Below are positions 1-64,000 of a DNA stretch of 64,000 nucleotides, piece by piece. The stretch spans positions 198,025,501 through 198,089,500 of the forward strand of contig NC_092587.1 in the NCBI RefSeq assembly GCF_047663525.1. The letters run 5' to 3'. How positions within the stretch are numbered: position 1 is the stretch's first letter; every line of letters starts with the position of its first letter. The position numbers and the translations under genes were made by a program. Source of the DNA: Anas platyrhynchos. Its lineage: Eukaryota; Chordata; Aves; Anseriformes; Anatidae. The notes below the pieces were generated by a model, which saw only the letters and a list, made by a program, of their open reading frames with translations, searched no databases and was not told where the DNA came from.

Positions 1-2445
1 GTTATGCAACTATTACACGCTTGTTTAGCTACAGCGTACATGCCTATACGTATATATTTTCTTAATACGGTGTCACACATTGCCTGGACTCCCCAGTGGC
101 TTCCTTGGTGTAGAACGGCTAACATTTCTCTCATTATCTGTTTGTTTACCATTTCTCTCCCATCAGGGAGAGTCCACCATCCTTCGGACTCCTTTGCTCC
201 TAATTCCCTAAAGGCTTCTATTTCCTTTTTACTGAATATTTGCTTTTCAGGTGGAGGTTTTATTTCAGGTACAAGAAGCAGCTTTGCTTCTACCTCTCAT
301 TGCAAAGCTGCTTCTTTAGCCTTTTCATCTGCAATCCTGTTTCCCCATTTAACTAGGGAGTTTCCTTTTCGATGTCCTTTCACGTGCACCACAGCAACCT
401 CCTCTGGTAGTAACAGACTTTCCAAAATCTGTCTAATTAATTCTTCATGAACCAATTCCTTTCCCTTCCTGTTTACTAAGTCCTTTTCTTCCCATATTTT
501 TCCAAATGCATGTACCACCCCATATGCATATTGTGAGTCAGTATATATAGTTCCCTGTTTCCCTTTTAATTATTTTAATGCTTGATTTAATGCATATAAT
601 TCACAGGTTTGAGCTGACCAATTGCTAGGCCGTCTTCCCATTTCTTCGACATTCCCATCCGGTCCTTCAATGATGCAATAACCATTACATCTCTTTCCTT
701 GTACCACCTTAGAAGACCCATCTGTAAACAATATTTCCCCTTCCTCTAAGGGCACCTCTTGCAAATCTAATCTTACCTTTGCCTGGTAATTTATTAAATG
801 TAAGCAGTTATGTTCCGTATTTATTGGATCCTCAATTCCCTTTGACAAGAAGGAGGCAGGATTCAAAACAGACTCTGTAGTTATAGTTAAATCATCCTTT
901 TCAATTAGTATAGCTTCATATTTTAGTATTCTGGAGTCTGTCAGCCACCTTCCTGCTTTCTGAGTGAGAATAGCCTTCACTTGGTGAGGGGTAGCAACAA
1001 TCAGTTGTCCTCCAAAGGTGAATTTCCTGCTCTCTTCTACTAATAAGGCAGTTGCTGCTACTGCCTGAATGCATTCTGGCCATCCCTGGGATACAGGGTC
1101 TAATAATTTAGACAAAGATGCTACAGGTTTCTTTTTATCTCCCATTCTTGGGTTAACACCCCCAAAGCAGCACCCTCACTTACAGTTATAAAAAGATAAA
1201 ATGATTTCTTTAGGGCAGGAAGAGCTAAGACTGGTGCTGTAATAAGGTCTTTTTTTAAAAAAAAATTTCCATTACTTCTTCTTCCTCTTTAATCCAGTTC
1301 AGTATATTAGGTTCTTCCTCCAATAATTTGAGATATAATTTCTCTGATTTCTGTGCATATGCTTCTATCCACAGTCTGCAATATCCAGTTCAACCCCCAA
1401 ATTTTCTCAACTCTTTCTTTGTTTTAGGGAGAGGAAGTCGCACAATTCCCTGAATCTCCTCAGGGTTTACTCTCCGTCTGCCCTCAGAGACTACATGTCC
1501 CAAATACTTAACCTCTTTTTCTACACACTGTAATTTATCTTCAGATACCCTTAGCCCGTGTTCTCCTAAAAAATTCAGGAGTTTATTGGTGGCTTCTTTT
1601 ACCTCCGATCTTTCTTCCCCAGATATCAATAAATTATACACATACTGTAACAACATCACCCCTTCTGGAATCTGAAATGTTTCTAAAATCTTTTCCAATT
1701 CTTGCCCAAACAAATTGGGAGATTCAGTGAATCCCTGAGGCAAAGCAGTCCATCTATATTGCTGTTTACGACCTGTCTCTGGGTCTTCCCATTCAAGTGC
1801 AAAAATGTATCGACTTTCAGGATCTAGTGGGCATGCCCAAAAGGCATCCTTTAAATCTATAACATTGAACCATTTGTGCTCATAAGGGATTTTACTCATC
1901 AGGGTATAAGGGTTAGGAACCACAGGGTGGTGCTTTCATGTTATCTTGTTAACTTTTCTCAGGTCTTGTACTAATCGGTACGAACCATCTGGCTTTCGTA
2001 CTGGTCAAATTGGAATGTTATATGGTGACATACAAGGCTCCAAAAGACCATCTTTAACTAAAGTTTGCACTATAGGTTTCAGGCCCATTTTTCCTTCACA
2101 AGAGATAGGATACTGTCGTTGTCTAACTCTTCCGCTCCCTTCTTGAACAGTTATCTTTAAGAGAGTTATGTTAAGCCCTCCTCGATTTCCTGCCCTTACC
2201 CATACCGTGGGATTTATTTCTTTTTCATCATTTTCTGTTAATAATTTCATTGCGACTGTTCTTCCTTTTTCACAGGTCTTCAATCATAATCCTAATTTGA
2301 CTATTAAATCTCTCCCTAATGTTATATATGGAGTGGTAATTCGTGTCGAGAAAATGGTTGATATTAATAAAGAAGGGGGAGATTTAGGAATGTGGCCATG
2401 GGGGTTGGAAAACCCCATGAGTGAGACAACATTAGACTCTTAACG
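1..2445 (-). mobile_element. Class I (gammaretrovirus-like) endogenous retrovirus, partial
   Basis: A fossil provirus on the minus strand, entering from the left window edge. Visible parts, from right to left, are the end of the protease, reverse transcriptase, RNase H and the beginning of integrase. The pol sequence type and the matching integrase in the next copy indicate a gammaretrovirus-like class I element. It is broken in several places. No gag and no 5' LTR are recognisable to its right. Confidence 0.88.
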
Positions 2446-3051
2446 ATGAGGCCATCAGGAATATCAAAGAGTTTAGAGGGAACACAGGGTGATTCAGGAG
2501 ACTCTGTGCAGTCTCCGGTTTCTTGTTCTCCAGCTGGTTCTCTTTTTCTCCAGCTGGTAAGGCATGGATGTTTCTGTGTGTTTGCTGTTGTTACATTCAA
2601 AGTTGTTTGACCAATGAAAAGTTGTTTTGAAAAGAACTGCTGTGGGGAGAAGGGGATAAGAGGGGAAACCGCCCTCAAGATAAAAAAGGCAGCACGATGA
2701 AGTTACATCAATAAAGAAGCAGGAAAAAGAAGTGAAGAGGAACAGGCTGGCAGAACGCAGACCAGGACGGTCTTTTGACACTTTGCTGTGCTGCAGGAGC
2801 GGGCTAGCTTGCAGCTTAACCTCCCTTGCCCCTGCTTTCAAGGGACTGGGAGGGTAAGGGGTGCATTGTCCCAGTGCATCCCAGCAACTCCTTGCACCTT
2901 CTGGCCGCTAGCAGCTCCTGGAAACTTCCCTCTCCGAGCTCTTGGCACCCCGATGGCTGCGTTGGCTTTCTGCCTGAGGAGCCCTGATGCCTTTGCTGGC
3001 AAGGGCATCCCTTCCTGGCCATGGTCTCAGCCAGGACTGTCTCTCCTGCAG
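2446..3051. other. Unassigned; LTR-like stretch and possible 5' flank
   Basis: No gene is recognised. The stretch 2570-2790 has LTR-like traits on the plus strand (a CCAAT-type motif, an A-rich TATA-like ATAAAAAAGG, then AATAAAG near 2711), but I cannot define its ends or family. From about 2790 to 3051 the sequence is GC-richer and ends in a pyrimidine tract plus CAG, which forms the acceptor of the next exon. Confidence 0.35.
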
Positions 3052-3309
3052 AGGTTAGGCACAACGGATTTGGCCACATGGGACCGAAGAGGTGTCCTCG
3101 CACAGCCAGAGTCTGGAGGAGTCATCGTCTTTCCCAGGTGAGTGTGCTGCGTCTGCAGCCCATGGCTGGCGTCAAGGCCAGGGCACTGCAACTACTGAGT
3201 GTGGTGGCCTGGAATCACACTGCTGTCCTCTTCTTGCTTCCAGGATTGGGCTCTACATTCCATCTGGAAGAGCTGCAGGGGGTAATCCAGTTCAAAGTCC
3301 CGAGAAGCA
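3052..3309 (+). CDS. Two short plus-strand exons, possibly of a CCDC81-like gene; second one interrupted
   Basis: Exon A is 3052-3137, with acceptor CTCTCCTGCAG and donor CAG/GTGAGT. Exon B starts at 3244 after CTTGCTTCCAG. They join in frame through the sequence VIVFPR-IGLYIPSGR. I do not recognise the protein. In copy 3 exon B runs on to a donor, but here it stops matching at about 3309, where the truncated AKAP-like copy begins. The reading frame stays open across that junction, so a chimeric transcript is possible. Assignment to a CCDC81-like gene rests only on the HU-domain exon downstream at 5823-6063. Confidence 0.4.
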
Positions 3310-3315
3310 GGATGA

Positions 3316-5852
3316 AAGCTGCCAGGGCGTGCCGGGGGCCGCTGCAGGGCAGCTCACAGCAGCACTTCTAGCGGGGACACGGAGCAGAATGGCAGAAATG
3401 GCCCAAGTAACTTGGCCTTTCTTCTCGCTTCTCTTGCAGATGGAGAAGAAGCCGCAAGACATCAAGACACTGCCTCACTGTGGGGTGAGGCAGGCCGAGA
3501 GAATCCAGCTGCCAGCCCTGCCGCCTTTGCCAAGGCAGGCAGCGACTCTCAAGCAAGTGCCTAAAGCAGAGACATCATTATCTGAAAAGGCCACTTGCAA
3601 GCTGCCCCCTCTGCAAGCAGCAGCCTCTGCAACTTCTGCCAGAGGAAGAGCAAAGGCATTGGGTACAGAGGCCCTCAGCCACCGAGAGCTTCTGCCACCT
3701 CTTCCATGCGTCTCTGCTGAGAGGGACAGGGCAGAGAGGGCAGAGAGGTGGGAACGTGTCCCACACAGCCCTGTGGCCCCTGCTGAGGATGTGGAGTACT
3801 CAGTACGGTCCTTCGTCTCCACAGTCATAAGAAATGCTGTAGCCAAGAGCAAGGCAAGGCTTTCTCCATCAGGCAGAGGTCCTAGGACCACAGGCCACAG
3901 AACACCACCTCTCCCCACAGCAGTGCCCTGGCATTTGAAGAAGAGCCGGCACCCTGCCCCACACAGCCCCACCGACTCTTTTACGGTGCTGCAGGACACA
4001 GCACTGTCTGTTGTGTCTGAAGCCATGTCAAAGGCGATGGCTAAAATGCGGCAACAAGGCCAATGACCGGCAGCAATGGGGGACCCAGTGACAGCAACAA
4101 CATGGGCAACACATGGGGTGCCCAGTGACAGCAACAAGATCAGCCGGCGTCCAGACTGACATGGAGAGCAGGTGGACCGCTGCTCTGCCAGCGTTCGATT
4201 GTCGGGGAGGTGCAAGAAAACCAACTGCCAGCAGAGACCATGCACCAGCCAGCCCAGGCAGGGTTGAAAAGCAAGAGCAAGAGAGAGCCCAAAACATCAA
4301 ACCCAGGCAGGGGAGCAGCAAGGAGGGGACAAGCCAGGGCCGAGGCAGGCAAGAAAGCGGTCCTGTGGGATGGGACCAAGAGGAAGAGATTGTCGTCATC
4401 AAGTCTGCGATCAACCCCAGGTTTGCCAGACTCTTCCAGGAACCACAGGCTTTTCCCCCGGAAGAAGGCAGCTCATCCAGCACCGTGGACAGGGAGGCCG
4501 CAGAAGAAGAAGCAGTAAACCCAACAAGCGCCTCTCTTGACTCATCAGAGTCCACGGACACTACACTGTCAGCTGCTTCCCTGGCAGAAGGTCCTGGGGA
4601 AGAGAGGCACGGCACACCTCTCACAGCACCAGCACCAGCACCAGCACCAGCACCAGCAGCAGCAGAGAGGACACCAGCGAGTCCTCTATCAGCCCCTATT
4701 TGCGAAGATGAGGGGTACAGAGCGCCTCCCCAGACACCTGGAGGTCAAGACTCAAAGCCATCAGCATGTCCCTGCCCCAGTGAGCACAGCACTGCGGTGC
4801 TGGTTGAGAGCCAGGGACGTGCACGACATGCCTCCAGTGTCTCTGAGGAAGAGCTGGATGAAACAGCCGAGATTGTCGTTGCTGCAGTGCTACTCCATTC
4901 TGTAGCCATCATGCAGGGAGCCACGAGCAAGGATCCAACTGCTCCCTCGGCTGCATAGCCCAGGGTGCCTCCTCCCACCCCAGAGCCTGTTGACTGTACA
5001 GCAGTTGATGAAACCGGAGCAGTGGCTACTCCCTTGGCTACGGTTCCTGGGCACCAGGTAAGCCCAGCGCGTGTGGTGGTCTCCAGGCACCGAGGGCAGC
5101 CCGAGGCAGAAGCAGTGCGTGGGGTGTGCGTGCTGGGGAGCTGCCTGCTGCTCTCCATTCCCAAACGCCCCAGGCACAAGGGCTGACATCCCTTCCATCA
5201 CCTACCTGTGCTCTTGCTCTCCCCATGCAGGTTGCTGCTGAGCAGGGAGGCCAAGCACAGTCCTCCTGCACCAGAGATACACCAGCAGACAAGCCAGCAA
5301 CGTGCCAGAAACAAGAGCCGTCCCGGGGACTTTTGGATGGGCCTGTTCAGAGCAGCGAGCAGGAGCAAGGGCTAGGAAAACGCAGGGGGGATGGCTGGTC
5401 CTGGGCCACCCCTTCCCTTGGGTGCTGGTGCGGGGGGAAGGCAGGGGCTTGCCCATCACCCGCTCAGGCCCTAACCTACACCTCTCTGTCTCCCACAGGC
5501 ATCCATGACCTCACACAAGCCCCGGCACACCAGCCACGGCCCGCCCACATCAGGAGACAGGCGCTTCAGGCTCTGCGCAGTGCTTTGTGCTGCAGCTTCA
5601 TCGCAGAAGAGTGGGAGTAGCAGCGCCCAGCTGCCAGCACCAGGAGGGCGCTCGGAGCTGTACGCTGACATCACTGAAAGGAACAGGACAGTGCCCCAGG
5701 AATTCAGATGCCCCTCCACATCCTGCCCCCAGCCTCAGCTCATCTGCAGCTGCCTTCTGCTGGGAATAAAAGCTCAGGCAGAGTTTTGCTCCCAGTGCTC
5801 CTCTCTGTGTCGTTGATCTCAGGAGAAAGAGTGGTGCAGACCACGCCAACCT
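3316..5852 (+). pseudogene. Truncated, broken paralogue of the AKAP-like gene
   Basis: The sequence is an inverted homologue of 16479-12658. Homology starts inside intron 1 of the intact gene, so the promoter and exon 1 are missing. The exon 2 equivalent is 3440-5057 (ATG right after CTCTTGCAG, donor CAG/GTAAGC), exon 3 starts at 5231, exon 4 is 5499-5620, and an AATAAA lies at 5765-5770. Exon 2 is about 1.24 kb shorter than in the intact gene: it has one of the two short helix units and one of the two ~302-residue units. It is broken by a stop at 4064-4066 followed by a frame change, by a stop at 4956-4958, and by loss of the exon 3 donor. Two helix motifs remain readable (VRSFVSTVIRNAVA and EIVVAAVLLHSVA). 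Present only in copies 1 and 2. Confidence 0.75.
4624..4662 (+). repeat. CAGCAC hexanucleotide repeat in the truncated paralogue
   Basis: An AP-dipeptide-coding tract inside the broken plus-strand paralogue. Copy 2 (27434-27466) is one hexamer shorter. Confidence 0.8.
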
Positions 5853-6063
5853 GCTTCCCGTAGCATTCAACACCGTGCAGCGCTGCATTCAGGAGACCCT
5901 GCTCTTTCTCTCCTACACCCTTGCAAAGAAGCAGGCTGTTGATTTCATCTTCAAGGACATCGGCCGTCTGGTCTCCCGCAAGAGCAGAGTCCAAATGCAC
6001 TTTTCCTCCGACTTTGTTCACAACCTGAATAGCAACGGCCAGCTGTTGAAATGCCGCCTCACT
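5823..6063 (+). CDS. CCDC81-like HU-domain exon
   Basis: The frame that reads NLLPVAFNTVQRCIQETLLF and then FIFKDIGRLVSRKSRVQMHF and FVHNLN matches the second HU (DNA-binding-protein-HU-like) domain of vertebrate CCDC81, whose human counterpart has KETLLFLSRS, FKGIGVL and VKMRFYKDF at the same spacing. CCDC81 is a centrosomal/ciliary protein. The exon follows an AG acceptor (TGATCTCAG) and ends at ACT/GTAAGT. The first ~30 bases are shared with the 3' flank of the intact AKAP-like gene, so the two genes were neighbours before rearrangement. No complete CCDC81-like gene can be assembled here, so it may be a remnant or part of a short paralogue. Confidence 0.65.
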
Positions 6064-6367
6064 GTAAGTTTCTCACTGCACCAGCACAGCCCAGGGCTCC
6101 TGGGAAATGCCCCAAGAGGCCGTTGGCGTGTTAGGAAACAGCTGGGGAAGAGGAAGGAGGCCCTGCAGGAAGGCAGGACCAAGAGCAGAGCTGTGGACAT
6201 CCCCGGGAAGACTGTGGAGGAGCTCCCGCTCTGGTAGTCCTCTGCTGCAACAGCCTTCTTTCCACAGCCCCTTGTTCAGTGAGGCCTCTGGGCTCTCACT
6301 GGCACCCTTCTCCCTGAAGGGAGCAGGGAGTGTCACTCAGCTCTCCTCTCTGGAGCGGAATCTTGAA

Positions 6368-6612
6368 CCTTTCCAGAGAATCACAGAATGGCTTGGGTTG
6401 CAATTGATGTTAAAGATCTTCTATTCCCTCCTGCCCCCTGCCATGGGCAGGGATGCCATTCACTAGAGCAAGTAGCCCAGTGCCTCATCCAAACAGGTCT
6501 TGAAGACCTCCAGGGATGGGGCATCCACGGCTTCTCTGGGCAAGCTGTTCCAGTGCCTCACCACCCTCTGTGTGAAGAAGTTTTGTGGCCACCAAGGAGC
6601 AGCTCTGACTAG
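6368..6612 (-). mobile_element. CR1 LINE 3' end
   Basis: Minus-strand CR1 fragment. The encoded end ([20 protein letters not shown] on the minus strand) is the typical C-terminus of CR1 ORF2, and the CR1 3' terminus (AGAATCACAGAATGG on the plus strand) lies at the low-coordinate end. It is severely 5'-truncated, as is usual for CR1, and sits in the intron between the HU-domain exon and exon 6635-6756. Absent from copy 3. Confidence 0.85.
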
Positions 6613-6634
6613 CCTTCTCTTTTCCTCCTGACAG

Positions 6635-6756
6635 GGATGCCTCCTGCTATTAAGAGCCGGCTGCTCACACCCCAGAGTCGCTCTCCAGCCAGACTCCAGG
6701 GCGACAGGGGAGGCACAGCTGGGCCAGGCTGCTGGGGGAAAAGAGCCTTCTCCCAG
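6635..6756 (+). CDS. Exon downstream of the HU-domain exon, function unknown
   Basis: Bounded by a TTTTCCTCCTGACAG acceptor and a CAG/GTGAGG donor, 122 bases. One frame is open and contains a SRSPARLQG stretch. It resembles no family I can name. Position suggests it follows the CCDC81-like HU exon. Copy 3 carries a diverged 124-base relative (49055-49178), and this length change argues against strong coding constraint. Confidence 0.4.
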
Positions 6757-7005
6757 GTGAGGCTGGGGGGCAGCTGGAGGAGGCAGCCCCTGGGCTCTTC
6801 CCCTTGAGTCAGCGAGCGGCTTTCCTTGGACAGGGGGACTTGGCCAGCTCCACAGGGGTCCCGACACATGTCCCACCCACTGCCCTTTCCTTGCTGGGCA
6901 GCCGTTTGCTGAGCAAAAGCTGTAGCAGCAAATCCTCCTCTTGTGTGCTTGCAGAATGCTGACAGCATTCATTCAGGAGAGCTCCTCGAGGATGGGAGAA
7001 GAGGG

Positions 7006-7732
7006 TGTAATAAATGGCTCAGTCTTCAAAATAGGACTATAATCAAAGTTTACAATTTATTAAAGGAATAGAGGTAAGCAAACAGCGATGGGTGCGCTGG
7101 GAGTCTCTGCTCCACCAAGACACCCACCAGTTACATCAAGCAGCTGATTTGTATGCTCCTAGGCTGATACATATTCATTACTACTTCTAAATAAAACAGG
7201 GTTATTATAATTAGTTTCTGGAATCCCAACTGGAGCATGTGTATCAGTCTCCGGTGGTCCCTCTGGGGGTCTCTGGGGGGTCTCTCGTGCTGAAGGCTCA
7301 TAGTCTTCCTCCCTCTTGTCCTTCTCCTTTGTCCAACTTGGCTGTATGTCAGAGACTTGTGCAACATCCCCTGCAAGCTTTGTCTTTTAGTTGTTCTTCA
7401 GCTCTCGCCATCTCCTTAATCTCCTGGCCAGATATCAGAGACTTGCATAGTGTCCCATGCAATAGTCATAATAGTTAGCAGTTATTCTGAAACCCCCCAG
7501 ATATCAGAGACTTCAAGGAAGAGCCTACAAATGCATTGCCCTTCAAGCTCTCTATTGACACGAATTGCTAAACCATTCCTTTGCAAGATACGAGAATTAT
7601 ATACGTTAACCACTCTGTTCTTCTTAGACTTGTGGTTATACAAGGGTATGTAAGACAGAAGGTCACATTCATCATACCATGCGGCCCTAGCATTGTTCCA
7701 TACTGACACAAATCAGATGAACATATCTCACA
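7006..7732 (-). mobile_element. ERVL-like solo LTR
   Basis: A 727-base LTR on the minus strand: minus-strand start TGTGAGATATG, end CATTTATTACA. An AATAAATTG polyadenylation region near 7055 and the general layout resemble avian ERVL-type LTRs; the family is assigned from memory of such sequences. AGGG flanks both sides (7002-7005 and 7733-7736), a candidate target-site duplication. Three copies of a TCAGAGACTT core (near 7351, 7434 and 7506) show short internal repeats. No internal retroviral genes are present. Confidence 0.65.
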
Positions 7733-8496
7733 AGGGGAAGGGCAAGCGCTGTGCTGCAGCCTGGCCCCAAACTCAAGCCCCTGCCTGCGAGGCTCACCAG
7801 AGAGCAGGACAAGTAGCCACTGCATCTGTGTGCCCATTGCCGGGCTGTTTCACGGGTTGCCTTTGTGGAGATTTGATGTTTCTCTCTAATCGTTGCATGC
7901 TCAGCACAAAGCATGTTTTTGCAGGCATTGCTCTCCTGCGCACACTGCCAGTGTACAGCCAGGGAAGCAGCTGCTGCAGCAGCTCAGAGCAGAAGGCCAC
8001 GGTTGTTCACTCACCCAATGCAGCTGCAAAGGAGCCTCCATTTTTTCGGGGAACTCCAGGCCTCTGGGTACAGCAAGGGACAGGGTTCCCCTATCTCTGG
8101 TTCTCTCTCTCCCCTCTTTGCTGGGAGGCTCTGGATGAGGGCCTCTACTTCTCTGATTTGGCAGGTGGCTGCCACAGCTTGCACCACGGCTTCTCCTTGG
8201 GCCAGACCTCAGAAAAGAGACACTGGTCCTCGCAGAGAGCTGCCGCCTGCTGGAAAAGCAAGACCAGGTTGTTGAGCAAAAGCTATAGCAGCAAATCCTC
8301 GTCTTGTGTGCTTGCAAGATGCTGGCAATGCATCAGGTGAGCTCCACAAGGATGGCAGAACAGGGATAGGGTTGTTACAAGGGTAGTGCTTCTGAAGATT
8401 TGACGTTTCTCTAACCACTTCATGCCCTTCTCCCCTGCAGGAAATAGGCTGCCTGTGCCGCCAGCAAGACAAAAGAACTCTGAGAAGAACTTCAGA
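7733..8496. other. Unassigned stretch between the LTR and the VDAC2 retrocopy
   Basis: Several pyrimidine-AG acceptor-like sites and one long plus-strand open frame (7693-8340) occur, but no family is recognised. The segment 8255-8345 is a relative of 6890-6995 and 11690-11815 (shared core TTGTGTGCTTGCA). The last part, 8443-8496, after CCCTGCAG, abuts the VDAC2 fragment. Confidence 0.3.
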
Positions 8497-9003
8497 GAAG
8501 TTGTTCCTTGTCAATTTTGCTTTGGCACTATCAAAAGTCATCTGCTAACCAACCAGCCAGCCTTCATAACCGAAGACAGCTGAACCATGGATTGCAGGCC
8601 CAGCAAAGTCAAAGTCAACATCACAACCGAGGTTTAGGCATTCACGTTTATATGCTGACTTGATTTTACCACTCTTCTTTCCTGTATTTGGTGAGAAAGT
8701 TGTATCAAACGTCAACTTCAAGCCTTTGGCAATCTGATCTTCAATTGCAATTTCTGTTCCCAGAGTGTTATCTGTGTTCCGTTTTTCTGTGAAAGTCAGC
8801 CCATACTCAGCCCACTTGTATTTGGTCTCCAAGCTCCCATTAACTTTTCCAGTGTCGGTGTTCGAAGAACCAGATGTTGTGAACTCCACCCCACTTGCAG
8901 ATTTTGTTTTCACATCCAGCTTCACCAACCCAAACCCATATCCTTTATTGAAGGTATCTCTGGCAGATTTGCCAAGGTCTGCGTACGACGGAGGAATTGC
9001 CAT
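8497..9003 (-). pseudogene. VDAC2 processed retrocopy, 3'-truncated
   Basis: Intronless minus-strand frame starting [16 protein letters not shown] and keeping the VDAC2-type residues [12 protein letters not shown] and [23 protein letters not shown]2 is the mitochondrial outer-membrane voltage-dependent anion channel of about 283 residues; the homology here covers 169 codons and ends abruptly after LTRNNF at 8497. The family's TEKWNTDN reads [12 protein letters not shown] replaces the Tyr of the GYQMTF segment. It is a multi-exon host gene without introns, so a LINE-mediated retrocopy, cut at its 3' end by rearrangement. Confidence 0.9.
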
Positions 9004-9327
9004 TGGAGCTGGCTGGCGCGGGAGGGCGGCTTAGCTCTGCCACGAAGCTTCTCTCCAAGAGAAAAACCTGCCCTTTCTGAGCCTTGTTTTCCTTCGTGAA
9101 GGATGAGGGCTCCTGCAAAGCCTGCTGCCCTGGAAGTGTTCTTGCCCTTAGCTTCAGAGGCCGAGGGCTGGGGCCTTTCATGCTGCCTTTCTGAGAGAAA
9201 GCAGGCTGCAGGGAAACTGCCCTGAGCCTGGGGAAACCCTGAGGGGATGACTGCCCCACTGCCATGGGACAGCTCGCACATTAGCACTCCCCTCTAAAAA
9301 TGCTCCCTGTTTCTGCTTCCCCTGTAG

Positions 9328-10024
9328 CAGAAGATGCAGGCGGAAATGCAGAGGCTGCAGAGGGGGTGTGCTTCCTCCATGGCACTCATGGACCTGAAGA
9401 ACGCTCTGCAGCTGGTACCAGTGGAGATGAAGCATCAGCATGTCCTCATCCCTCTCCCTCCAGCGAAGAAGGCTGAGGCAGCTCCCCTCAGCAAATCAAG
9501 TGCCAGGTAAGTGTGGGCCAGCTCCCACAAAGGCCAGGAAAAGCTGAGCTGCATCAGGCTGCCCGAGGGATCCAGCATGCGGGTTGCTCAGCTCTGGGCT
9601 TTGGCTCTCCATCCCCTGGCTGCTTCGGGGAGGCAATGACTGTGGAGAGGACCTTGCCTCCAGACGTTCCCCTGCAGACCCAAAGTCCTGAAGCTCCCCT
9701 GCAGCCGACAGTCACGTACCCACAGTGGAAGGGGGCTGTGCTCCCTGCTCCTGGGGCTGGGGGCAGGCAGAGCTGGGGACCTTCAGATCCTACCTGAGAG
9801 TTTTTTTCTCTGTTGATGCAGCTACCAATTAGTACGGAGTGTGCGGGCGGGGAAAGTGATGGAGAAGAGAAAGGAGGCCTGGAAAATCACTGGGCTGCGG
9901 CGCACTGCCTCTGTCTTGCTTCCGCGATTGCGCTCTACACACATTTCTTATTTCATTTCATTAAGATGTAATATTTATCTTTATTTCAATAATATTTATC
10001 TTTATTTCATTAAGATTTAATAAA
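9328..10024 (+). CDS. Two-exon 3' end of an unrecognised gene, with poly(A) signal
   Basis: The penultimate exon is 9328-9506 (acceptor CTTCCCCTGTAG, donor CAG/GTAAGT). The last exon starts at 9822 after CTCTGTTGATGCAG. They join in frame and encode, in part, KMQAEMQRLQRGC, DLKNALQLVPVEM, PLPPAKKAEAAPLSKSSA and SVRAGKVMEKRKEAWKITG. The frame stops at 10018-10020, overlapping an AATAAA at 10019-10024. The first part looks helical and charged. I do not recognise the family. It could be the tail of the plus-strand gene containing the CCDC81-like exon, but the intervening LTR and VDAC2 fragment make that uncertain. Confidence 0.45.
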
Positions 10025-12127
10025 CAAACAAACGGCTGTTCTACAGTTTTCTTTCCACACCCGAATGGATCACTGTGCACGCTCCGCGGGGCCTGCTCGA
10101 GGTTTGTACGGGCCAGAAATGAGAGAGCTTCATTCTCGGTACCGGGTTGCTCAGCTCGCTGGTGGCCCTACAGGAAAGATGCTCCCTGAGTGCACAGAGA
10201 GAGAGAGAAAAGCTGCTCCCCGACAGGGCAGCTCCTGACCCTTCCTCTGACAGCCCTGGCGGCCATTTGGCAGTTCTGCCTGCCCCCCCGCGCCACAAGC
10301 TGGCTGAGGCCTTGGCCTGTCCGCAGCACGGCTGTCAGTGGTGTCGGGCGGCATCTAGAGCCAAGAGGCCTTTCCTTTTCTTTGTGCTGAAGGAAACTTT
10401 GTGCTGTCTGGAGAGGCAGTGCCTCTTTGCTCCAAGTCTTGCAGGGTTGCCTCTCACTTTGAGGGCCCTGTTTTTCGTCAGCATTTGTGAGGGGCTTCTG
10501 CATGCGCCCCGCTCACTTGTTGCGGCCAGGGCTTCCCCCCAGGATGTCTGGGCAGGCCCATGCCGCTGGGCAGGCTCTGGGTGGGCCTCGTTCCCTGCAG
10601 GGGCAGGCGTCTGCCCCTGAGCCCAGAGCCCAGGAGCGGCTCCTGCACTCGCGGCTGCCCCTGCGCGGGCTGCTGCCGCTGCTTCTGGAACCTTCCTGCA
10701 GCCTCTGGCAGCTGGCGCCTGCGTGGCGGCCGCACGTTGGGCTTGGCAGCCTGGCATCTGCAGGCCGTGCCAGCCTGCAGCATGGCATTGGCGGCCTTGT
10801 TGCCGTCCCCAGGGCACGGCTGAAAGGGGATTTGGGGCATTTGCTTTCCAGGGGCTGGGCACGTTGGGGATGCAATACCCCACCACGTGCACAGGCAGTT
10901 CGCACTGAACAAGGTGGGCTTTGCAGCCTCGTCCTGCCCTCGTAGCCTGCTCCCTCCTGCAGCTGCCACCCCACAGCCCGCCTCCTCAAGCAGAAGAAAT
11001 GCCCCAGCGGTAGCCTGCAAAGTGCAGGTGTGCCAGGGGCCCCTTGCTGCTCTGGCAATATGCACAACAGAAGAGCCCAGCTCCAGCAGAAGGACGGGAT
11101 GCGTACTGCCTGGCGCTTGTGCGTTGCCTGTGGCCCGAGTGGGCAAGCCAGCATGTAGCCAGAGCCGGTTCTCAAGGCTTTCCCTATTAGTTGGGAACCC
11201 CGTGGAGGGTTTTTCCTGAGCTGAGGGTGTTGGCTGTGCTCTTCCTAGCCCAGCTCTTCTGTAGGGGGCAAAAAGGAGGGAGCTGGGAAGCTCCCAGACA
11301 CTGAGGCCATCTCCAGGGCTCTCCGCAGTGACGCCATCTGGCACCTTCCCATGAGCAGTGGCCAAAGCACAAGGGCCCATCTTCTTTGTTGGGGAAGCCC
11401 CGCGCTGCATTTCCAGTGCCAGAAATGCTTAAATACTGTTCCTCCTTTCTTGCTTTTCAGCGTGTCTTAGTACCTGGGCTGGGTGCCTCCTTCCTTATTA
11501 AAGTGGGGCTGCTCTTGTTTTTTGCTTTGAGCTCCTCCAGGTAAAGAAGCCCACTTTTCAGCTCTCGGAGAACTTTGCCTGTCTTCCCGGAGTCCCACAT
11601 AAGAAAGAAAGAGACTTTTCCTGTTTCTTTCTCAGGTGAATTTGGCCGCATCGGCAGAAAAAGTGTCCTGACACATGTCCTACTGACTGTCTTTTCCTTG
11701 CCGGGCAGCTGCTTGGTGAGCACCGGCTGTTGCAGCACTTCCTCCCCTTGTGTGCTTGCAGGCTGCTGACAGCACGTCAGGAGAGCTTGCAGGCTGCTGA
11801 CAGCACGTCAGGTTCTTGCAGTGGAAAATTCCACTAACCTTGCATTTTCAAAAGGGATTGTGCGGGCATGGCAGTAGCATACCAGGTGAAGTATTTTAAG
11901 CAGATAAGGGGAATGTCCCACAGTCGCAAAATGAGGAGGATAGCTAAGAAAAGCAGGAGAATCAGGGCAAAAATCAGTAACAAACAAATAAATAAATAAA
12001 TAAATCACGGGCATTCTGGTCACGAGAGATGAAGAAAAAAATAATTAAAAAAAAAAAAAGGAAAAGGGGAAAATAAAGGTTGGTCAAATAAAATTGTACA
12101 TATATGGTGTAGTAGTAAGCATCGCGT
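10025..12127. other. GC-rich stretch with overlapping open frames, no gene assigned
   Basis: Open frames overlap on both strands (for example 10478-11410 minus), as expected in GC-rich sequence, and none matches a known family. It contains the inverted low-copy segment 10385-10910, a module at 11690-11815 related to 6890-6995, an AAAT tetranucleotide run near 11986-12005 and a poly(A) run near 12047-12059 just before the CR1 fragment. Confidence 0.4.
10385..10910 (-). repeat. Low-copy segment, inverted relative to 19368 and 20386
   Basis: Read on the minus strand, this segment contains two blocks found again on the plus strand of the same unit. Block 1 (GTGCACGTGGTGGG, GCATCCCCA, CCCTGGAA) matches 19368-19440. 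Block 2 (GCCAAGCCCAACGTGCGGCC, GCAGCGGCAGCAGCCCGCGC) matches 20386-20575. The sequence is GC-rich and open in several frames. Its origin is not recognised. Confidence 0.7.
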
Positions 12128-12637
12128 GGTTTGTGAACCTGATTCTCCCCCTGTACTCAGCTCTGGTGAGGTCGCGCCATGAATACCCTGTTCAGTTTTG
12201 GGGCCCTCACTGCAGGAAGGACGTGGAGGTCCTGGAGCATGTCCGAGGAAGGGGAAAGGAGCAGCCGAAGGGCCCAGGGAGCAAGTCGTGTGAGGAGTGC
12301 TGAGGGAGCTGGGGTTATGTAGCCTAGAGGAAAGGAGGCTTGGGGGAGACCTTATCACTGTGTACAAGGACCTCAGAGAAGGTTGTAGTGCGGTGGGGGT
12401 CAGTCCCATCTCCCAAGCAACAGGCGGTAGGAGAAGAGGAAAAAGTGGGGCCGCGGGAGGTTTAGGTGGATTTAGGTTTAGGTTTAGGCAAAAAGTCTTC
12501 AACAAAAGGGTTGTGAAGCATTGGAACAGGCTGCCCAGGGAAGTAGTTGAGTCACCATCCCTGGAGGCATTCGAAAGCCGTGTAGATCTGGTGCCGAGGG
12601 ACACGGTTCAGTGGTAGATTCTATGATTCTGTACTTC
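12128..12637 (+). mobile_element. CR1 LINE 3' end
   Basis: The plus-strand translation shows the conserved C-terminal part of CR1 ORF2 in pieces: NLILPLYSALVRSRHEYPVQ, then RELGLCSLEERRLGGDLI, then VVKHWNRLPREVVESPSLEA. The element ends in the CR1 3' signature ATTCTATGATTCTG. It is 5'-truncated and decayed. A short TTTAGG triplet run (near 12462-12487) lies inside it. It sits immediately downstream of the 3' end of the AKAP-like gene. Confidence 0.88.
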
Positions 12638-12738
12638 TCTGACTGTGAGAGGCCCCGGGTTGGCATGGCCTGCACCGCTCTTTCTCCTGAGATCAATGGC
12701 ACAGAGAGGAGCACTGGGGGCAAAAGTCTGCCTGAGCT

Positions 12739-12744
12739 TTTATT
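12739..12744 (-). promoter_or_regulatory. AATAAA poly(A) signal of the AKAP-like gene
   Basis: AATAAA on the minus strand, about 180 bases after the stop codon. The same signal is kept at 5765-5770 in the truncated plus-strand paralogue. Confidence 0.7.
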
Positions 12745-12921
12745 CAGAGCAGAAAGCAGCCGCAGCTGAGCTGAGGCTGGGGGCAGGATGTGGTGGGGCA
12801 TCTGAATTCCTGGGGCGCTGTCCTGTGCCTCGCAGTGATGCTTCCGTGGGTGCTGCAAAGCTTCCTGAGGGCCAGCTGCCAGCTCCGAGCATCCTCCTGG
12901 GACTGGCACAGCCGGGCGCGG

Positions 12922-15900
12922 CTACTCTCGCTGTCCTGCGATGCAGCTGCAGCGGAAAGCCCTGCGCAGCGCGCGAAGTGCCCTCCTGATGCGGGAGGGC
13001 CGTGGCTGGCGCGCCGGGGCTTGTGCGAGGTCAAGGGTGCCTGTGGGGGACACAGAGGTGTAGGTTAGGGCCTGAGCGGGTGCTGGGCGAGCCTGTCCCC
13101 CCCTCCAAGGCCTTTCCCCGGGGAGGGGTGGCCCAGGACCAGCCAGCCCCCCTGCGCGTGGTGCTGCCAACCTTGTGCTTGGTGCTGCTCGCTGCGCTGA
13201 ACAGGCCCGGCCAACAGATCCTGGGACGGCGCTTGTGTCTGGGACGTTGCTGGCTCATCCGCTGGCGTATCTTTGGTGCAGGAGGAGGACTGCGCTTGGC
13301 CTCCCTGCTCAATGGCCACCTGCATGGGGAGAGGAACAGCACGGGCAGCTGAGGAAAGGGATGTCAGCCCTTGTGCCTGGGGCATGTGGAAATGCAGAGC
13401 AGCAAGCAGCTCCCGGCACGCACACCCAATGCACTGCTTCTGCCTGGGGCCGCCCTGGATGCCTGGTGCCCACCACGTGTGCTGTGCTTACCTGGTGCCC
13501 AGGAACCAAGGGAGTGGCTGCTGCTCCTGCTTCGTCAGCTGCTGCTGGGCGGAGATCTGTGATGGCCTCCTGGAGAGGCTCTGCAGCCAAAGGAGAAGCC
13601 CCTTCTCCACCTTCTTCTTGTGGCATTGCTGCTGCAGCGAGAGGGGCTTCATTGGCCTCCCCCACAGGGCCTCTGGCCAAGGCAGAGGCCGAGGATGTAC
13701 ATTCTGCAGGCTCTGGTGTGGGAGGAGGCACCCTGGGCACTGTGACCCAGGGAGCACTTGCTGCCTTGCTTGGGGCTCCCGCTCCCTGGATGATGGCTAC
13801 AGAGTGGAGTAGGACTGCAGCCACGATGGTGTCAACTCTTTCATCCAGCTCTTCATCAGAGACACTGCAGGCATGTCGGGCACGTCCCTGGCTCTCCACC
13901 ATCACGGCAGCGCTGTGCTCGCTGGGGCTTGCACAGGCTGATGGTTTTGACTGTGGAGCCCCACGTGTCAGGGGAGGCGTCCTGTGTCCCTCATCTTCCA
14001 GAGCAGGGGCTGCTGGAGGACTTGCTGGCCTGCTCTGTGCTGCTGTTGTTGTGGTGAGAGGCGTGCTGTGCCTCTCTTCCCCAGGAATTTCTTCCTGGGG
14101 AGCAGCTGATGGGACAGTGTCCGTGGTTTGCAGCGAGCCAGGAGAGGCGCTTGCTGGGTGTTCTGCTTCTTGTGCTGCCTCCCTTTCCACACTGCTGGCT
14201 GCGCTGCCCTCTTCCTGGGGAACGTCCTGTGCGTCTGTGAAGAGGCTGGCGAACCTGGGGTTGATCCAGGAGTTGATGATGACGATCTCCTCCTCTTCAT
14301 CCCATCCCCCAGGACTGCTTTCTTTCTTGCCCCGGCCTTGGCTTGTCCCCTCGTTGCCTGTCCCCTGCCTGGGTTTGACGTGTTTCTCTCTCTGTTGTTT
14401 TTTCTTCTTACCCTGGCCTGGGCTAGCTGCTGCAGGGTCTCTGCTGGAAGCCCTTGCTCCTGCGCATACCCGGGAATCAGGCCCTGGCAGAGCAGTGGTC
14501 CGCCTCCTCTCCATGTCTGTCTGGACCCCGGCTGATCTCGTTGCTCTCCCTGTGCTCCCCGTGTGTGCCAAGTCCCCCAGTGCTCCAGCCAAGGCAGATG
14601 CTGAGGATGTAGAGTCTGCAGGCTCTGCTGTGGGAGGAGGCACGCTGGGTCCTGTGGCCGAGGGAGCACTTGGTGCCTTGCTCACGGCTCCCTGGCTCAT
14701 GGCTTCAGCACGGCGTATGACTGTGGAAACGATGGTCTTGACTCCTTCATCCAGCTTGTCATCACAGGCACTGGAGGCATGTCGGGCACGTCCCTGGCTC
14801 TCAACCATCACCGCAGTGCTGTGCTCACTGGGGCTTGGAGAGGCCGATGGTTTTGACTGTGGAGCCCCACGTGTCAGGGGAGGCATCCTGTGTCCCTCAT
14901 CTTCCAGAGCAGGGGCTGCTGGAGGACTTGCTGTCCTGCTCTGTGCTGCTGTTGTTGAAGTGAGAGGCGTGCTGTGCCTCTCTTCCCCAGGAATTTCTTC
15001 CTGGGGAGCAGCTGATGGGACAGTGTCCGTGGTTTGCAGCGAGCCAGGAGAGGCGCTTGCTGGGTGTTCTGCTTCTTGTGCTGCCTCCCTGTCCACACTG
15101 CTGGCTGCGCTGCCCTCTTCCTGGGGAACGTCCTGTGCGTCTGTGAAGAGGCTGGCGAACCTGGGGTTGATCCAGGAGTTGATGATGACGACCTCCTCTT
15201 CATCGCATCCCCCAGGACTGCTCTCTTTCTTGCCCCGGCCTTGGCTTGTCCCCTCGTTGCCTGTCCCCTGCCTGGGTTTGATGTGTTTCTCTCTCTGTTG
15301 TTTTTTCTTCTTACCCTGGCCTGGGCTAGCTGCTGCAGGGTCTCTGCTGGAAGCCCTTGCTCCTGCGCATACCCGGGAATCAGGCCCTGGCAGAGAAGTC
15401 GTCCACGTCCTCTCCAGGTCTGTCTGGACCCCGGCTGAACTTGTTGCTCTCAATTTGCACCCCGTTTGTGCCAGGTCCCCAAGTGCTGCTGATCGTTGGC
15501 CGTGTTCCCAGCTTTTTTGCGTCTTCTGCAGCACTTCAGACACGCGGGAGTGTGCTGTGTCCTGCAGTGCCGTGCAAGAGTCTGCAGGGCTGTGTGGGGC
15601 AGGGTGCCAGCTCTTCTTTAAATTCTGGGGCCCAGTTGCGGGCTGAGGTGGTGTTCTGTGTCCTTTGCTCGTGGGAGGTCTGCCCACGGGAGGAAGCCTT
15701 GCCTCCCTCATGGCTCCCTGGTTCCAGGCAAGGCCATTTCTTATTGCAGTGGAGACAAAGGCCTTTATTCGGTCTTCCATTTCTTCGTCAGGGGATGCAA
15801 GGCTGCTTTTGGACGAGTGCCGACTCTTCCAGTTTTGGGCCGCTGCTGTGGTGAGAGGTGGTGTTCTGGGGCCTTTGGTCCTGGGAACTCTGCTTGAGGG

Positions 15901-17023
15901 AGAAAGCCTTGCCTTGCTGCTGGCTCCCTCGTTGCAGGCTACAGCGTTTGTTATGACGGTGGACACAAAGGACCGTATTGCATTGCCCATGTCCTCGTCA
16001 GGGGCCACAGGGCTGTGTGGGCCACGTTCCCGCCTCTCTGCCCTCACTGCTCTGTCCCTGTTGCCAGAGATGCAGGGAAGAGGTGGCAAAAGCTCTTGCT
16101 GGCTGCGGGCCTCTGTTCCCAATGACTTTGCCCTTCCTCCCCCTGAAGAAGCAGAGGCTGCTGCTTGCAGAGGGGGCAGCTTGCAAGTGGCCTTTTCAGA
16201 TGATGATGTCTCTGCTTTAGGCACTTGCTTGGGTGCTGCTGCCTGAGTCGCTGCCTGCCTTGGCAAAGGCGGCAGGGCTGGCAGCTGGATTCTCTCGGCC
16301 TGCCTCACCCCACGGTGAGGCAGTGTCTTGATGTCTTGCGGCTTCTTCTCCATCTGCAAGAGAAGCGAGAAGAAAGGCCAAGTTACTTGGGCCATTTCTG
16401 CCATTCTGCTCCGTGTCCCCACTAGAAGTGCTGCTGTGAGCTGCCCTGCAGCGGCCCCCGGCACGCCCTGGCAGCTGCCCACGCAGAGCGGGGCTCAGCC
16501 TGCCAGGGTAATGCCCTGCCTGTCTCCTCCTGCGAGTGCTGCCTGCTCATCGCAGGCTGCCAGGGCTGCCAAAGATGTTCGACCGAACCGTCCTGGGGCT
16601 CCCGACTCCGTGTGGCAGCTGCCAGTGTGACGCACGCTCTCTGGGCACGACCGCACCGGCAGCCTGTCCGCATGGAGGGACGGTGGAGGCAGCTCCTGGC
16701 TGCGCACAGCCAGGTTGAATTAGGCCACGCTGCTCTTTGTGCCTGTGGGCACAGAACTGCCAGGGCCACATGGGCTTTGGCTGTCCTGGGGGTGGGCTCT
16801 TCATGGAGAAACCCCAGGTTTGGGAACAACTGTGTCCAGGCCGGAGGGGCTCAGGGCCAGCTGGCCGGCTCGCTCCAGCACCGTTCTCCTCATCCTGGTG
16901 CTCTCGGTGCCATCCCGTCACACTGCTGTCCCTGTCTCGCTCCCTGAGCCTCACCTGGCGCCGCTCCTGCACGCTCCGCTGCCCTTCAGCGGGCTGGGAG
17001 TCATCCTTATTCTGCTGCTCCAT
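12922..17023 (-). CDS. Four-exon gene for a 1065-residue AKAP-like repeat protein
   Basis: Exons are 17023-16955 (23 codons, starts MEQQNKDDSQ), 16353-13492 (954 codons, starts MEKKPQDIK), 13319-13172 and 13040-12922. All introns are GT...AG (GTGAGG, GTAAGC, GTTGGC donors; the last is weak). Phases fit, giving 1065 residues without a stop. The ATG lies about 109 bases below a TATA box. The protein is Ser/Pro/Ala-rich and probably disordered, with no signal peptide or membrane segment. Four amphipathic helices of the same pattern lie near residues 142-163, 212-233, 554-575 and 856-877, for example IRSFVSTVITNAVA; spacing of hydrophobic residues fits the PKA RII-anchoring consensus. Residues about 330-915 are two tandem ~302-residue units, each with a KKKKQQREK basic stretch, an acidic EEE stretch and INPRFASLF. 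The C-terminus is basic with CSC. An AKAP-like scaffold is inferred; the family is not recognised. Confidence 0.75.
13680..15435 (-). repeat. Internal tandem duplication of a ~302-codon coding unit
   Basis: Within exon 2, unit 1 (15435-14533) and unit 2 (14532 to about 13680) both begin AGVQTD and both end near STSSASALA, with a period of 903-906 bases that preserves the frame. Each ends in one amphipathic helix. Two shorter helix units of about 70 codons precede them. The truncated paralogue at 3316-5852 has one of each kind. Confidence 0.9.
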
Positions 17024-17131
17024 GCTATGCTCCAGGTCCTCTGACCAAGAACTCCAACAGGCACCCAGGGGAGCTGCTGCCTCCTGACAGAGCTGCTCTC
17101 CTGAGAGTGAGTGGGCAGCCCGGGGCTCGGG

Positions 17132-17217
17132 CTTTATAAGGGACACCGTTGCCGTGGGTACCCCTCCGTGTCACAATGGCCTTTGGGTACGCATCACAAT
17201 GCCCCGGTGGTTGCCAT
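17132..17217 (-). promoter_or_regulatory. Promoter of the AKAP-like gene: TATA box and X-box-like sites
   Basis: On the minus strand TATAAAG lies at 17138-17132. Ten bases upstream is GGTACCCACGGCAAC (17162-17148), which fits the RFX X-box consensus GTNRCC-N(0-3)-RGYAAC with one mismatch. A second GGCAAC half-site lies in CCATGGCAACC (around 17217-17209). RFX factors drive many ciliary and testis genes. Transcription would start near 17105. Confidence 0.6.
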
Positions 17218-17531
17218 GGGGCCCTCAAGCCCATATTCTGGCAGACACCCCAGGGACACCGTCTCACACACCCACAGCAGGATCTGCATTGGCAGGTACC
17301 TCTGGCTCCTTCCAGCCAGTGCCCCCGGCTCAGCCCCAGCTCAGTCTTTCTCAGGGCAGTTAGCTTAGCTCCCTAACTGCTCCCAGGTAACTGCGCGTTA
17401 CCTGCTCTGCCAGGAGATGCTCTGCTCGGTCGTCCGCGTAAGCTTCCTGGCTCTTTTGCCTGACTGCCCACACATCAGCAGAGACTGCACTCGAGCTTGG
17501 ACGCCCATCAGGCCACCCTGGCAGTGCAGCT

Positions 17532-17575
<44 letters not shown>

Positions 17576-17899
17576 GATTCCTCCCGTGTCCGGGCAGCCA
17601 GAGGCCTGTGGCTCTAGGCACTGTGAAGTGCTCCCAGAGAAGGTGGGCTCCAGGGAGCCGGTGGAGCTGGCAGAGAGGTGGCTTGAGGCAGGCTCTGGCA
17701 GGGCTGTGAGAGGAAAGCCCTGGGCAGCCGCAGGACGAGTTCCTGCTCCTTGCTTTAAGAGCAAGCTGTGGAGGAGCTTTCAGCAGCAGAGCCACAGCTG
17801 TGCCACGCTGCTGTTTAGCCTGCAGCTTCTCTGGCTGCTGAAGCAGGTCCTATGCTTCAGAGTTGTGCCTGAAACAGTGTTGGTAACACAACGGTGTCT
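17163..17899. other. Upstream flank of the AKAP-like gene, no gene assigned
   Basis: GC-rich sequence upstream of the minus-strand promoter. It contains the GAGCAG hexamer tract but no recognisable exon or protein. A plus-strand open frame (17586-18173) runs into the CR1 piece and beyond and is not supported as a gene. Confidence 0.4.
17533..17575 (+). repeat. GAGCAG hexanucleotide repeat
   Basis: About seven perfect GAGCAG units about 500 bases upstream of the AKAP-like gene's start codon. The length is shared with copy 2 but not copy 3. Confidence 0.9.
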
Positions 17900-17966
17900 T
17901 TGCTGGAACAGGTTGCCCAGAGAGGCTGTGGCGTCTCCATCCTTGGAGATCTTCAGAAGCACAATC
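17900..17966 (+). mobile_element. Short CR1 LINE fragment
   Basis: A 67-base piece whose translation, WNRLPREAVASPSLEIF, is the CR1 ORF2 C-terminal signature. Confidence 0.7.
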
Positions 17967-17989
17967 CTCGGAATTGTGCGTAAAGCTCG

Positions 17990-18717
17990 TCCTTTGGGGA
18001 GAAAGAGAAGGAATTGGAAAAACAACCCCAAAACTAGGGAAAAGGATAAAAAAGCACAGGTTAGATATTGTCCAATTGTCTGGCCTGAAAAGCCATTAAA
18101 AGGAACTTTGCTCCTTTGGCCACAACGCAGGTCCGATGAAAATTCCCGCTTCAAGTTTACAGGTAAACAATAAGACTCCTTTTCCGCAGGAGGAATCAAG
18201 TTATGCTCCCTCTAACCCTAACATTGCAGCCGAGGCAGCAGGAGCTGCACCAGCAAGGAAGTATATGTGTAAGTGTACGTGCTTGAGACAAAGTATTGGA
18301 TCTGCTTGAGACAAAGTATTGCTGTGAAGGGAGTGACTCCTCACTCTAGAGTAACACTTGTAACAGTAACAGTAGAAGTTGTTGTACAGCAGATACAACA
18401 TGAGAATCCTGTAAGGGGATGGCCTGTCCCGAATGGCAAGGGGTAGTACTGGCTCTGCGGCAATAAATGCAGGAAGGTGTTGCCCCTTGGCTGGAAGGCA
18501 GCTTGCACCCTGGGGGCAATAATTCCACATGTACCTATTACTGAAGACCCACAACGCCAAAGCCCCCTTGAGACCGCACGCAGAATTACGAGGACTCCAC
18601 ATAATCCTCTAGGAAACCGAACCAGGGAATTTCACTCACTGGAGAACTAGAAAATAACACTCTGCACGCAGTCCAGGCACTACGAGAGGAGCTAAGAAGC
18701 TTCTCAGAAACAGTACT
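17990..18717 (+). other. Possible retroviral remnant upstream of the class II LTR
   Basis: The plus strand has A-rich, retrovirus-like composition, unlike its GC-rich neighbours, and leads directly into the LTR at 18718. No domain is securely identified. A 19-base phrase (GCTTGAGACAAAGTATTG core) is repeated at about 18280 and 18304. It may be internal sequence of a decayed class II element, but this is uncertain. Confidence 0.3.
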
Positions 18718-19318
18718 TGTGTTGGGTCTGTCTGAGCTGGAGTCACCTTTTCCCTGCAGCAGCCCACACAGTGCTGTGCTCTGCACTCGTAGCTGGAGCA
18801 GCACTGATATCGCTCAAGTGTTGTGTCTGTTGCTGCGCAGTGCTGGCACGGCATCAGGACTCCTTCCAAGCCCCCAAGAGCCAGCAGGCTGGGGGTGGGC
18901 AAGTGATGGGGAGGGGGCATTGCCAGGGCAGCTGACCTAAACCAACCAAAGGGATATTCCATAACACCTGATGTCACACTCAGCAATAAAAAGGGGGGCT
19001 CTCCTGGGGGAGGGGGCTGTTCCTCCTGAACAACCACTACGCGCTTTGAGGCCCTGCTTCCCAGGACGTGGCCGAACATCGCTCGTTGATGGGAAGCAGA
19101 GAATATTTTTTTTCCCTCTATCTGTGCTTCCGCACTGACTTATTGTTTCTCTTGTTTCTTTTTTTCCTCCCCATTCCCTTTCCCTTTAATTAAACCTTTC
19201 TCATCTCAAACCTCGAGTTCTCTGTGTTGTATTTTCTCCCCCTTCCTCTTTGAGGAGAGGGGGAGTGAGAGAGCGGTTGTGGTGGAGCTCAGCTGCCCAC
19301 CTGAGTCAAACCACAACA
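18718..19318 (+). mobile_element. Class II (ERVK-type) LTR
   Basis: A 601-base LTR running TGTGTTGGG to ACCACAACA. It has the layout of avian ERVK-type LTRs: CCAAAGGGATATTCCATA, a CAATAAAAAGG TATA-like element near 18985, an ATTAAA signal near 19189 and a GAGGGGGAGTGAGAGAGCGG segment near the end. The family is assigned from memory of such LTRs. The 6 bases on either side do not match (AGTACT and GGCCAA), so it is not a simple solo LTR with its original target duplication. Confidence 0.7.
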
Positions 19319-19477
19319 GGCCAACAGGGCTGCTGGTATTGGCTGTGTTCCCTGTTCGCTGCAAAGTGCCTGTGCACGTGGTGGGAGATTGTATCCCCAG
19401 CTTTCTCAGGCCCTGGAAGCAAATCCCCCAAAAGTGGAGCAGTGGCATCACGAGCGGAGCCCCGGAGGCAACCGCGG

Positions 19478-19737
19478 CTGTCTGAAAGGCAAGCATCAAG
19501 AATGCGGACATGTCAGAGGAGGAGCAGCAAGATGCTGTTGATTGCGCCACTCAGGCCTTGGCGAAGCACATCGAGAAGGGCATTGCTGCGCACATCGGGA
19601 AGGAATTTGACAAGAAATAGAATCCCACTTGGCACTGCAACACAGGAGGGAACTGCGGCAGCTACGTGACTCCTGAGAGCACGCACTTCACCTACTTCTA
19701 GCTCAGCCAAGTTGCTATTCTTTTCGAGTCTGGTTAG
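19478..19737 (+). pseudogene. Dynein light chain (DYNLL1/2) processed retrocopy
   Basis: The plus strand encodes [20 protein letters not shown], then [26 protein letters not shown] and SQVAILFESG, collinear with the 89-residue LC8 dynein light chain (DYNLL). LC8 is a dimeric hub protein that binds dynein intermediate chain and many partners. It is intronless. The initiator ATG is CTG, about four bases are lost near the start, two conserved Tyr codons have become TAG (after EFDKK and after HFTYF), and two residues are missing. It mixes DYNLL1- and DYNLL2-type residues, so the parent is undecided. Confidence 0.88.
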
Positions 19738-19995
19738 AACCACGGACTCCCACTGACACTTGCATCTGGTTACAGGACTTTGCTGGCTCCCATGGCTGGT
19801 TACTTCAGCCTTCCTGAGGAAACAAACCTTGATCTTCAAGGGCAATGGCAGGGATTATGCTATAGCAGAAGTTGTTACATTGTGGAAATATAAAGGAAAA
19901 ATACCAACAAAATGTATTCATTGTTTTTTTTGTTTTGTTTGTATTTATTGTAATAATTGTAATATTGTATAAATTGGGCCAAGCCCCAATTTAAA

Positions 19996-20355
19996 ATGTT
20001 GAAATTAAAAGAGTTGGATCCATACAAGTCCATGCATCTGGATGGGATTCATCCCAGAGTGCTTGGAGAGCTGGCTGACATCATTGCGGGACCTCTCTCA
20101 ATTATTTTTCTATGGTCTTGGCAATCTGGAGAGGCCCCAGTAGAGTGGCAGCTGGCAAAAGTTGTACCAATTTTCAAGAAGGGCAAAAAGAAGACCCCGG
20201 TAATTACAGGCTTGTCAGTCTCAGGTCAGTGCCTGCTAAAATTAGGGAGAAGATTATCCTTGAAGTTATTGAAGAGCGCCTGGGGGACAGTGCAGTCATT
20301 TCTCCCAGCCAACATGGGTTCACGAGGGTTAGGACCTGTTTAACAAATTTCATTT
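19996..20355 (+). mobile_element. CR1 LINE reverse-transcriptase fragment
   Basis: The plus strand shows the CR1 reverse-transcriptase core in two frames: DGIHPRVLGELADIIAGPLS and VPIFKKGKK, then GNYRLVSLRSVPAKI and SPSQHGF. The frame changes once and the fragment is truncated at both ends. Confidence 0.88.
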
Positions 20356-20385
20356 CCTTTTTAACAATTTTGATTTCCATGGGCA

Positions 20386-20790
20386 GGCACGGCCCGCAGA
20401 TGCCAGGCTGCCAAGCCCAACGTGCGGCCGCCAAGCAGGCGCCAGCTGCCAGAGGCTGCAGGAAGGCTCCAGAAGCAGCGGCAGCAGCCCGCGCAGGGGC
20501 AGCCGCGAGTGCAGGAGCCGCTCCTGGGCTCTGGGCTCAGGGGCAGACGCCTGCCCCTGCAGGGGATAAGGCAAACCCAGAGCCCAAAACCAACCCCAAG
20601 GGTACTGCATCCCCAACTTTCCTAGGCCCTGGAAGCAAATCCCCTAAAAGCGGAGCAGTGGCGGCGTGAGCAGAGCCCCTGAGGCAACCGCGACTGTCTG
20701 AAAGGCAGGCATCAAGAATGCGGACATGTCAGAGAAGAAGCAGCAAGATGCTGTTGATGGTGCCACTCAGGCCTCCCTGCCCACGCTGCT
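20386..20790 (+). repeat. Low-copy segment joined to a second, partial DYNLL fragment
   Basis: 20386-20575 is the inverted match of 10590-10780. From about 20601 the sequence repeats 19386-19560, including the flank before DYNLL and the first 29 or so DYNLL codons (KNADMSEKKQQDAVDGATQA, 20694-20780). It then leaves DYNLL homology and meets the retroviral LTR at 20806. Confidence 0.75.
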
Positions 20791-20805
20791 GGATGAGCTG
20801 CCCTA

Positions 20806-21282
20806 TGTGAGAAACACTCCGTAGCCAATAACTTAGGCTCAGGCGAGGATCTCAGTGAAGTAGTAATTTATTTGCGATTGCAATGGCGGGCGCCCCACAA
20901 GCAGGAGAGCGTGCCTACTAGTTCCAAAACACAGTTTATATACCTTTTGATGACAGGACCCTCCCCTGTTTCCCCACTGAGTGAGTAATCCAGGTTCACA
21001 ATCTATCTGATGCTTCACAAACAACGCATGGCCTTCGGTTGCCGGCCTGTTAAATTTCAAATTTCTTTTGACGTTTTTACTGCTTGAAGGGGTAATGTTT
21101 CTTCACTTATCTGACTTGACTTAACACTGCAATTTTCACCTAATATTGTCCTAAGGAATCTGGTTGTCTGCATTTTACAAGGTCGCCTGCTAAGCTTTCT
21201 CATCACTGTAAGCATATCTCAGTACCACATTCCTTCCCTCTAAACAATGTAACTCTGCAAAAACAACATTTCTATTCCCACA
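20806..21282 (-). repeat. 3' LTR of the class I retrovirus
   Basis: A 477-base LTR on the minus strand with the usual terminal inverted TG...CA ends: the plus strand starts TGTGAGAAAC and ends TTCCCACA. A purine-rich tract (AAAAGGGGGGAA on the minus strand) lies just upstream. Inside are a TATATAA box (near 20938) and an AATAAA signal (near 20868) in the expected order for a minus-strand LTR. No second matching LTR lies at the other end of the element. Confidence 0.85.
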
Positions 21283-24200
21283 ATTCCCCCCTTTTCTTCT
21301 TCATAAACTGTTGATTTTTGCAAAACCTTTCTCTAAGGTGTAATTTGGTAGATTTCTTCTTCTTTGCTTTCTTTGCTTTCCATCTCCTCATTATCACCTT
21401 ATCTGAGTAAGGTGGTGGCTCCATGGTCATTTGTTTCAGTAGTGCGGTTTCAGTTAACCACTGTACTAGTCCTCTTACACAGGGGATAATGCAGCAACCA
21501 ATGGCTGTCAAAACTCCTACTACAACTGCAATCAAGGATGTAAATATGCCTACTTTTTCTGCCAATTCACTGGCAAGGGTGGTAAGCCTTTGAAGTGCTT
21601 TGAAGTGAGGCAGGATGCCATGGAGTATGAAATTCCCATTTTATTCCCAAGGCTTTTCCAAGTTTCCACTTGACCAAGGCCTCCTCTGAGAGGTACACAA
21701 TTAATAGTTGATTCTTCCCTATCATCGTTTTTTAACCTTAGGCTTCCAAATAATTATTAATACAAAGAATAAGATGTACACTACTACTATAATAAACTCC
21801 TCCTGGGAGCACTTCAATTTGTTATAGGTCTGTCCTTTTTAGTTACCTGTGAAAATAAAGGGTTAGTTTACAACTGTAAGCTTTTATCCTGCTCAGAGTC
21901 TGTTACGAGATTTTTCTTTTTGATTTTAACTTTCAACAAGTCGTCTGTAGGAACAACTTCCCAGGCGCTAGGGTCGGTAGCTGCTTTCACTCGAGTATAG
22001 TGAGTCCAACCTTTTTCCGCAGCTCTTACAGCTGTTTCAGTGCTTAGCAGTACTTGGAATGGTCCTTCCCATTCAGGCCGAAGTTTTGATTCTTTCCAGG
22101 TGCGTATCAGGACCCTATCTCCTGCATGGAATGAATGTACTGGGAATTCCAAAGGCGGAGTTTGAGCCAACAGTCCACGAACCCTGAGAGATTCTAAGGA
22201 AGAAGATAATCCAGGCATATAATTTTTGAGGAAAATATCTTTAGTTTCAAAAACAGGTATCTCACCGTTTCTACCCAGGTACGGTAGTCCAAACAACATC
22301 TCATATGGTGAAACTCCTACATCTTTTCTAGAAGCAGTTCGAATTCTGAGAAGTGCTAAAGGTAAACACTTTGTCCAGGGAAACTTAGTCTCTAAAACCA
22401 GCTTTGACGGATGTTTCTTTAATGTCTGATTCATTCGCTTCACTTTCCCTGATGAGGAAGGATGCCATGGAGTATGAAATTCCCATTTTATTCCCAAGGC
22501 TCCCATGAATCCTTGTAAAACAGATGAAGGGAAATGACTTCCTTGATCTGAATCTGTATTTTCAACAATCCCATATCTAGGGATTATTTGTTCCAGGATT
22601 ACCTTTATCACCACACTAGCTGTTGCTGATGCTGAAGGAAAAGCTTCTACCCATCCTGACAAATGGTCAATCAACACCAGCAAGTACTTAAATCTGCCTA
22701 CTTTAGGTGATTCAGTAAAATCGATTTGGATGCTCTGAAAAGGTTGAAGCCCTGGCTCCCGTCCGCCCAGGGGTTGTTTCCGTAGAGCCTTCTTATTCAC
22801 TCGTTGGCATGTTATGCAACTATTACACGCTTGTTTAGCTACAGCGTACATGCCTATACGTATATATTTTCTTAATACGGTGTCACACATTGCCTGGACT
22901 CCCCAGTGGCTTCCTTGGTGTAGAACGGCTAACATTTCTCTCATTATCTGTTTGTTTACCATTTCTCTCCCATCAGGGAGAGTCCACCATCCTTCGGACT
23001 CCTTTGCTCCTAATTCCCTAAAGGCTTCTATTTCCTTTTTACTGAATATTTGCTTTTCAGGTGGAGGTTTTATTTCAGGTACAAGAAGCAGCTTTGCTTC
23101 TACCTCTCATTGCAAAGCTGCTTCTTTAGCCTTTTCATCTGCAATCCTGTTTCCCCATTTAACTAGGGAGTTTCCTTTTCGATGTCCTTTCACGTGCACC
23201 ACAGCAACCTCCTCTGGTAGTAACAGACTTTCCAAAATCTGTCTAATTAATTCTTCATGAACCAATTCCTTTCCCTTCCTGTTTACTAAGTCCTTTTCTT
23301 CCCATATTTTTCCAAATGCATGTACCACCCCATATGCATATTGTGAGTCAGTATATATAGTTCCCTGTTTCCCTTTTAATTATTTTAATGCTTGATTTAA
23401 TGCATATAATTCACAGGTTTGAGCTGACCAATTGCTAGGCCGTCTTCCCATTTCTTCGACATTCCCATCCGGTCCTTCAATGATGCAATAACCATTACAT
23501 CTCTTTCCTTGTACCACCTTAGAAGACCCATCTGTAAACAATATTTCCCCTTCCTCTAAGGGCACCTCTTGCAAATCTAATCTTACCTTTGCCTGGTAAT
23601 TTATTAAATGTAAGCAGTTATGTTCCGTATTTATTGGATCCTCAATTCCCTTTGACAAGAAGGAGGCAGGATTCAAAACAGACTCTGTAGTTATAGTTAA
23701 ATCATCCTTTTCAATTAGTATAGCTTCATATTTTAGTATTCTGGAGTCTGTCAGCCACCTTCCTGCTTTCTGAGTGAGAATAGCCTTCACTTGGTGAGGG
23801 GTAGCAACAATCAGTTGTCCTCCAAAGGTGAATTTCCTGCTCTCTTCTACTAATAAGGCAGTTGCTGCTACTGCCTGAATGCATTCTGGCCATCCCTGGG
23901 ATACAGGGTCTAATAATTTAGACAAAGATGCTACAGGTTTCTTTTTATCTCCCATTCTTGGGTTAACACCCCCAAAGCAGCACCCTCACTTACAGTTATA
24001 AAAAGATAAAATGATTTCTTTAGGGCAGGAAGAGCTAAGACTGGTGCTGTAATAAGGTCTTTTTTTAAAAAAAAATTTCCATTACTTCTTCTTCCTCTTT
24101 AATCCAGTTCAGTATATTAGGTTCTTCCTCCAATAATTTGAGATATAATTTCTCTGATTTCTGTGCATATGCTTCTATCCACAGTCTGCAATATCCAGTT

Positions 24201-25255
24201 CAACCCCCAAATTTTCTCAACTCTTTCTTTGTTTTAGGGAGAGGAAGTCGCACAATTCCCTGAATCTCCTCAGGGTTTACTCTCCGTCTGCCCTCAGAGA
24301 CTACATGTCCCAAATACTTAACCTCTTTTTCTACACACTGTAATTTATCTTCAGATACCCTTAGCCCGTGTTCTCCTAAAAAATTCAGGAGTTTATTGGT
24401 GGCTTCTTTTACCTCCGATCTTTCTTCCCCAGATATCAATAAATTATACACATACTGTAACAACATCACCCCTTCTGGAATCTGAAATGTTTCTAAAATC
24501 TTTTCCAATTCTTGCCCAAACAAATTGGGAGATTCAGTGAATCCCTGAGGCAAAGCAGTCCATCTATATTGCTGTTTACGACCTGTCTCTGGGTCTTCCC
24601 ATTCAAGTGCAAAAATGTATCGACTTTCAGGATCTAGTGGGCATGCCCAAAAGGCATCCTTTAAATCTATAACATTGAACCATTTGTGCTCATAAGGGAT
24701 TTTACTCATCAGGGTGTAAGGGTTAGGAACCACAGGGTGGTGCTTTCATGTTATCTTGTTAACTTTTCTCAGGTCTTGTACTAATCGGTACGAACCATCT
24801 GGCTTTCGTACTGGTCAAATTGGAATGTTATATGGTGACATACAGGGCTCCAAAAGACCATCTTTAACTAAAGTTTGCACTATAGGTTTCAGGCCCATTT
24901 TTCCTTCACAAGAGATAGGATACTGTCGTTGTCTAACTCTTCCGCTCCCTTCTTGAACAGTTATCTTTAAGAGAGTTATGTTAAGCCCTCCTCGATTTCC
25001 TGCCCTTACCCATACCGTGGGATTTATTTCTTTTTCATCATTTTCTGTTAATAATTTCATTGCGACTGTTCTTCCTTTTTCACAGGTCTTCAATCATAAT
25101 CCTAATTTGACTATTAAATCTCTCCCTAATGTTATATATGGAGTGGTAATTCGTGTCGAGAAAATGGTTGATATTAATAAAGAAGGGGGAGATTTAGGAA
25201 TGTGGCCATGGGGGTTGGAAAACCCCATGAGTGAGACAACATTAGACTCTTAACG
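20806..25255 (-). mobile_element. Class I (gammaretrovirus-like) endogenous retrovirus
   Basis: Fossil provirus on the minus strand straddling the arbitrary boundary of copies 1 and 2. Parts in transcription order: protease end (about 25.1-25.25 kb), reverse transcriptase (about 24.2-25.1 kb), RNase H (about 23.1-24.0 kb), integrase with a gammaretroviral-type C-terminal domain (about 21.9-23.0 kb), the end of the envelope transmembrane subunit (about 21.3-21.6 kb), a polypurine tract just before 21282, and the 3' LTR (20806-21282). Most of env, all of gag and the 5' LTR are not seen. It is broken several times. It predates the array expansion because all copies share it. Confidence 0.9.
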
Positions 25256-25861
25256 ATGAGGCCATCAGGAATATCAAAGAGTTTAGAGGGAACACAGGGT
25301 GATTCAGGAGACTCTGTGCAGTCTCCGGTTTCTTGTTCTCCAGCTGGTTCTCTTTTTCTCCAGCTGGTAAGGCATGGATGTTTCTGTGTGTTTGCTGTTG
25401 TTACATTCAAAGTTGTTTGACCAATGAAAAGTTGTTTTGAAAAGAACTGCTGTGGGGAGAAGGGGATAAGAGGGGAAACCGCCCTCAAGATAAAAAAGGC
25501 AGCACGATGAAGTTACATCAATAAAGAAGCAGGAAAAAGAAGTGAAGAGGAACAGGCTGGCAGAACGCAGACCAGGACGGTCTTTTGACACTTTGCTGTG
25601 CTGCAGGAGCGGGCTAGCTTGCAGCTTAACCTCCCTTGCCCCTGCTTTCAAGGGACTGGGAGGGTAAGGGGTGCATTGTCCCAGTGCATCCCAGCAACTC
25701 CTTGCACCTTCTGGCCGCTAGCAGCTCCTGGAAACTTCCCTCTCCGAGCTCTTGGCACCCCGATGGCTGCGTTGGCTTTCTGCCTGAGGAGCCCTGATGC
25801 CTTTGCTGGCAAGGACATCCCTTCCTGGCCATGGTCTCAGCCAGGACTGTCTCTCCTGCAG
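25256..25861. other. Unassigned; copy 2 of 2446-3051
   Basis: Same content as 2446-3051: an LTR-like stretch of unknown family, then the flank of the next exon. Confidence 0.35.
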
Positions 25862-26119
25862 AGGTTAGGCACAACGGATTTGGCCACATGGGACCGAAGA
25901 GGTGTCCTCGCACAGCCAGAGTCTGGAGGAGTCATCGTCTTTCCCAGGTGAGTGTGCTGCGTCTGCAGCCCATGGCTGGCGTCAAGGCCAGGGCACTGCA
26001 ACTACTGAGTGTGGTGGCCTGGAATCACACTGCTGTCCTCTTCTTGCTTCCAGGATTGGGCTCTACATTCCATCTGGAAGAGCTGCAGGGGGTAATCCAG
26101 TTCAAAGTCCCGAGAAGCA
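25862..26119 (+). CDS. Two short plus-strand exons, copy 2
   Basis: Same two exons as at 3052-3309 (exon A 25862-25947, exon B from 26054), again interrupted by the truncated AKAP-like copy. Confidence 0.4.
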
Positions 26120-26125
26120 GGATGA

Positions 26126-28656
26126 AAGCTGCCAGGGCGTGCCGGGGGCCGCTGCAGGGCAGCTCACAGCAGCACTTCTAGCGGGGACACGGAGCAGAAT
26201 GGCAGAAATGGCCCAAGTAACTTGGCCTTTCTTCTCGCTTCTCTTGCAGATGGAGAAGAAGCCGCAAGACATCAAGACACTGCCTCACTGTGGGGTGAGG
26301 CAGGCCGAGAGAATCCAGCTGCCAGCCCTGCCGCCTTTGCCAAGGCAGGCAGCGACTCTCAAGCAAGTGCCTAAAGCAGAGACATCATTATCTGAAAAGG
26401 CCACTTGCAAGCTGCCCCCTCTGCAAGCAGCAGCCTCTGCAACTTCTGCCAGAGGAAGAGCAAAGGCATTGGGTACAGAGGCCCTCAGCCACCGAGAGCT
26501 TCTGCCACCTCTTCCATGCGTCTCTGCTGAGAGGGACAGGGCAGAGAGGGCAGAGAGGTGGGAACGTGTCCCACACAGCCCTGTGGCCACTGCTGAGGAT
26601 GTGGAGTACTCAGTACGGTCCTTCGTCTCCACAGTCATAAGAAATGCTGTAGCCAAGAGCAAGGCAAGGCTTTCTCCATCAGGCAGAGGTCCTAGGACCA
26701 CAGGCCACAGAACACCACCTCTCCCCACAGCAGTGCCCTGGCATTTGAAGAAGAGCCGGCACCCTGCCCCACACAGCCCCACCGACTCTTTTACGGTGCT
26801 GCAGGACACAGCACTGTCTGTTGTGTCTGAAGCCATGTCAAAGGCGATGGCTAAAATGCGGCAACAAGGCCAATGACCGGCAGCAATGGGGGACCCAGTG
26901 ACAGCAACAACATGGGCAACACATGGGGTGCCCAGTGACAGCAACAAGATCAGCCGGCGTCCAGACTGACATGGAGAGCAGGTGGACCGCTGCTCTGCCA
27001 GCGTTCGATTGTCGGGGAGGTGCAAGAAAACCAACTGCCAGCAGAGACCATGCACCAGCCAGCCCAGGCAGGGTTGAAAAGCAAGAGCAAGAGAGAGCCC
27101 AAAACATCAAACCCAGGCAGGGGAGCAGCAAGGAGGGGACAAGCCAGGGCCGAGGCAGGCAAGAAAGCGGTCCTGTGGGATGGGACCAAGAGGAAGAGAT
27201 TGTCGTCATCAAGTCTGCGATCAACCCCAGGTTTGCCAGACTCTTCCAGGAACCACAGGCTTTTCCCCCGGAAGAAGGCAGCTCATCCAGCACCGTGGAC
27301 AGGGAGGCCGCAGAAGAAGAAGCAGTAAACCCAACAAGCGCCTCTCTTGACTCATCAGAGTCCACGGACACTACACTGTCAGCTGCTTCCCTGGCAGAAG
27401 GTCCTGGGGAAGAGAGGCACGGCACACCTCTCACAGCACCAGCACCAGCACCAGCACCAGCAGCAGCAGAGAGGACACCAGCGAGTCCTCTATCAGCCCC
27501 TATTTGCGAAGATGAGGGGTACAGAGCGCCTCCCCAGACACCTGGAGGTCAAGACTCAAAGCCATCAGCATGTCCCTGCCCCAGTGAGCACAGCACTGCG
27601 GTGCTGGTTGAGAGCCAGGGACGTGCACGACATGCCTCCAGTGTCTCTGAGGAAGAGCTGGATGAAACAGCCGAGATTGTCGTTGCTGCAGTGCTACTCC
27701 ATTCTGTAGCCATCATGCAGGGAGCCACGAGCAAGGATCCAACTGCTCCCTCGGCTGCATAGCCCAGGGTGCCTCCTCCCACCCCAGAGCCTGTTGACTG
27801 TACAGCAGTTGATGAAACCGGAGCAGTGGCTACTCCCTTGGCTACGGTTCCTGGGCACCAGGTAAGCCCAGCGCGTGTGGTGGTCTCCAGGCACCGAGGG
27901 CAGCCCGAGGCAGAAGCAGTGCGTGGGGTGTGCGTGCTGGGGAGCTGCCTGCTGCTCTCCATTCCCAAACGCCCCAGGCACAAGGGCTGACATCCCTTCC
28001 ATCACCTACCTGTGCTCTTGCTCTCCCCATGCAGGTTGCTGCTGAGCAGGGAGGCCAAGCACAGTCCTCCTGCACCAGAGATACACCAGCAGACAAGCCA
28101 GCAACGTGCCAGAAACAAGAGCCGTCCCGGGGACTTTTGGATGGGCCTGTTCAGAGCAGCGAGCAGGAGCAAGGGCTAGGAAAACGCAGGGGGGATGGCT
28201 GGTCCTGGGCCACCCCTTCCCTTGGGTGCTGGTGCGGGGGGAAGGCAGGGGCTTGCCCATCACCCGCTCAGGCCCTAACCTACACCTCTCTGTCTCCCAC
28301 AGGCATCCATGACCTCACACAAGCCCCGGCACACCAGCCACGGCCCGCCCACATCAGGAGACAGGCGCTTCAGGCTCTGCGCAGTGCTTTGTGCTGCAGC
28401 TTCATCGCAGAAGAGTGGGAGTAGCAGCGCCCAGCTGCCAGCACCAGGAGGGCGCTCGGAGCTGTACGCTGACATCACTGAAAGGAACAGGACAGTGCCC
28501 CAGGAATTCAGATGCCCCTCCACATCCTGCCCCCAGCCTCAGCTCATCTGCAGCTGCCTTCTGCTGGGAATAAAAGCTCAGGCAGAGTTTTGCTCCCAGT
28601 GCTCCTCTCTGTGTCGTTGATCTCAGGAGAAAGAGTGGTGCAGACCACGCCAACCT
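26126..28656 (+). pseudogene. Truncated, broken paralogue of the AKAP-like gene, copy 2
   Basis: Same structure and same breaks as 3316-5852. A CAGCAC hexamer tract is one unit (6 bases) shorter, which leaves the frame unchanged. One visible residue change lies just before the first helix (P to A in copy 1, T to A here). Confidence 0.75.
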
Positions 28657-28867
28657 GCTTCCCGTAGCATTCAACACCGTGCAGCGCTGCATTCAGGAGA
28701 CCCTGCTCTTTCTCTCCTACACCCTTGCAAAGAAGCAGGCTGTTGATTTCATCTTCAAGGACATCGGCCGTCTGGTCTCCCGCAAGAGCAGAGTCCAAAT
28801 GCACTTTTCCTCCGACTTTGTTCACAACCTGAATAGCAACGGCCAGCTGTTGAAATGCCGCCTCACT
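28627..28867 (+). CDS. CCDC81-like HU-domain exon, copy 2
   Basis: Identical in layout to 5823-6063, with the same acceptor, donor and conserved HU-domain residues. Copy 3 has no equivalent. Confidence 0.65.
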
Positions 28868-29171
28868 GTAAGTTTCTCACTGCACCAGCACAGCCCAGGG
28901 CTCCTGGGAAATGCCCCAAGAGGCCGTTGGCGTGTTAGGAAACAGCTGGGGAAGAGGAAGGAGGCCCTGCAGGAAGGCAGGACCAAGAGCAGAGCTGTGG
29001 ACATCCCCGGGAAGACTGTGGAGGAGCTCCCGCTCTGGTAGTCCTCTGCTGCAACAGCCTTCTTTCCACAGCCCCTTGTTCAGTGAGGCCTCTGGGCTCT
29101 CACTGGCACCCTTCTCCCTGAAGGGAGCAGGGAGTGTCACTCAGCTCTCCTCTCTGGAGCGGAATCTTGAA

Positions 29172-29416
29172 CCTTTCCAGAGAATCACAGAATGGCTTGG
29201 GTTGCAATTGATGTTAAAGATCTTCTATTCCCTCCTGCCCCCTGCCATGGGCAGGGATGCCATTCACTAGAGCAAGTAGCCCAGTGCCTCATCCAAACAG
29301 GTCTTGAAGACCTCCAGGGATGGGGCATCCACGGCTTCTCTGGGCAAGCTGTTCCAGTGCCTCACCACCCTCTGTGTGAAGAAGTTTTGTGGCCACCAAG
29401 GAGCAGCTCTGACTAG
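29172..29416 (-). mobile_element. CR1 LINE 3' end, copy 2
   Basis: Array copy of the CR1 fragment at 6368-6612. Confidence 0.85.
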
Positions 29417-29438
29417 CCTTCTCTTTTCCTCCTGACAG

Positions 29439-29560
29439 GGATGCCTCCTGCTATTAAGAGCCGGCTGCTCACACCCCAGAGTCGCTCTCCAGCCAGACTC
29501 CAGGGCGACAGGGGAGGCACAGCTGGGCCAGGCTGCTGGGGGAAAAGAGCCTTCTCCCAG
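29439..29560 (+). CDS. Exon downstream of the HU-domain exon, copy 2
   Basis: Same as 6635-6756, with the same splice sites. Confidence 0.4.
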
Positions 29561-29809
29561 GTGAGGCTGGGGGGCAGCTGGAGGAGGCAGCCCCTGGGCT
29601 CTTCCCCTTGAGTCAGCGAGCGGCTTTCCTTGGACAGGGGGACTTGGCCAGCTCCACAGGGGTCCCGACACATGTCCCACCCACTGCCCTTTCCTTGCTG
29701 GGCAGCCGTTTGCTGAGCAAAAGCTGTAGCAACAAATCCTCCTCTTGTGTGCTTGCAGAATGCTGACAGCATTCATTCAGGAGAGCTCCTCGAGGATGGG
29801 AGAAGAGGG

Positions 29810-30536
29810 TGTAATAAATGGCTCAGTCTTCAAAATAGGACTATAATCAAAGTTTACAATTTATTAAAGGAATAGAGGTAAGCAAACAGCGATGGGTGCG
29901 CTGGGAGTCTCTGCTCCACCAAGACACCCACCAGTTACATCAAGCAGCTGATTTGTATGCTCCTAGGCTGATACATATTCATTACTACTTCTAAATAAAA
30001 CAGGGTTATTATAATTAGTTTCTGGAATCCCAACTGGAGCATGTGTATCAGTCTCCGGTGGTCCCTCTGGGGGTCTCTGGGGGGTCTCTCGTGCTGAAGG
30101 CTCATAGTCTTCCTCCCTCTTGTCCTTCTCCTTTGTCCAACTTGGCTGTATGTCAGAGACTTGTGCAACATCCCCTGCAAGCTTTGTCTTTTAGTTGTTC
30201 TTCAGCTCTCGCCATCTCCTTAATCTCCTGGCCAGATATCAGAGACTTGCATAGTGTCCCATGCAATAGTCATAATAGTTAGCAGTTATTCTGAAACCCC
30301 CCAGATATCAGAGACTTCAAGGAAGAGCCTACAAATGCATTGCCCTTCAAGCTCTCTATTGACACGAATTGCTAAACCATTCCTTTGCAAGATACGAGAA
30401 TTATATACGTTAACCACTCTGTTCTTCTTAGACTTGTGGTTATACAAGGGTATGTAAGACAGAAGGTCACATTCATCATACCATGCGGCCCTAGCATTGT
30501 TCCATACTGACACAAATCAGATGAACATATCTCACA
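29810..30536 (-). mobile_element. ERVL-like solo LTR, copy 2
   Basis: Array copy of 7006-7732 with the same ends and flanks. Confidence 0.65.
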
Positions 30537-31300
30537 AGGGGAAGGGCAAGCGCTGTGCTGCAGCCTGGCCCCAAACTCAAGCCCCTGCCTGCGAGGCTCA
30601 CCAGAGAGCAGGACAAGTAGCCACTGCATCTGTGTGCCCATTGCCGGGCTGTTTCACGGGTTGCCTTTGTGGAGATTTGATGTTTCTCTCTAATCGTTGC
30701 ATGCTCAGCACAAAGCATGTTTTTGCAGGCATTGCTCTCCTGCGCACACTGCCAGTGTACAGCCAGGGAAGCAGCTGCTGCAGCAGCTCAGAGCAGAAGG
30801 CCACGGTTGTTCACTCACCCAATGCAGCTGCAAAGGAGCCTCCATTTTTTCGGGGAACTCCAGGCCTCTGGGTACAGCAAGGGACAGGGTTCCCCTATCT
30901 CTGGTTCTCTCTCTCCCCTCTTTGCTGGGAGGCTCTGGATGAGGGCCTCTACTTCTCTGATTTGGCAGGTGGCTGCCACAGCTTGCACCACGGCTTCTCC
31001 TTGGGCCAGACCTCAGAAAAGAGACACTGGTCCTCGCAGAGAGCTGCCGCCTGCTGGAAAAGCAAGACCAGGTTGTTGAGCAAAAGCTATAGCAGCAAAT
31101 CCTCGTCTTGTGTGCTTGCAAGATGCTGGCAATGCATCAGGTGAGCTCCACAAGGATGGCAGAACAGGGATAGGGTTGTTACAAGGGTAGTGCTTCTGAA
31201 GATTTGACTTTTCTCTAACCACTTCATGCCCTTCTCCCCTGCAGGAAATAGGCTGCCTGTGCCGCCAGCAAGACAAAAGAACTCTGAGAAGAACTTCAGA
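30537..31300. other. Unassigned stretch, copy 2
   Basis: Same as 7733-8496. Here the minus-strand reading frame of the VDAC2 fragment stays open through most of this stretch. Confidence 0.3.
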
Positions 31301-31807
31301 GAAGTTGTTCCTTGTCAATTTTGATTTGGCACTATCAAAAGTCATCTGGTAACCAGCCAGCCAGCCTTCATAACCGAAGACAGCTGAACCATGGATTGCA
31401 GGCCCAGCAAAGTCAAAGTCAACATCACAACCGAGGTTTAGGCATTCACGTTTATATGCTGACTTGATTTTACCACTCTTCTTTCCTGTATTTGGTGAGA
31501 AAGTTGTATCAAACGTCAACTTCAAGCCTTTGGCAATCTGATCTTCAATTGCAATTTCTGTTCCCAGAGTGTTATCTGTGTTCCGTTTTTCTGTGAAAGT
31601 CAGCCCATACTCAGCCCACTTGTATTTGGTCTCCAAGCTCCCATTAACTTTTCCAGTGTCGGTGTTCGAAGAACCAGATGTTGTGAACTCCACCCCACTT
31701 GCAGATTTTGTTTTCACATCCAGCTTCACCAACCCAAACCCATATCCTTTATTGAAGGTATCTCTGGCAGATTTGCCAAGGTCTGCGTACGACGGAGGAA
31801 TTGCCAT
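31301..31807 (-). pseudogene. VDAC2 retrocopy fragment, copy 2 (no internal stop)
   Basis: Same fragment as 8497-9003, but [10 protein letters not shown] is intact as in functional VDAC2, and the base missing just before its ATG brings upstream sequence into frame. The frame therefore runs 349 codons (32062 down to 31013), with non-VDAC sequence at both ends. Only about 60% of the beta-barrel is encoded, so channel function is unlikely. Confidence 0.9.
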
Positions 31808-32133
31808 TGGGCTGGCTGGCGCGGGAGGGCGGCTTAGCTCTGCCACGAAGCTTCTCTCCAAGAGAAAAACCTGCCCTTTCTGAGCCTTGTTTTCCTTCGT
31901 GAAGGATGAGGGCTCCTGCAAAGCCCGCTGCCCTGGAAGTGTTCTTGCCCTTAGCTTCAGAGGCCGAGGGCTGGGGCCTTTCATGCTGCCTTTCTGAGAG
32001 AAAGCAGGCTGCAGGGAAACTGCCCTGAGCCTGGGGAAACCCTGAGGGGATGACTGCCCCACTGCAGTGGGGGAACAGCTCCCACATTAGCACTCCCCTC
32101 TAAAAATGCTCCCTGTTTCTGCTTCCCCTGTAG

Positions 32134-32830
32134 CAGAAGATGCAGGCGGAAATGCAGAGGCTGCAGAGGGGGTGTGCTTCCTCCATGGCACTCATGGACC
32201 TGAAGAACGCTCTGCAGCTGGTACCAGTGGAGATGAAGCATCAGCATGTCCTCATCCCTCTCCCTCCAGCGAAGAAGGCTGAGGCAGCTCCCCTCAGCAA
32301 ATCAAGTGCCAGGTAAGTGTGGGCCAGCTCCCACAAAGGCCAGGAAAAGCTGAGCTGCATCAGGCTGCCCGAGGGATCCAGCATGCGGGTTGCTCAGCTC
32401 TGGGCTTTGGCTCTCCATCCCCTGGCTGCTTCGGGGAGGCAATGACTGTGGAGAGGACCTTGCCTCCAGACGTTCCCCTGCAGACCCCAAGTCCTGAAGC
32501 TCCCCTGCAGCCGACAGTCACGTACCCACAGTGGAAGGGGGCTGTGCTCCCTGCTCCTGGGGCTGGGGGCAGGCAGAGCTGGGGACCTTCAGATCCTACC
32601 TGAGAGTTTTTTTCTCTGTTGATGCAGCTACCAATTAGTACGGAGTGTGCGGGCGGGGAAAGTGATGGAGAAGAGAAAGGAGGCCTGGAAAATCACTGGG
32701 CTGCGGCGCACTGCCTCTGTCTTGCTTCCGCGATTGCGCTCTACACACATTTCTTATTTCATTTCATTAAGATGTAATATTTATCTTTATTTCAATAATA
32801 TTTATCTTTATTTCATTAAGATTTAATAAA
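32134..32830 (+). CDS. Two-exon 3' end of an unrecognised gene, copy 2
   Basis: Same splice sites, reading frame and AATAAA as 9328-10024. Confidence 0.45.
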
Positions 32831-34934
32831 CAAACAAACGGCTGTTCTACAGTTTTCTTTCCACACCCGAATGGATCACTGTGCACGCTCCGCGGGGCCT
32901 GCTCGAGGTTTGTACGGGCCAGAAATGAGAGAGCTTCATTCTCGGTACCGGGTTGCTCAGCTCGCTGGTGGCCCTACAGGAAAGATGCTCCCTGAGTGCA
33001 CAGAGAGAGAGAGAAAAGCTGCTCCCCGACAGGGCAGCTCCTGACCCTTCCTCTGACAGCCCTGGCGGCCATTTGGCAGTTCTGCCTGCCCCCCCGCGCC
33101 ACAAGCTGGCTGAGGCCTTGGCCTGTCCGCAGCACGGCTGTCAGTGGTGTCGGGCGGCATCTAGAGCCAAGAGGCCTTTCCTTTTCTTTGTGCTGAAGGA
33201 AACTTTGTGCTGTCTGGAGAGGCAGTGCCTCTTTGCTCCAAGTCTTGCAGGGTTGCCTCTCACTTTGAGGGCCCTGTTTTTCGTCAGCATTTGTGAGGGG
33301 CTTCTGCATGCGCCCCGCTCACTTGTTGCGGCCAGGGCTTCCCCCCAGGATGTCTGGGCAGGCCCATGCCGCTGGGCAGGCTCTGGGTGGGCCTCGTTCC
33401 CTGCAGGGGCAGGCGTCTGCCCCTGAGCCCAGAGCCCAGGAGCGGCTCCTGCACTCGCGGCTGCCCCTGCGCGGGCTGCTGCCGCTGCTTCTGGAACCTT
33501 CCTGCAGCCTCTGGCAGCTGGCGCCTGCGTGGCGGCCGCACGTTGGGCTTGGCAGCCTGGCATCTGCAGGCCGTGCCAGCCTGCAGCATGGCATTGGCGG
33601 CCTTGTTGCCGTCCCCAGGGCACGGCTGAAAGGGGATTTGGGGCATTTGCTTTCCAGGGGCTGGGCACGTTGGGGATGCAATACCCCACCACGTGCACAG
33701 GCAGTTCGCACTGAACAAGGTGGGCTTTGCAGCCTCGTCCTGCCCTCGTAGCCTGCTCCCTCCTGCAGCTGCCACCCCACAGCCCGCCTCCTCAAGCAGA
33801 AGAAATGCCCCAGCGGTAGCCTGCAAAGTGCAGGTGTGCCAGGGGCCCCTTGCTGCTCTGGCAATATGCACAACAGAAGAGCCCAGCTCCAGCAGAAGGA
33901 CGGGATGCGTACTGCCTGGCGCTTGTGCGTTGCCTGTGGCCCGAGTGGGCAAGCCAGCATGTAGCCAGAGCCGGTTCTCAAGGCTTTCCCTATTAGTTGG
34001 GAACCCCGTGGAGGGTTTTTCCTGAGCTGAGGGTGTTGGCTGTGCTCTTCCTAGCCCAGCTCTTCTGTAGGGGGCAAAAAGGAGGGAGCTGGGAAGCTCC
34101 CAGACACTGAGGCCATCTCCAGGGCTCTCCGCAGTGACGCCATCTGGCACCTTCCCATGAGCAGTGGCCAAAGCACAAGGGCCCATCTTCTTTGTTGGGG
34201 AAGCCCCGCGCTGCATTTCCAGTGCCAGAAATGCTTAAATACTGTTCCTCCTTTCTTGCTTTTCAGCGTGTCTTAGTACCTGGGCTGGGTGCCTCCTTCC
34301 TTATTAAAGTGGGGCTGCTCTTGTTTTTTGCTTTGAGCTCCTCCAGGTAAAGAAGCCCACTTTTCAGCTCTCGGAGAACTTTGCCTGTCTTCCCGGAGTC
34401 CCACATAAGAAAGAAAGAGACTTTTCCTGTTTCTTTCTCAGGTGAATTTGGCCGCATCGGCAGAAAAAGTGTCCTGACACATGTCCTACTGACTGTCTTT
34501 TCCTTGCCGGGCAGCTGCTTGGTGAGCACCGGCTGTTGCAGCACTTCCTCCCCTTGTGTGCTTGCAGGCTGCTGACAGCACGTCAGGAGAGCTTGCAGGC
34601 TGCTGACAGCACGTCAGGTTCTTGCAGTGGAAAATTCCACTAACCTTGCATTTTCAAAAGGGATTGTGCGGGCATGGCAGTAGCATACCAGGTGAAGTAT
34701 TTTAAGCAGATAAGGGGAATGTCCCACAGTCGCAAAATGAGGAGGATAGCTAAGAAAAGCAGGAGAATCAGGGCAAAAATCAGTAACAAACAAATAAATA
34801 AATAAATAAATCACGGGCATTCTGGTCACGAGAGATGAAGAAAAAAATAATTAAAAAAAAAAAAAAGGAAAAGGGGAAAATAAAGGTTGGTCAAATAAAA
34901 TTGTACATATATGGTGTAGTAGTAAGCATCGCGT
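32831..34934. other. GC-rich unassigned stretch, copy 2
   Basis: Same as 10025-12127, with a slightly longer poly(A) run. Confidence 0.4.
33191..33716 (-). repeat. Low-copy inverted segment, copy 2
   Basis: Array copy of 10385-10910. Confidence 0.7.
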
Positions 34935-35444
34935 GGTTTGTGAACCTGATTCTCCCCCTGTACTCAGCTCTGGTGAGGTCGCGCCATGAATACCCTGTTC
35001 AGTTTTGGGGCCCTCACTGTAGGAAGGACGTGGAGGTCCTGGAGCATGTCCGAGGAAGGGGAAAGGAGCAGCCGAAGGGCCCAGGGAGCAAGTCGTGTGA
35101 GGAGTGCTGAGGGAGCTGGGGTTATGTAGCCTAGAGGAAAGGAGGCTTGGGGGAGACCTTATCACTGTGTACAAGGACCTCAGAGAAGGTTGTAGTGCGG
35201 TGGGGGTCAGTCCCATCTCCCAAGCAACAGGCGGTAGGAGAAGAGGAAAAAGTGGGGCCGCGGGAGGTTTAGGTGGATTTAGGTTTAGGTTTAGGCAAAA
35301 AGTCTTCAACAAAAGGGTTGTGAAGCATTGGAACAGGCTGCCCAGGGAAGTAGTTGAGTCACCATCCCTGGAGGCATTCGAAAGCCGTGTAGATCTGGTG
35401 CCGAGGGACACGGTTCAGTGGTAGATTCTATGATTCTGTACTTC
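34935..35444 (+). mobile_element. CR1 LINE 3' end, copy 2
   Basis: Array copy of 12128-12637. Confidence 0.88.
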
Positions 35445-35545
35445 TCTGACTGTGAGAGGCCCCGGGTTGGCATGGCCTGCACCGCTCTTTCTCCTGAGAT
35501 CAATGGCACAGAGAGGAGCACTGGGGGCAAAAGTCTGCCTGAGCT

Positions 35546-35551
35546 TTTATT
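35546..35551 (-). promoter_or_regulatory. AATAAA poly(A) signal, copy 2
   Basis: Array copy of the signal at 12739-12744. Confidence 0.7.
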
Positions 35552-35728
35552 CAGAGCAGAAAGCAGCCGCAGCTGAGCTGAGGCTGGGGGCAGGATGTGG
35601 TGGGGCATCTGAATTCCTGGGGCGCTGTCCTGTGCCTCGCAGTGATGCTTCCGTGGGTGCTGCAAAGCTTCCTGAGGGCCAGCTGCCAGCTCCGAGCATC
35701 CTCCTGGGACTGGCACAGCCGGGCGCGG

Positions 35729-38700
35729 CTACTCTCGCTGTCCTGCGATGCAGCTGCAGCGGAAAGCCCTGCGCAGCGCGCGAAGTGCCCTCCTGATGCG
35801 GGAGGGCCGTGGCTGGCGCGCCGGGGCTTGTGCGAGGTCAAGGGTGCCTGTGGGGGACACAGAGGTGTAGGTTAGGGCCTGAGCGGGTGCTGGGCGAGCC
35901 TGTCCCCCCCTCCAAGGCCTTTCCCCGGGGAGGGGTGGCCCAGGACCAGCCAGCCCCCCTGCGCGTTGTGCTGCCAACCTTGTGCTTGGTGCTGCTCGCT
36001 GCGCTGAACAGGCCCGGCCAACAGATCCTGGGACGGCGCTTGTGTCTGGGACGTTGCTGGCTCATCCGCTGGCGTATCTTTGGTGCAGGAGGAGGACTGC
36101 GCTTGGCCTCCCTGCTCGATGGCCACCTGCATGGGGAGAGGAACAGCACGGGCAGCTGAGGAAAGGGATGTCAGCCCTTGTGCCTGGGGCATGTGGAAAT
36201 GCAGAGCAGCAAGCAGCTCCCGGCACGCACACCCAATGCACTGCTTCTGCCTGGGGCCGCCCTGGATGCCTGGTGCCCACCACGTGTGCTGTGCTTACCT
36301 GGTGCCCAGGAACCAAGGGAGTGGCTGCTGCTCCTGCTTCGTCAGCTGCTGCTGGGCGGAGATCTGTGATGGCCTCCCGGAGAGGCTCTGCAGCCAAAGG
36401 AGAAGCCCCTTCTCCACCTTCTTCTTGTGGCATTGCTGCTGCAGCGAGAGGGGCTTCATTGGCCTCCCCCACAGGGCCTCTGGCCAAGGCAGAGGCCGAG
36501 GATGTACATTCTGCAGGCTCTGGTGTGGGAGGAGGCACCCTGGGCACTGTGACCCAGGGAGCACTTGCTGCCTTGCTTGGGGCTCCCGCTCCCTGGATGA
36601 TGGCTACAGAGTGGAGTAGGACTGCAGCCACGATGGTGTCAACTCTTTCATCCAGCTCTTCATCAGAGACACTGCAGGCATGTCGGGCACGTCCCTGGCT
36701 CTCCACCATCACGGCAGCGCTGTGCTCGCTGGGGCTTGGAGAGGCCGATGGTTTTGACTGTGGAGCCCCACGTGTCAGGGGAGGCGTCCTGTGTCCCTCA
36801 TCTTCCAGAGCAGGGGCTGCTGGAGGACTTGCTGGCCTGCTCTGTGCCGGTGTTGTTGTGGTGAGAGGCGTGCTGTGCCTCTCTTCCCCAGGAATTTCTT
36901 CCTGGGGAGCAGCTGATGGGACAGTGTCCGTGGTTTGCAGCGAGCCAGGAGAGGCACTTGCTGGGTGTTCTGCTTCTTGTGCTGCCTCCCTTTCCACACT
37001 GCTGGCTGCGCTGCCCTCTTCCTGGGGAACGTCCTGTGCGTCTGTGAAGAGGCTGGCGAACCTGGGGTTGATCCAGGAGTTGATGATGACGATCTCCTCC
37101 TCTTCATCCCATCCCCCAGGACTGCTTTCTTTCTTGCCCCGGCCTTGGCTTGTCCCCTCGTTTCCTGTCCCCTGCCTGGGTTTGACGTGTTTCTCTCTCT
37201 GTTGTTTTTTCTTCTTACCCTGGCCTGGGCTAGCTGCTGCAGGGTCTCTGCTGGAAGCCCTTGCTCCTGCGCATACCCGGGAATCAGGCCCTGGCAGAGC
37301 AGTGGTCCGCCTCCTCTCCAGGTCTGTCTGGACCCCGGCTGATCTCGTTGCTCTCCCTGTGCTCCCCGTGCGTGCCAAGTCCCCCAGTGCTCCAGCCAAG
37401 GCAGATGCTGAGGATGTAGAGTCTGCAGGCTCTGCTGTGGGAGGAGGCACGCTGGGTCCTGTGGCCGAGGGAGCACTTGCTGCCTTGCTCACGGCTCCCT
37501 GGCTCATGGCTTCAGCACGGCGTATGACTGTGGAAACGATGGTCTTGACTCCTTCATCCAGCTCGTCATCACAGGCACTGGAGGCATGTCGGGCACGTCC
37601 CTGGCTCTCAACCATCACCGCAGTGCTGTGCTCACTGGGGCTTGGAGAGGCCGATGGTTTTGACTGTGGAGCCCCACGTGTCAGGGGAGGCATCCTGTGT
37701 CCCTCATCTTCCAGAGCAGGGGCTGCTGGAGGACTTGCTGTCCTGCTCTGTGCTGCTGTTGTTGAAGTGAGAGGCGTGCTGTGCCTCTCTTCCCCAGGAA
37801 TTTCTTCCTGGGGAGCAGCTGATGGGACAGTGTCCGTGGTTTGCAGCGAGCCAGGAGAGGCGCTTGCTGGGTGTTCTGCTTCTTGTGCTGCCTCCCTGTC
37901 CACACTGCTGGCTGCGCTGCCCTCTTCCTGGGGAACGTCCTGTGCGTCTGTGAAGAGGCTGGCGAACCTGGGGTTGATCCAGGAGTTGATGATGACGACC
38001 TCCTCTTCATCGCATCCCCCAGGACTGCTCTCTTTCTTGCCCCGGCCTTGGCTTGTCCCCTCGTTGCCTGTCCCCTGCCTGGGTTTGATGTGTTTCTCTC
38101 TCTGTTGTTTTTTCTTCTTACCCTGGCCTGGGCTAGCTGCTGCAGGGTCTCTGCTGGAAGCCCTTGCTCCTGCGCATACCCGGGAATCAGGCCCTGGCAG
38201 AGAAGTCGTCCACGTCCTCTCCAGGTCTGTCTGGACCCCGGCTGAACTTGTTGCTCTCAATTTGCACCCCGTTTGTGCCAGGTCCCCAAGTGCTGCTGAT
38301 CGTTGGCCGTGTTCCCAGCTTTTTTGCGTCTTCTGCAGCACTTCAGACACGCGGGAGTGTGCTGTGTCCTGCAGTGCCGTGCAAGAGTCTGCAGGGCTGT
38401 GTGGGGCAGGGTGCCAGCTCTTCTTTAAATTCTGGGGCCCAGTTGCGGGCTGAGGTGGTGTTCTGTGTCCTTTGCTCGTGGGAGGTCTGCCCACGGGAGG
38501 AAGCCTTGCCTCCCTCATGGCTCCCTGGTTCCAGGCAAGGCCATTTCTTATTGCAGTGGAGACAAAGGCCTTTATTCGGTCTTCCATTTCTTCGTCAGGG
38601 GATGCAAGGCTGCTTTTGGACGAGTGCCGACTCTTCCAGTTTTGGGCCGCTGCTGTGGTGAGAGGTGGTGTTCTGGGGCCTTTGGTCCTGGGAACTCTGC

Positions 38701-39830
38701 TTGAGGGAGAAAGCCTTGCCTTGCTGCTGGCTCCCTCGTTGCAGGCTACAGCGTTTGTTATGACGGTGGACACAAAGGACCGTATTGCATTGCCCATGTC
38801 CTCGTCAGGGGCCACAGGGCTGTGTGGGCCACGTTCCCGCCTCTCTGCCCTCACTGCTCTGTCCCTGTTGCCAGAGATGCAGGGAAGAGGTGGCAAAAGC
38901 TCTTGCTGGCTGCGGGCCTCTGTTCCCAATGACTTTGCCCTTCCTCCCCCTGAAGAAGCAGAGGCTGCTGCTTGCAGAGGGGGCAGCTTGCAAGTGGCCT
39001 TTTCAGATGATGATGTCTCTGCTTTAGGCACTTGCTTGGGTGCTGCTGCCTGAGTCGCTGCCTGCCTTGGCAAAGGCGGCAGGGCTGGCAGCTGGATTCT
39101 CTCGGCCTGCCTCACCCCACGGTGAGGCAGTGTCTTGATGTCTTGCGGCTTCTTCTCCATCTGCAAGAGAAGCGAGAAGAAAGGCCAAGTTACTTGGGCC
39201 ATTTCTGCCATTCTGCTCCGTGTCCCCACTAGAAGTGCTGCTGTGAGCTGCCCTGCAGCGGCCCCCGGCACGCCCTGGCAGCTGCCCACGCAGAGCGGGG
39301 CTCAGCCTGCCAGGGTAATGCCCTGCCTGTCTCCTCCTGCGAGTGCTGCCTGCTCATCGCAGGCTGCCAGGGCTGCCAAAGATGTTCGACCGAACCGTCC
39401 TGGGGCTCCCGACTCCGTGTGGCAGCTGCCAGTGTGACGCACGCTCTCTGGGCACGACCGCACCGGCAGCCTGTCCGCATGGAGGGACGGTGGAGGCAGC
39501 TCCTGGCTGCGCACAGCCAGGTTGAATTAGGCCACGCTGCTCTTTGTGCCTGTGGGCACAGAACTGCCACGGCCACATGGGCTTTGGCTGTCCTGGGGGT
39601 GGGCTCTTCATGGAGAAACCCCAGGTTTGGGAACAACTGTGTCCAGGCCGGAGGGGCTCAGGGCCAGCTGGCCGGCTCGCTCCAGCACCGTTCTCCTCAT
39701 CCTGGTGCTCTCGGTGCCATCCCGTCACACTGCTGTCCCTGTCTCGCTCCCTGAGCCTCACCTGGCGCCGCTCCTGCACGCTCCGCTGCCCTTCAGCGGG
39801 CTGGGAGTCATCCTTATTCTGCTGCTCCAT
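35729..39830 (-). CDS. AKAP-like repeat protein gene, copy 2
   Basis: Exons 39830-39762, 39160-36299, 36126-35979 and 35847-35729, with lengths and splice sites identical to copy 1 and 1065 codons open. Differences from copy 1 are scattered single residues, for example Glu for Lys in helix 3 (DDELDEGV), Leu for Met in the second VQTD unit start, and Pro for Ala in TTTTPAQ. The exon 3 change next to its acceptor is synonymous. Helix motifs are all retained. Confidence 0.75.
36487..38242 (-). repeat. Internal coding duplication, copy 2
   Basis: Same two ~302-codon units as 13680-15435. Confidence 0.9.
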
Positions 39831-39938
39831 GCTATGCTCCAGGTCCTCTGACCAAGAACTCCAACAGGCACCCAGGGGAGCTGCTGCCTCCTGACAGAGC
39901 TGCTCTCCTGAGAGTGAGTGGGCAGCCCGGGGCTCGGG

Positions 39939-40024
39939 CTTTATAAGGGACACCGTTGCCGTGGGTACCCCTCCGTGTCACAATGGCCTTTGGGTACGCA
40001 TCACAATGCCCCGGTGGTTGCCAT
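39939..40024 (-). promoter_or_regulatory. Promoter of the AKAP-like gene, copy 2
   Basis: TATAAAG, X-box-like site and half-site are all identical to copy 1. Confidence 0.6.
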
Positions 40025-40338
40025 GGGGCCCTCAAGCCCATATTCTGGCAGACACCCCAGGGACACCGTCTCACACACCCACAGCAGGATCTGCATTGGC
40101 AGGTACCTCTGGCTCCTTCCAGCCAGTGCCCCCGGCTCAGCCCCAGCTCAGTCTTTCTCAGGGCAGTTAGCTTAGCTCCCTAACTGCTCCCAGGTAACTG
40201 CGCGTTACCTGCTCTGCCAGGAGATGCTCTGCTCGGTCGTCCGCGTAAGCTTCCTGGCTCTTTTGCCTGACTGCCCACACATCAGCAGAGACTGCACTCG
40301 AGCTTGGACGCCCATCAGGCCACCCTGGCAGTGCAGCT

Positions 40339-40339
<1 letters not shown>

Positions 40340-40382
<43 letters not shown>
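40340..40382 (+). repeat. GAGCAG hexanucleotide repeat, copy 2
   Basis: Same length as in copy 1. Confidence 0.9.
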
Positions 40383-40706
40383 GATTCCTCCCGTGTCCGG
40401 GCAGCCAGAGGCCTGTGGCTCTAGGCACTGTGAAGTGCTCCCAGAGAAGGTGGGCTCCAGGGAGCCGGTGGAGCTGGCAGAGAGGTGGCTTGAGGCAGGC
40501 TCTGGCAGGGCTGTGAGAGGAAAGCCCTGGGCAGCCGCAGGACGAGTTCCTGCTCCTTGCTTTAAGAGCAAGCTGTGGAGGAGCTTTCAGCAGCAGAGCC
40601 ACAGCTGTGCCACGCTGCTGTTTAGCCTGCAGCTTCTCTGGCTGCTGAAGCAGGTCCTATGCTTCAGAGTTGTGCCTGAAACAGTGTTGGTAACACAACG
40701 GTGTCT

Positions 40707-40773
40707 TTGCTGGAACAGGTTGCCCAGAGAGGCTGTGGCGTCTCCATCCTTGGAGATCTTCAGAAGCACAATC
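40707..40773 (+). mobile_element. Short CR1 LINE fragment, copy 2
   Basis: Array copy of 17900-17966. Confidence 0.7.
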
Positions 40774-40796
40774 CTCGGAATTGTGCGTAAAGCTCG

Positions 40797-41524
40797 TCCT
40801 TTGGGGAGAAAGAGAAGGAATTGGAAAAACAACCCCAAAACTAGGGAAAAGGATAAAAAAGCACAGGTTAGATATTGTCCAATTGTCTGGCCTGAAAAGC
40901 CATTAAAAGGAACTTTGCTCCTTTGGCCACAACGCAGGTCCGATGAAAATTCCCGCTTCAAGTTTACAGGTAAACAATAAGACTCCTTTTCCGCAGGAGG
41001 AATCAAGTTATGCTCCCTCTAACCCTAACATTGCAGCCGAGGCAGCAGGAGCTGCACCAGCAAGGAAGTATATGTGTAAGTGTACGTGCTTGAGACAAAG
41101 TATTGGATCTGCTTGAGACAAAGTATTGCTGTGAAGGGAGTGACTCCTCACTCTAGAGTAACACTTGTAACAGTAACAGTAGAAGTTGTTGTACAGCAGA
41201 TACAACATGAGAATCCTGTAAGGGGATGGCCTGTCCCGAATGGCAAGGGGTAGTACTGGCTCTGCGGCAATAAATGCAGGAAGGTGTTGCCCCTTGGCTG
41301 GAAGGCAGCTTGCACCCTGGGGGCAATAATTCCACATGTACCTATTACTGAAGACCCACAACGCCAAAGCCCCCTTGAGACCGCACGCAGAATTACGAGG
41401 ACTCCACATAATCCTCTAGGAAACCGAACCAGGGAATTTCACTCACTGGAGAACTAGAAAATAACACTCTGCACGCAGTCCAGGCACTACGAGAGGAGCT
41501 AAGAAGCTTCTCAGAAACAGTACT
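40797..41524 (+). other. Possible retroviral remnant, copy 2
   Basis: Array copy of 17990-18717. Confidence 0.3.
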
Positions 41525-42125
41525 TGTGTTGGGTCTGTCTGAGCTGGAGTCACCTTTTCCCTGCAGCAGCCCACACAGTGCTGTGCTCTGCACTCGTAGC
41601 TGGAGCAGCACTGATATCGCTCAAGTGTTGTGTCTGTTGCTGCGCAGTGCTGGCACGGCATCAGGACTCCTTCCAAGCCCCCAAGAGCCAGCAGGCTGGG
41701 GGTGGGCAAGTGATGGGGAGGGGACATTGCCAGGGCAGCTGACCTAAACCAACCAAAGGGATATTCCATAACACCTGATGTCACACTCAGCAATAAAAAG
41801 GGGGACTCTCCTGGGGGAGGGGGCTGTTCCTCCTGAACAACCACTATGCGTTTTGAGGCCCTGCTTCCCAGGACGTGGCCGAACATCGCTCGTTGATGGG
41901 AAGCAGAGAATATTTTTTTTCCCTCTATCTGTGCTTCCGCACTGACTTATTGTTTCTCTTGTTTCTTTTTTTCCTCCCCATTCCCTTTCCCTTTAATTAA
42001 ACCTTTCTCATCTCAAACCTCGAGTTCTCTGTGTTGTATTTTCTCCCCCTTCCTCTTTGAGAAGAGGGGGAGTGAGAGAGCGGTTGTGGTGGAGCTCAGC
42101 TGCCCACCTGAGTCAAACCACAACA
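41525..42125 (+). mobile_element. Class II (ERVK-type) LTR, copy 2
   Basis: Array copy of 18718-19318 with a handful of substitutions. Confidence 0.7.
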
Positions 42126-42284
42126 GGCCAACAGGGCTGCTGGTATTGGCTGTGTTCCCTGTTCGCTGCAAAGTGCCTGTGCACGTGGTGGGAGATTGCA
42201 TCCCCAGCTTTCTCAGGCCCTGGAAGCAAATCCCCCAAAAGTGGAGCAGTGGCATCACGAGCGGAGCCCCGGAGGCAACCGCGG

Positions 42285-42544
42285 CTGTCTGAAAGGCAAG
42301 CATCAAGAATGCGGACATGTCAGAGGAGGAGCAGCAAGATGCTGTTGATTGCGCCACTCAGGCCTTGGCGAAGCACATCGAGAAGGGCATTGCTGCGCAC
42401 ATCGGGAAGGAATTTGACAAGAAATAGAATCCCACTTGGCACTGCAACACAGGAGGGAACTGCGGCAGCTACGTGACTCCTGAGAGCACGCACTTCACCT
42501 ACTTCTAGCTCAGCCAAGTTGCTATTCTTTTCGAGTCTGGTTAG
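42285..42544 (+). pseudogene. DYNLL processed retrocopy, copy 2
   Basis: Same retrocopy and same breaks as 19478-19737. Confidence 0.88.
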
Positions 42545-42806
42545 AACCACGGACTCCCACTGACACTTGCATCTGGTTACAGGACTTTGCTGGCTCCCAT
42601 GGCTGGTTACTTCAGCCTTCCTGAGGAAACAAACCTTGATCTTCAAGGGCAATGGCAGGGATTATGCTATAGCAGAAGGTGTTACATTGTGGAAATAAAA
42701 AGGAAAAATACCAACAAAATGTATTCATTGTTTTTTTTTTTTGTTTTGTTTGTATTTATTGTAATAATTGTAATATTGTATAAATTGGGCCAAGCCCCAA
42801 TTTAAA

Positions 42807-43166
42807 ATGTTGAAATTAAAAGATTTGGATCCATACAAGTCCATGCATCTGGATGGGATTCATCCCAGAGTGCTTGGAGAGCTGGCTGACATCATTGCGG
42901 GACCTCTCTCAATTATTTTTCTATGGTCTTGGCAATCTGGAGAGGCCCCAGTAGAGTGGCAGCTGGCAAAAGTTGTACCAATTTTCAAGAAGGGCAAAAA
43001 GAAGACCCCGGTAATTACAGGCTTGTCAGTCTCAGGTCAGTGCCTGCTAAAATTAGGGAGAAGATTATCCTTGAAGTTATTGAAGAGCGCCTGGGGGACA
43101 GTGCAGTCATTTCTCCCAGCCAACATGGGTTCACGAGGGTTAGGACCTGTTTAACAAATTTCATTT
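42807..43166 (+). mobile_element. CR1 LINE reverse-transcriptase fragment, copy 2
   Basis: Array copy of 19996-20355. Confidence 0.88.
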
Positions 43167-43196
43167 CCTTTTTAACAATTTTGATTTCCATGGGCA

Positions 43197-43601
43197 GGCA
43201 CGGCCCGCAGATGCCAGGCTGCCAAGCCCAACGTGCGGCCGCCAAGCAGGCGCCAGCTGCCAGAGGCTGCAGGAAGGCTCCAGAAGCAGCGGCAGCAGCC
43301 CGCGCAGGGGCAGCCACGACTGCAGGAGCCGCTCCTGGGCTGTGGGCTCAGGGGCAGACGCCTGCCCCTGCAGGGGATAAGGCAAACCCAGAGCCCAAAA
43401 CCAACCCCAAGGGTACTGCATCCCCAACTTTCCTAGGCCCTGGAAGCAAATCCCCTAAAAGCGGAGCAGTGGCGGCGTGAGCAGAGCCCCTGAGGCAACC
43501 GCGACTGTCTGAAAGGCAGGCATCAAGAATGCGGACATGTCAGAGAAGAAGCAGCAAGATGCTGTTGATGGTGCCACTCAGGCCTCCCTGCCCACGCTGC
43601 T
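43197..43601 (+). repeat. Low-copy segment and partial DYNLL fragment, copy 2
   Basis: Array copy of 20386-20790, with a few substitutions in the GC-rich part. Confidence 0.75.
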
Positions 43602-43616
43602 GGATGAGCTGCCCTA

Positions 43617-44093
43617 TGTGAGAAACACTCCGTAGCCAATAACTTAGGCTCAGGCGAGGATCTCAGTGAAGTAGTAATTTATTTGCGATTGCAATGGCGG
43701 GCGCCCCACAAGCAGGAGAGCGTGCCTACTAGTTCCAAAACACAGTTTATATACCTTTTGATGACAGGACCCTCCCCTGTTTCCCCACTGAGTGAGTAAT
43801 CCAGGTTCACAATCTATCTGATGCTTCACAAACAACGCATGGCCTTCGGTTGCCGGCCTGTTAAATTTCAAATTTCTTTTGACGTTTTTACTGCTTGAAG
43901 GGGTAATGTTTCTTCACTTATCTGACTTGACTTAACACTGCAATTTTCACCTAATACTGTCCTAAGGAATCTGGTTGTCTGCATTTTACAAGGTCGCCTG
44001 CTAAGCTTTCTCATCACTGTAAGCATATCTCAGTACCACATTCCTTCCCTCTAAACAATGTAACTCTGCAAAAACAACATTTCTATTCCCACA
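43617..44093 (-). repeat. 3' LTR of the class I retrovirus
   Basis: Second array copy of the LTR described at 20806, also 477 bases, with the same ends and internal signals. Confidence 0.85.
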
Positions 44094-47000
44094 ATTCCCC
44101 CCTTTTCTTCTTCATAAACTGTTGATTTTTGCAAAACCTTTCTCTAAGGTGTAATTTGGTAGATTTCTTCTTCTTTGCTTTCTTTGCTTTCCATCTCCTC
44201 ATTATCACCTTATCTGAGTAAGGTGGTGGCTCCATGGTCATTTGTTTCAGTAGTGCGGTTTCAGTTAACCACTGTACTAGTCCTCTTACACAGGGGATAA
44301 TGCAGCAACCAATGGCTGTCAAAACTCCTACTACAACTGCAATCAAGGATGTAAATATGCCTACTTTTTCTGCCAATTCACTGGCAAGGGTGGTAAGCCT
44401 TTGAAGTGCTTTGAAGTGAGGCAGGATGCCATGGAGTATGAAATTCCCATTTTATTCCCAAGGCTTTTCCAAGTTTCCACTTGACCAAGGCCTCCTCTGA
44501 GAGGTACACAATTAATAGTTGATTCTTCCCTATCATCGTTTTTTAACCTTAGGCTTCCAAATAATTATTAATACAAAGAATAAGATGTACACTACTACTA
44601 TAATAAACTCCTCCTGGGAGCACTTCAATTTGTTATAGGTCTGTCCTTTTTAGTTACCTGTGAAAATAAAGGGTTAGTTTACAACTGTAAGCTTTTATCC
44701 TGCTCAGAGTCTGTTACGAGATTTTTCTTTTTGATTTTAACTTTCAACAAGTCGTCTGTAGGAACAACTTCCCAGGCGCTAGGGTCGGTAGCTGCTTTCA
44801 CTCGAGTATAGTGAGTCCAACCTTTTTCCGCAGCTCTTACAGCTGTTTCAGTGCTTAGCAGTACTTGGAATGGTCCTTCCCATTCAGGCCGAAGTTTTGA
44901 TTCTTTCCAGGTGCGTATCAGGACCCTATCTCCTGCATGGAATGAATGTACTGGGAATTCCAAAGGTGGAGTTTGAGCCAACAGTCCACGAACCCTGAGA
45001 GATTCTAAGGAAGAAGATAATCCAGGCATATAATTTTTGAGGAAAATATCTTTAGTTTCAAAAACAGGTATCTCACCGTTTCTACCCAGGTACGGTAGTC
45101 CAAACAACATCTCATATGGTGAAACTCCTACATCTTTTCTAGAAGCAGTTCGAATTCTGAGAAGTGCTAAAGGTAAACACTTTGTCCAGGGAAACTTAGT
45201 CTCTAAAACCAGCTTTGACGGATGTTTCTTTAATGTCTGATTCATTCGCTCCACTTTCCCTGATGAGGAAGGATGCCATGGAGTATGAAATTCCCATTTT
45301 ATTCCCAAGGCTCCCATGAATCCTTGTAAAACAGATGAAGGGAAATGACTTCCTTGATCTGAATCTGTATTTTCAACAATCCCATATCTAGGGATTATTT
45401 GTTCCAGGATTACCTTTATCACCACACTAGCTGTTGCTGATGCTGAAGGAAAAGCTTCTACCCATCCTGACAAATGGTCAATCAACACCAGCAAGTACTT
45501 AAATCTGCCTACTTTAGGTGATTCAGTAAAATCGATTTGGATGCTCTGAAAAGGTTAAAGCCCTGGCTCCCGTCCGCCCAGGGGTTGTTTCCGTAGAGCC
45601 TTCTTATTCACTCGTTGGCATGTTATGCAACTATTACACGCTTGTTTAGCTACAGCGTACATGCCTATACGTATATATTTTCTTAATACGGTGTCACACA
45701 TTGCCTGGACTCCCCAGTGGCTTCCTTGGTGTAGAACGGCTAACATTTCTCTCATTATCTGTTTGTTTACCATTTCTCTCCCATCAGGGAGAGTCCACCG
45801 TCCTTCGGACTCCTTTGCTCCTAATTCCCTAAAGGCTTCTATTTCCTTTTTACTGAATATTTGCTTTTCAGGTGGAGGTTTTATTTCAGGTACAAGAAGC
45901 AGCTTTGCTTCTACCTCTCATTGCAAAGCTGCTTCTTTAGCCTTTTCATCTGCAATCCTGTTTCCCCATTTAACTAGGGAGTTTCCTTTTCGATGTCCTT
46001 TCACGTGCACCACAGCAACCTCCTCTGGTAGTAACAGACTTTCCAAAATCTGTCTAATTAATTCTTCATGAACCAATTCCTTTCCCTTCCTGTTTACTAA
46101 GCCCTTTTCTTCCCATATTTTTCCAAATGCATGTACCACCCCATATGCATATTGTGAGTCAGTATATATAGTTCCCTGTTTCCCTTTTAATTATTTTAAT
46201 GCTTGATTTAATGCATATAATTCACAGGTTTGAGCTGACCAATTGCTAGGCCGTCTTCCCATTTCTTCGACATTCCCATCCGGTCCTTCAATGATGCAAT
46301 AACCATTACATCTCTTTCCTTGTACCACCTTAGAAGACCCATCTGTAAACAATATTTCCCCTTCCTCTAAGGGCACCTCTTGCAAATCTAATCTTACCTT
46401 TGCCTGGTAATTTATTAAATGTAAGCAGTTATGTTCCGTATTTATTGGATCCTCAATTCCCTTTGACAAGAAGGAGGCAGGATTCAAAACAGACTCTGTA
46501 GTTATAGTTAAATCATCCTTTTCAATTAGTATAGCTTCATATTTTAGTATTCTGGAGTCTGTCAGCCACCTTCCTGCTTTCTGAGTGAGAATAGCCTTCA
46601 CTTGGTGAGGGGTAGCAACAATCAGTTGTCCTCCAAAGGTGAATTTCCTGCTCTCTTCTACTAATAAGGCAGTTGCTGCTACTGCCTGAATGCGTTCTGG
46701 CCATCCCTGGGATACAGGGTCTAATAATTTAGACAAAGATGCTACAGGTTTCTTTTTATCTCCCATTCTTGGGTTAACACCCCCAAAGCAGCACCCTCAC
46801 TTACAGTTATAAAAAGATAAAATGATTTCTTTAGGGCAGGAAGAGCTAAGACTGGTGCTGTAATAAGGTCTTTTTTTAAAAAAAAATTTCCATTACTTCT
46901 TCTTCCTCTTTAATCCAGTTCAGTATATTAGGTTCTTCCTCCAATAATTTGAGATATAATTTCTCTGATTTCTGTGCATATGCTTCTATCCACAGTCTGC

Positions 47001-48066
47001 AATATCCAGTTCAACCCCCAAATTTTCTCAACTCTTTCTTTGTTTTAGGGAGAGGAAGTCGCACAATTCCCTGAATCTCCTCAGGGTTTACTCTCCGTCT
47101 GCCCTCAGAGACTACATGTCCCAAATACTTAACCTCTTTTTCTACACACTGTAATTTATCTTCAGATACCCTTAGCCCGTGTTCTCCTAAAAAATTCAGG
47201 AGTTTATTGGTGGCTTCTTTTACCTCCGATCTTTCTTCCCCAGATATCAATAAATTATACACATACTGTAACAACATCACCCCTTCTGGAATCTGAAATG
47301 TTTCTAAAATCTTTTCCAATTCTTGCCCAAACAAATTGGGAGATTCAGTGAATCCCTGAGGCAAAGCAGTCCATCTATATTGCTGTTTACGACCTGTCTC
47401 TGGGTCTTCCCATTCAAGTGCAAAAATGTATCGACTTTCAGGATCTAGTGGGCATGCCCAAAAGGCATCCTTTAAATCTATAACATTGAACCATTTGTGC
47501 TCATAAGGGATTTTACTCATCAGGGTGTAAGGGTTAAGAACCACAGGGTGGTGCTTTCATGTTATCTTGTTAACTTTTCTCAGGTCTTGTACTAATCGGT
47601 ACGAACCATCTGGCTTTCGTACTGGTCAAATTGGAATGTTATATGGTGACATACAAGGCTCCAAAAGACCATCTTTAACTAAAGTTTGCACTATAGGTTT
47701 CAGGCCCATTTTTCCTTCACAAGAGATAGGATACTGTCGTTGTCTAACTCTTCCGCTCCCTTCTTGAACAGTTATCTTTAAGGGAGTTATGTTAAGCCCT
47801 CCTCGATTTCCTGCCCTTACCCATACCGTGGGATTTATTTCTTTTTCATCATTTTCTGTTAATAATTTCATTGCGACTGTTCTTCCTTTTTACCAGGTCT
47901 TCAATCATAATCCTAATTTGACTATTAAATCTCTCCCTAATGTTATATATGGAGTGGTAATTCGTGTCGAGAAAATGGTTGATATTAATAAAGAAGGGGG
48001 AGATTTAGGAATGTGGCCATGGGGGTTGGAAAACCCCATGAGTGAGACAACATTAGACTCTTAACG
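43617..48066 (-). mobile_element. Class I (gammaretrovirus-like) endogenous retrovirus
   Basis: Same fossil element as at 20806-25255, repeated at the boundary of copies 2 and 3 with the same parts, order and extent. It is broken in several places. Its near identity to the previous copy shows it was duplicated with the array and was not inserted independently. Confidence 0.9.
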
Positions 48067-48672
48067 ATGAGGCCATCAGGAATATCAAAGAGTTTAGAGG
48101 GAACACAGGGTGATTCAGGAGACTCTGTGCAGTCTCCGGTTTCTTGTTCTCCAGCTGGTTCTCTTTTTCTCCAGCTGGTAAGGCATGGATGTTTCTGTGT
48201 GTTTGCTGTTGTTACATTCAAAGTTGTTTGACCAATGAAAAGTTGTTTTGAAAAGAACTGCTGTGGGGAGAAGGGGATAAGAGGGGAAACCGCCCTCAAG
48301 ATAAAAAAGGCAGCACGATGAAGTTACATCAATAAAGAAGCAGGAAAAAGAAGTGAAGAGGAACAGGCTGGCAGAACGCAGACCAGGACGGTCTTTTGAC
48401 ACTTTGCTGTGCTGCAGGAGCGGGCTAGCTTGCAGCTTAACCTCCCTTGCCCCTGCTTTCAAGGGACTGGGAGGGTAAGGGGTGCATTGTCCCAGTGCAT
48501 CCCAGCAACTCCTTGCACCTTCTGGCCGCTAGCAGCTCCTGGAAACTTCCCTCTCCGAGCTCTTGGCACCCCGATGGCTGCGTTGGCTTTCTGCCTGAGG
48601 AGCCCTGATGCCTTTGCTGGCAAGGGCATCCCTTCCTGGCCATGGTCTCAGCCAGGACTGTCTCTCCTGCAG
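48067..48672. other. Unassigned; copy 3 of 2446-3051
   Basis: Same content as 2446-3051, with no distinguishing features. Confidence 0.35.
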
Positions 48673-49178
48673 AGGTTAGGCACAACGGATTTGGCCACAT
48701 GGGACCGAAGAGGTGTCCTCGCACAGCCAGAGTCTGGAGGAGTCATCGTCTTTCCCAGGTGAGTGTGCTGCGTCTGCAGCCCATGGCTGGCGTCAAGGCC
48801 AGGGCACTGCAACTACTGAGTGTGGTGGCCTGGAATCACACTGCTGTCCTCTTCTTGCTTCCAGGATTGGGCTCTACATTCCATCTGGAAGAGCTGCAGG
48901 GGGTAATCCAGTTCAAAGTCCCGAGAAGCAGGCTGAAAAGAAGGGAGAGTCAAGGATGGGGGAAGACTCCAACACAAAAGGTAACATGAGAGCCGTCATG
49001 CCCAAGACTCCGCCAAGGGTTTCTCTTACCAGCCCTCCTGTTGCCTCCTTACAGGGATGCCTACAGCTGACAAGAGCTAACTGCTCTCACGGCAGAGTCT
49101 CTCTCCAGCCAGATTCCCCGGAGGGACAGAGGAGGCACAGCTGGGCCAGGCTGCTGGGGGAAAAGAGCCTTCTCCCAG
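48673..49178 (+). CDS. Three plus-strand exons without the AKAP-like interruption
   Basis: Exon A is 48673-48758. Exon B is 48865-48980 and here continues past the copy 1/2 breakpoint to a donor, AAAAG/GTAACA, adding an EKKGES- and NTK-containing end. Exon C is 49055-49178, after the acceptor CCTTACAG, with donor CAG/GTGAGG; it is a diverged relative of copy 1 exon 6635-6756. The A-B join is open, but the B-C join in the simplest phase meets a stop within about nine codons, so either the phase differs or the copy is broken. The HU-domain exon of copies 1 and 2 is absent. Confidence 0.45.
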
Positions 49179-49427
49179 GTGAGGCTGGGGGGCAGCTGGA
49201 GGAGGCAGCCCCTGGGCTCTTCCCCTTGAGTCAGCGAGCGGCTTTCCTTGGACAGGGGGACTTGGCCAGCTCCACAGGGGTCCCGACACATGTCCCACCC
49301 ACTGCCCTTTCCTTGCTGGGCAGCCGTTTGCTGAGCAAAAGCTGTAGCAACAAATCCTCCTCTTGTGTGCTTGCAGAATGCTGACAGCATTCATTCAGGA
49401 GAGCTCCTCGAGGATGGGAGAAGAGGG

Positions 49428-50154
49428 TGTAATAAATGGCTCAGTCTTCAAAATAGGACTATAATCAAAGTTTACAATTTATTAAAGGAATAGAGGTAAG
49501 CAAACAGCGATGGGTGCGCTGGGAGTCTCTGCTCCACCAAGACACCCACCAGTTACATCAAGCAGCTGATTTGTATGCTCCTAGGCTGATACATATTCAT
49601 TACTACTTCTAAATAAAACAGGGTTATTATAATTAGTTTCTGGAATCCCAACTGGAGCATGTGTATCAGTCTCCGGTGGTCCCTCTGGGGGTCTCTGGGG
49701 GGTCTCTCGTGCTGAAGGCTCATAGTCTTCCTCCCTCTTGTCCTTCTCCTTTGTCCAACTTGGCTGTATGTCAGAGACTTGTGCAACATCCCCTGCAAGC
49801 TTTGTCTTTTAGTTGTTCTTCAGCTCTCGCCATCTCCTTAGTCTCCTGGCCAGATATCAGAGACTTGCATAGTGTCCCATGCAATAGTCATAATAGTTAG
49901 CAGTTATTCTGAAACCCCCCAGATATCAGAGACTTCAAGGAAGAGCCTACAAATGCATTGCCCTTCAAGCTCTCTATTGACACGAATTGCTAAACCATTC
50001 CTTTGCAAGATACGAGAATTATATACGTTAACCACTCTGTTCTTCTTAGACTTGTGGTTATACAAGGGTATGTAAGACAGAAGGTCACATTCATCATACC
50101 ATGCGGCCCTAGCATTGTTCCATACTGACACAAATCAGATGAACATATCTCACA
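49428..50154 (-). mobile_element. ERVL-like solo LTR, copy 3
   Basis: Array copy of 7006-7732. It lies just right of the copy 3 rearrangement. Confidence 0.65.
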
Positions 50155-50918
50155 AGGGGAAGGGCAAGCGCTGTGCTGCAGCCTGGCCCCAAACTCAAGC
50201 CCCTGCCTGCGAGGCTCACCAGAGAGCAGGACAAGTAGCCACTGCATCTGTGTGCCCATTGCCGGGCTGTTTCACGGGTTGCCTTTGTGGAGATTTGATG
50301 TTTCTCTCTAATCGTTGCATGCTCAGCACAAAGCATGTTTTTGCAGGCATTGCTCTCCTGCGCACACTGCCAGTGTACAGCCAGGGAAGCAGCTGCTGCA
50401 GCAGCTCAGAGCAGAAGGCCACGGTTGTTCACTCACCCAATGCAGCTGCAAAGGAGCCTCCATTTTTTCGGGGAACTCCAGGCCTCTGGGTACAGCAAGG
50501 GACAGGGTTCCCCTATCTCTGGTTCTCTCTCTCCCCTCTTTGCTGGGAGGCTCTGGATGAGGGCCTCTACTTCTCTGATTTGGCAGGTGGCTGCCACAGC
50601 TTGCACCACGGCTTCTCCTTGGGCCAGACCTCAGAAAAGAGACACTGGTCCTCGCAGAGAGCTGCCGCCTGCTGGAAAAGCAAGACCAGGTTGTTGAGCA
50701 AAAGCTATAGCAGCAAATCCTCGTCTTGTGTGCTTGCAAGATGCTGGCAATGCATCAGGTGAGCTCCACAAGGATGGCAGAACAGGGATAGGGTTGTTAC
50801 AAGGGTAGTGCTTCTGAAGATTTGACGTTTCTCTAACCACTTCATGCCCTTCTCCCCTGCAGGAAATAGGCTGCCTGTGCCGCCAGCAAGACAAAAGAAC
50901 TCTGAGAAGAACTTCAGA
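50155..50918. other. Unassigned stretch, copy 3
   Basis: Same as 7733-8496. Confidence 0.3.
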
Positions 50919-51425
50919 GAAGTTGTTCCTTGTCAATTTTGATTTGGCACTATCAAAAGTCATCTGCTAACCAACCAGCCAGCCTTCATAACCGAAGACA
51001 GCTGAACCATGGATTGCAGGCCCAGCAAAGTCAAAGTCAACATCACAACCGAGGTTTAGGCATTCACATTTATATGCTGACTTGATTTTACCACTCTTCT
51101 TTCCTGTATTTGGTGAGAAAGTTGTATCAAACGTCAACTTCAAGCCTTTGGCAATCTGATCTTCAATTGCAATTTCTGTTCCCAGAGTGTTATCTGTGTT
51201 CCGTTTTTCTGTGAAAGTCAGCCCATACTCAGCCCACTTGTATTTGGTCTCCAAGCTCCCATTAACTTTTCCAGTGTCGGTGTTCGAAGAACCAGATGTT
51301 GTGAACTCCACTCCACTTGCAGATTTTGTTTTCACATCCAACTTCACCAACCCAAACCCATATCCTTTATTGAAGGTATCTCTGGCAGATTTGCCAAGGT
51401 CTGCGTACGACGGAGGAATTGCCAT
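50919..51425 (-). pseudogene. VDAC2 retrocopy fragment, copy 3
   Basis: Same fragment as 8497-9003 with the same internal TAG as copy 1. One extra residue difference from copy 1 is a Cys for Arg in the AYKRECLN segment; AKSKLT is kept as in true VDAC2. Confidence 0.9.
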
Positions 51426-51752
51426 TGGAGCTGGCTGGCGCGGGAGGGCGGCTTAGCTCTGCCACGAAGCTTCTCTCCAAGAGAAAAACCTGCCCTTTCT
51501 GAGCCTTGTTTTCCTTCGTGAAGGATGAGGGCTCCTGCAAAGCCCGCTGCCCTGGAAGTGTTCTTGCCCTTAGCTTCAGAGGCCGAGGGCTGGGGCCTTT
51601 CATGCTGCCTTTCTGAGAGAAAGCAGGCTGCAGGGAAACTGCCCTGAGCCTGGGGAAACCCTGAGGGGATGACTGCCCCACTGCAGTGGGGGGACAGCTC
51701 CCACATTAGCACTCCCCTCTAAAAATGCTCCCTGTTTCTGCTTCCCCTGTAG

Positions 51753-52449
51753 CAGAAGATGCAGGCGGAAATGCAGAGGCTGCAGAGGGGGTGTGCTTCC
51801 TCCATGGCACTCATGGACCTGAAGAACGCTCTGCAGCTGGTACCAGTGGAGATGAAGCATCAGCATGTCCTCATCCCTCTCCCTCCAGCGAAGAAGGCTG
51901 AGGCAGCTCCCCTCAGCAAATCAAGTGCCAGGTAAGTGTGGGCCAGCTCCCACAAAGGCCAGGAAAAGCTGAGCTGCATCAGGCTGCCCGAGGGATCCAG
52001 CATGCGGGTTGCTCAGCTCTGGGCTTTGGCTCTCCATCCCCTGGCTGCTTCGGGGAGGCAATGACTGTGGAGAGGACCTTGCCTCCAGACGTTCCCCTGC
52101 AGACCCAAAGTCCTGAAGCTCCCCTGCAGCCGACAGTCACGTACCCACAGTGGAAGGGGGCTGTGCTCCCTGCTCCTGGGGCTGGGGGCAGGCAGAGCTG
52201 GGGACCTTCAGATCCTACCTGAGAGTTTTTTTCTCTGTTGATGCAGCTACCAATTAGTACGGAGTGTGCGGGCGGGGAAAGTGATGGAGAAGAGAAAGGA
52301 GGCCTGGAAAATCACTGGGCTGCGGCGCACTGCCTCTGTCTTGCTTCCGCGATTGCGCTCTACACACATTTCTTATTTCATTTCATTAAGATGTAATATT
52401 TATCTTTATTTCAATAATATTTATCTTTATTTCATTAAGATTTAATAAA
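51753..52449 (+). CDS. Two-exon 3' end of an unrecognised gene, copy 3
   Basis: Same splice sites, reading frame and AATAAA as 9328-10024. Confidence 0.45.
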
Positions 52450-54553
52450 CAAACAAACGGCTGTTCTACAGTTTTCTTTCCACACCCGAATGGATCACTG
52501 TGCACGCTCCGCGGGGCCTGCTCGAGGTTTGTACGGGCCAGAAATGAGAGAGCTTCATTCTCGGTACCGGGTTGCTCAGCTCGCTGGTGGCCCTACAGGA
52601 AAGATGCTCCCTGAGTGCACAGAGAGAGAGAGAAAAGCTGCTCCCCGACAGGGCAGCTCCTGACCCTTCCTCTGACAGCCCTGGCGGCCATTTGGCAGTT
52701 CTGCCTTCCCCCCCGCGCCACAAGCTGGCTGAGGCCTTGGCCTGTCCGCAGCACGGCTGTCAGTGGTGTCGGGCGGCATCTAGAGCCAAGAGGCCTTTCC
52801 TTTTCTTTGTGCTGAAGGAAACTTCGTGCTGTCTGGACAGGCAGTGCCTCTTTGCTCCAAGTCTTGCAGGGTTGCCTCTCACTTTGAGGGCCCTGTTTTT
52901 CGTCAGCATTTGTGAGGGGCTTCTGCATGCGCCCCGCTCACTTGTTGCGGCCAGGGCTTCCCCCCAGGATGTCTGGGCAGGCCCATGCCGCTGGGCAGGC
53001 TCTGGGTGGGCCTCGTTCCCTGCAGGGGCAGGCGTCTGCCGCTGAGCCCAGAGCCCAGGAGCGGCTCCTGCACTCGCGGCTGCCCCTGCGCGGGCTGCTG
53101 CCGCTGCCTCTGGAACCTTCCTGCAGCCTCTGGCAGCTGGCGCCTGCGTGGCGGCCGCACGTTGGGCTTGGCAGCCTGGCATCTGCAGGCCGTGCCAGCC
53201 TGCAGCATGGCATTGGCGGCCTTGTTGCCGTCCCCAGGGCACGGCTGAAAGGGGATTTGGGGCATTTGCTTTCCAGGGGCTGGGCACGTTGGGGATGCAA
53301 TACCCCACCACGTGCACAGGCAGTTCGCACTGAACAAGGTGGGCTTTGCAGCCTCGTCCTGCCCTCGTAGCCTGCTCCCTCCTGCAGCTGCCACCCCACA
53401 GCCCGCCTCCTCAAGCAGAAGAAATGCCCCAGCGGTAGCCTGCAAAGTGCAGGTGTGCCAGGGGCCCCTTGCTGCTCTGGCAATATGCACAACAGAAGAG
53501 CCCAGCTCCAGCAGAAGGACGGGATGCGTACTGCCTGGCGCTTGTGCGTTGCCTGTGGCCCGAGTGGGCAAGCCAGCATGTAGCCAGAGCCGGTTCTCAA
53601 GGCTTTCCCTATTAGTTGGGAACCCCGTGGAGGGTTTTTCCTGAGCTGAGGGTGTTGGCTGTGCTCTTCCTAGCCCAGCTCTTCTGTAGGGGGCAAAAAG
53701 GAGGGAGCTGGGAAGCTCCCAGACACTGAGGCCATCTCCAGGGCTCTCCGCAGTGACGCCATCTGGCACCTTCCCATGAGCAGTGGCCAAAGCACAAGGG
53801 CCCATCTTCTTTGTTGGGGAAGCCCCGCGCTGCATTTCCAGTGCCAGAAATGCTTAAATACTGTTCCTCCTTTCTTGCTTTTCAGCGTGTCTTAGTACCT
53901 GGGCTGGGTGCCTCCTTCCTTATTAAAGTGGGGCTGCTCTTGTTTTTTGCTTTGAGCTCCTCCAGGTAAAGAAGCCCACTTTTCAGCTCTCGGAGAACTT
54001 TGCCTGTCTTCCCGGAGTCCCACATAAGAAAGAAAGAGACTTTTCCCGTTTCTTTCTCAGGTGAATTTGGCCGCATCGGCAGGAAAAGTGTCCTGACACA
54101 TGTCCTACTGACTGTCTTTTCCTTGCCGGGCAGCTGCTTGGTGAGCACCGGCTGTTGCAGCACTTCCTCCCCTTGTGTGCTTGCAGGCTGCTGACAGCAC
54201 GTCAGGAGAGCTTGCAGGCTGCTGACAGCACGTCAGGTTCTTGCAGTGGAAAATTCCACTAACCTTGCATTTTCAAAAGGGATTGTGCGGGCATGGCAGT
54301 AGCATACCAGGTGAAGTATTTTAAGCAGATAAGGGGAATGTCCCACAGTCGCAAAATGAGGAGGATAGCTAAGAAAAGCAGGAGAATCAGGGCAAAAATC
54401 AGTAACAAACAAATAAATAAATAAATAAATCACGGGCATTCTGGTCACGAGAGATGAAGAAAAAAATAATTAAAAAAAAAAAAAAGGAAAAGGGGAAAAT
54501 AAAGGTTGGTCAAATAAAATTGTACATATATGGTGTAGTAGTAAGCATCGCGT
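52450..54553. other. GC-rich unassigned stretch, copy 3
   Basis: Same as 10025-12127. Confidence 0.4.
52810..53335 (-). repeat. Low-copy inverted segment, copy 3
   Basis: Array copy of 10385-10910, with a few private substitutions. Confidence 0.7.
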
Positions 54554-55063
54554 GGTTTGTGAACCTGATTCTCCCCCTGTACTCAGCTCTGGTGAGGTCG
54601 CGCCATGAATACCCTGTTCAGTTTTGGGGCCCTCACTGCAGGAAGGACGTGGAGGTCCTGGAGCATGTCCAAGGAAGGGGAAAGGAGCAGACGAAGGGCC
54701 CAGGGAGCAAGTCGTGTGAGGAGTGCTGAGGGAGCTGGGGTTATGTAGCCTAGAGGAAAGGAGGCTTGGGGGAGACCTTATCACTGTGTACAAGGACCTC
54801 AGAGAAGGTTGTAGTGCGGTGGGGGTCAGTCCCATCTCCCAAGCAACAGGCGGTAGGAGAAGAGGAAAAAGTGGGGCCGCGGGAGGTTTAGGTGGATTTA
54901 GGTTTAGGTTTAGGCAAAAAGTCTTCAACAAAAGGGTTGTGAAGCATTGGAACAGGCTGCCCAGGGAAGTAGTTGAGTCACCATCCCTGGAGGCATTCGA
55001 AAGCCGTGTAGATCTGGTGCCGAGGGACACGGTTCAGTGGTAGATTCTATGATTCTGTACTTC
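54554..55063 (+). mobile_element. CR1 LINE 3' end, copy 3
   Basis: Array copy of 12128-12637. Confidence 0.88.
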
Positions 55064-55164
55064 TCTGACTGTGAGAGGCCCCGGGTTGGCATGGCCTGCA
55101 CCGCTCTTTCTCCTGAGATCAATGGCACAGAGAGGAGCACTGGGGGCAAAAGTCTGCCTGAGCT

Positions 55165-55170
55165 TTTATT
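55165..55170 (-). promoter_or_regulatory. AATAAA poly(A) signal, copy 3
   Basis: Array copy of the signal at 12739-12744. Confidence 0.7.
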
Positions 55171-55347
55171 CAGAGCAGAAAGCAGCCGCAGCTGAGCTGA
55201 GGCTGGGGGCAGGATGTGGTGGGGCATCTGAATTCCTGGGGCGCTGTCCTGTGCCTCGCAGTGATGCTTCCGTGGGTGCTGCAAAGCTTCCTGAGGGCCA
55301 GCTGCCAGCTCCGAGCATCCTCCTGGGACTGGCACAGCCGGGCGCGG

Positions 55348-58300
55348 CTACTCTCGCTGTCCTGCGATGCAGCTGCAGCGGAAAGCCCTGCGCAGCGCGC
55401 GAAGTGCCCTCCTGATGCGGGAGGGCCGTGGCTGGCGCGCCGGGGCTTGTGCGAGGTCAAGGGTGCCTGTGGGGGACACAGAGGTGTAGGTTAGGGCCTG
55501 AGTGGGTGCTGGGTGAGCCTGTCCCCCCCTCCAAGGCCTTTCCCCGGGGAGGGGTGGCCCAGGACCAGCCAGCCCCCCTGCGCGTGGTGCTGCCAACCTT
55601 GTGCTTGGTGCTGCTCGCTGCGCTGAACAGGCCCGGCCAACAGATCCTGGGACGGCGCTTGTGTCTGGGACGTTGCTGGCTCATCCGCTGGCGTATCTTT
55701 GGTGCAGGAGGAGGACTGCGCTTGGCCTCCCTGCTCGATGGCCACCTGCATGGGGAGAGGAACAGCACGGGCAGCTGAGGAAAGGGATGTCAGCCCTTGT
55801 GCCTGGGGCATGTGGAAATGCAGAGCAGCAAGCAGCTCCCGGCACGCACACCCAATGCACTGCTTCTGCCTGGGGCCGCCCTGGATGCCTGGTGCCCACC
55901 ACGTGTGCTGTGCTTACCTGGTGCCCAGGAACCAAGGGAGTGGCTGCTGCTCCTGCTTCGTCAGCTGCTGCTGGGCGGAGATCTGTGATGGCCTCCCGGA
56001 GAGGCTCTGCAGCCAAAGGAGAAGCCTCTTCTCCACCTTCTTCTTGTGGCATTGCTGCTGCAGCGAGAGGGGCTTCATTGGCCTCCCCCACAGGGCCTCT
56101 GGCCAAGGCAGAGGCCGAGGATGTACATTCTGCAGGCTCTGGTGTGGGAGGAGGCACCCTGGGCACTGTGACCCAGGGAGCACTTGCTGCCTTGCTTGGG
56201 GCTCCCGCTCCCTGGATGATGGCTACAGAGTGGAGTAGGACTGCAGCCACGATGGTGTCAACTCTTTCATCCAGCTCTTCATCAGAGACACTGCAGGCAT
56301 GTCGGGCACGTCCCTGGCTCTCCACCATCACGGCAGCGCTGTGCTCGCTGGGGCTTGGAGAGGCCGATGGTTTTGACTGTGGAGCCCCACGTGTCAGGGG
56401 AGGCGTCCTGTGTCCCTCATCTTCCAGAGCAGGGGCTGCTGGAGGACTTGCTGGCCTGCTCTGTGCCGGTGTTGTTGTGGTGAGAGGCGTGCTGTGCCTC
56501 TCTTCCCCAGGAATTTCTTCCTGGGGAGCAGCTGATGGGACAGTGTCCGTGGTTTGCAGCGAGCCAGGAGAGGCACTTGCTGGGTGTTCTGCTTCTTGTG
56601 CTGCCTCCCTTTCCACACTGCTGGCTGCGCTGCCCTCTTCCTGGGGAACGTCCTGTGCGTCTGTGAAGAGGCTGGCGAACCTGGGGTTGATCCAGGAGTT
56701 GATGATGACGATCTCCTCCTCTTCATCCCATCCCCCAGGACTGCTTTCTTTCTTGCCCCGGCCTTGGCTTGTCCCCTCGTTGCCTGTCCCCTGCCTGGGT
56801 TTGACGTGTTTCTCTCTCTGTTGTTTTTTCTTCTTACCCTGGCCTGGGCTAGCTGCTGCAGGGTCTCTGCTGGAAGCCCTTGCTCCTGCGCATACCCGGG
56901 AATCAGGCCCTGGCAGAGCAGTGGTCCGCCTCCTCTCCATGTCTGTCTGGACCCCGGCTGATCTCGTTGCTCTCCCTGTGCTCCCCGTGTGTGCCAAGTC
57001 CCCCAGTGCTCCAGCCAAGGCAGATGCTGAGGATGTAGAGTCTGCAGGCTCTGCTGTGGGAGGAGGCACGCTGGGTCCTGTGGCCGAGGGAGCACTTGGT
57101 GCCTTGCTCACGGCTCCCTGGCTCATGGCTTCAGCACGGCGTATGACTGTGGAAACGATGGTCTTGACTCGTTCATCCAGCTCGTCATCACAGGCACTGG
57201 AGGCATGTCGGGCACGTCCCTGGCTCTCAACCATCACCGCAGTGCTGTGCTCACTGGGGCTTGGAGAGGCCGATGGTTTTGACTGTGGAGCCCCACGTGT
57301 CAGGGGAGGCGTCCTGTGTCCCTCATCTTCCAGAGCAGGGGCTGCTGGAGGACTTGCTGGCCTGCTCTGTGCCGGTGTTGTTGTGGTGAGAGGCGTGCTG
57401 TGCCTCTCTTCCCCAGGAATTTCTTCCTGGGGAGCAGCTGATGGGACAGTGTCCGTGGTTTGCAGCGAGCCAGGAGAGGCGCTTGCTGGGTGTTCTGCTT
57501 CTTGTGCTGCCTCCCTTTCCACACTGCTGGCTGCGCTGCCCTCTTCCTGGGGAACGTCCTGTGCGTCTGTGAAGAGGCTGGCGAACCTGGGGTTGATCCA
57601 GGAGTTGATGATGACGACCTCCTCTTCATCGCATCCCCCAGGACTGCTCTCTTTCTTGCCCCGGCCTTGGCTTGTCCCCTCGTTGCCTGTCCCCTGCCTG
57701 GGTTTGATGTGTTTCTCTCTCTGTTGTTTTTTCTTCTTACCCTGGCCTGGGCTAGCTGTTGCAGGGTCTCTGCTGGAAGCCCTTGCTCCTGCGCATACCC
57801 GGGAATCAGGCCCTGGCAGAGAAGTCGTCCACGTCCTCTCCAGGTCTGTCTGGACCCCGGCTGAACTTGTTGCTCTCAATTTGCACCCCGTTTGTGCCAG
57901 GTCCCCAAGTGCTGCTGATCGTTGGCCGTGTTCCCAGCTTTTTTGCGTCTTCTGCAGCACTTCAGACACGCGGGAGTGTGCTGTGTCCTGCAGTGCCGTG
58001 CAAGAGTCTGCAGGGCTGTGTGGGGCAGGGTGCCAGCTCTTCTTTAAATTCTGGGGCCCAGTTGCGGGCTGAGGTGGTGTTCTGTGTCCTTTGCTCGTGG
58101 GAGGTCTGCCCACGGGAGGAAGCCTTGCCTCCCTCATGGCTCCCTGGTTCCAGGCAAGGCCATTTCTTATTGCAGTGGAGACAAAGGCCTTTATTCGGTC
58201 TTCCATTTCTTCGTCAGGGGATGCAAGGCTGCTTTTGGACGAGTGCCGACTCTTCCAGTTTTGGGCCGCTGCTGTGGTGAGAGGTGGTGTTCTGGGGCCT

Positions 58301-59449
58301 TTGGTCCTGGGAACTCTGCTTGAGGGAGAAAGCCTTGCCTTGCTGCTGGCTCCCTCGTTGCAGGCTACAGCGTTTGTTATGACGGTGGACACAAAGGACC
58401 GTATTGCATTGCCCATGTCCTCGTCAGGGGCCACAGGGCTGTGTGGGCCACGTTCCCGCCTCTCTGCCCTCACTGCTCTGTCCCTGTTGCCAGAGATGCA
58501 GGGAAGAGGTGGCAAAAGCTCTTGCTGGCTGCGGGCCTCTGTTCCCAATGACTTTGCCCTTCCTCCCCCTGAAGAAGCAGAGGCTGCTGCTTGCAGAGGG
58601 GGCAGCTTGCAAGTGGCCTTTTCAGATGATGATGTCTCTGCTTTAGGCACTTGCTTGGGTGCTGCTGCCTGAGTCGCTGCCTGCCTTGGCAAAGGCGGCA
58701 GGGCTGGCAGCTGGATTCTCTCGGCCTGCCTCACCCCACGGTGAGGCAGTGTCTTGATGTCTTGCGGCTTCTTCTCCATCTGCAAGAGAAGCGAGAAGAA
58801 AGGCCAAGTTACTTGGGCCATTTCTGCCATTCTGCTCCGTGTCCCCACTAGAAGTGCTGCTGTGAGCTGCCCTGCAGCGGCCCCCGGCACGCCCTGGCAG
58901 CTGCCCACGCAGAGCGGGGCTCAGCCTGCCAGGGTAATGCCCTGCCTGTCTCCTCCTGCGAGTGCTGCCTGCTCATCGCAGGCTGCCAGGGCTGCCAAAG
59001 ATGTTCGACCGAACCCTCCTGGGGCTCCCGACTCCGTGTGGCAGCTGCCAGTGTGACGCACGCTCTCTGGGCACGACCGCACCGGCAGCCTGTCCGCATG
59101 GAGGGACGGTGGAGGCAGCTCCTGGCTGCGCACAGCCAGGTTGAATTAGGCCACGCTGCTCTTTGTGCCTGTGGGCACAGAACTGCCAGGGCCACGTGGG
59201 CTTTGGCTGTCCTGGGGGTGGGCTCTTCATGGAGAAACCCCAGGTTTGGGAACAACTGTGTCCAGGCCGGAGGGGCTCAGGGCCAGCTGGCCGGCTCGCT
59301 CCAGCACCGTTCTCCTCATCCTGGTGCTCTCGGTGCCATCCCGTCACACTGCTGTCCCTGTCTCGCTCCCTGAGCCTCACCTGGCGCCGCTCCTGCACGC
59401 TCCGCTGCCCTTCAGCGGGCTGGGAGTCATCCTTATTCTGCTGCTCCAT
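55348..59449 (-). CDS. AKAP-like repeat protein gene, copy 3
   Basis: Exons 59449-59381, 58779-55918, 55745-55598 and 55466-55348, again 1065 codons open with the same splice sites. Within the first 302-residue unit, residues about 444-513 have switched to the version normally found in the second unit (VEREAAQ, TTTTPAQSRP, GHRTPP), a sign of gene conversion between units. Helix 3 reads ELDERVKTIVSTVIRRA. The plus-strand truncated paralogue found in copies 1 and 2 is missing here, so this is the only AKAP-like sequence in copy 3. Confidence 0.75.
56106..57861 (-). repeat. Internal coding duplication, copy 3
   Basis: Same two units; unit 1 carries a converted tract at about 57310-57519. Confidence 0.9.
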
Positions 59450-59557
59450 GCTATGCTCCAGGTCCTCTGACCAAGAACTCCAACAGGCACCCAGGGGAGC
59501 TGCTGCCTCCTGACAGAGCTGCTCTCCTGAGAGTGAGTGGGCAGCCCGGGGCTCGGG

Positions 59558-59643
59558 CTTTATAAGGGACACCGTTGCCGTGGGTACCCCTCCGTGTCAC
59601 AATGGCCTTTGGGTACGCATCACAATGCCCCGGTGGTTGCCAT
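59558..59643 (-). promoter_or_regulatory. Promoter of the AKAP-like gene, copy 3
   Basis: TATAAAG, X-box-like site and half-site are all identical to copy 1. Confidence 0.6.
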
Positions 59644-59957
59644 GGGGCCCTCAAGCCCATATTCTGGCAGACACCCCAGGGACACCGTCTCACACACCCA
59701 CAGCAGGATCTGCATTGGCAGGTGCCTCTGGCTCCTTCCAGCCAGTGCCCCCGGCTCAGCCCCAGCTCAATCTTTCTCAGGGCAGTCAGCTTAGCTCCCT
59801 AACTGCTCCCAGGTAACTGCGCGTTACCTGCTCTGCCAGGAGATGCTCTGCTCGGTCGTCCGCGTAAGCTTCCTGGCTCTTTTGCCTGACTGCCCACACA
59901 TCAGCAGAGACTGCACTCGAGCTTGGACACCCATCAGGCCACCCTGGCAGTGCAGCT

Positions 59958-59958
<1 letters not shown>

Positions 59959-60019
<61 letters not shown>
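59959..60019 (+). repeat. GAGCAG hexanucleotide repeat, copy 3 (longer)
   Basis: 18 bases (three units) longer than copies 1 and 2, which makes it a ready marker for telling copies apart. Confidence 0.9.
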
Positions 60020-60343
60020 GATTCCTCCCGTGTCCGGGCAGCCAGAGGCCTGTGGCTCTAGGCACTGTGAAGTGCTCCCAGAGAAGGCGGGCGCCAGGGA
60101 GCCGGTGGAGCTGGCAGAGAGTTGGCTTGAGGTGGGCTCTGGCAGGGCTGTGAGAGGAAAGCCCTGGGCAGCCGCAGGACGAGTTCCTGCTCCTTGCTTT
60201 AAGAGCAAGCTGTGGAGGAGCTTTCAGCAGCAGAGCCACAGCTGTGCCACGCTGCTGTTTAGCCTGCAGCTTCTCTGGCTGCTGAAGCAGGTCCTATGCT
60301 TCAGAGTTGTGCCTGAAACAGTGTTGGTAACACAACGGTGTCT

Positions 60344-60410
60344 TTGCTGGAACAGGTTGCCCAGAGAGGCTGTGGCGTCTCCATCCTTGGAGATCTTCAG
60401 AAGCACAATC
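60344..60410 (+). mobile_element. Short CR1 LINE fragment, copy 3
   Basis: Array copy of 17900-17966. Confidence 0.7.
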
Positions 60411-60433
60411 CTCGGAATTGTGCGTAAAGCTCG

Positions 60434-61161
60434 TCCTTTGGGGAGAAAGAGAAGGAATTGGAAAAACAACCCCAAAACTAGGGAAAAGGATAAAAAAGCA
60501 CAGGTTAGATATTGTCCAATTGTCTGGCCTGAAAAGCCATTAAAAGGAACTTTGCTCCTTTGGCCACAACGCAGGTCCGATGAAAATTCCCGCTTCAAGT
60601 TTACAGGTAAACAATAAGACTCCTTTTCCGCAGGAGGAATCAAGTTATGCTCCCTCTAACCCTAACATTGCAGCCGAGGCAGCAGGAGCTGCACCAGCAA
60701 GGAAGTATATGTGTAAGTGTACGTGCTTGAGACAAAGTATTGGATCTGCTTGAGACAAAGTATTGCTGTGAAGGGAGTGACTCCTCACTCTAGAGTAACA
60801 CTTGTAACAGTAACAGTAGAAGTTGTTGTACAGCAGATACAACATGAGAATCCTGTAAGGGGATGGCCTGTCCCGAATGGCAAGGGGTAGTACTGGCTCT
60901 GCGGCAATAAATGCAGGAAGGTGTTGCCCCTTGGCTGGAAGGCAGCTTGCACCCTGGGGGCAATAATTCCACATGTACCTATTACTGAAGACCCACAACG
61001 CCAAAGCCCCCTTGAGACCGCACGCAGAATTACGAGGACTCCACATAATCCTCTAGGAAACCGAACCAGGGAATTTCACTCACTGGAGAACTAGAAAATA
61101 ACACTCTGCACGCAGTCCAGGCACTACGAGAGGAGCTAAGAAGCTTCTCAGAAACAGTACT
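60434..61161 (+). other. Possible retroviral remnant, copy 3
   Basis: Array copy of 17990-18717. Confidence 0.3.
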
Positions 61162-61762
61162 TGTGTTGGGTCTGTCTGAGCTGGAGTCACCTTTTCCCTG
61201 CAGCAGCCCACACAGTGCTGTGCTCTGCACTCGTAGCTGGAGCAGCACTGATATCGCTCAAGTGTTGTGTCTGTTGCTGCGCAGTGCTGGCACGGCATCA
61301 GGACTCCTTCCAAGCCCCCAAGAGCCAGCAGGCTGGGGGTGGGCAAGTGATGGGGAGGGGGCATTGCCAGGGCAGCTGACCTAAACCAACCAAAGGGATA
61401 TTCCATAACACCTGATGTCACACTCAGCAATAAAAAGGGGGGCTCTCCTGGGGGAGGGGGCTGTTCCTCCTGAACAACCACTACGCGCTTTGAGGCCCTG
61501 CTTCCCAGGACGTGGCCGAACATCGCTCGTTGATGGGAAGCAGAGAATATTTTTTTTCCCTCTATCTGTGCTTCCGCACTGACTTATTGTTTCTCTTGTT
61601 TCTTTTTTTCCTCCCCATTCCCTTTCCCTTTAATTAAACCTTTCTCATCTCAAACCTCGAGTTCTCTGTGTTGTATTTTCTCCCCCTTCCTCTTTGAGAA
61701 GAGGGGGAGTGAGAGAGCGGTTGTGGTGGAGCTCAGCTGCCCACCTGAGTCAAACCACAACA
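61162..61762 (+). mobile_element. Class II (ERVK-type) LTR, copy 3
   Basis: Array copy of 18718-19318. Confidence 0.7.
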
Positions 61763-61921
61763 GGCCAACAGGGCTGCTGGTATTGGCTGTGTTCCCTGTT
61801 CGCTGCAAAGTGCCTGTGCACGTGGTGGGAGATTGCATCCCCAGCTTTCTCAGGCCCTGGAAGCAAATCCCCCAAAAGCGGAGCAGTGGCATCACGAGCG
61901 GAGCCCCGGAGGCAACCGCGG

Positions 61922-62181
61922 CTGTCTGAAAGGCAAGCATCAAGAATGCGGACATGTCAGAGGAGGAGCAGCAAGATGCTGTTGATTGCGCCACTCAGGC
62001 CTTGGCGAAGCACATCGAGAAGGGCATTGCTGCGCACATCGGGAAGGAATTTGACAAGAAATAGAATCCCACTTGGCACTGCATCACAGGAAGGAACTGC
62101 GGCAGCTACGTGACTCCTGAGAGCACGCACTTCACCTACTTCTAGCTCAGCCAAGTTGCTATTCTTTTTGAGTCTGATTAG
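61922..62181 (+). pseudogene. DYNLL processed retrocopy, copy 3
   Basis: Same retrocopy and breaks as 19478-19737, with a few extra substitutions around the end of the frame. Confidence 0.88.
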
Positions 62182-62439
62182 AACCACGGACTCCTAGTGA
62201 CACTTGCATCTGGTTACAGGACTTTGCTGGCTCCCATGGCTGGTTACTTCAGCCTTCCTGAGGAAACAAACCTTGATCTTCAAGGGCAATGGCAGGGATT
62301 ATGCTATAGCAGAAGGTGTTACATTGTGGAAATAAAAAGGAAAAATACCAACAAAATGTATTCATTGTTTTTTTTGTTTTGTTTGTATTTATTGTAATAA
62401 TTGTAATATTGTATAAATTGGGCCAAGCCCCAATTTAAA

Positions 62440-62799
62440 ATGTTGAAATTAAAAGATTTGGATCCATACAAGTCCATGCATCTGGATGGGATTCATCCCA
62501 GAGTGCTTGGAGAGCTGGCTGACATCATTGCGGGACCTCTCTCAATTATTTTTCTATGGTCTTGGCAATCTGGAGAGGCCCCAGTAGAGTGGCAGCTGGC
62601 AAAAGTTGTACCAATTTTCAAGAAGGGCAAAAAGAAGACCCCGGTAATTACAGGCTTGTCAGTCTCAGGTCAGTGCCTGCTAAAATTAGGGAGAAGATTA
62701 TCCTTGAAGTTATTGAAGAGCGCCTGGGGGACAGTGCAGTCATTTCTCCCAGCCAACATGGGTTCACGAGGGTTAGGACCTGTTTAACAAATTTCATTT
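62440..62799 (+). mobile_element. CR1 LINE reverse-transcriptase fragment, copy 3
   Basis: Array copy of 19996-20355. Confidence 0.88.
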
Positions 62800-62829
62800 C
62801 CTTTTTAACAATTTTGATTTCCATGGGCA

Positions 62830-63234
62830 GGCACGGCCCGCAGATGCCAGGCTACCAAGCCCAACGTGCGGCCGCCAAGCAGGCGCCAGCTGCCAGAGGC
62901 TGCAGGAAGGCTCCAGAAGCAGCGGCAGCAGCCCGCGCAGGGGCAGCCGCGAGTGCAGGAGCCGCTCCTGGGCTCTGGGCTCAGGGGCAGACGCCTGCCC
63001 CTGCAGGGGATAAGGCAAACCCAGAGCCCAAAACCAACCCCAAGGGTACTGCATCCCCAACTTTCCTAGGCCCTGGAAGCAAATCCCCTAAAAGCGGAGC
63101 AGTGGCGGCGTGAGCAGAGCCCCTGAGGCAACCGCGACTGTCTGAAAGGCAGGCATCAAGAATGCGGACATGTCAGAGAAGAAGCAGCAAGATGCTGTTG
63201 ATGGTGCCACTCAGGCCTCCCTGCCCACGCTGCT
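62830..63234 (+). repeat. Low-copy segment and partial DYNLL fragment, copy 3
   Basis: Array copy of 20386-20790. Confidence 0.75.
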
Positions 63235-63249
63235 GGATGAGCTGCCCTA

Positions 63250-63726
63250 TGTGAGAAACACTCCGTAGCCAATAACTTAGGCTCAGGCGAGGATCTCAGT
63301 GAAGTAGTAATTTATTTGCGATTGCAATGGCGGGCGCCCCACAAGCAGGAGAGCGTGCCTACTAGTTCCAAAACACAGTTTATATACCTTTTGATGACAG
63401 GACCCTCCCCTGTTTCCCCACTGAGTGAGTAATCCAGGTTCACAATCTATCTGATGCTTCACAAACAACGCATGGCCTTCGGTTGCCGGCCTGTTAAATT
63501 TCAAATTTCTTTTGACGTTTTTACTGCTTGAAGGGGTAATGTTTCTTCCCTTATCTGACTTGACTTAACACTGCAATTTTCACCTAATACTGTCCTAAGG
63601 AATCTGGTTGTCTGCATTTTACAAGGTCGCCTGCTAAGCTTTCTCATCACTGTAAGCATATCTCAGTACCACATTCCTTCCCTCTAAACAATGTAACTCT
63701 GCAAAAACAACATTTCTATTCCCACA
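63250..63726 (-). repeat. 3' LTR of the class I retrovirus
   Basis: Third array copy of the LTR described at 20806, again 477 bases with TG...CA ends. Confidence 0.85.
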
Positions 63727-64000
63727 ATTCCCCCCTTTTCTTCTTCATAAACTGTTGATTTTTGCAAAACCTTTCTCTAAGGTGTAATTTGGTAGATTTC
63801 TTCTTCTTTGCTTTCTTTGCTTTCCATCTCCTCATTATCACCTTATCTGAGTAAGGTGGTGGCTCCATGGTCATTTGTTTCAGTAGTGCGGTTTCAGTTA
63901 ACCACTGTACTAGTCCTCTTACACAGGGGATAATGCAGCAACCAATGGCTGTCAAAACTCCTACTACAACTGCAATCAAGGATGTAAATATGCCTACTTT
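63250..64000 (-). mobile_element. Class I endogenous retrovirus, 3' LTR and env end, cut by window
   Basis: The right window edge cuts the next copy of the same fossil provirus. The 3' LTR (63250-63726), the polypurine tract and the end of the envelope transmembrane region are present. Confidence 0.88.

Follow-up and report, generated by a model that had tools for sequence, protein, structure and literature searches.

By sequence comparison, the minus-strand gene at 12922-17023 of the window (the whole 64,000-nucleotide stretch of the Anas platyrhynchos genome analysed here) was assigned to an uncharacterised bird gene family that is amplified in waterfowl. What the analysis establishes is the gene model, the family, the recurrent helix pattern and the common C-terminal tail. 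The duck protein may be a scaffold that is tethered to a membrane and offers several docking sites for PKA-RII-type domains, a reading to which we give a little less than an even chance.

The exon model, rebuilt from the sequence, gave a frame of four exons and 1065 codons. It was reproduced in each of the three array copies, in agreement with an earlier note on this DNA which had reported the frame open in all of them. The gene, its flanking signals and its other copies are as follows.

16955..17023, minus strand: exon 1 (codons 1-23, MEQQNKDDSQPA...)
13492..16353, minus strand: exon 2 (954 codons; five amphipathic helices, without a predicted fold)
13172..13319, minus strand: exon 3
12922..13040, minus strand: exon 4, including the stop codon
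12739..12744, minus strand: AATAAA, about 180 bases past the stop
17133..17138, minus strand: TATAAA, some 110 bases before the start codon
35729..39830, minus strand: second gene copy in the array, open over 1065 codons
55348..59449, minus strand: third gene copy in the array, open over 1065 codons

All introns are of the GT/AG type, with a weak donor at exon 3 (AAG/GTTGGC), and exon 2 contains an internal duplication of 0.9 kb. Judged by eye, the start of exon 1, MEQQNKDDSQPA..., resembles MPMDEEANARSQPA... of Neoaves relatives. The database protein P0001 (Anas platyrhynchos, 1065 aa) showed 99% identity and an identical exon-4 tail, but it may be predicted from the same assembly and is therefore not fully independent support.

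Searching the protein database revealed relatives of the duck protein in goose, swan and several Neoaves, and exon 1 and the exon-4 tail are common to the duck gene and Neoaves proteins. The earlier note had recognised no known family, and this stands: the proteins form a bird family whose duck member has zero Pfam matches above cut-off (NUC153 alone appeared, sub-threshold), and exon 2 found no match among PDB chains up to E 10. The minus-strand Pfam scan covered two of the three frames of 1-11400, plus exon 2. P0021 and one duck helix as PDB queries gave no relevant match, and a literature search on this gene or any avian AKAP returned no fitting report among the papers listed. The automatic names of family members (sialidase-like, futsch-like, calphotin-like) are misleading.

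The gene would be one member of a mostly disordered scaffold family of neognath birds, in which a typical member probably combines a short first exon, a repeated unit in which an acidic W-N-P motif accompanies an amphipathic helix, and, at the C terminus, a basic helix that runs into a CxC-type tail. In the duck gene the motif and the tail lie at the following positions.

15118..15192, minus strand: acidic/W-N-P module copy 1, NSWINPRFASLFTDAQDVPQEE (coordinates from residue numbers)
14212..14286, minus strand: acidic/W-N-P module copy 2 (coordinates from residue numbers)
12925..13002, minus strand: basic amphipathic helix at the C terminus, with the CxC tail, RPSRIRRALRALRRAFRCSCIAGQRE

The basic helix with a CxC-type tail is present in 17 of the 31 family proteins, namely proteins from duck, goose and swan, one further record, and nine from Neoaves that represent eight genera; the other 14 lack it, and 5 of 31 lack the W-N-P motif. 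Helix and tail together form a possible membrane anchor, in which the tail is probably palmitoylated and would tie the chain to the membrane.

Four copies of one helix pattern had been described in the duck protein; all four strings were found, and a fifth, degenerate one, which spans residues 280-313 and was absent from the earlier list, was added.

15943..15978, minus strand: helix 1, IRSFVSTVITNA, residues 149-160
15733..15768, minus strand: helix 2, IKAFVSTAIRNG, residues 219-230
15520..15555, minus strand: fifth helix, AHSRVSEVLQKT, residues 290-301
14707..14742, minus strand: helix 3, VKTIVSTVIRRA, residues 561-572
13801..13836, minus strand: helix 4, VDTIVAAVLLHS, residues 863-874

Helices 3 and 4 both lie within the internal 0.9-kb duplication and are thus not independent. 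The fifth duck helix, AHSRVSEVLQKT, resembles the form ALQDTAHCIVSKV of Theristicus. From 17 seeds a helix profile was built, which detected 75 instances at 9 bits or more in 24 of the 31 proteins counted, with six sites in the goose protein P0005. Among 28 non-redundant family helices, 19 fitted the full AKAP motif; hydrophobic residues occupied positions 1, 4, 5, 8 and 9 in 93-100% of cases, position 12 in 68% (chiefly Ala, else another small residue) and positions 2, 6, 7 and 11 in 0-18%, these column statistics being partly circular since the seeds were chosen by eye. The repeated helices can be aligned across duck, goose, swan and several Neoaves, and by their sequences are largely conserved as amphipathic.

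Motif counts used the RII-binding consensus given in the earlier note, and three of the five duck helices fitted the full pattern. In P0001 the loose AKAP motif occurred 5 times where composition shuffles gave 1.2 (p 0.010), and for a stricter one the count was 3 as opposed to 0.15 (p 0.001). Since two of the five loose matches, SASALAGALGDL and ALRALRRAFRCS, lie away from the four helices, the loose motif carries little weight by itself. An excess of it (p 0.05 or better) was found in 18 of the 31 family proteins counted and was absent in 13, including P0020, P0021, P0022 and P0026; with these off-helix matches and proteins without excess, the loose motif was dropped as proof.

An AlphaFold2 model from 25 alignment rows consisted of five helices and no other element, with all five sites inside them, and another, from 13 rows of Anatidae type, gave the same five long helices and five shorter ones, with confidence below 50 everywhere in both. 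None of 20,000 random helix placements covered four or five of the five sites. The long helices are thus placed on the five sites at very low confidence.

The likeness to known AKAP helices was measured with a family-helix matrix, scored on seven AKAP peptides and four control helices, each against 2000 shuffles. The numbers of shuffles that the score did not beat were 7 for MAP2, 10 for D-AKAP2 and 11 for AKAP-IS, while AKAP79 was marginal (105). All four control helices did no better than shuffles (602-1253). Together with the three clear recognitions, this counts against a partner other than a PKA-type docking domain, as does the agreement with the AKAP type of V at 5 and 8 and of the small residues at 1 and 12. 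A somewhat unlikely reading is that the protein is real and its helices functional with another partner, namely each other, another helical partner or the membrane. It draws on the matrix failing to recognise Ht31 (347 shuffles), AKAP18 (780) and D-AKAP1 (1530), on a profile search of PDB chains whose 5 matches up to E 10 were all unrelated to AKAPs, on the 1-4-5-8-9-12 hydrophobic spacing being common to many amphipathic helices, and on the hydrophobic stripe of the family helix, which spans positions -3 to 13 and exceeds the motif in length.

MAP2, the top-scoring AKAP peptide, has an RII-binding helix of the IVxxVxxxAVAVLKG type, glycine-ended like the family helix. MAP2 is a microtubule-binding protein, in which it differs from the duck protein. 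Its peptide letters were confirmed in PDB 8s8o, and PMC11367651 describes it as disordered, as the family protein would be. Among the AKAP3/AKAP4 proteins of the sperm fibrous sheath, AKAP4 is reported to have two PKA-binding sites (PMC11276731), comparable with the several candidate sites of the duck protein, whereas the duck protein has no Pfam AKAP match; SmAKAP appeared in 1 of 15 scanned members at E 2.5, to which we give no weight. The same source states that the ribs and columns of the fibrous sheath are absent in Neognathae (PMC11276731), and PMC8339350 reports that an AKAP helix is also bound by SPA17-ROPN1L dimers.

Constraint on the gene was estimated within the array and against an inverted paralog in the same unit.

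3317..5830, plus strand: inverted paralog B, 75-88% identical in pieces, frame broken, without a match to exon 1

The comparison with paralog B indicates mild constraint, and within the duck constraint is weak. Among the three array copies dN/dS is 0.53, 0.71 and 1.2, and between the internal repeats of the gene 0.86; coding differences (0.41, 0.59 and 0.44%) are not consistently rarer than mismatches over the aligned unit (0.21, 0.58 and 0.57%), and codon-position counts against paralog B were non-significant in all three comparisons (26/25/38, p 0.17; 61/49/60, p 0.46; 59/44/64, p 0.14). Such values would suit a near-neutral duck array, that is, an old, once functional gene whose copies drift and yield little or no protein, and so would the broken paralog, the probable retrocopies and the retroelement pieces that the repeat unit also holds. 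We consider this unlikely, as the dN/dS against B is 0.56-0.78 (p 0.001-0.13), a length of about 1060 codons is retained by the three copies in the window as well as by the full-length clusters P0001-P0003 of the duck database entries, and long frames are found in goose, swan and Neoaves relatives.

The three array copies of 22.8 kb are 99.2-99.7% identical in pairs, too young for their shared openness to prove selection, and long open frames are cheap in this region, as exemplified by a frame of 856 aa on the opposite strand at 13076-15646. The gene had been proposed to be kept open while its neighbourhood decays; the evidence for this in the window is weak, and the claim rests on the long frames of other birds, beside the mild constraint against B. 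Within Anatidae the helices were about equal to, or lower in identity than, the rest of the protein. In goose P0005 the anchor positions stayed hydrophobic in 26 of 26 cases, compared with 179 of 232 for the remaining hydrophobic positions; when only bulky residues served as control, the figures were 22 of 22 against 86 of 101 (p 0.04). Seven further rows gave p 0.05-0.59, so that over the eight rows anchors are at best marginally better kept. Conservation within Anatidae was dropped as a test of the helices.

The surroundings of the gene contain two further features.

5869-6036, plus strand: HU-CCDC81_euk_2 match (Pfam), within the same repeat unit
17148-17157 and 17210-17219 (17148..17219), strand not assigned: GTTGCCNTGG sites, RFX half-site-like, a weak lead

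CCDC81 family proteins have a centrosomal or ciliary function, and the frame might have split off from a CCDC81-like gene that carried HU domains, and share that function. We regard this as very unlikely. An HU-domain exon does share the repeat unit with the gene, and two predicted duck proteins, P0030 and P0031, join HU domains to family sequence, but these may be gene-prediction fusions. No HU domain was found in the gene itself: exon 2 and full-length P0001 gave none, nor did the 15 members scanned show one among the 25 of 29 Pfam families listed for them, and the Neoaves proteins that share exon 1 and the exon-4 tail showed none either.

The exact 10-mer GTTGCCNTGG occurs upstream of exon 1 only, two per copy, which makes 6 in the window against 1.27 expected, though the three copies are not independent and the 10-mer was picked after seeing the site. 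A degenerate X-box scan of the repeat unit (6 rows against 8.35 expected) and a 14-base X-box pattern with up to 3 mismatches (32 against 34.2) showed no enrichment, and the RFX X-box in the promoter is retained as a weak lead at most. A link to FSIP2 was also discarded: Theristicus P0021 matches Pfam FSIP2 above cut-off (E 3.4e-9), but it is the one member to do so among the 15 scanned, and the duck protein has no such match.

For the PKA-type docking scaffold, we infer that contact makes the helices fold, so that they dock into docking/dimerisation domains, of which those of PKA RII or of relatives such as ROPN1L/SPA17 are the likeliest. With several docking helices per chain, one chain could hold several dimers. 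In waterfowl the gene has undergone tandem amplification. A wider proposal, which we consider quite improbable, is that a bird-specific scaffold family, with up to six D/D-docking helices on a disordered, membrane-tethered chain, arose in neognaths, the group reported to lack the sperm fibrous-sheath ribs and columns, took over flagellar PKA and R2D2 anchoring, and in ducks multiplied to dozens of copies.

Even without PKA binding, this is a widespread bird gene family concealed by misleading automatic names. If the helices do bind PKA-type docking domains, it would be an undescribed multi-site anchoring scaffold in birds, present in many copies in waterfowl; it would then bear on the organisation of cAMP signalling in the simplified neognath sperm tail, and would offer a natural example of a signalling scaffold that changes in copy number.

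A tandem array with a period of 22.81 kb fills the window. The earlier note had proposed a four-exon minus-strand frame of 1065 codons at 12922-17023 (gene A), which was confirmed to the base; the copies that begin at 39830 and 59449 have the same four-exon structure and length. Identity is 99.7% between array copies 1 and 2 and 99.2-99.7% between copies 1 and 3, and copy 3 lacks a stretch matching approximately 3318-6602. The unit also includes, in inverted orientation, a frame-broken relative of gene A (paralog B). Paralog B and its flank (3317-6602, 26127-29407) are missing from the third unit, and the loss begins where A and B begin to match in megablast.

Features of gene A and its neighbours
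306-737 and 1492-2001, minus strand: retroelement RNase H and reverse transcriptase pieces
5869-6036, plus strand: HU-CCDC81_euk_2 exon adjoining paralog B (E 6e-14)
8497-8994, minus strand: truncated VDAC-like porin within a 152-codon open frame
12739-12744: AATAAA of gene A, about 180 bases beyond the stop
12922-13040, minus strand: exon of gene A, with stop
13172-13319, minus strand: exon of gene A
13492-16353, minus strand: exon 2 of gene A
16955-17023, minus strand: exon of gene A
17133-17138: TATAAA of gene A
19486-19722, plus strand: dynein light chain type 1 match (E 1.5e-22)

The dynein light chain match is probably a retrocopy and the VDAC-like frame probably a truncated one. Apparent HU1 remnants were seen by eye around 10.8-11.5 kb. 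Antisense to exon 2 lies an 856-aa open frame (13076-15646, plus strand); its 717 codons inside exon 2 exceed those in 200 of 200 codon-shuffled versions, and the 0.9-kb internal duplication of exon 2 may account for this length.

Gene A very probably belongs to a real gene family in birds. The protein search revealed a 1065-aa Anas platyrhynchos protein (P0001) with 99% identity to its product. The full-length duck clusters P0001, P0002 and P0003 hold 25, 13 and 3 member sequences, taken as mostly array copies. Relatives were found in the Anatidae (Anser cygnoides, Cygnus olor) and in Morphnus, Haliaeetus, Buteo, Harpia, Aquila, Calonectris, Strigops, Theristicus, Nyctibius, Podargus, Falco, Phoenicopterus and Phalacrocorax, under misleading source names (sialidase-like, futsch-like, calphotin-like, treacle-like). 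Among the matches bearing an organism name there was no non-bird; because each search scored no more than about 8000 candidates, chosen by shared exact 5-residue words, relatives beyond birds may exist. In a tree of the N-terminal stretch, from which 4 of 19 rows without that stretch were omitted, three duck sequences cluster (support 94/88) and so do two goose sequences (97/90), a pattern consistent with amplification or homogenisation within each lineage.

The earlier note also held that the frame is kept open, which agrees with the long frames in goose and swan (P0005, P0006 and P0008, with 65%, 72% and 71% identity to P0001). These frames argue for coding function, with the reservation that protein databases contain only frames still open. 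Constraint within duck is weak: dN/dS between array copies is 0.53 (8 nonsynonymous, 5 synonymous), 0.71 (13, 6) and 1.2 (11, 3). The internal repeats gave 0.86 (45 nonsynonymous, 17 synonymous). For paralog B, whose divergence from gene A is partly unconstrained because its frame is broken, dN/dS was 0.56 (p 0.014) for the first piece; the second piece gave 0.78 (p 0.13) with repeat 1 and 0.63 (p 0.016) with repeat 2, and the combined values were 0.70 (p 0.013) and 0.61 (p 0.001). Codon-position counts against paralog B (26/25/38, 61/49/60, 59/44/64) were not significant (p 0.17, 0.46, 0.14).

Neither the duck exon 2 product nor full-length P0001 had a Pfam match above cut-off, and a PDB search with the former, taken to E 10, found no relative. 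The first exon is similar by eye between duck (MEQQNKDDSQPAEGQRSVQERRQ) and Buteo (MPMDEEANARSQPADRLPSLQKRS). The W-N-P motif, with the general form IWVNPLVPELFQDP (SWINPRFASLFTDAQ in duck), occurs 1-5 times per protein in 26 of the 31 family proteins, P0023, P0026, P0028, P0030 and P0031 being those where it was not found. At the C-terminus, 17 of 31, including duck, goose and swan, carry a tail resembling RPSxFRRALRALRRAFxCxC; nine of these are from Neoaves (Buteo, Calonectris, two from Strigops, Theristicus, Nyctibius, Podargus, Falco, Phalacrocorax). The remaining 14 have other C-termini; some of these are evidently partial or differently spliced models. In duck, cysteines follow an amphipathic and strongly basic stretch, which has the top helical moment of all proline-free 16-mers. 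Such a basic, cysteine-ending tail suggests a lipid-modified membrane anchor.

The loose AKAP motif occurs 5 times in P0001 (1.2 in shuffles), the stricter one 3 times (0.15), and 18 of 31 proteins have more loose motifs than expected from shuffling (p 0.05 or better). The count of four helices given earlier has to be revised, since a profile built from 17 seeds adds a fifth duck helix (residues 280-313, 44 bits). The profile gave 75 instances at 9 bits or more from 24 of 31 proteins, and 28 non-redundant helices were used for statistics. Numbered by the PKA RII motif, the share of hydrophobic residues is 96, 93, 96, 100 and 93% at positions 1, 4, 5, 8 and 9, 68% at position 12, and 0, 7, 18 and 0% at positions 2, 6, 7 and 11; the whole motif is matched by 19 of the 28. 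The share also reaches 93% at positions -3 and 13, so the hydrophobic stripe exceeds the motif length.

AlphaFold2 with 25 rows (mean pLDDT 31.6, no residue above 50) predicted as sole secondary structure helices at 122-139, 188-216, 256-283, 532-553 and 833-856 of exon 2. All five helix sites fall within them; among 20,000 random placements, four or five sites were covered in none and three in 36. A second model (13 rows, pLDDT 30.5) gave the same helices plus another five of shorter length, of which two fall in the two acidic W-N-P modules. Given such low confidence, the models support helix propensity only. Within the Anatidae the helices are no more identical than the remaining protein. 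In goose P0005 hydrophobic anchors are kept at 26/26, versus 179/232 elsewhere; for bulky residues only, the values are 22/22 and 86/101 (p 0.04), with p 0.05-0.59 in seven other rows.

Seven AKAP peptides and four control helices, with 2000 shuffles each, were scored with a matrix built on 26 family helices. Three of the seven were clearly recognised (MAP2, D-AKAP2 and AKAP-IS, equalled by 7, 10 and 11 shuffles), AKAP79 was borderline (105), and Ht31, AKAP18 and D-AKAP1 were unrecognised (347, 780, 1530), as were all four controls (602, 844, 1253, 847). The best-scoring peptide comes from MAP2, which is described as binding RII through a structurally determined helix terminated by a glycine (PMC11367651; PDB 8s8o). 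A PDB profile search returned five matches, none an AKAP. AKAP helices are reported to bind SPA17/ROPN1L dimers likewise (PMC8339350), so PKA is not the sole candidate partner.

Some weak hints of a ciliary flavour come from the neighbours, FSIP2 and RFX half-sites. Residues 78-198 of P0021 (Theristicus) match Pfam FSIP2 above the curated cut-off; a similar-looking P0019 segment scored no FSIP2 match, and the precomputed Pfam entry of P0027 is PF20363 only. The predicted duck proteins P0030 and P0031 join CCDC81 HU domains to the family's N-terminal region and may be gene-prediction fusions. Upstream of exon 1 are two RFX-type half-site motifs (GTTGCC, as given in PMC2797782); broader X-box scans revealed no enrichment.

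It is plausible, if somewhat short of probable, that the family helices dock into PKA-type domains. Such binding, the tissue where it would occur and the attachment to a membrane are inferred, and the most likely mechanism would be several docking sites carried by one flexible chain tied to a membrane.
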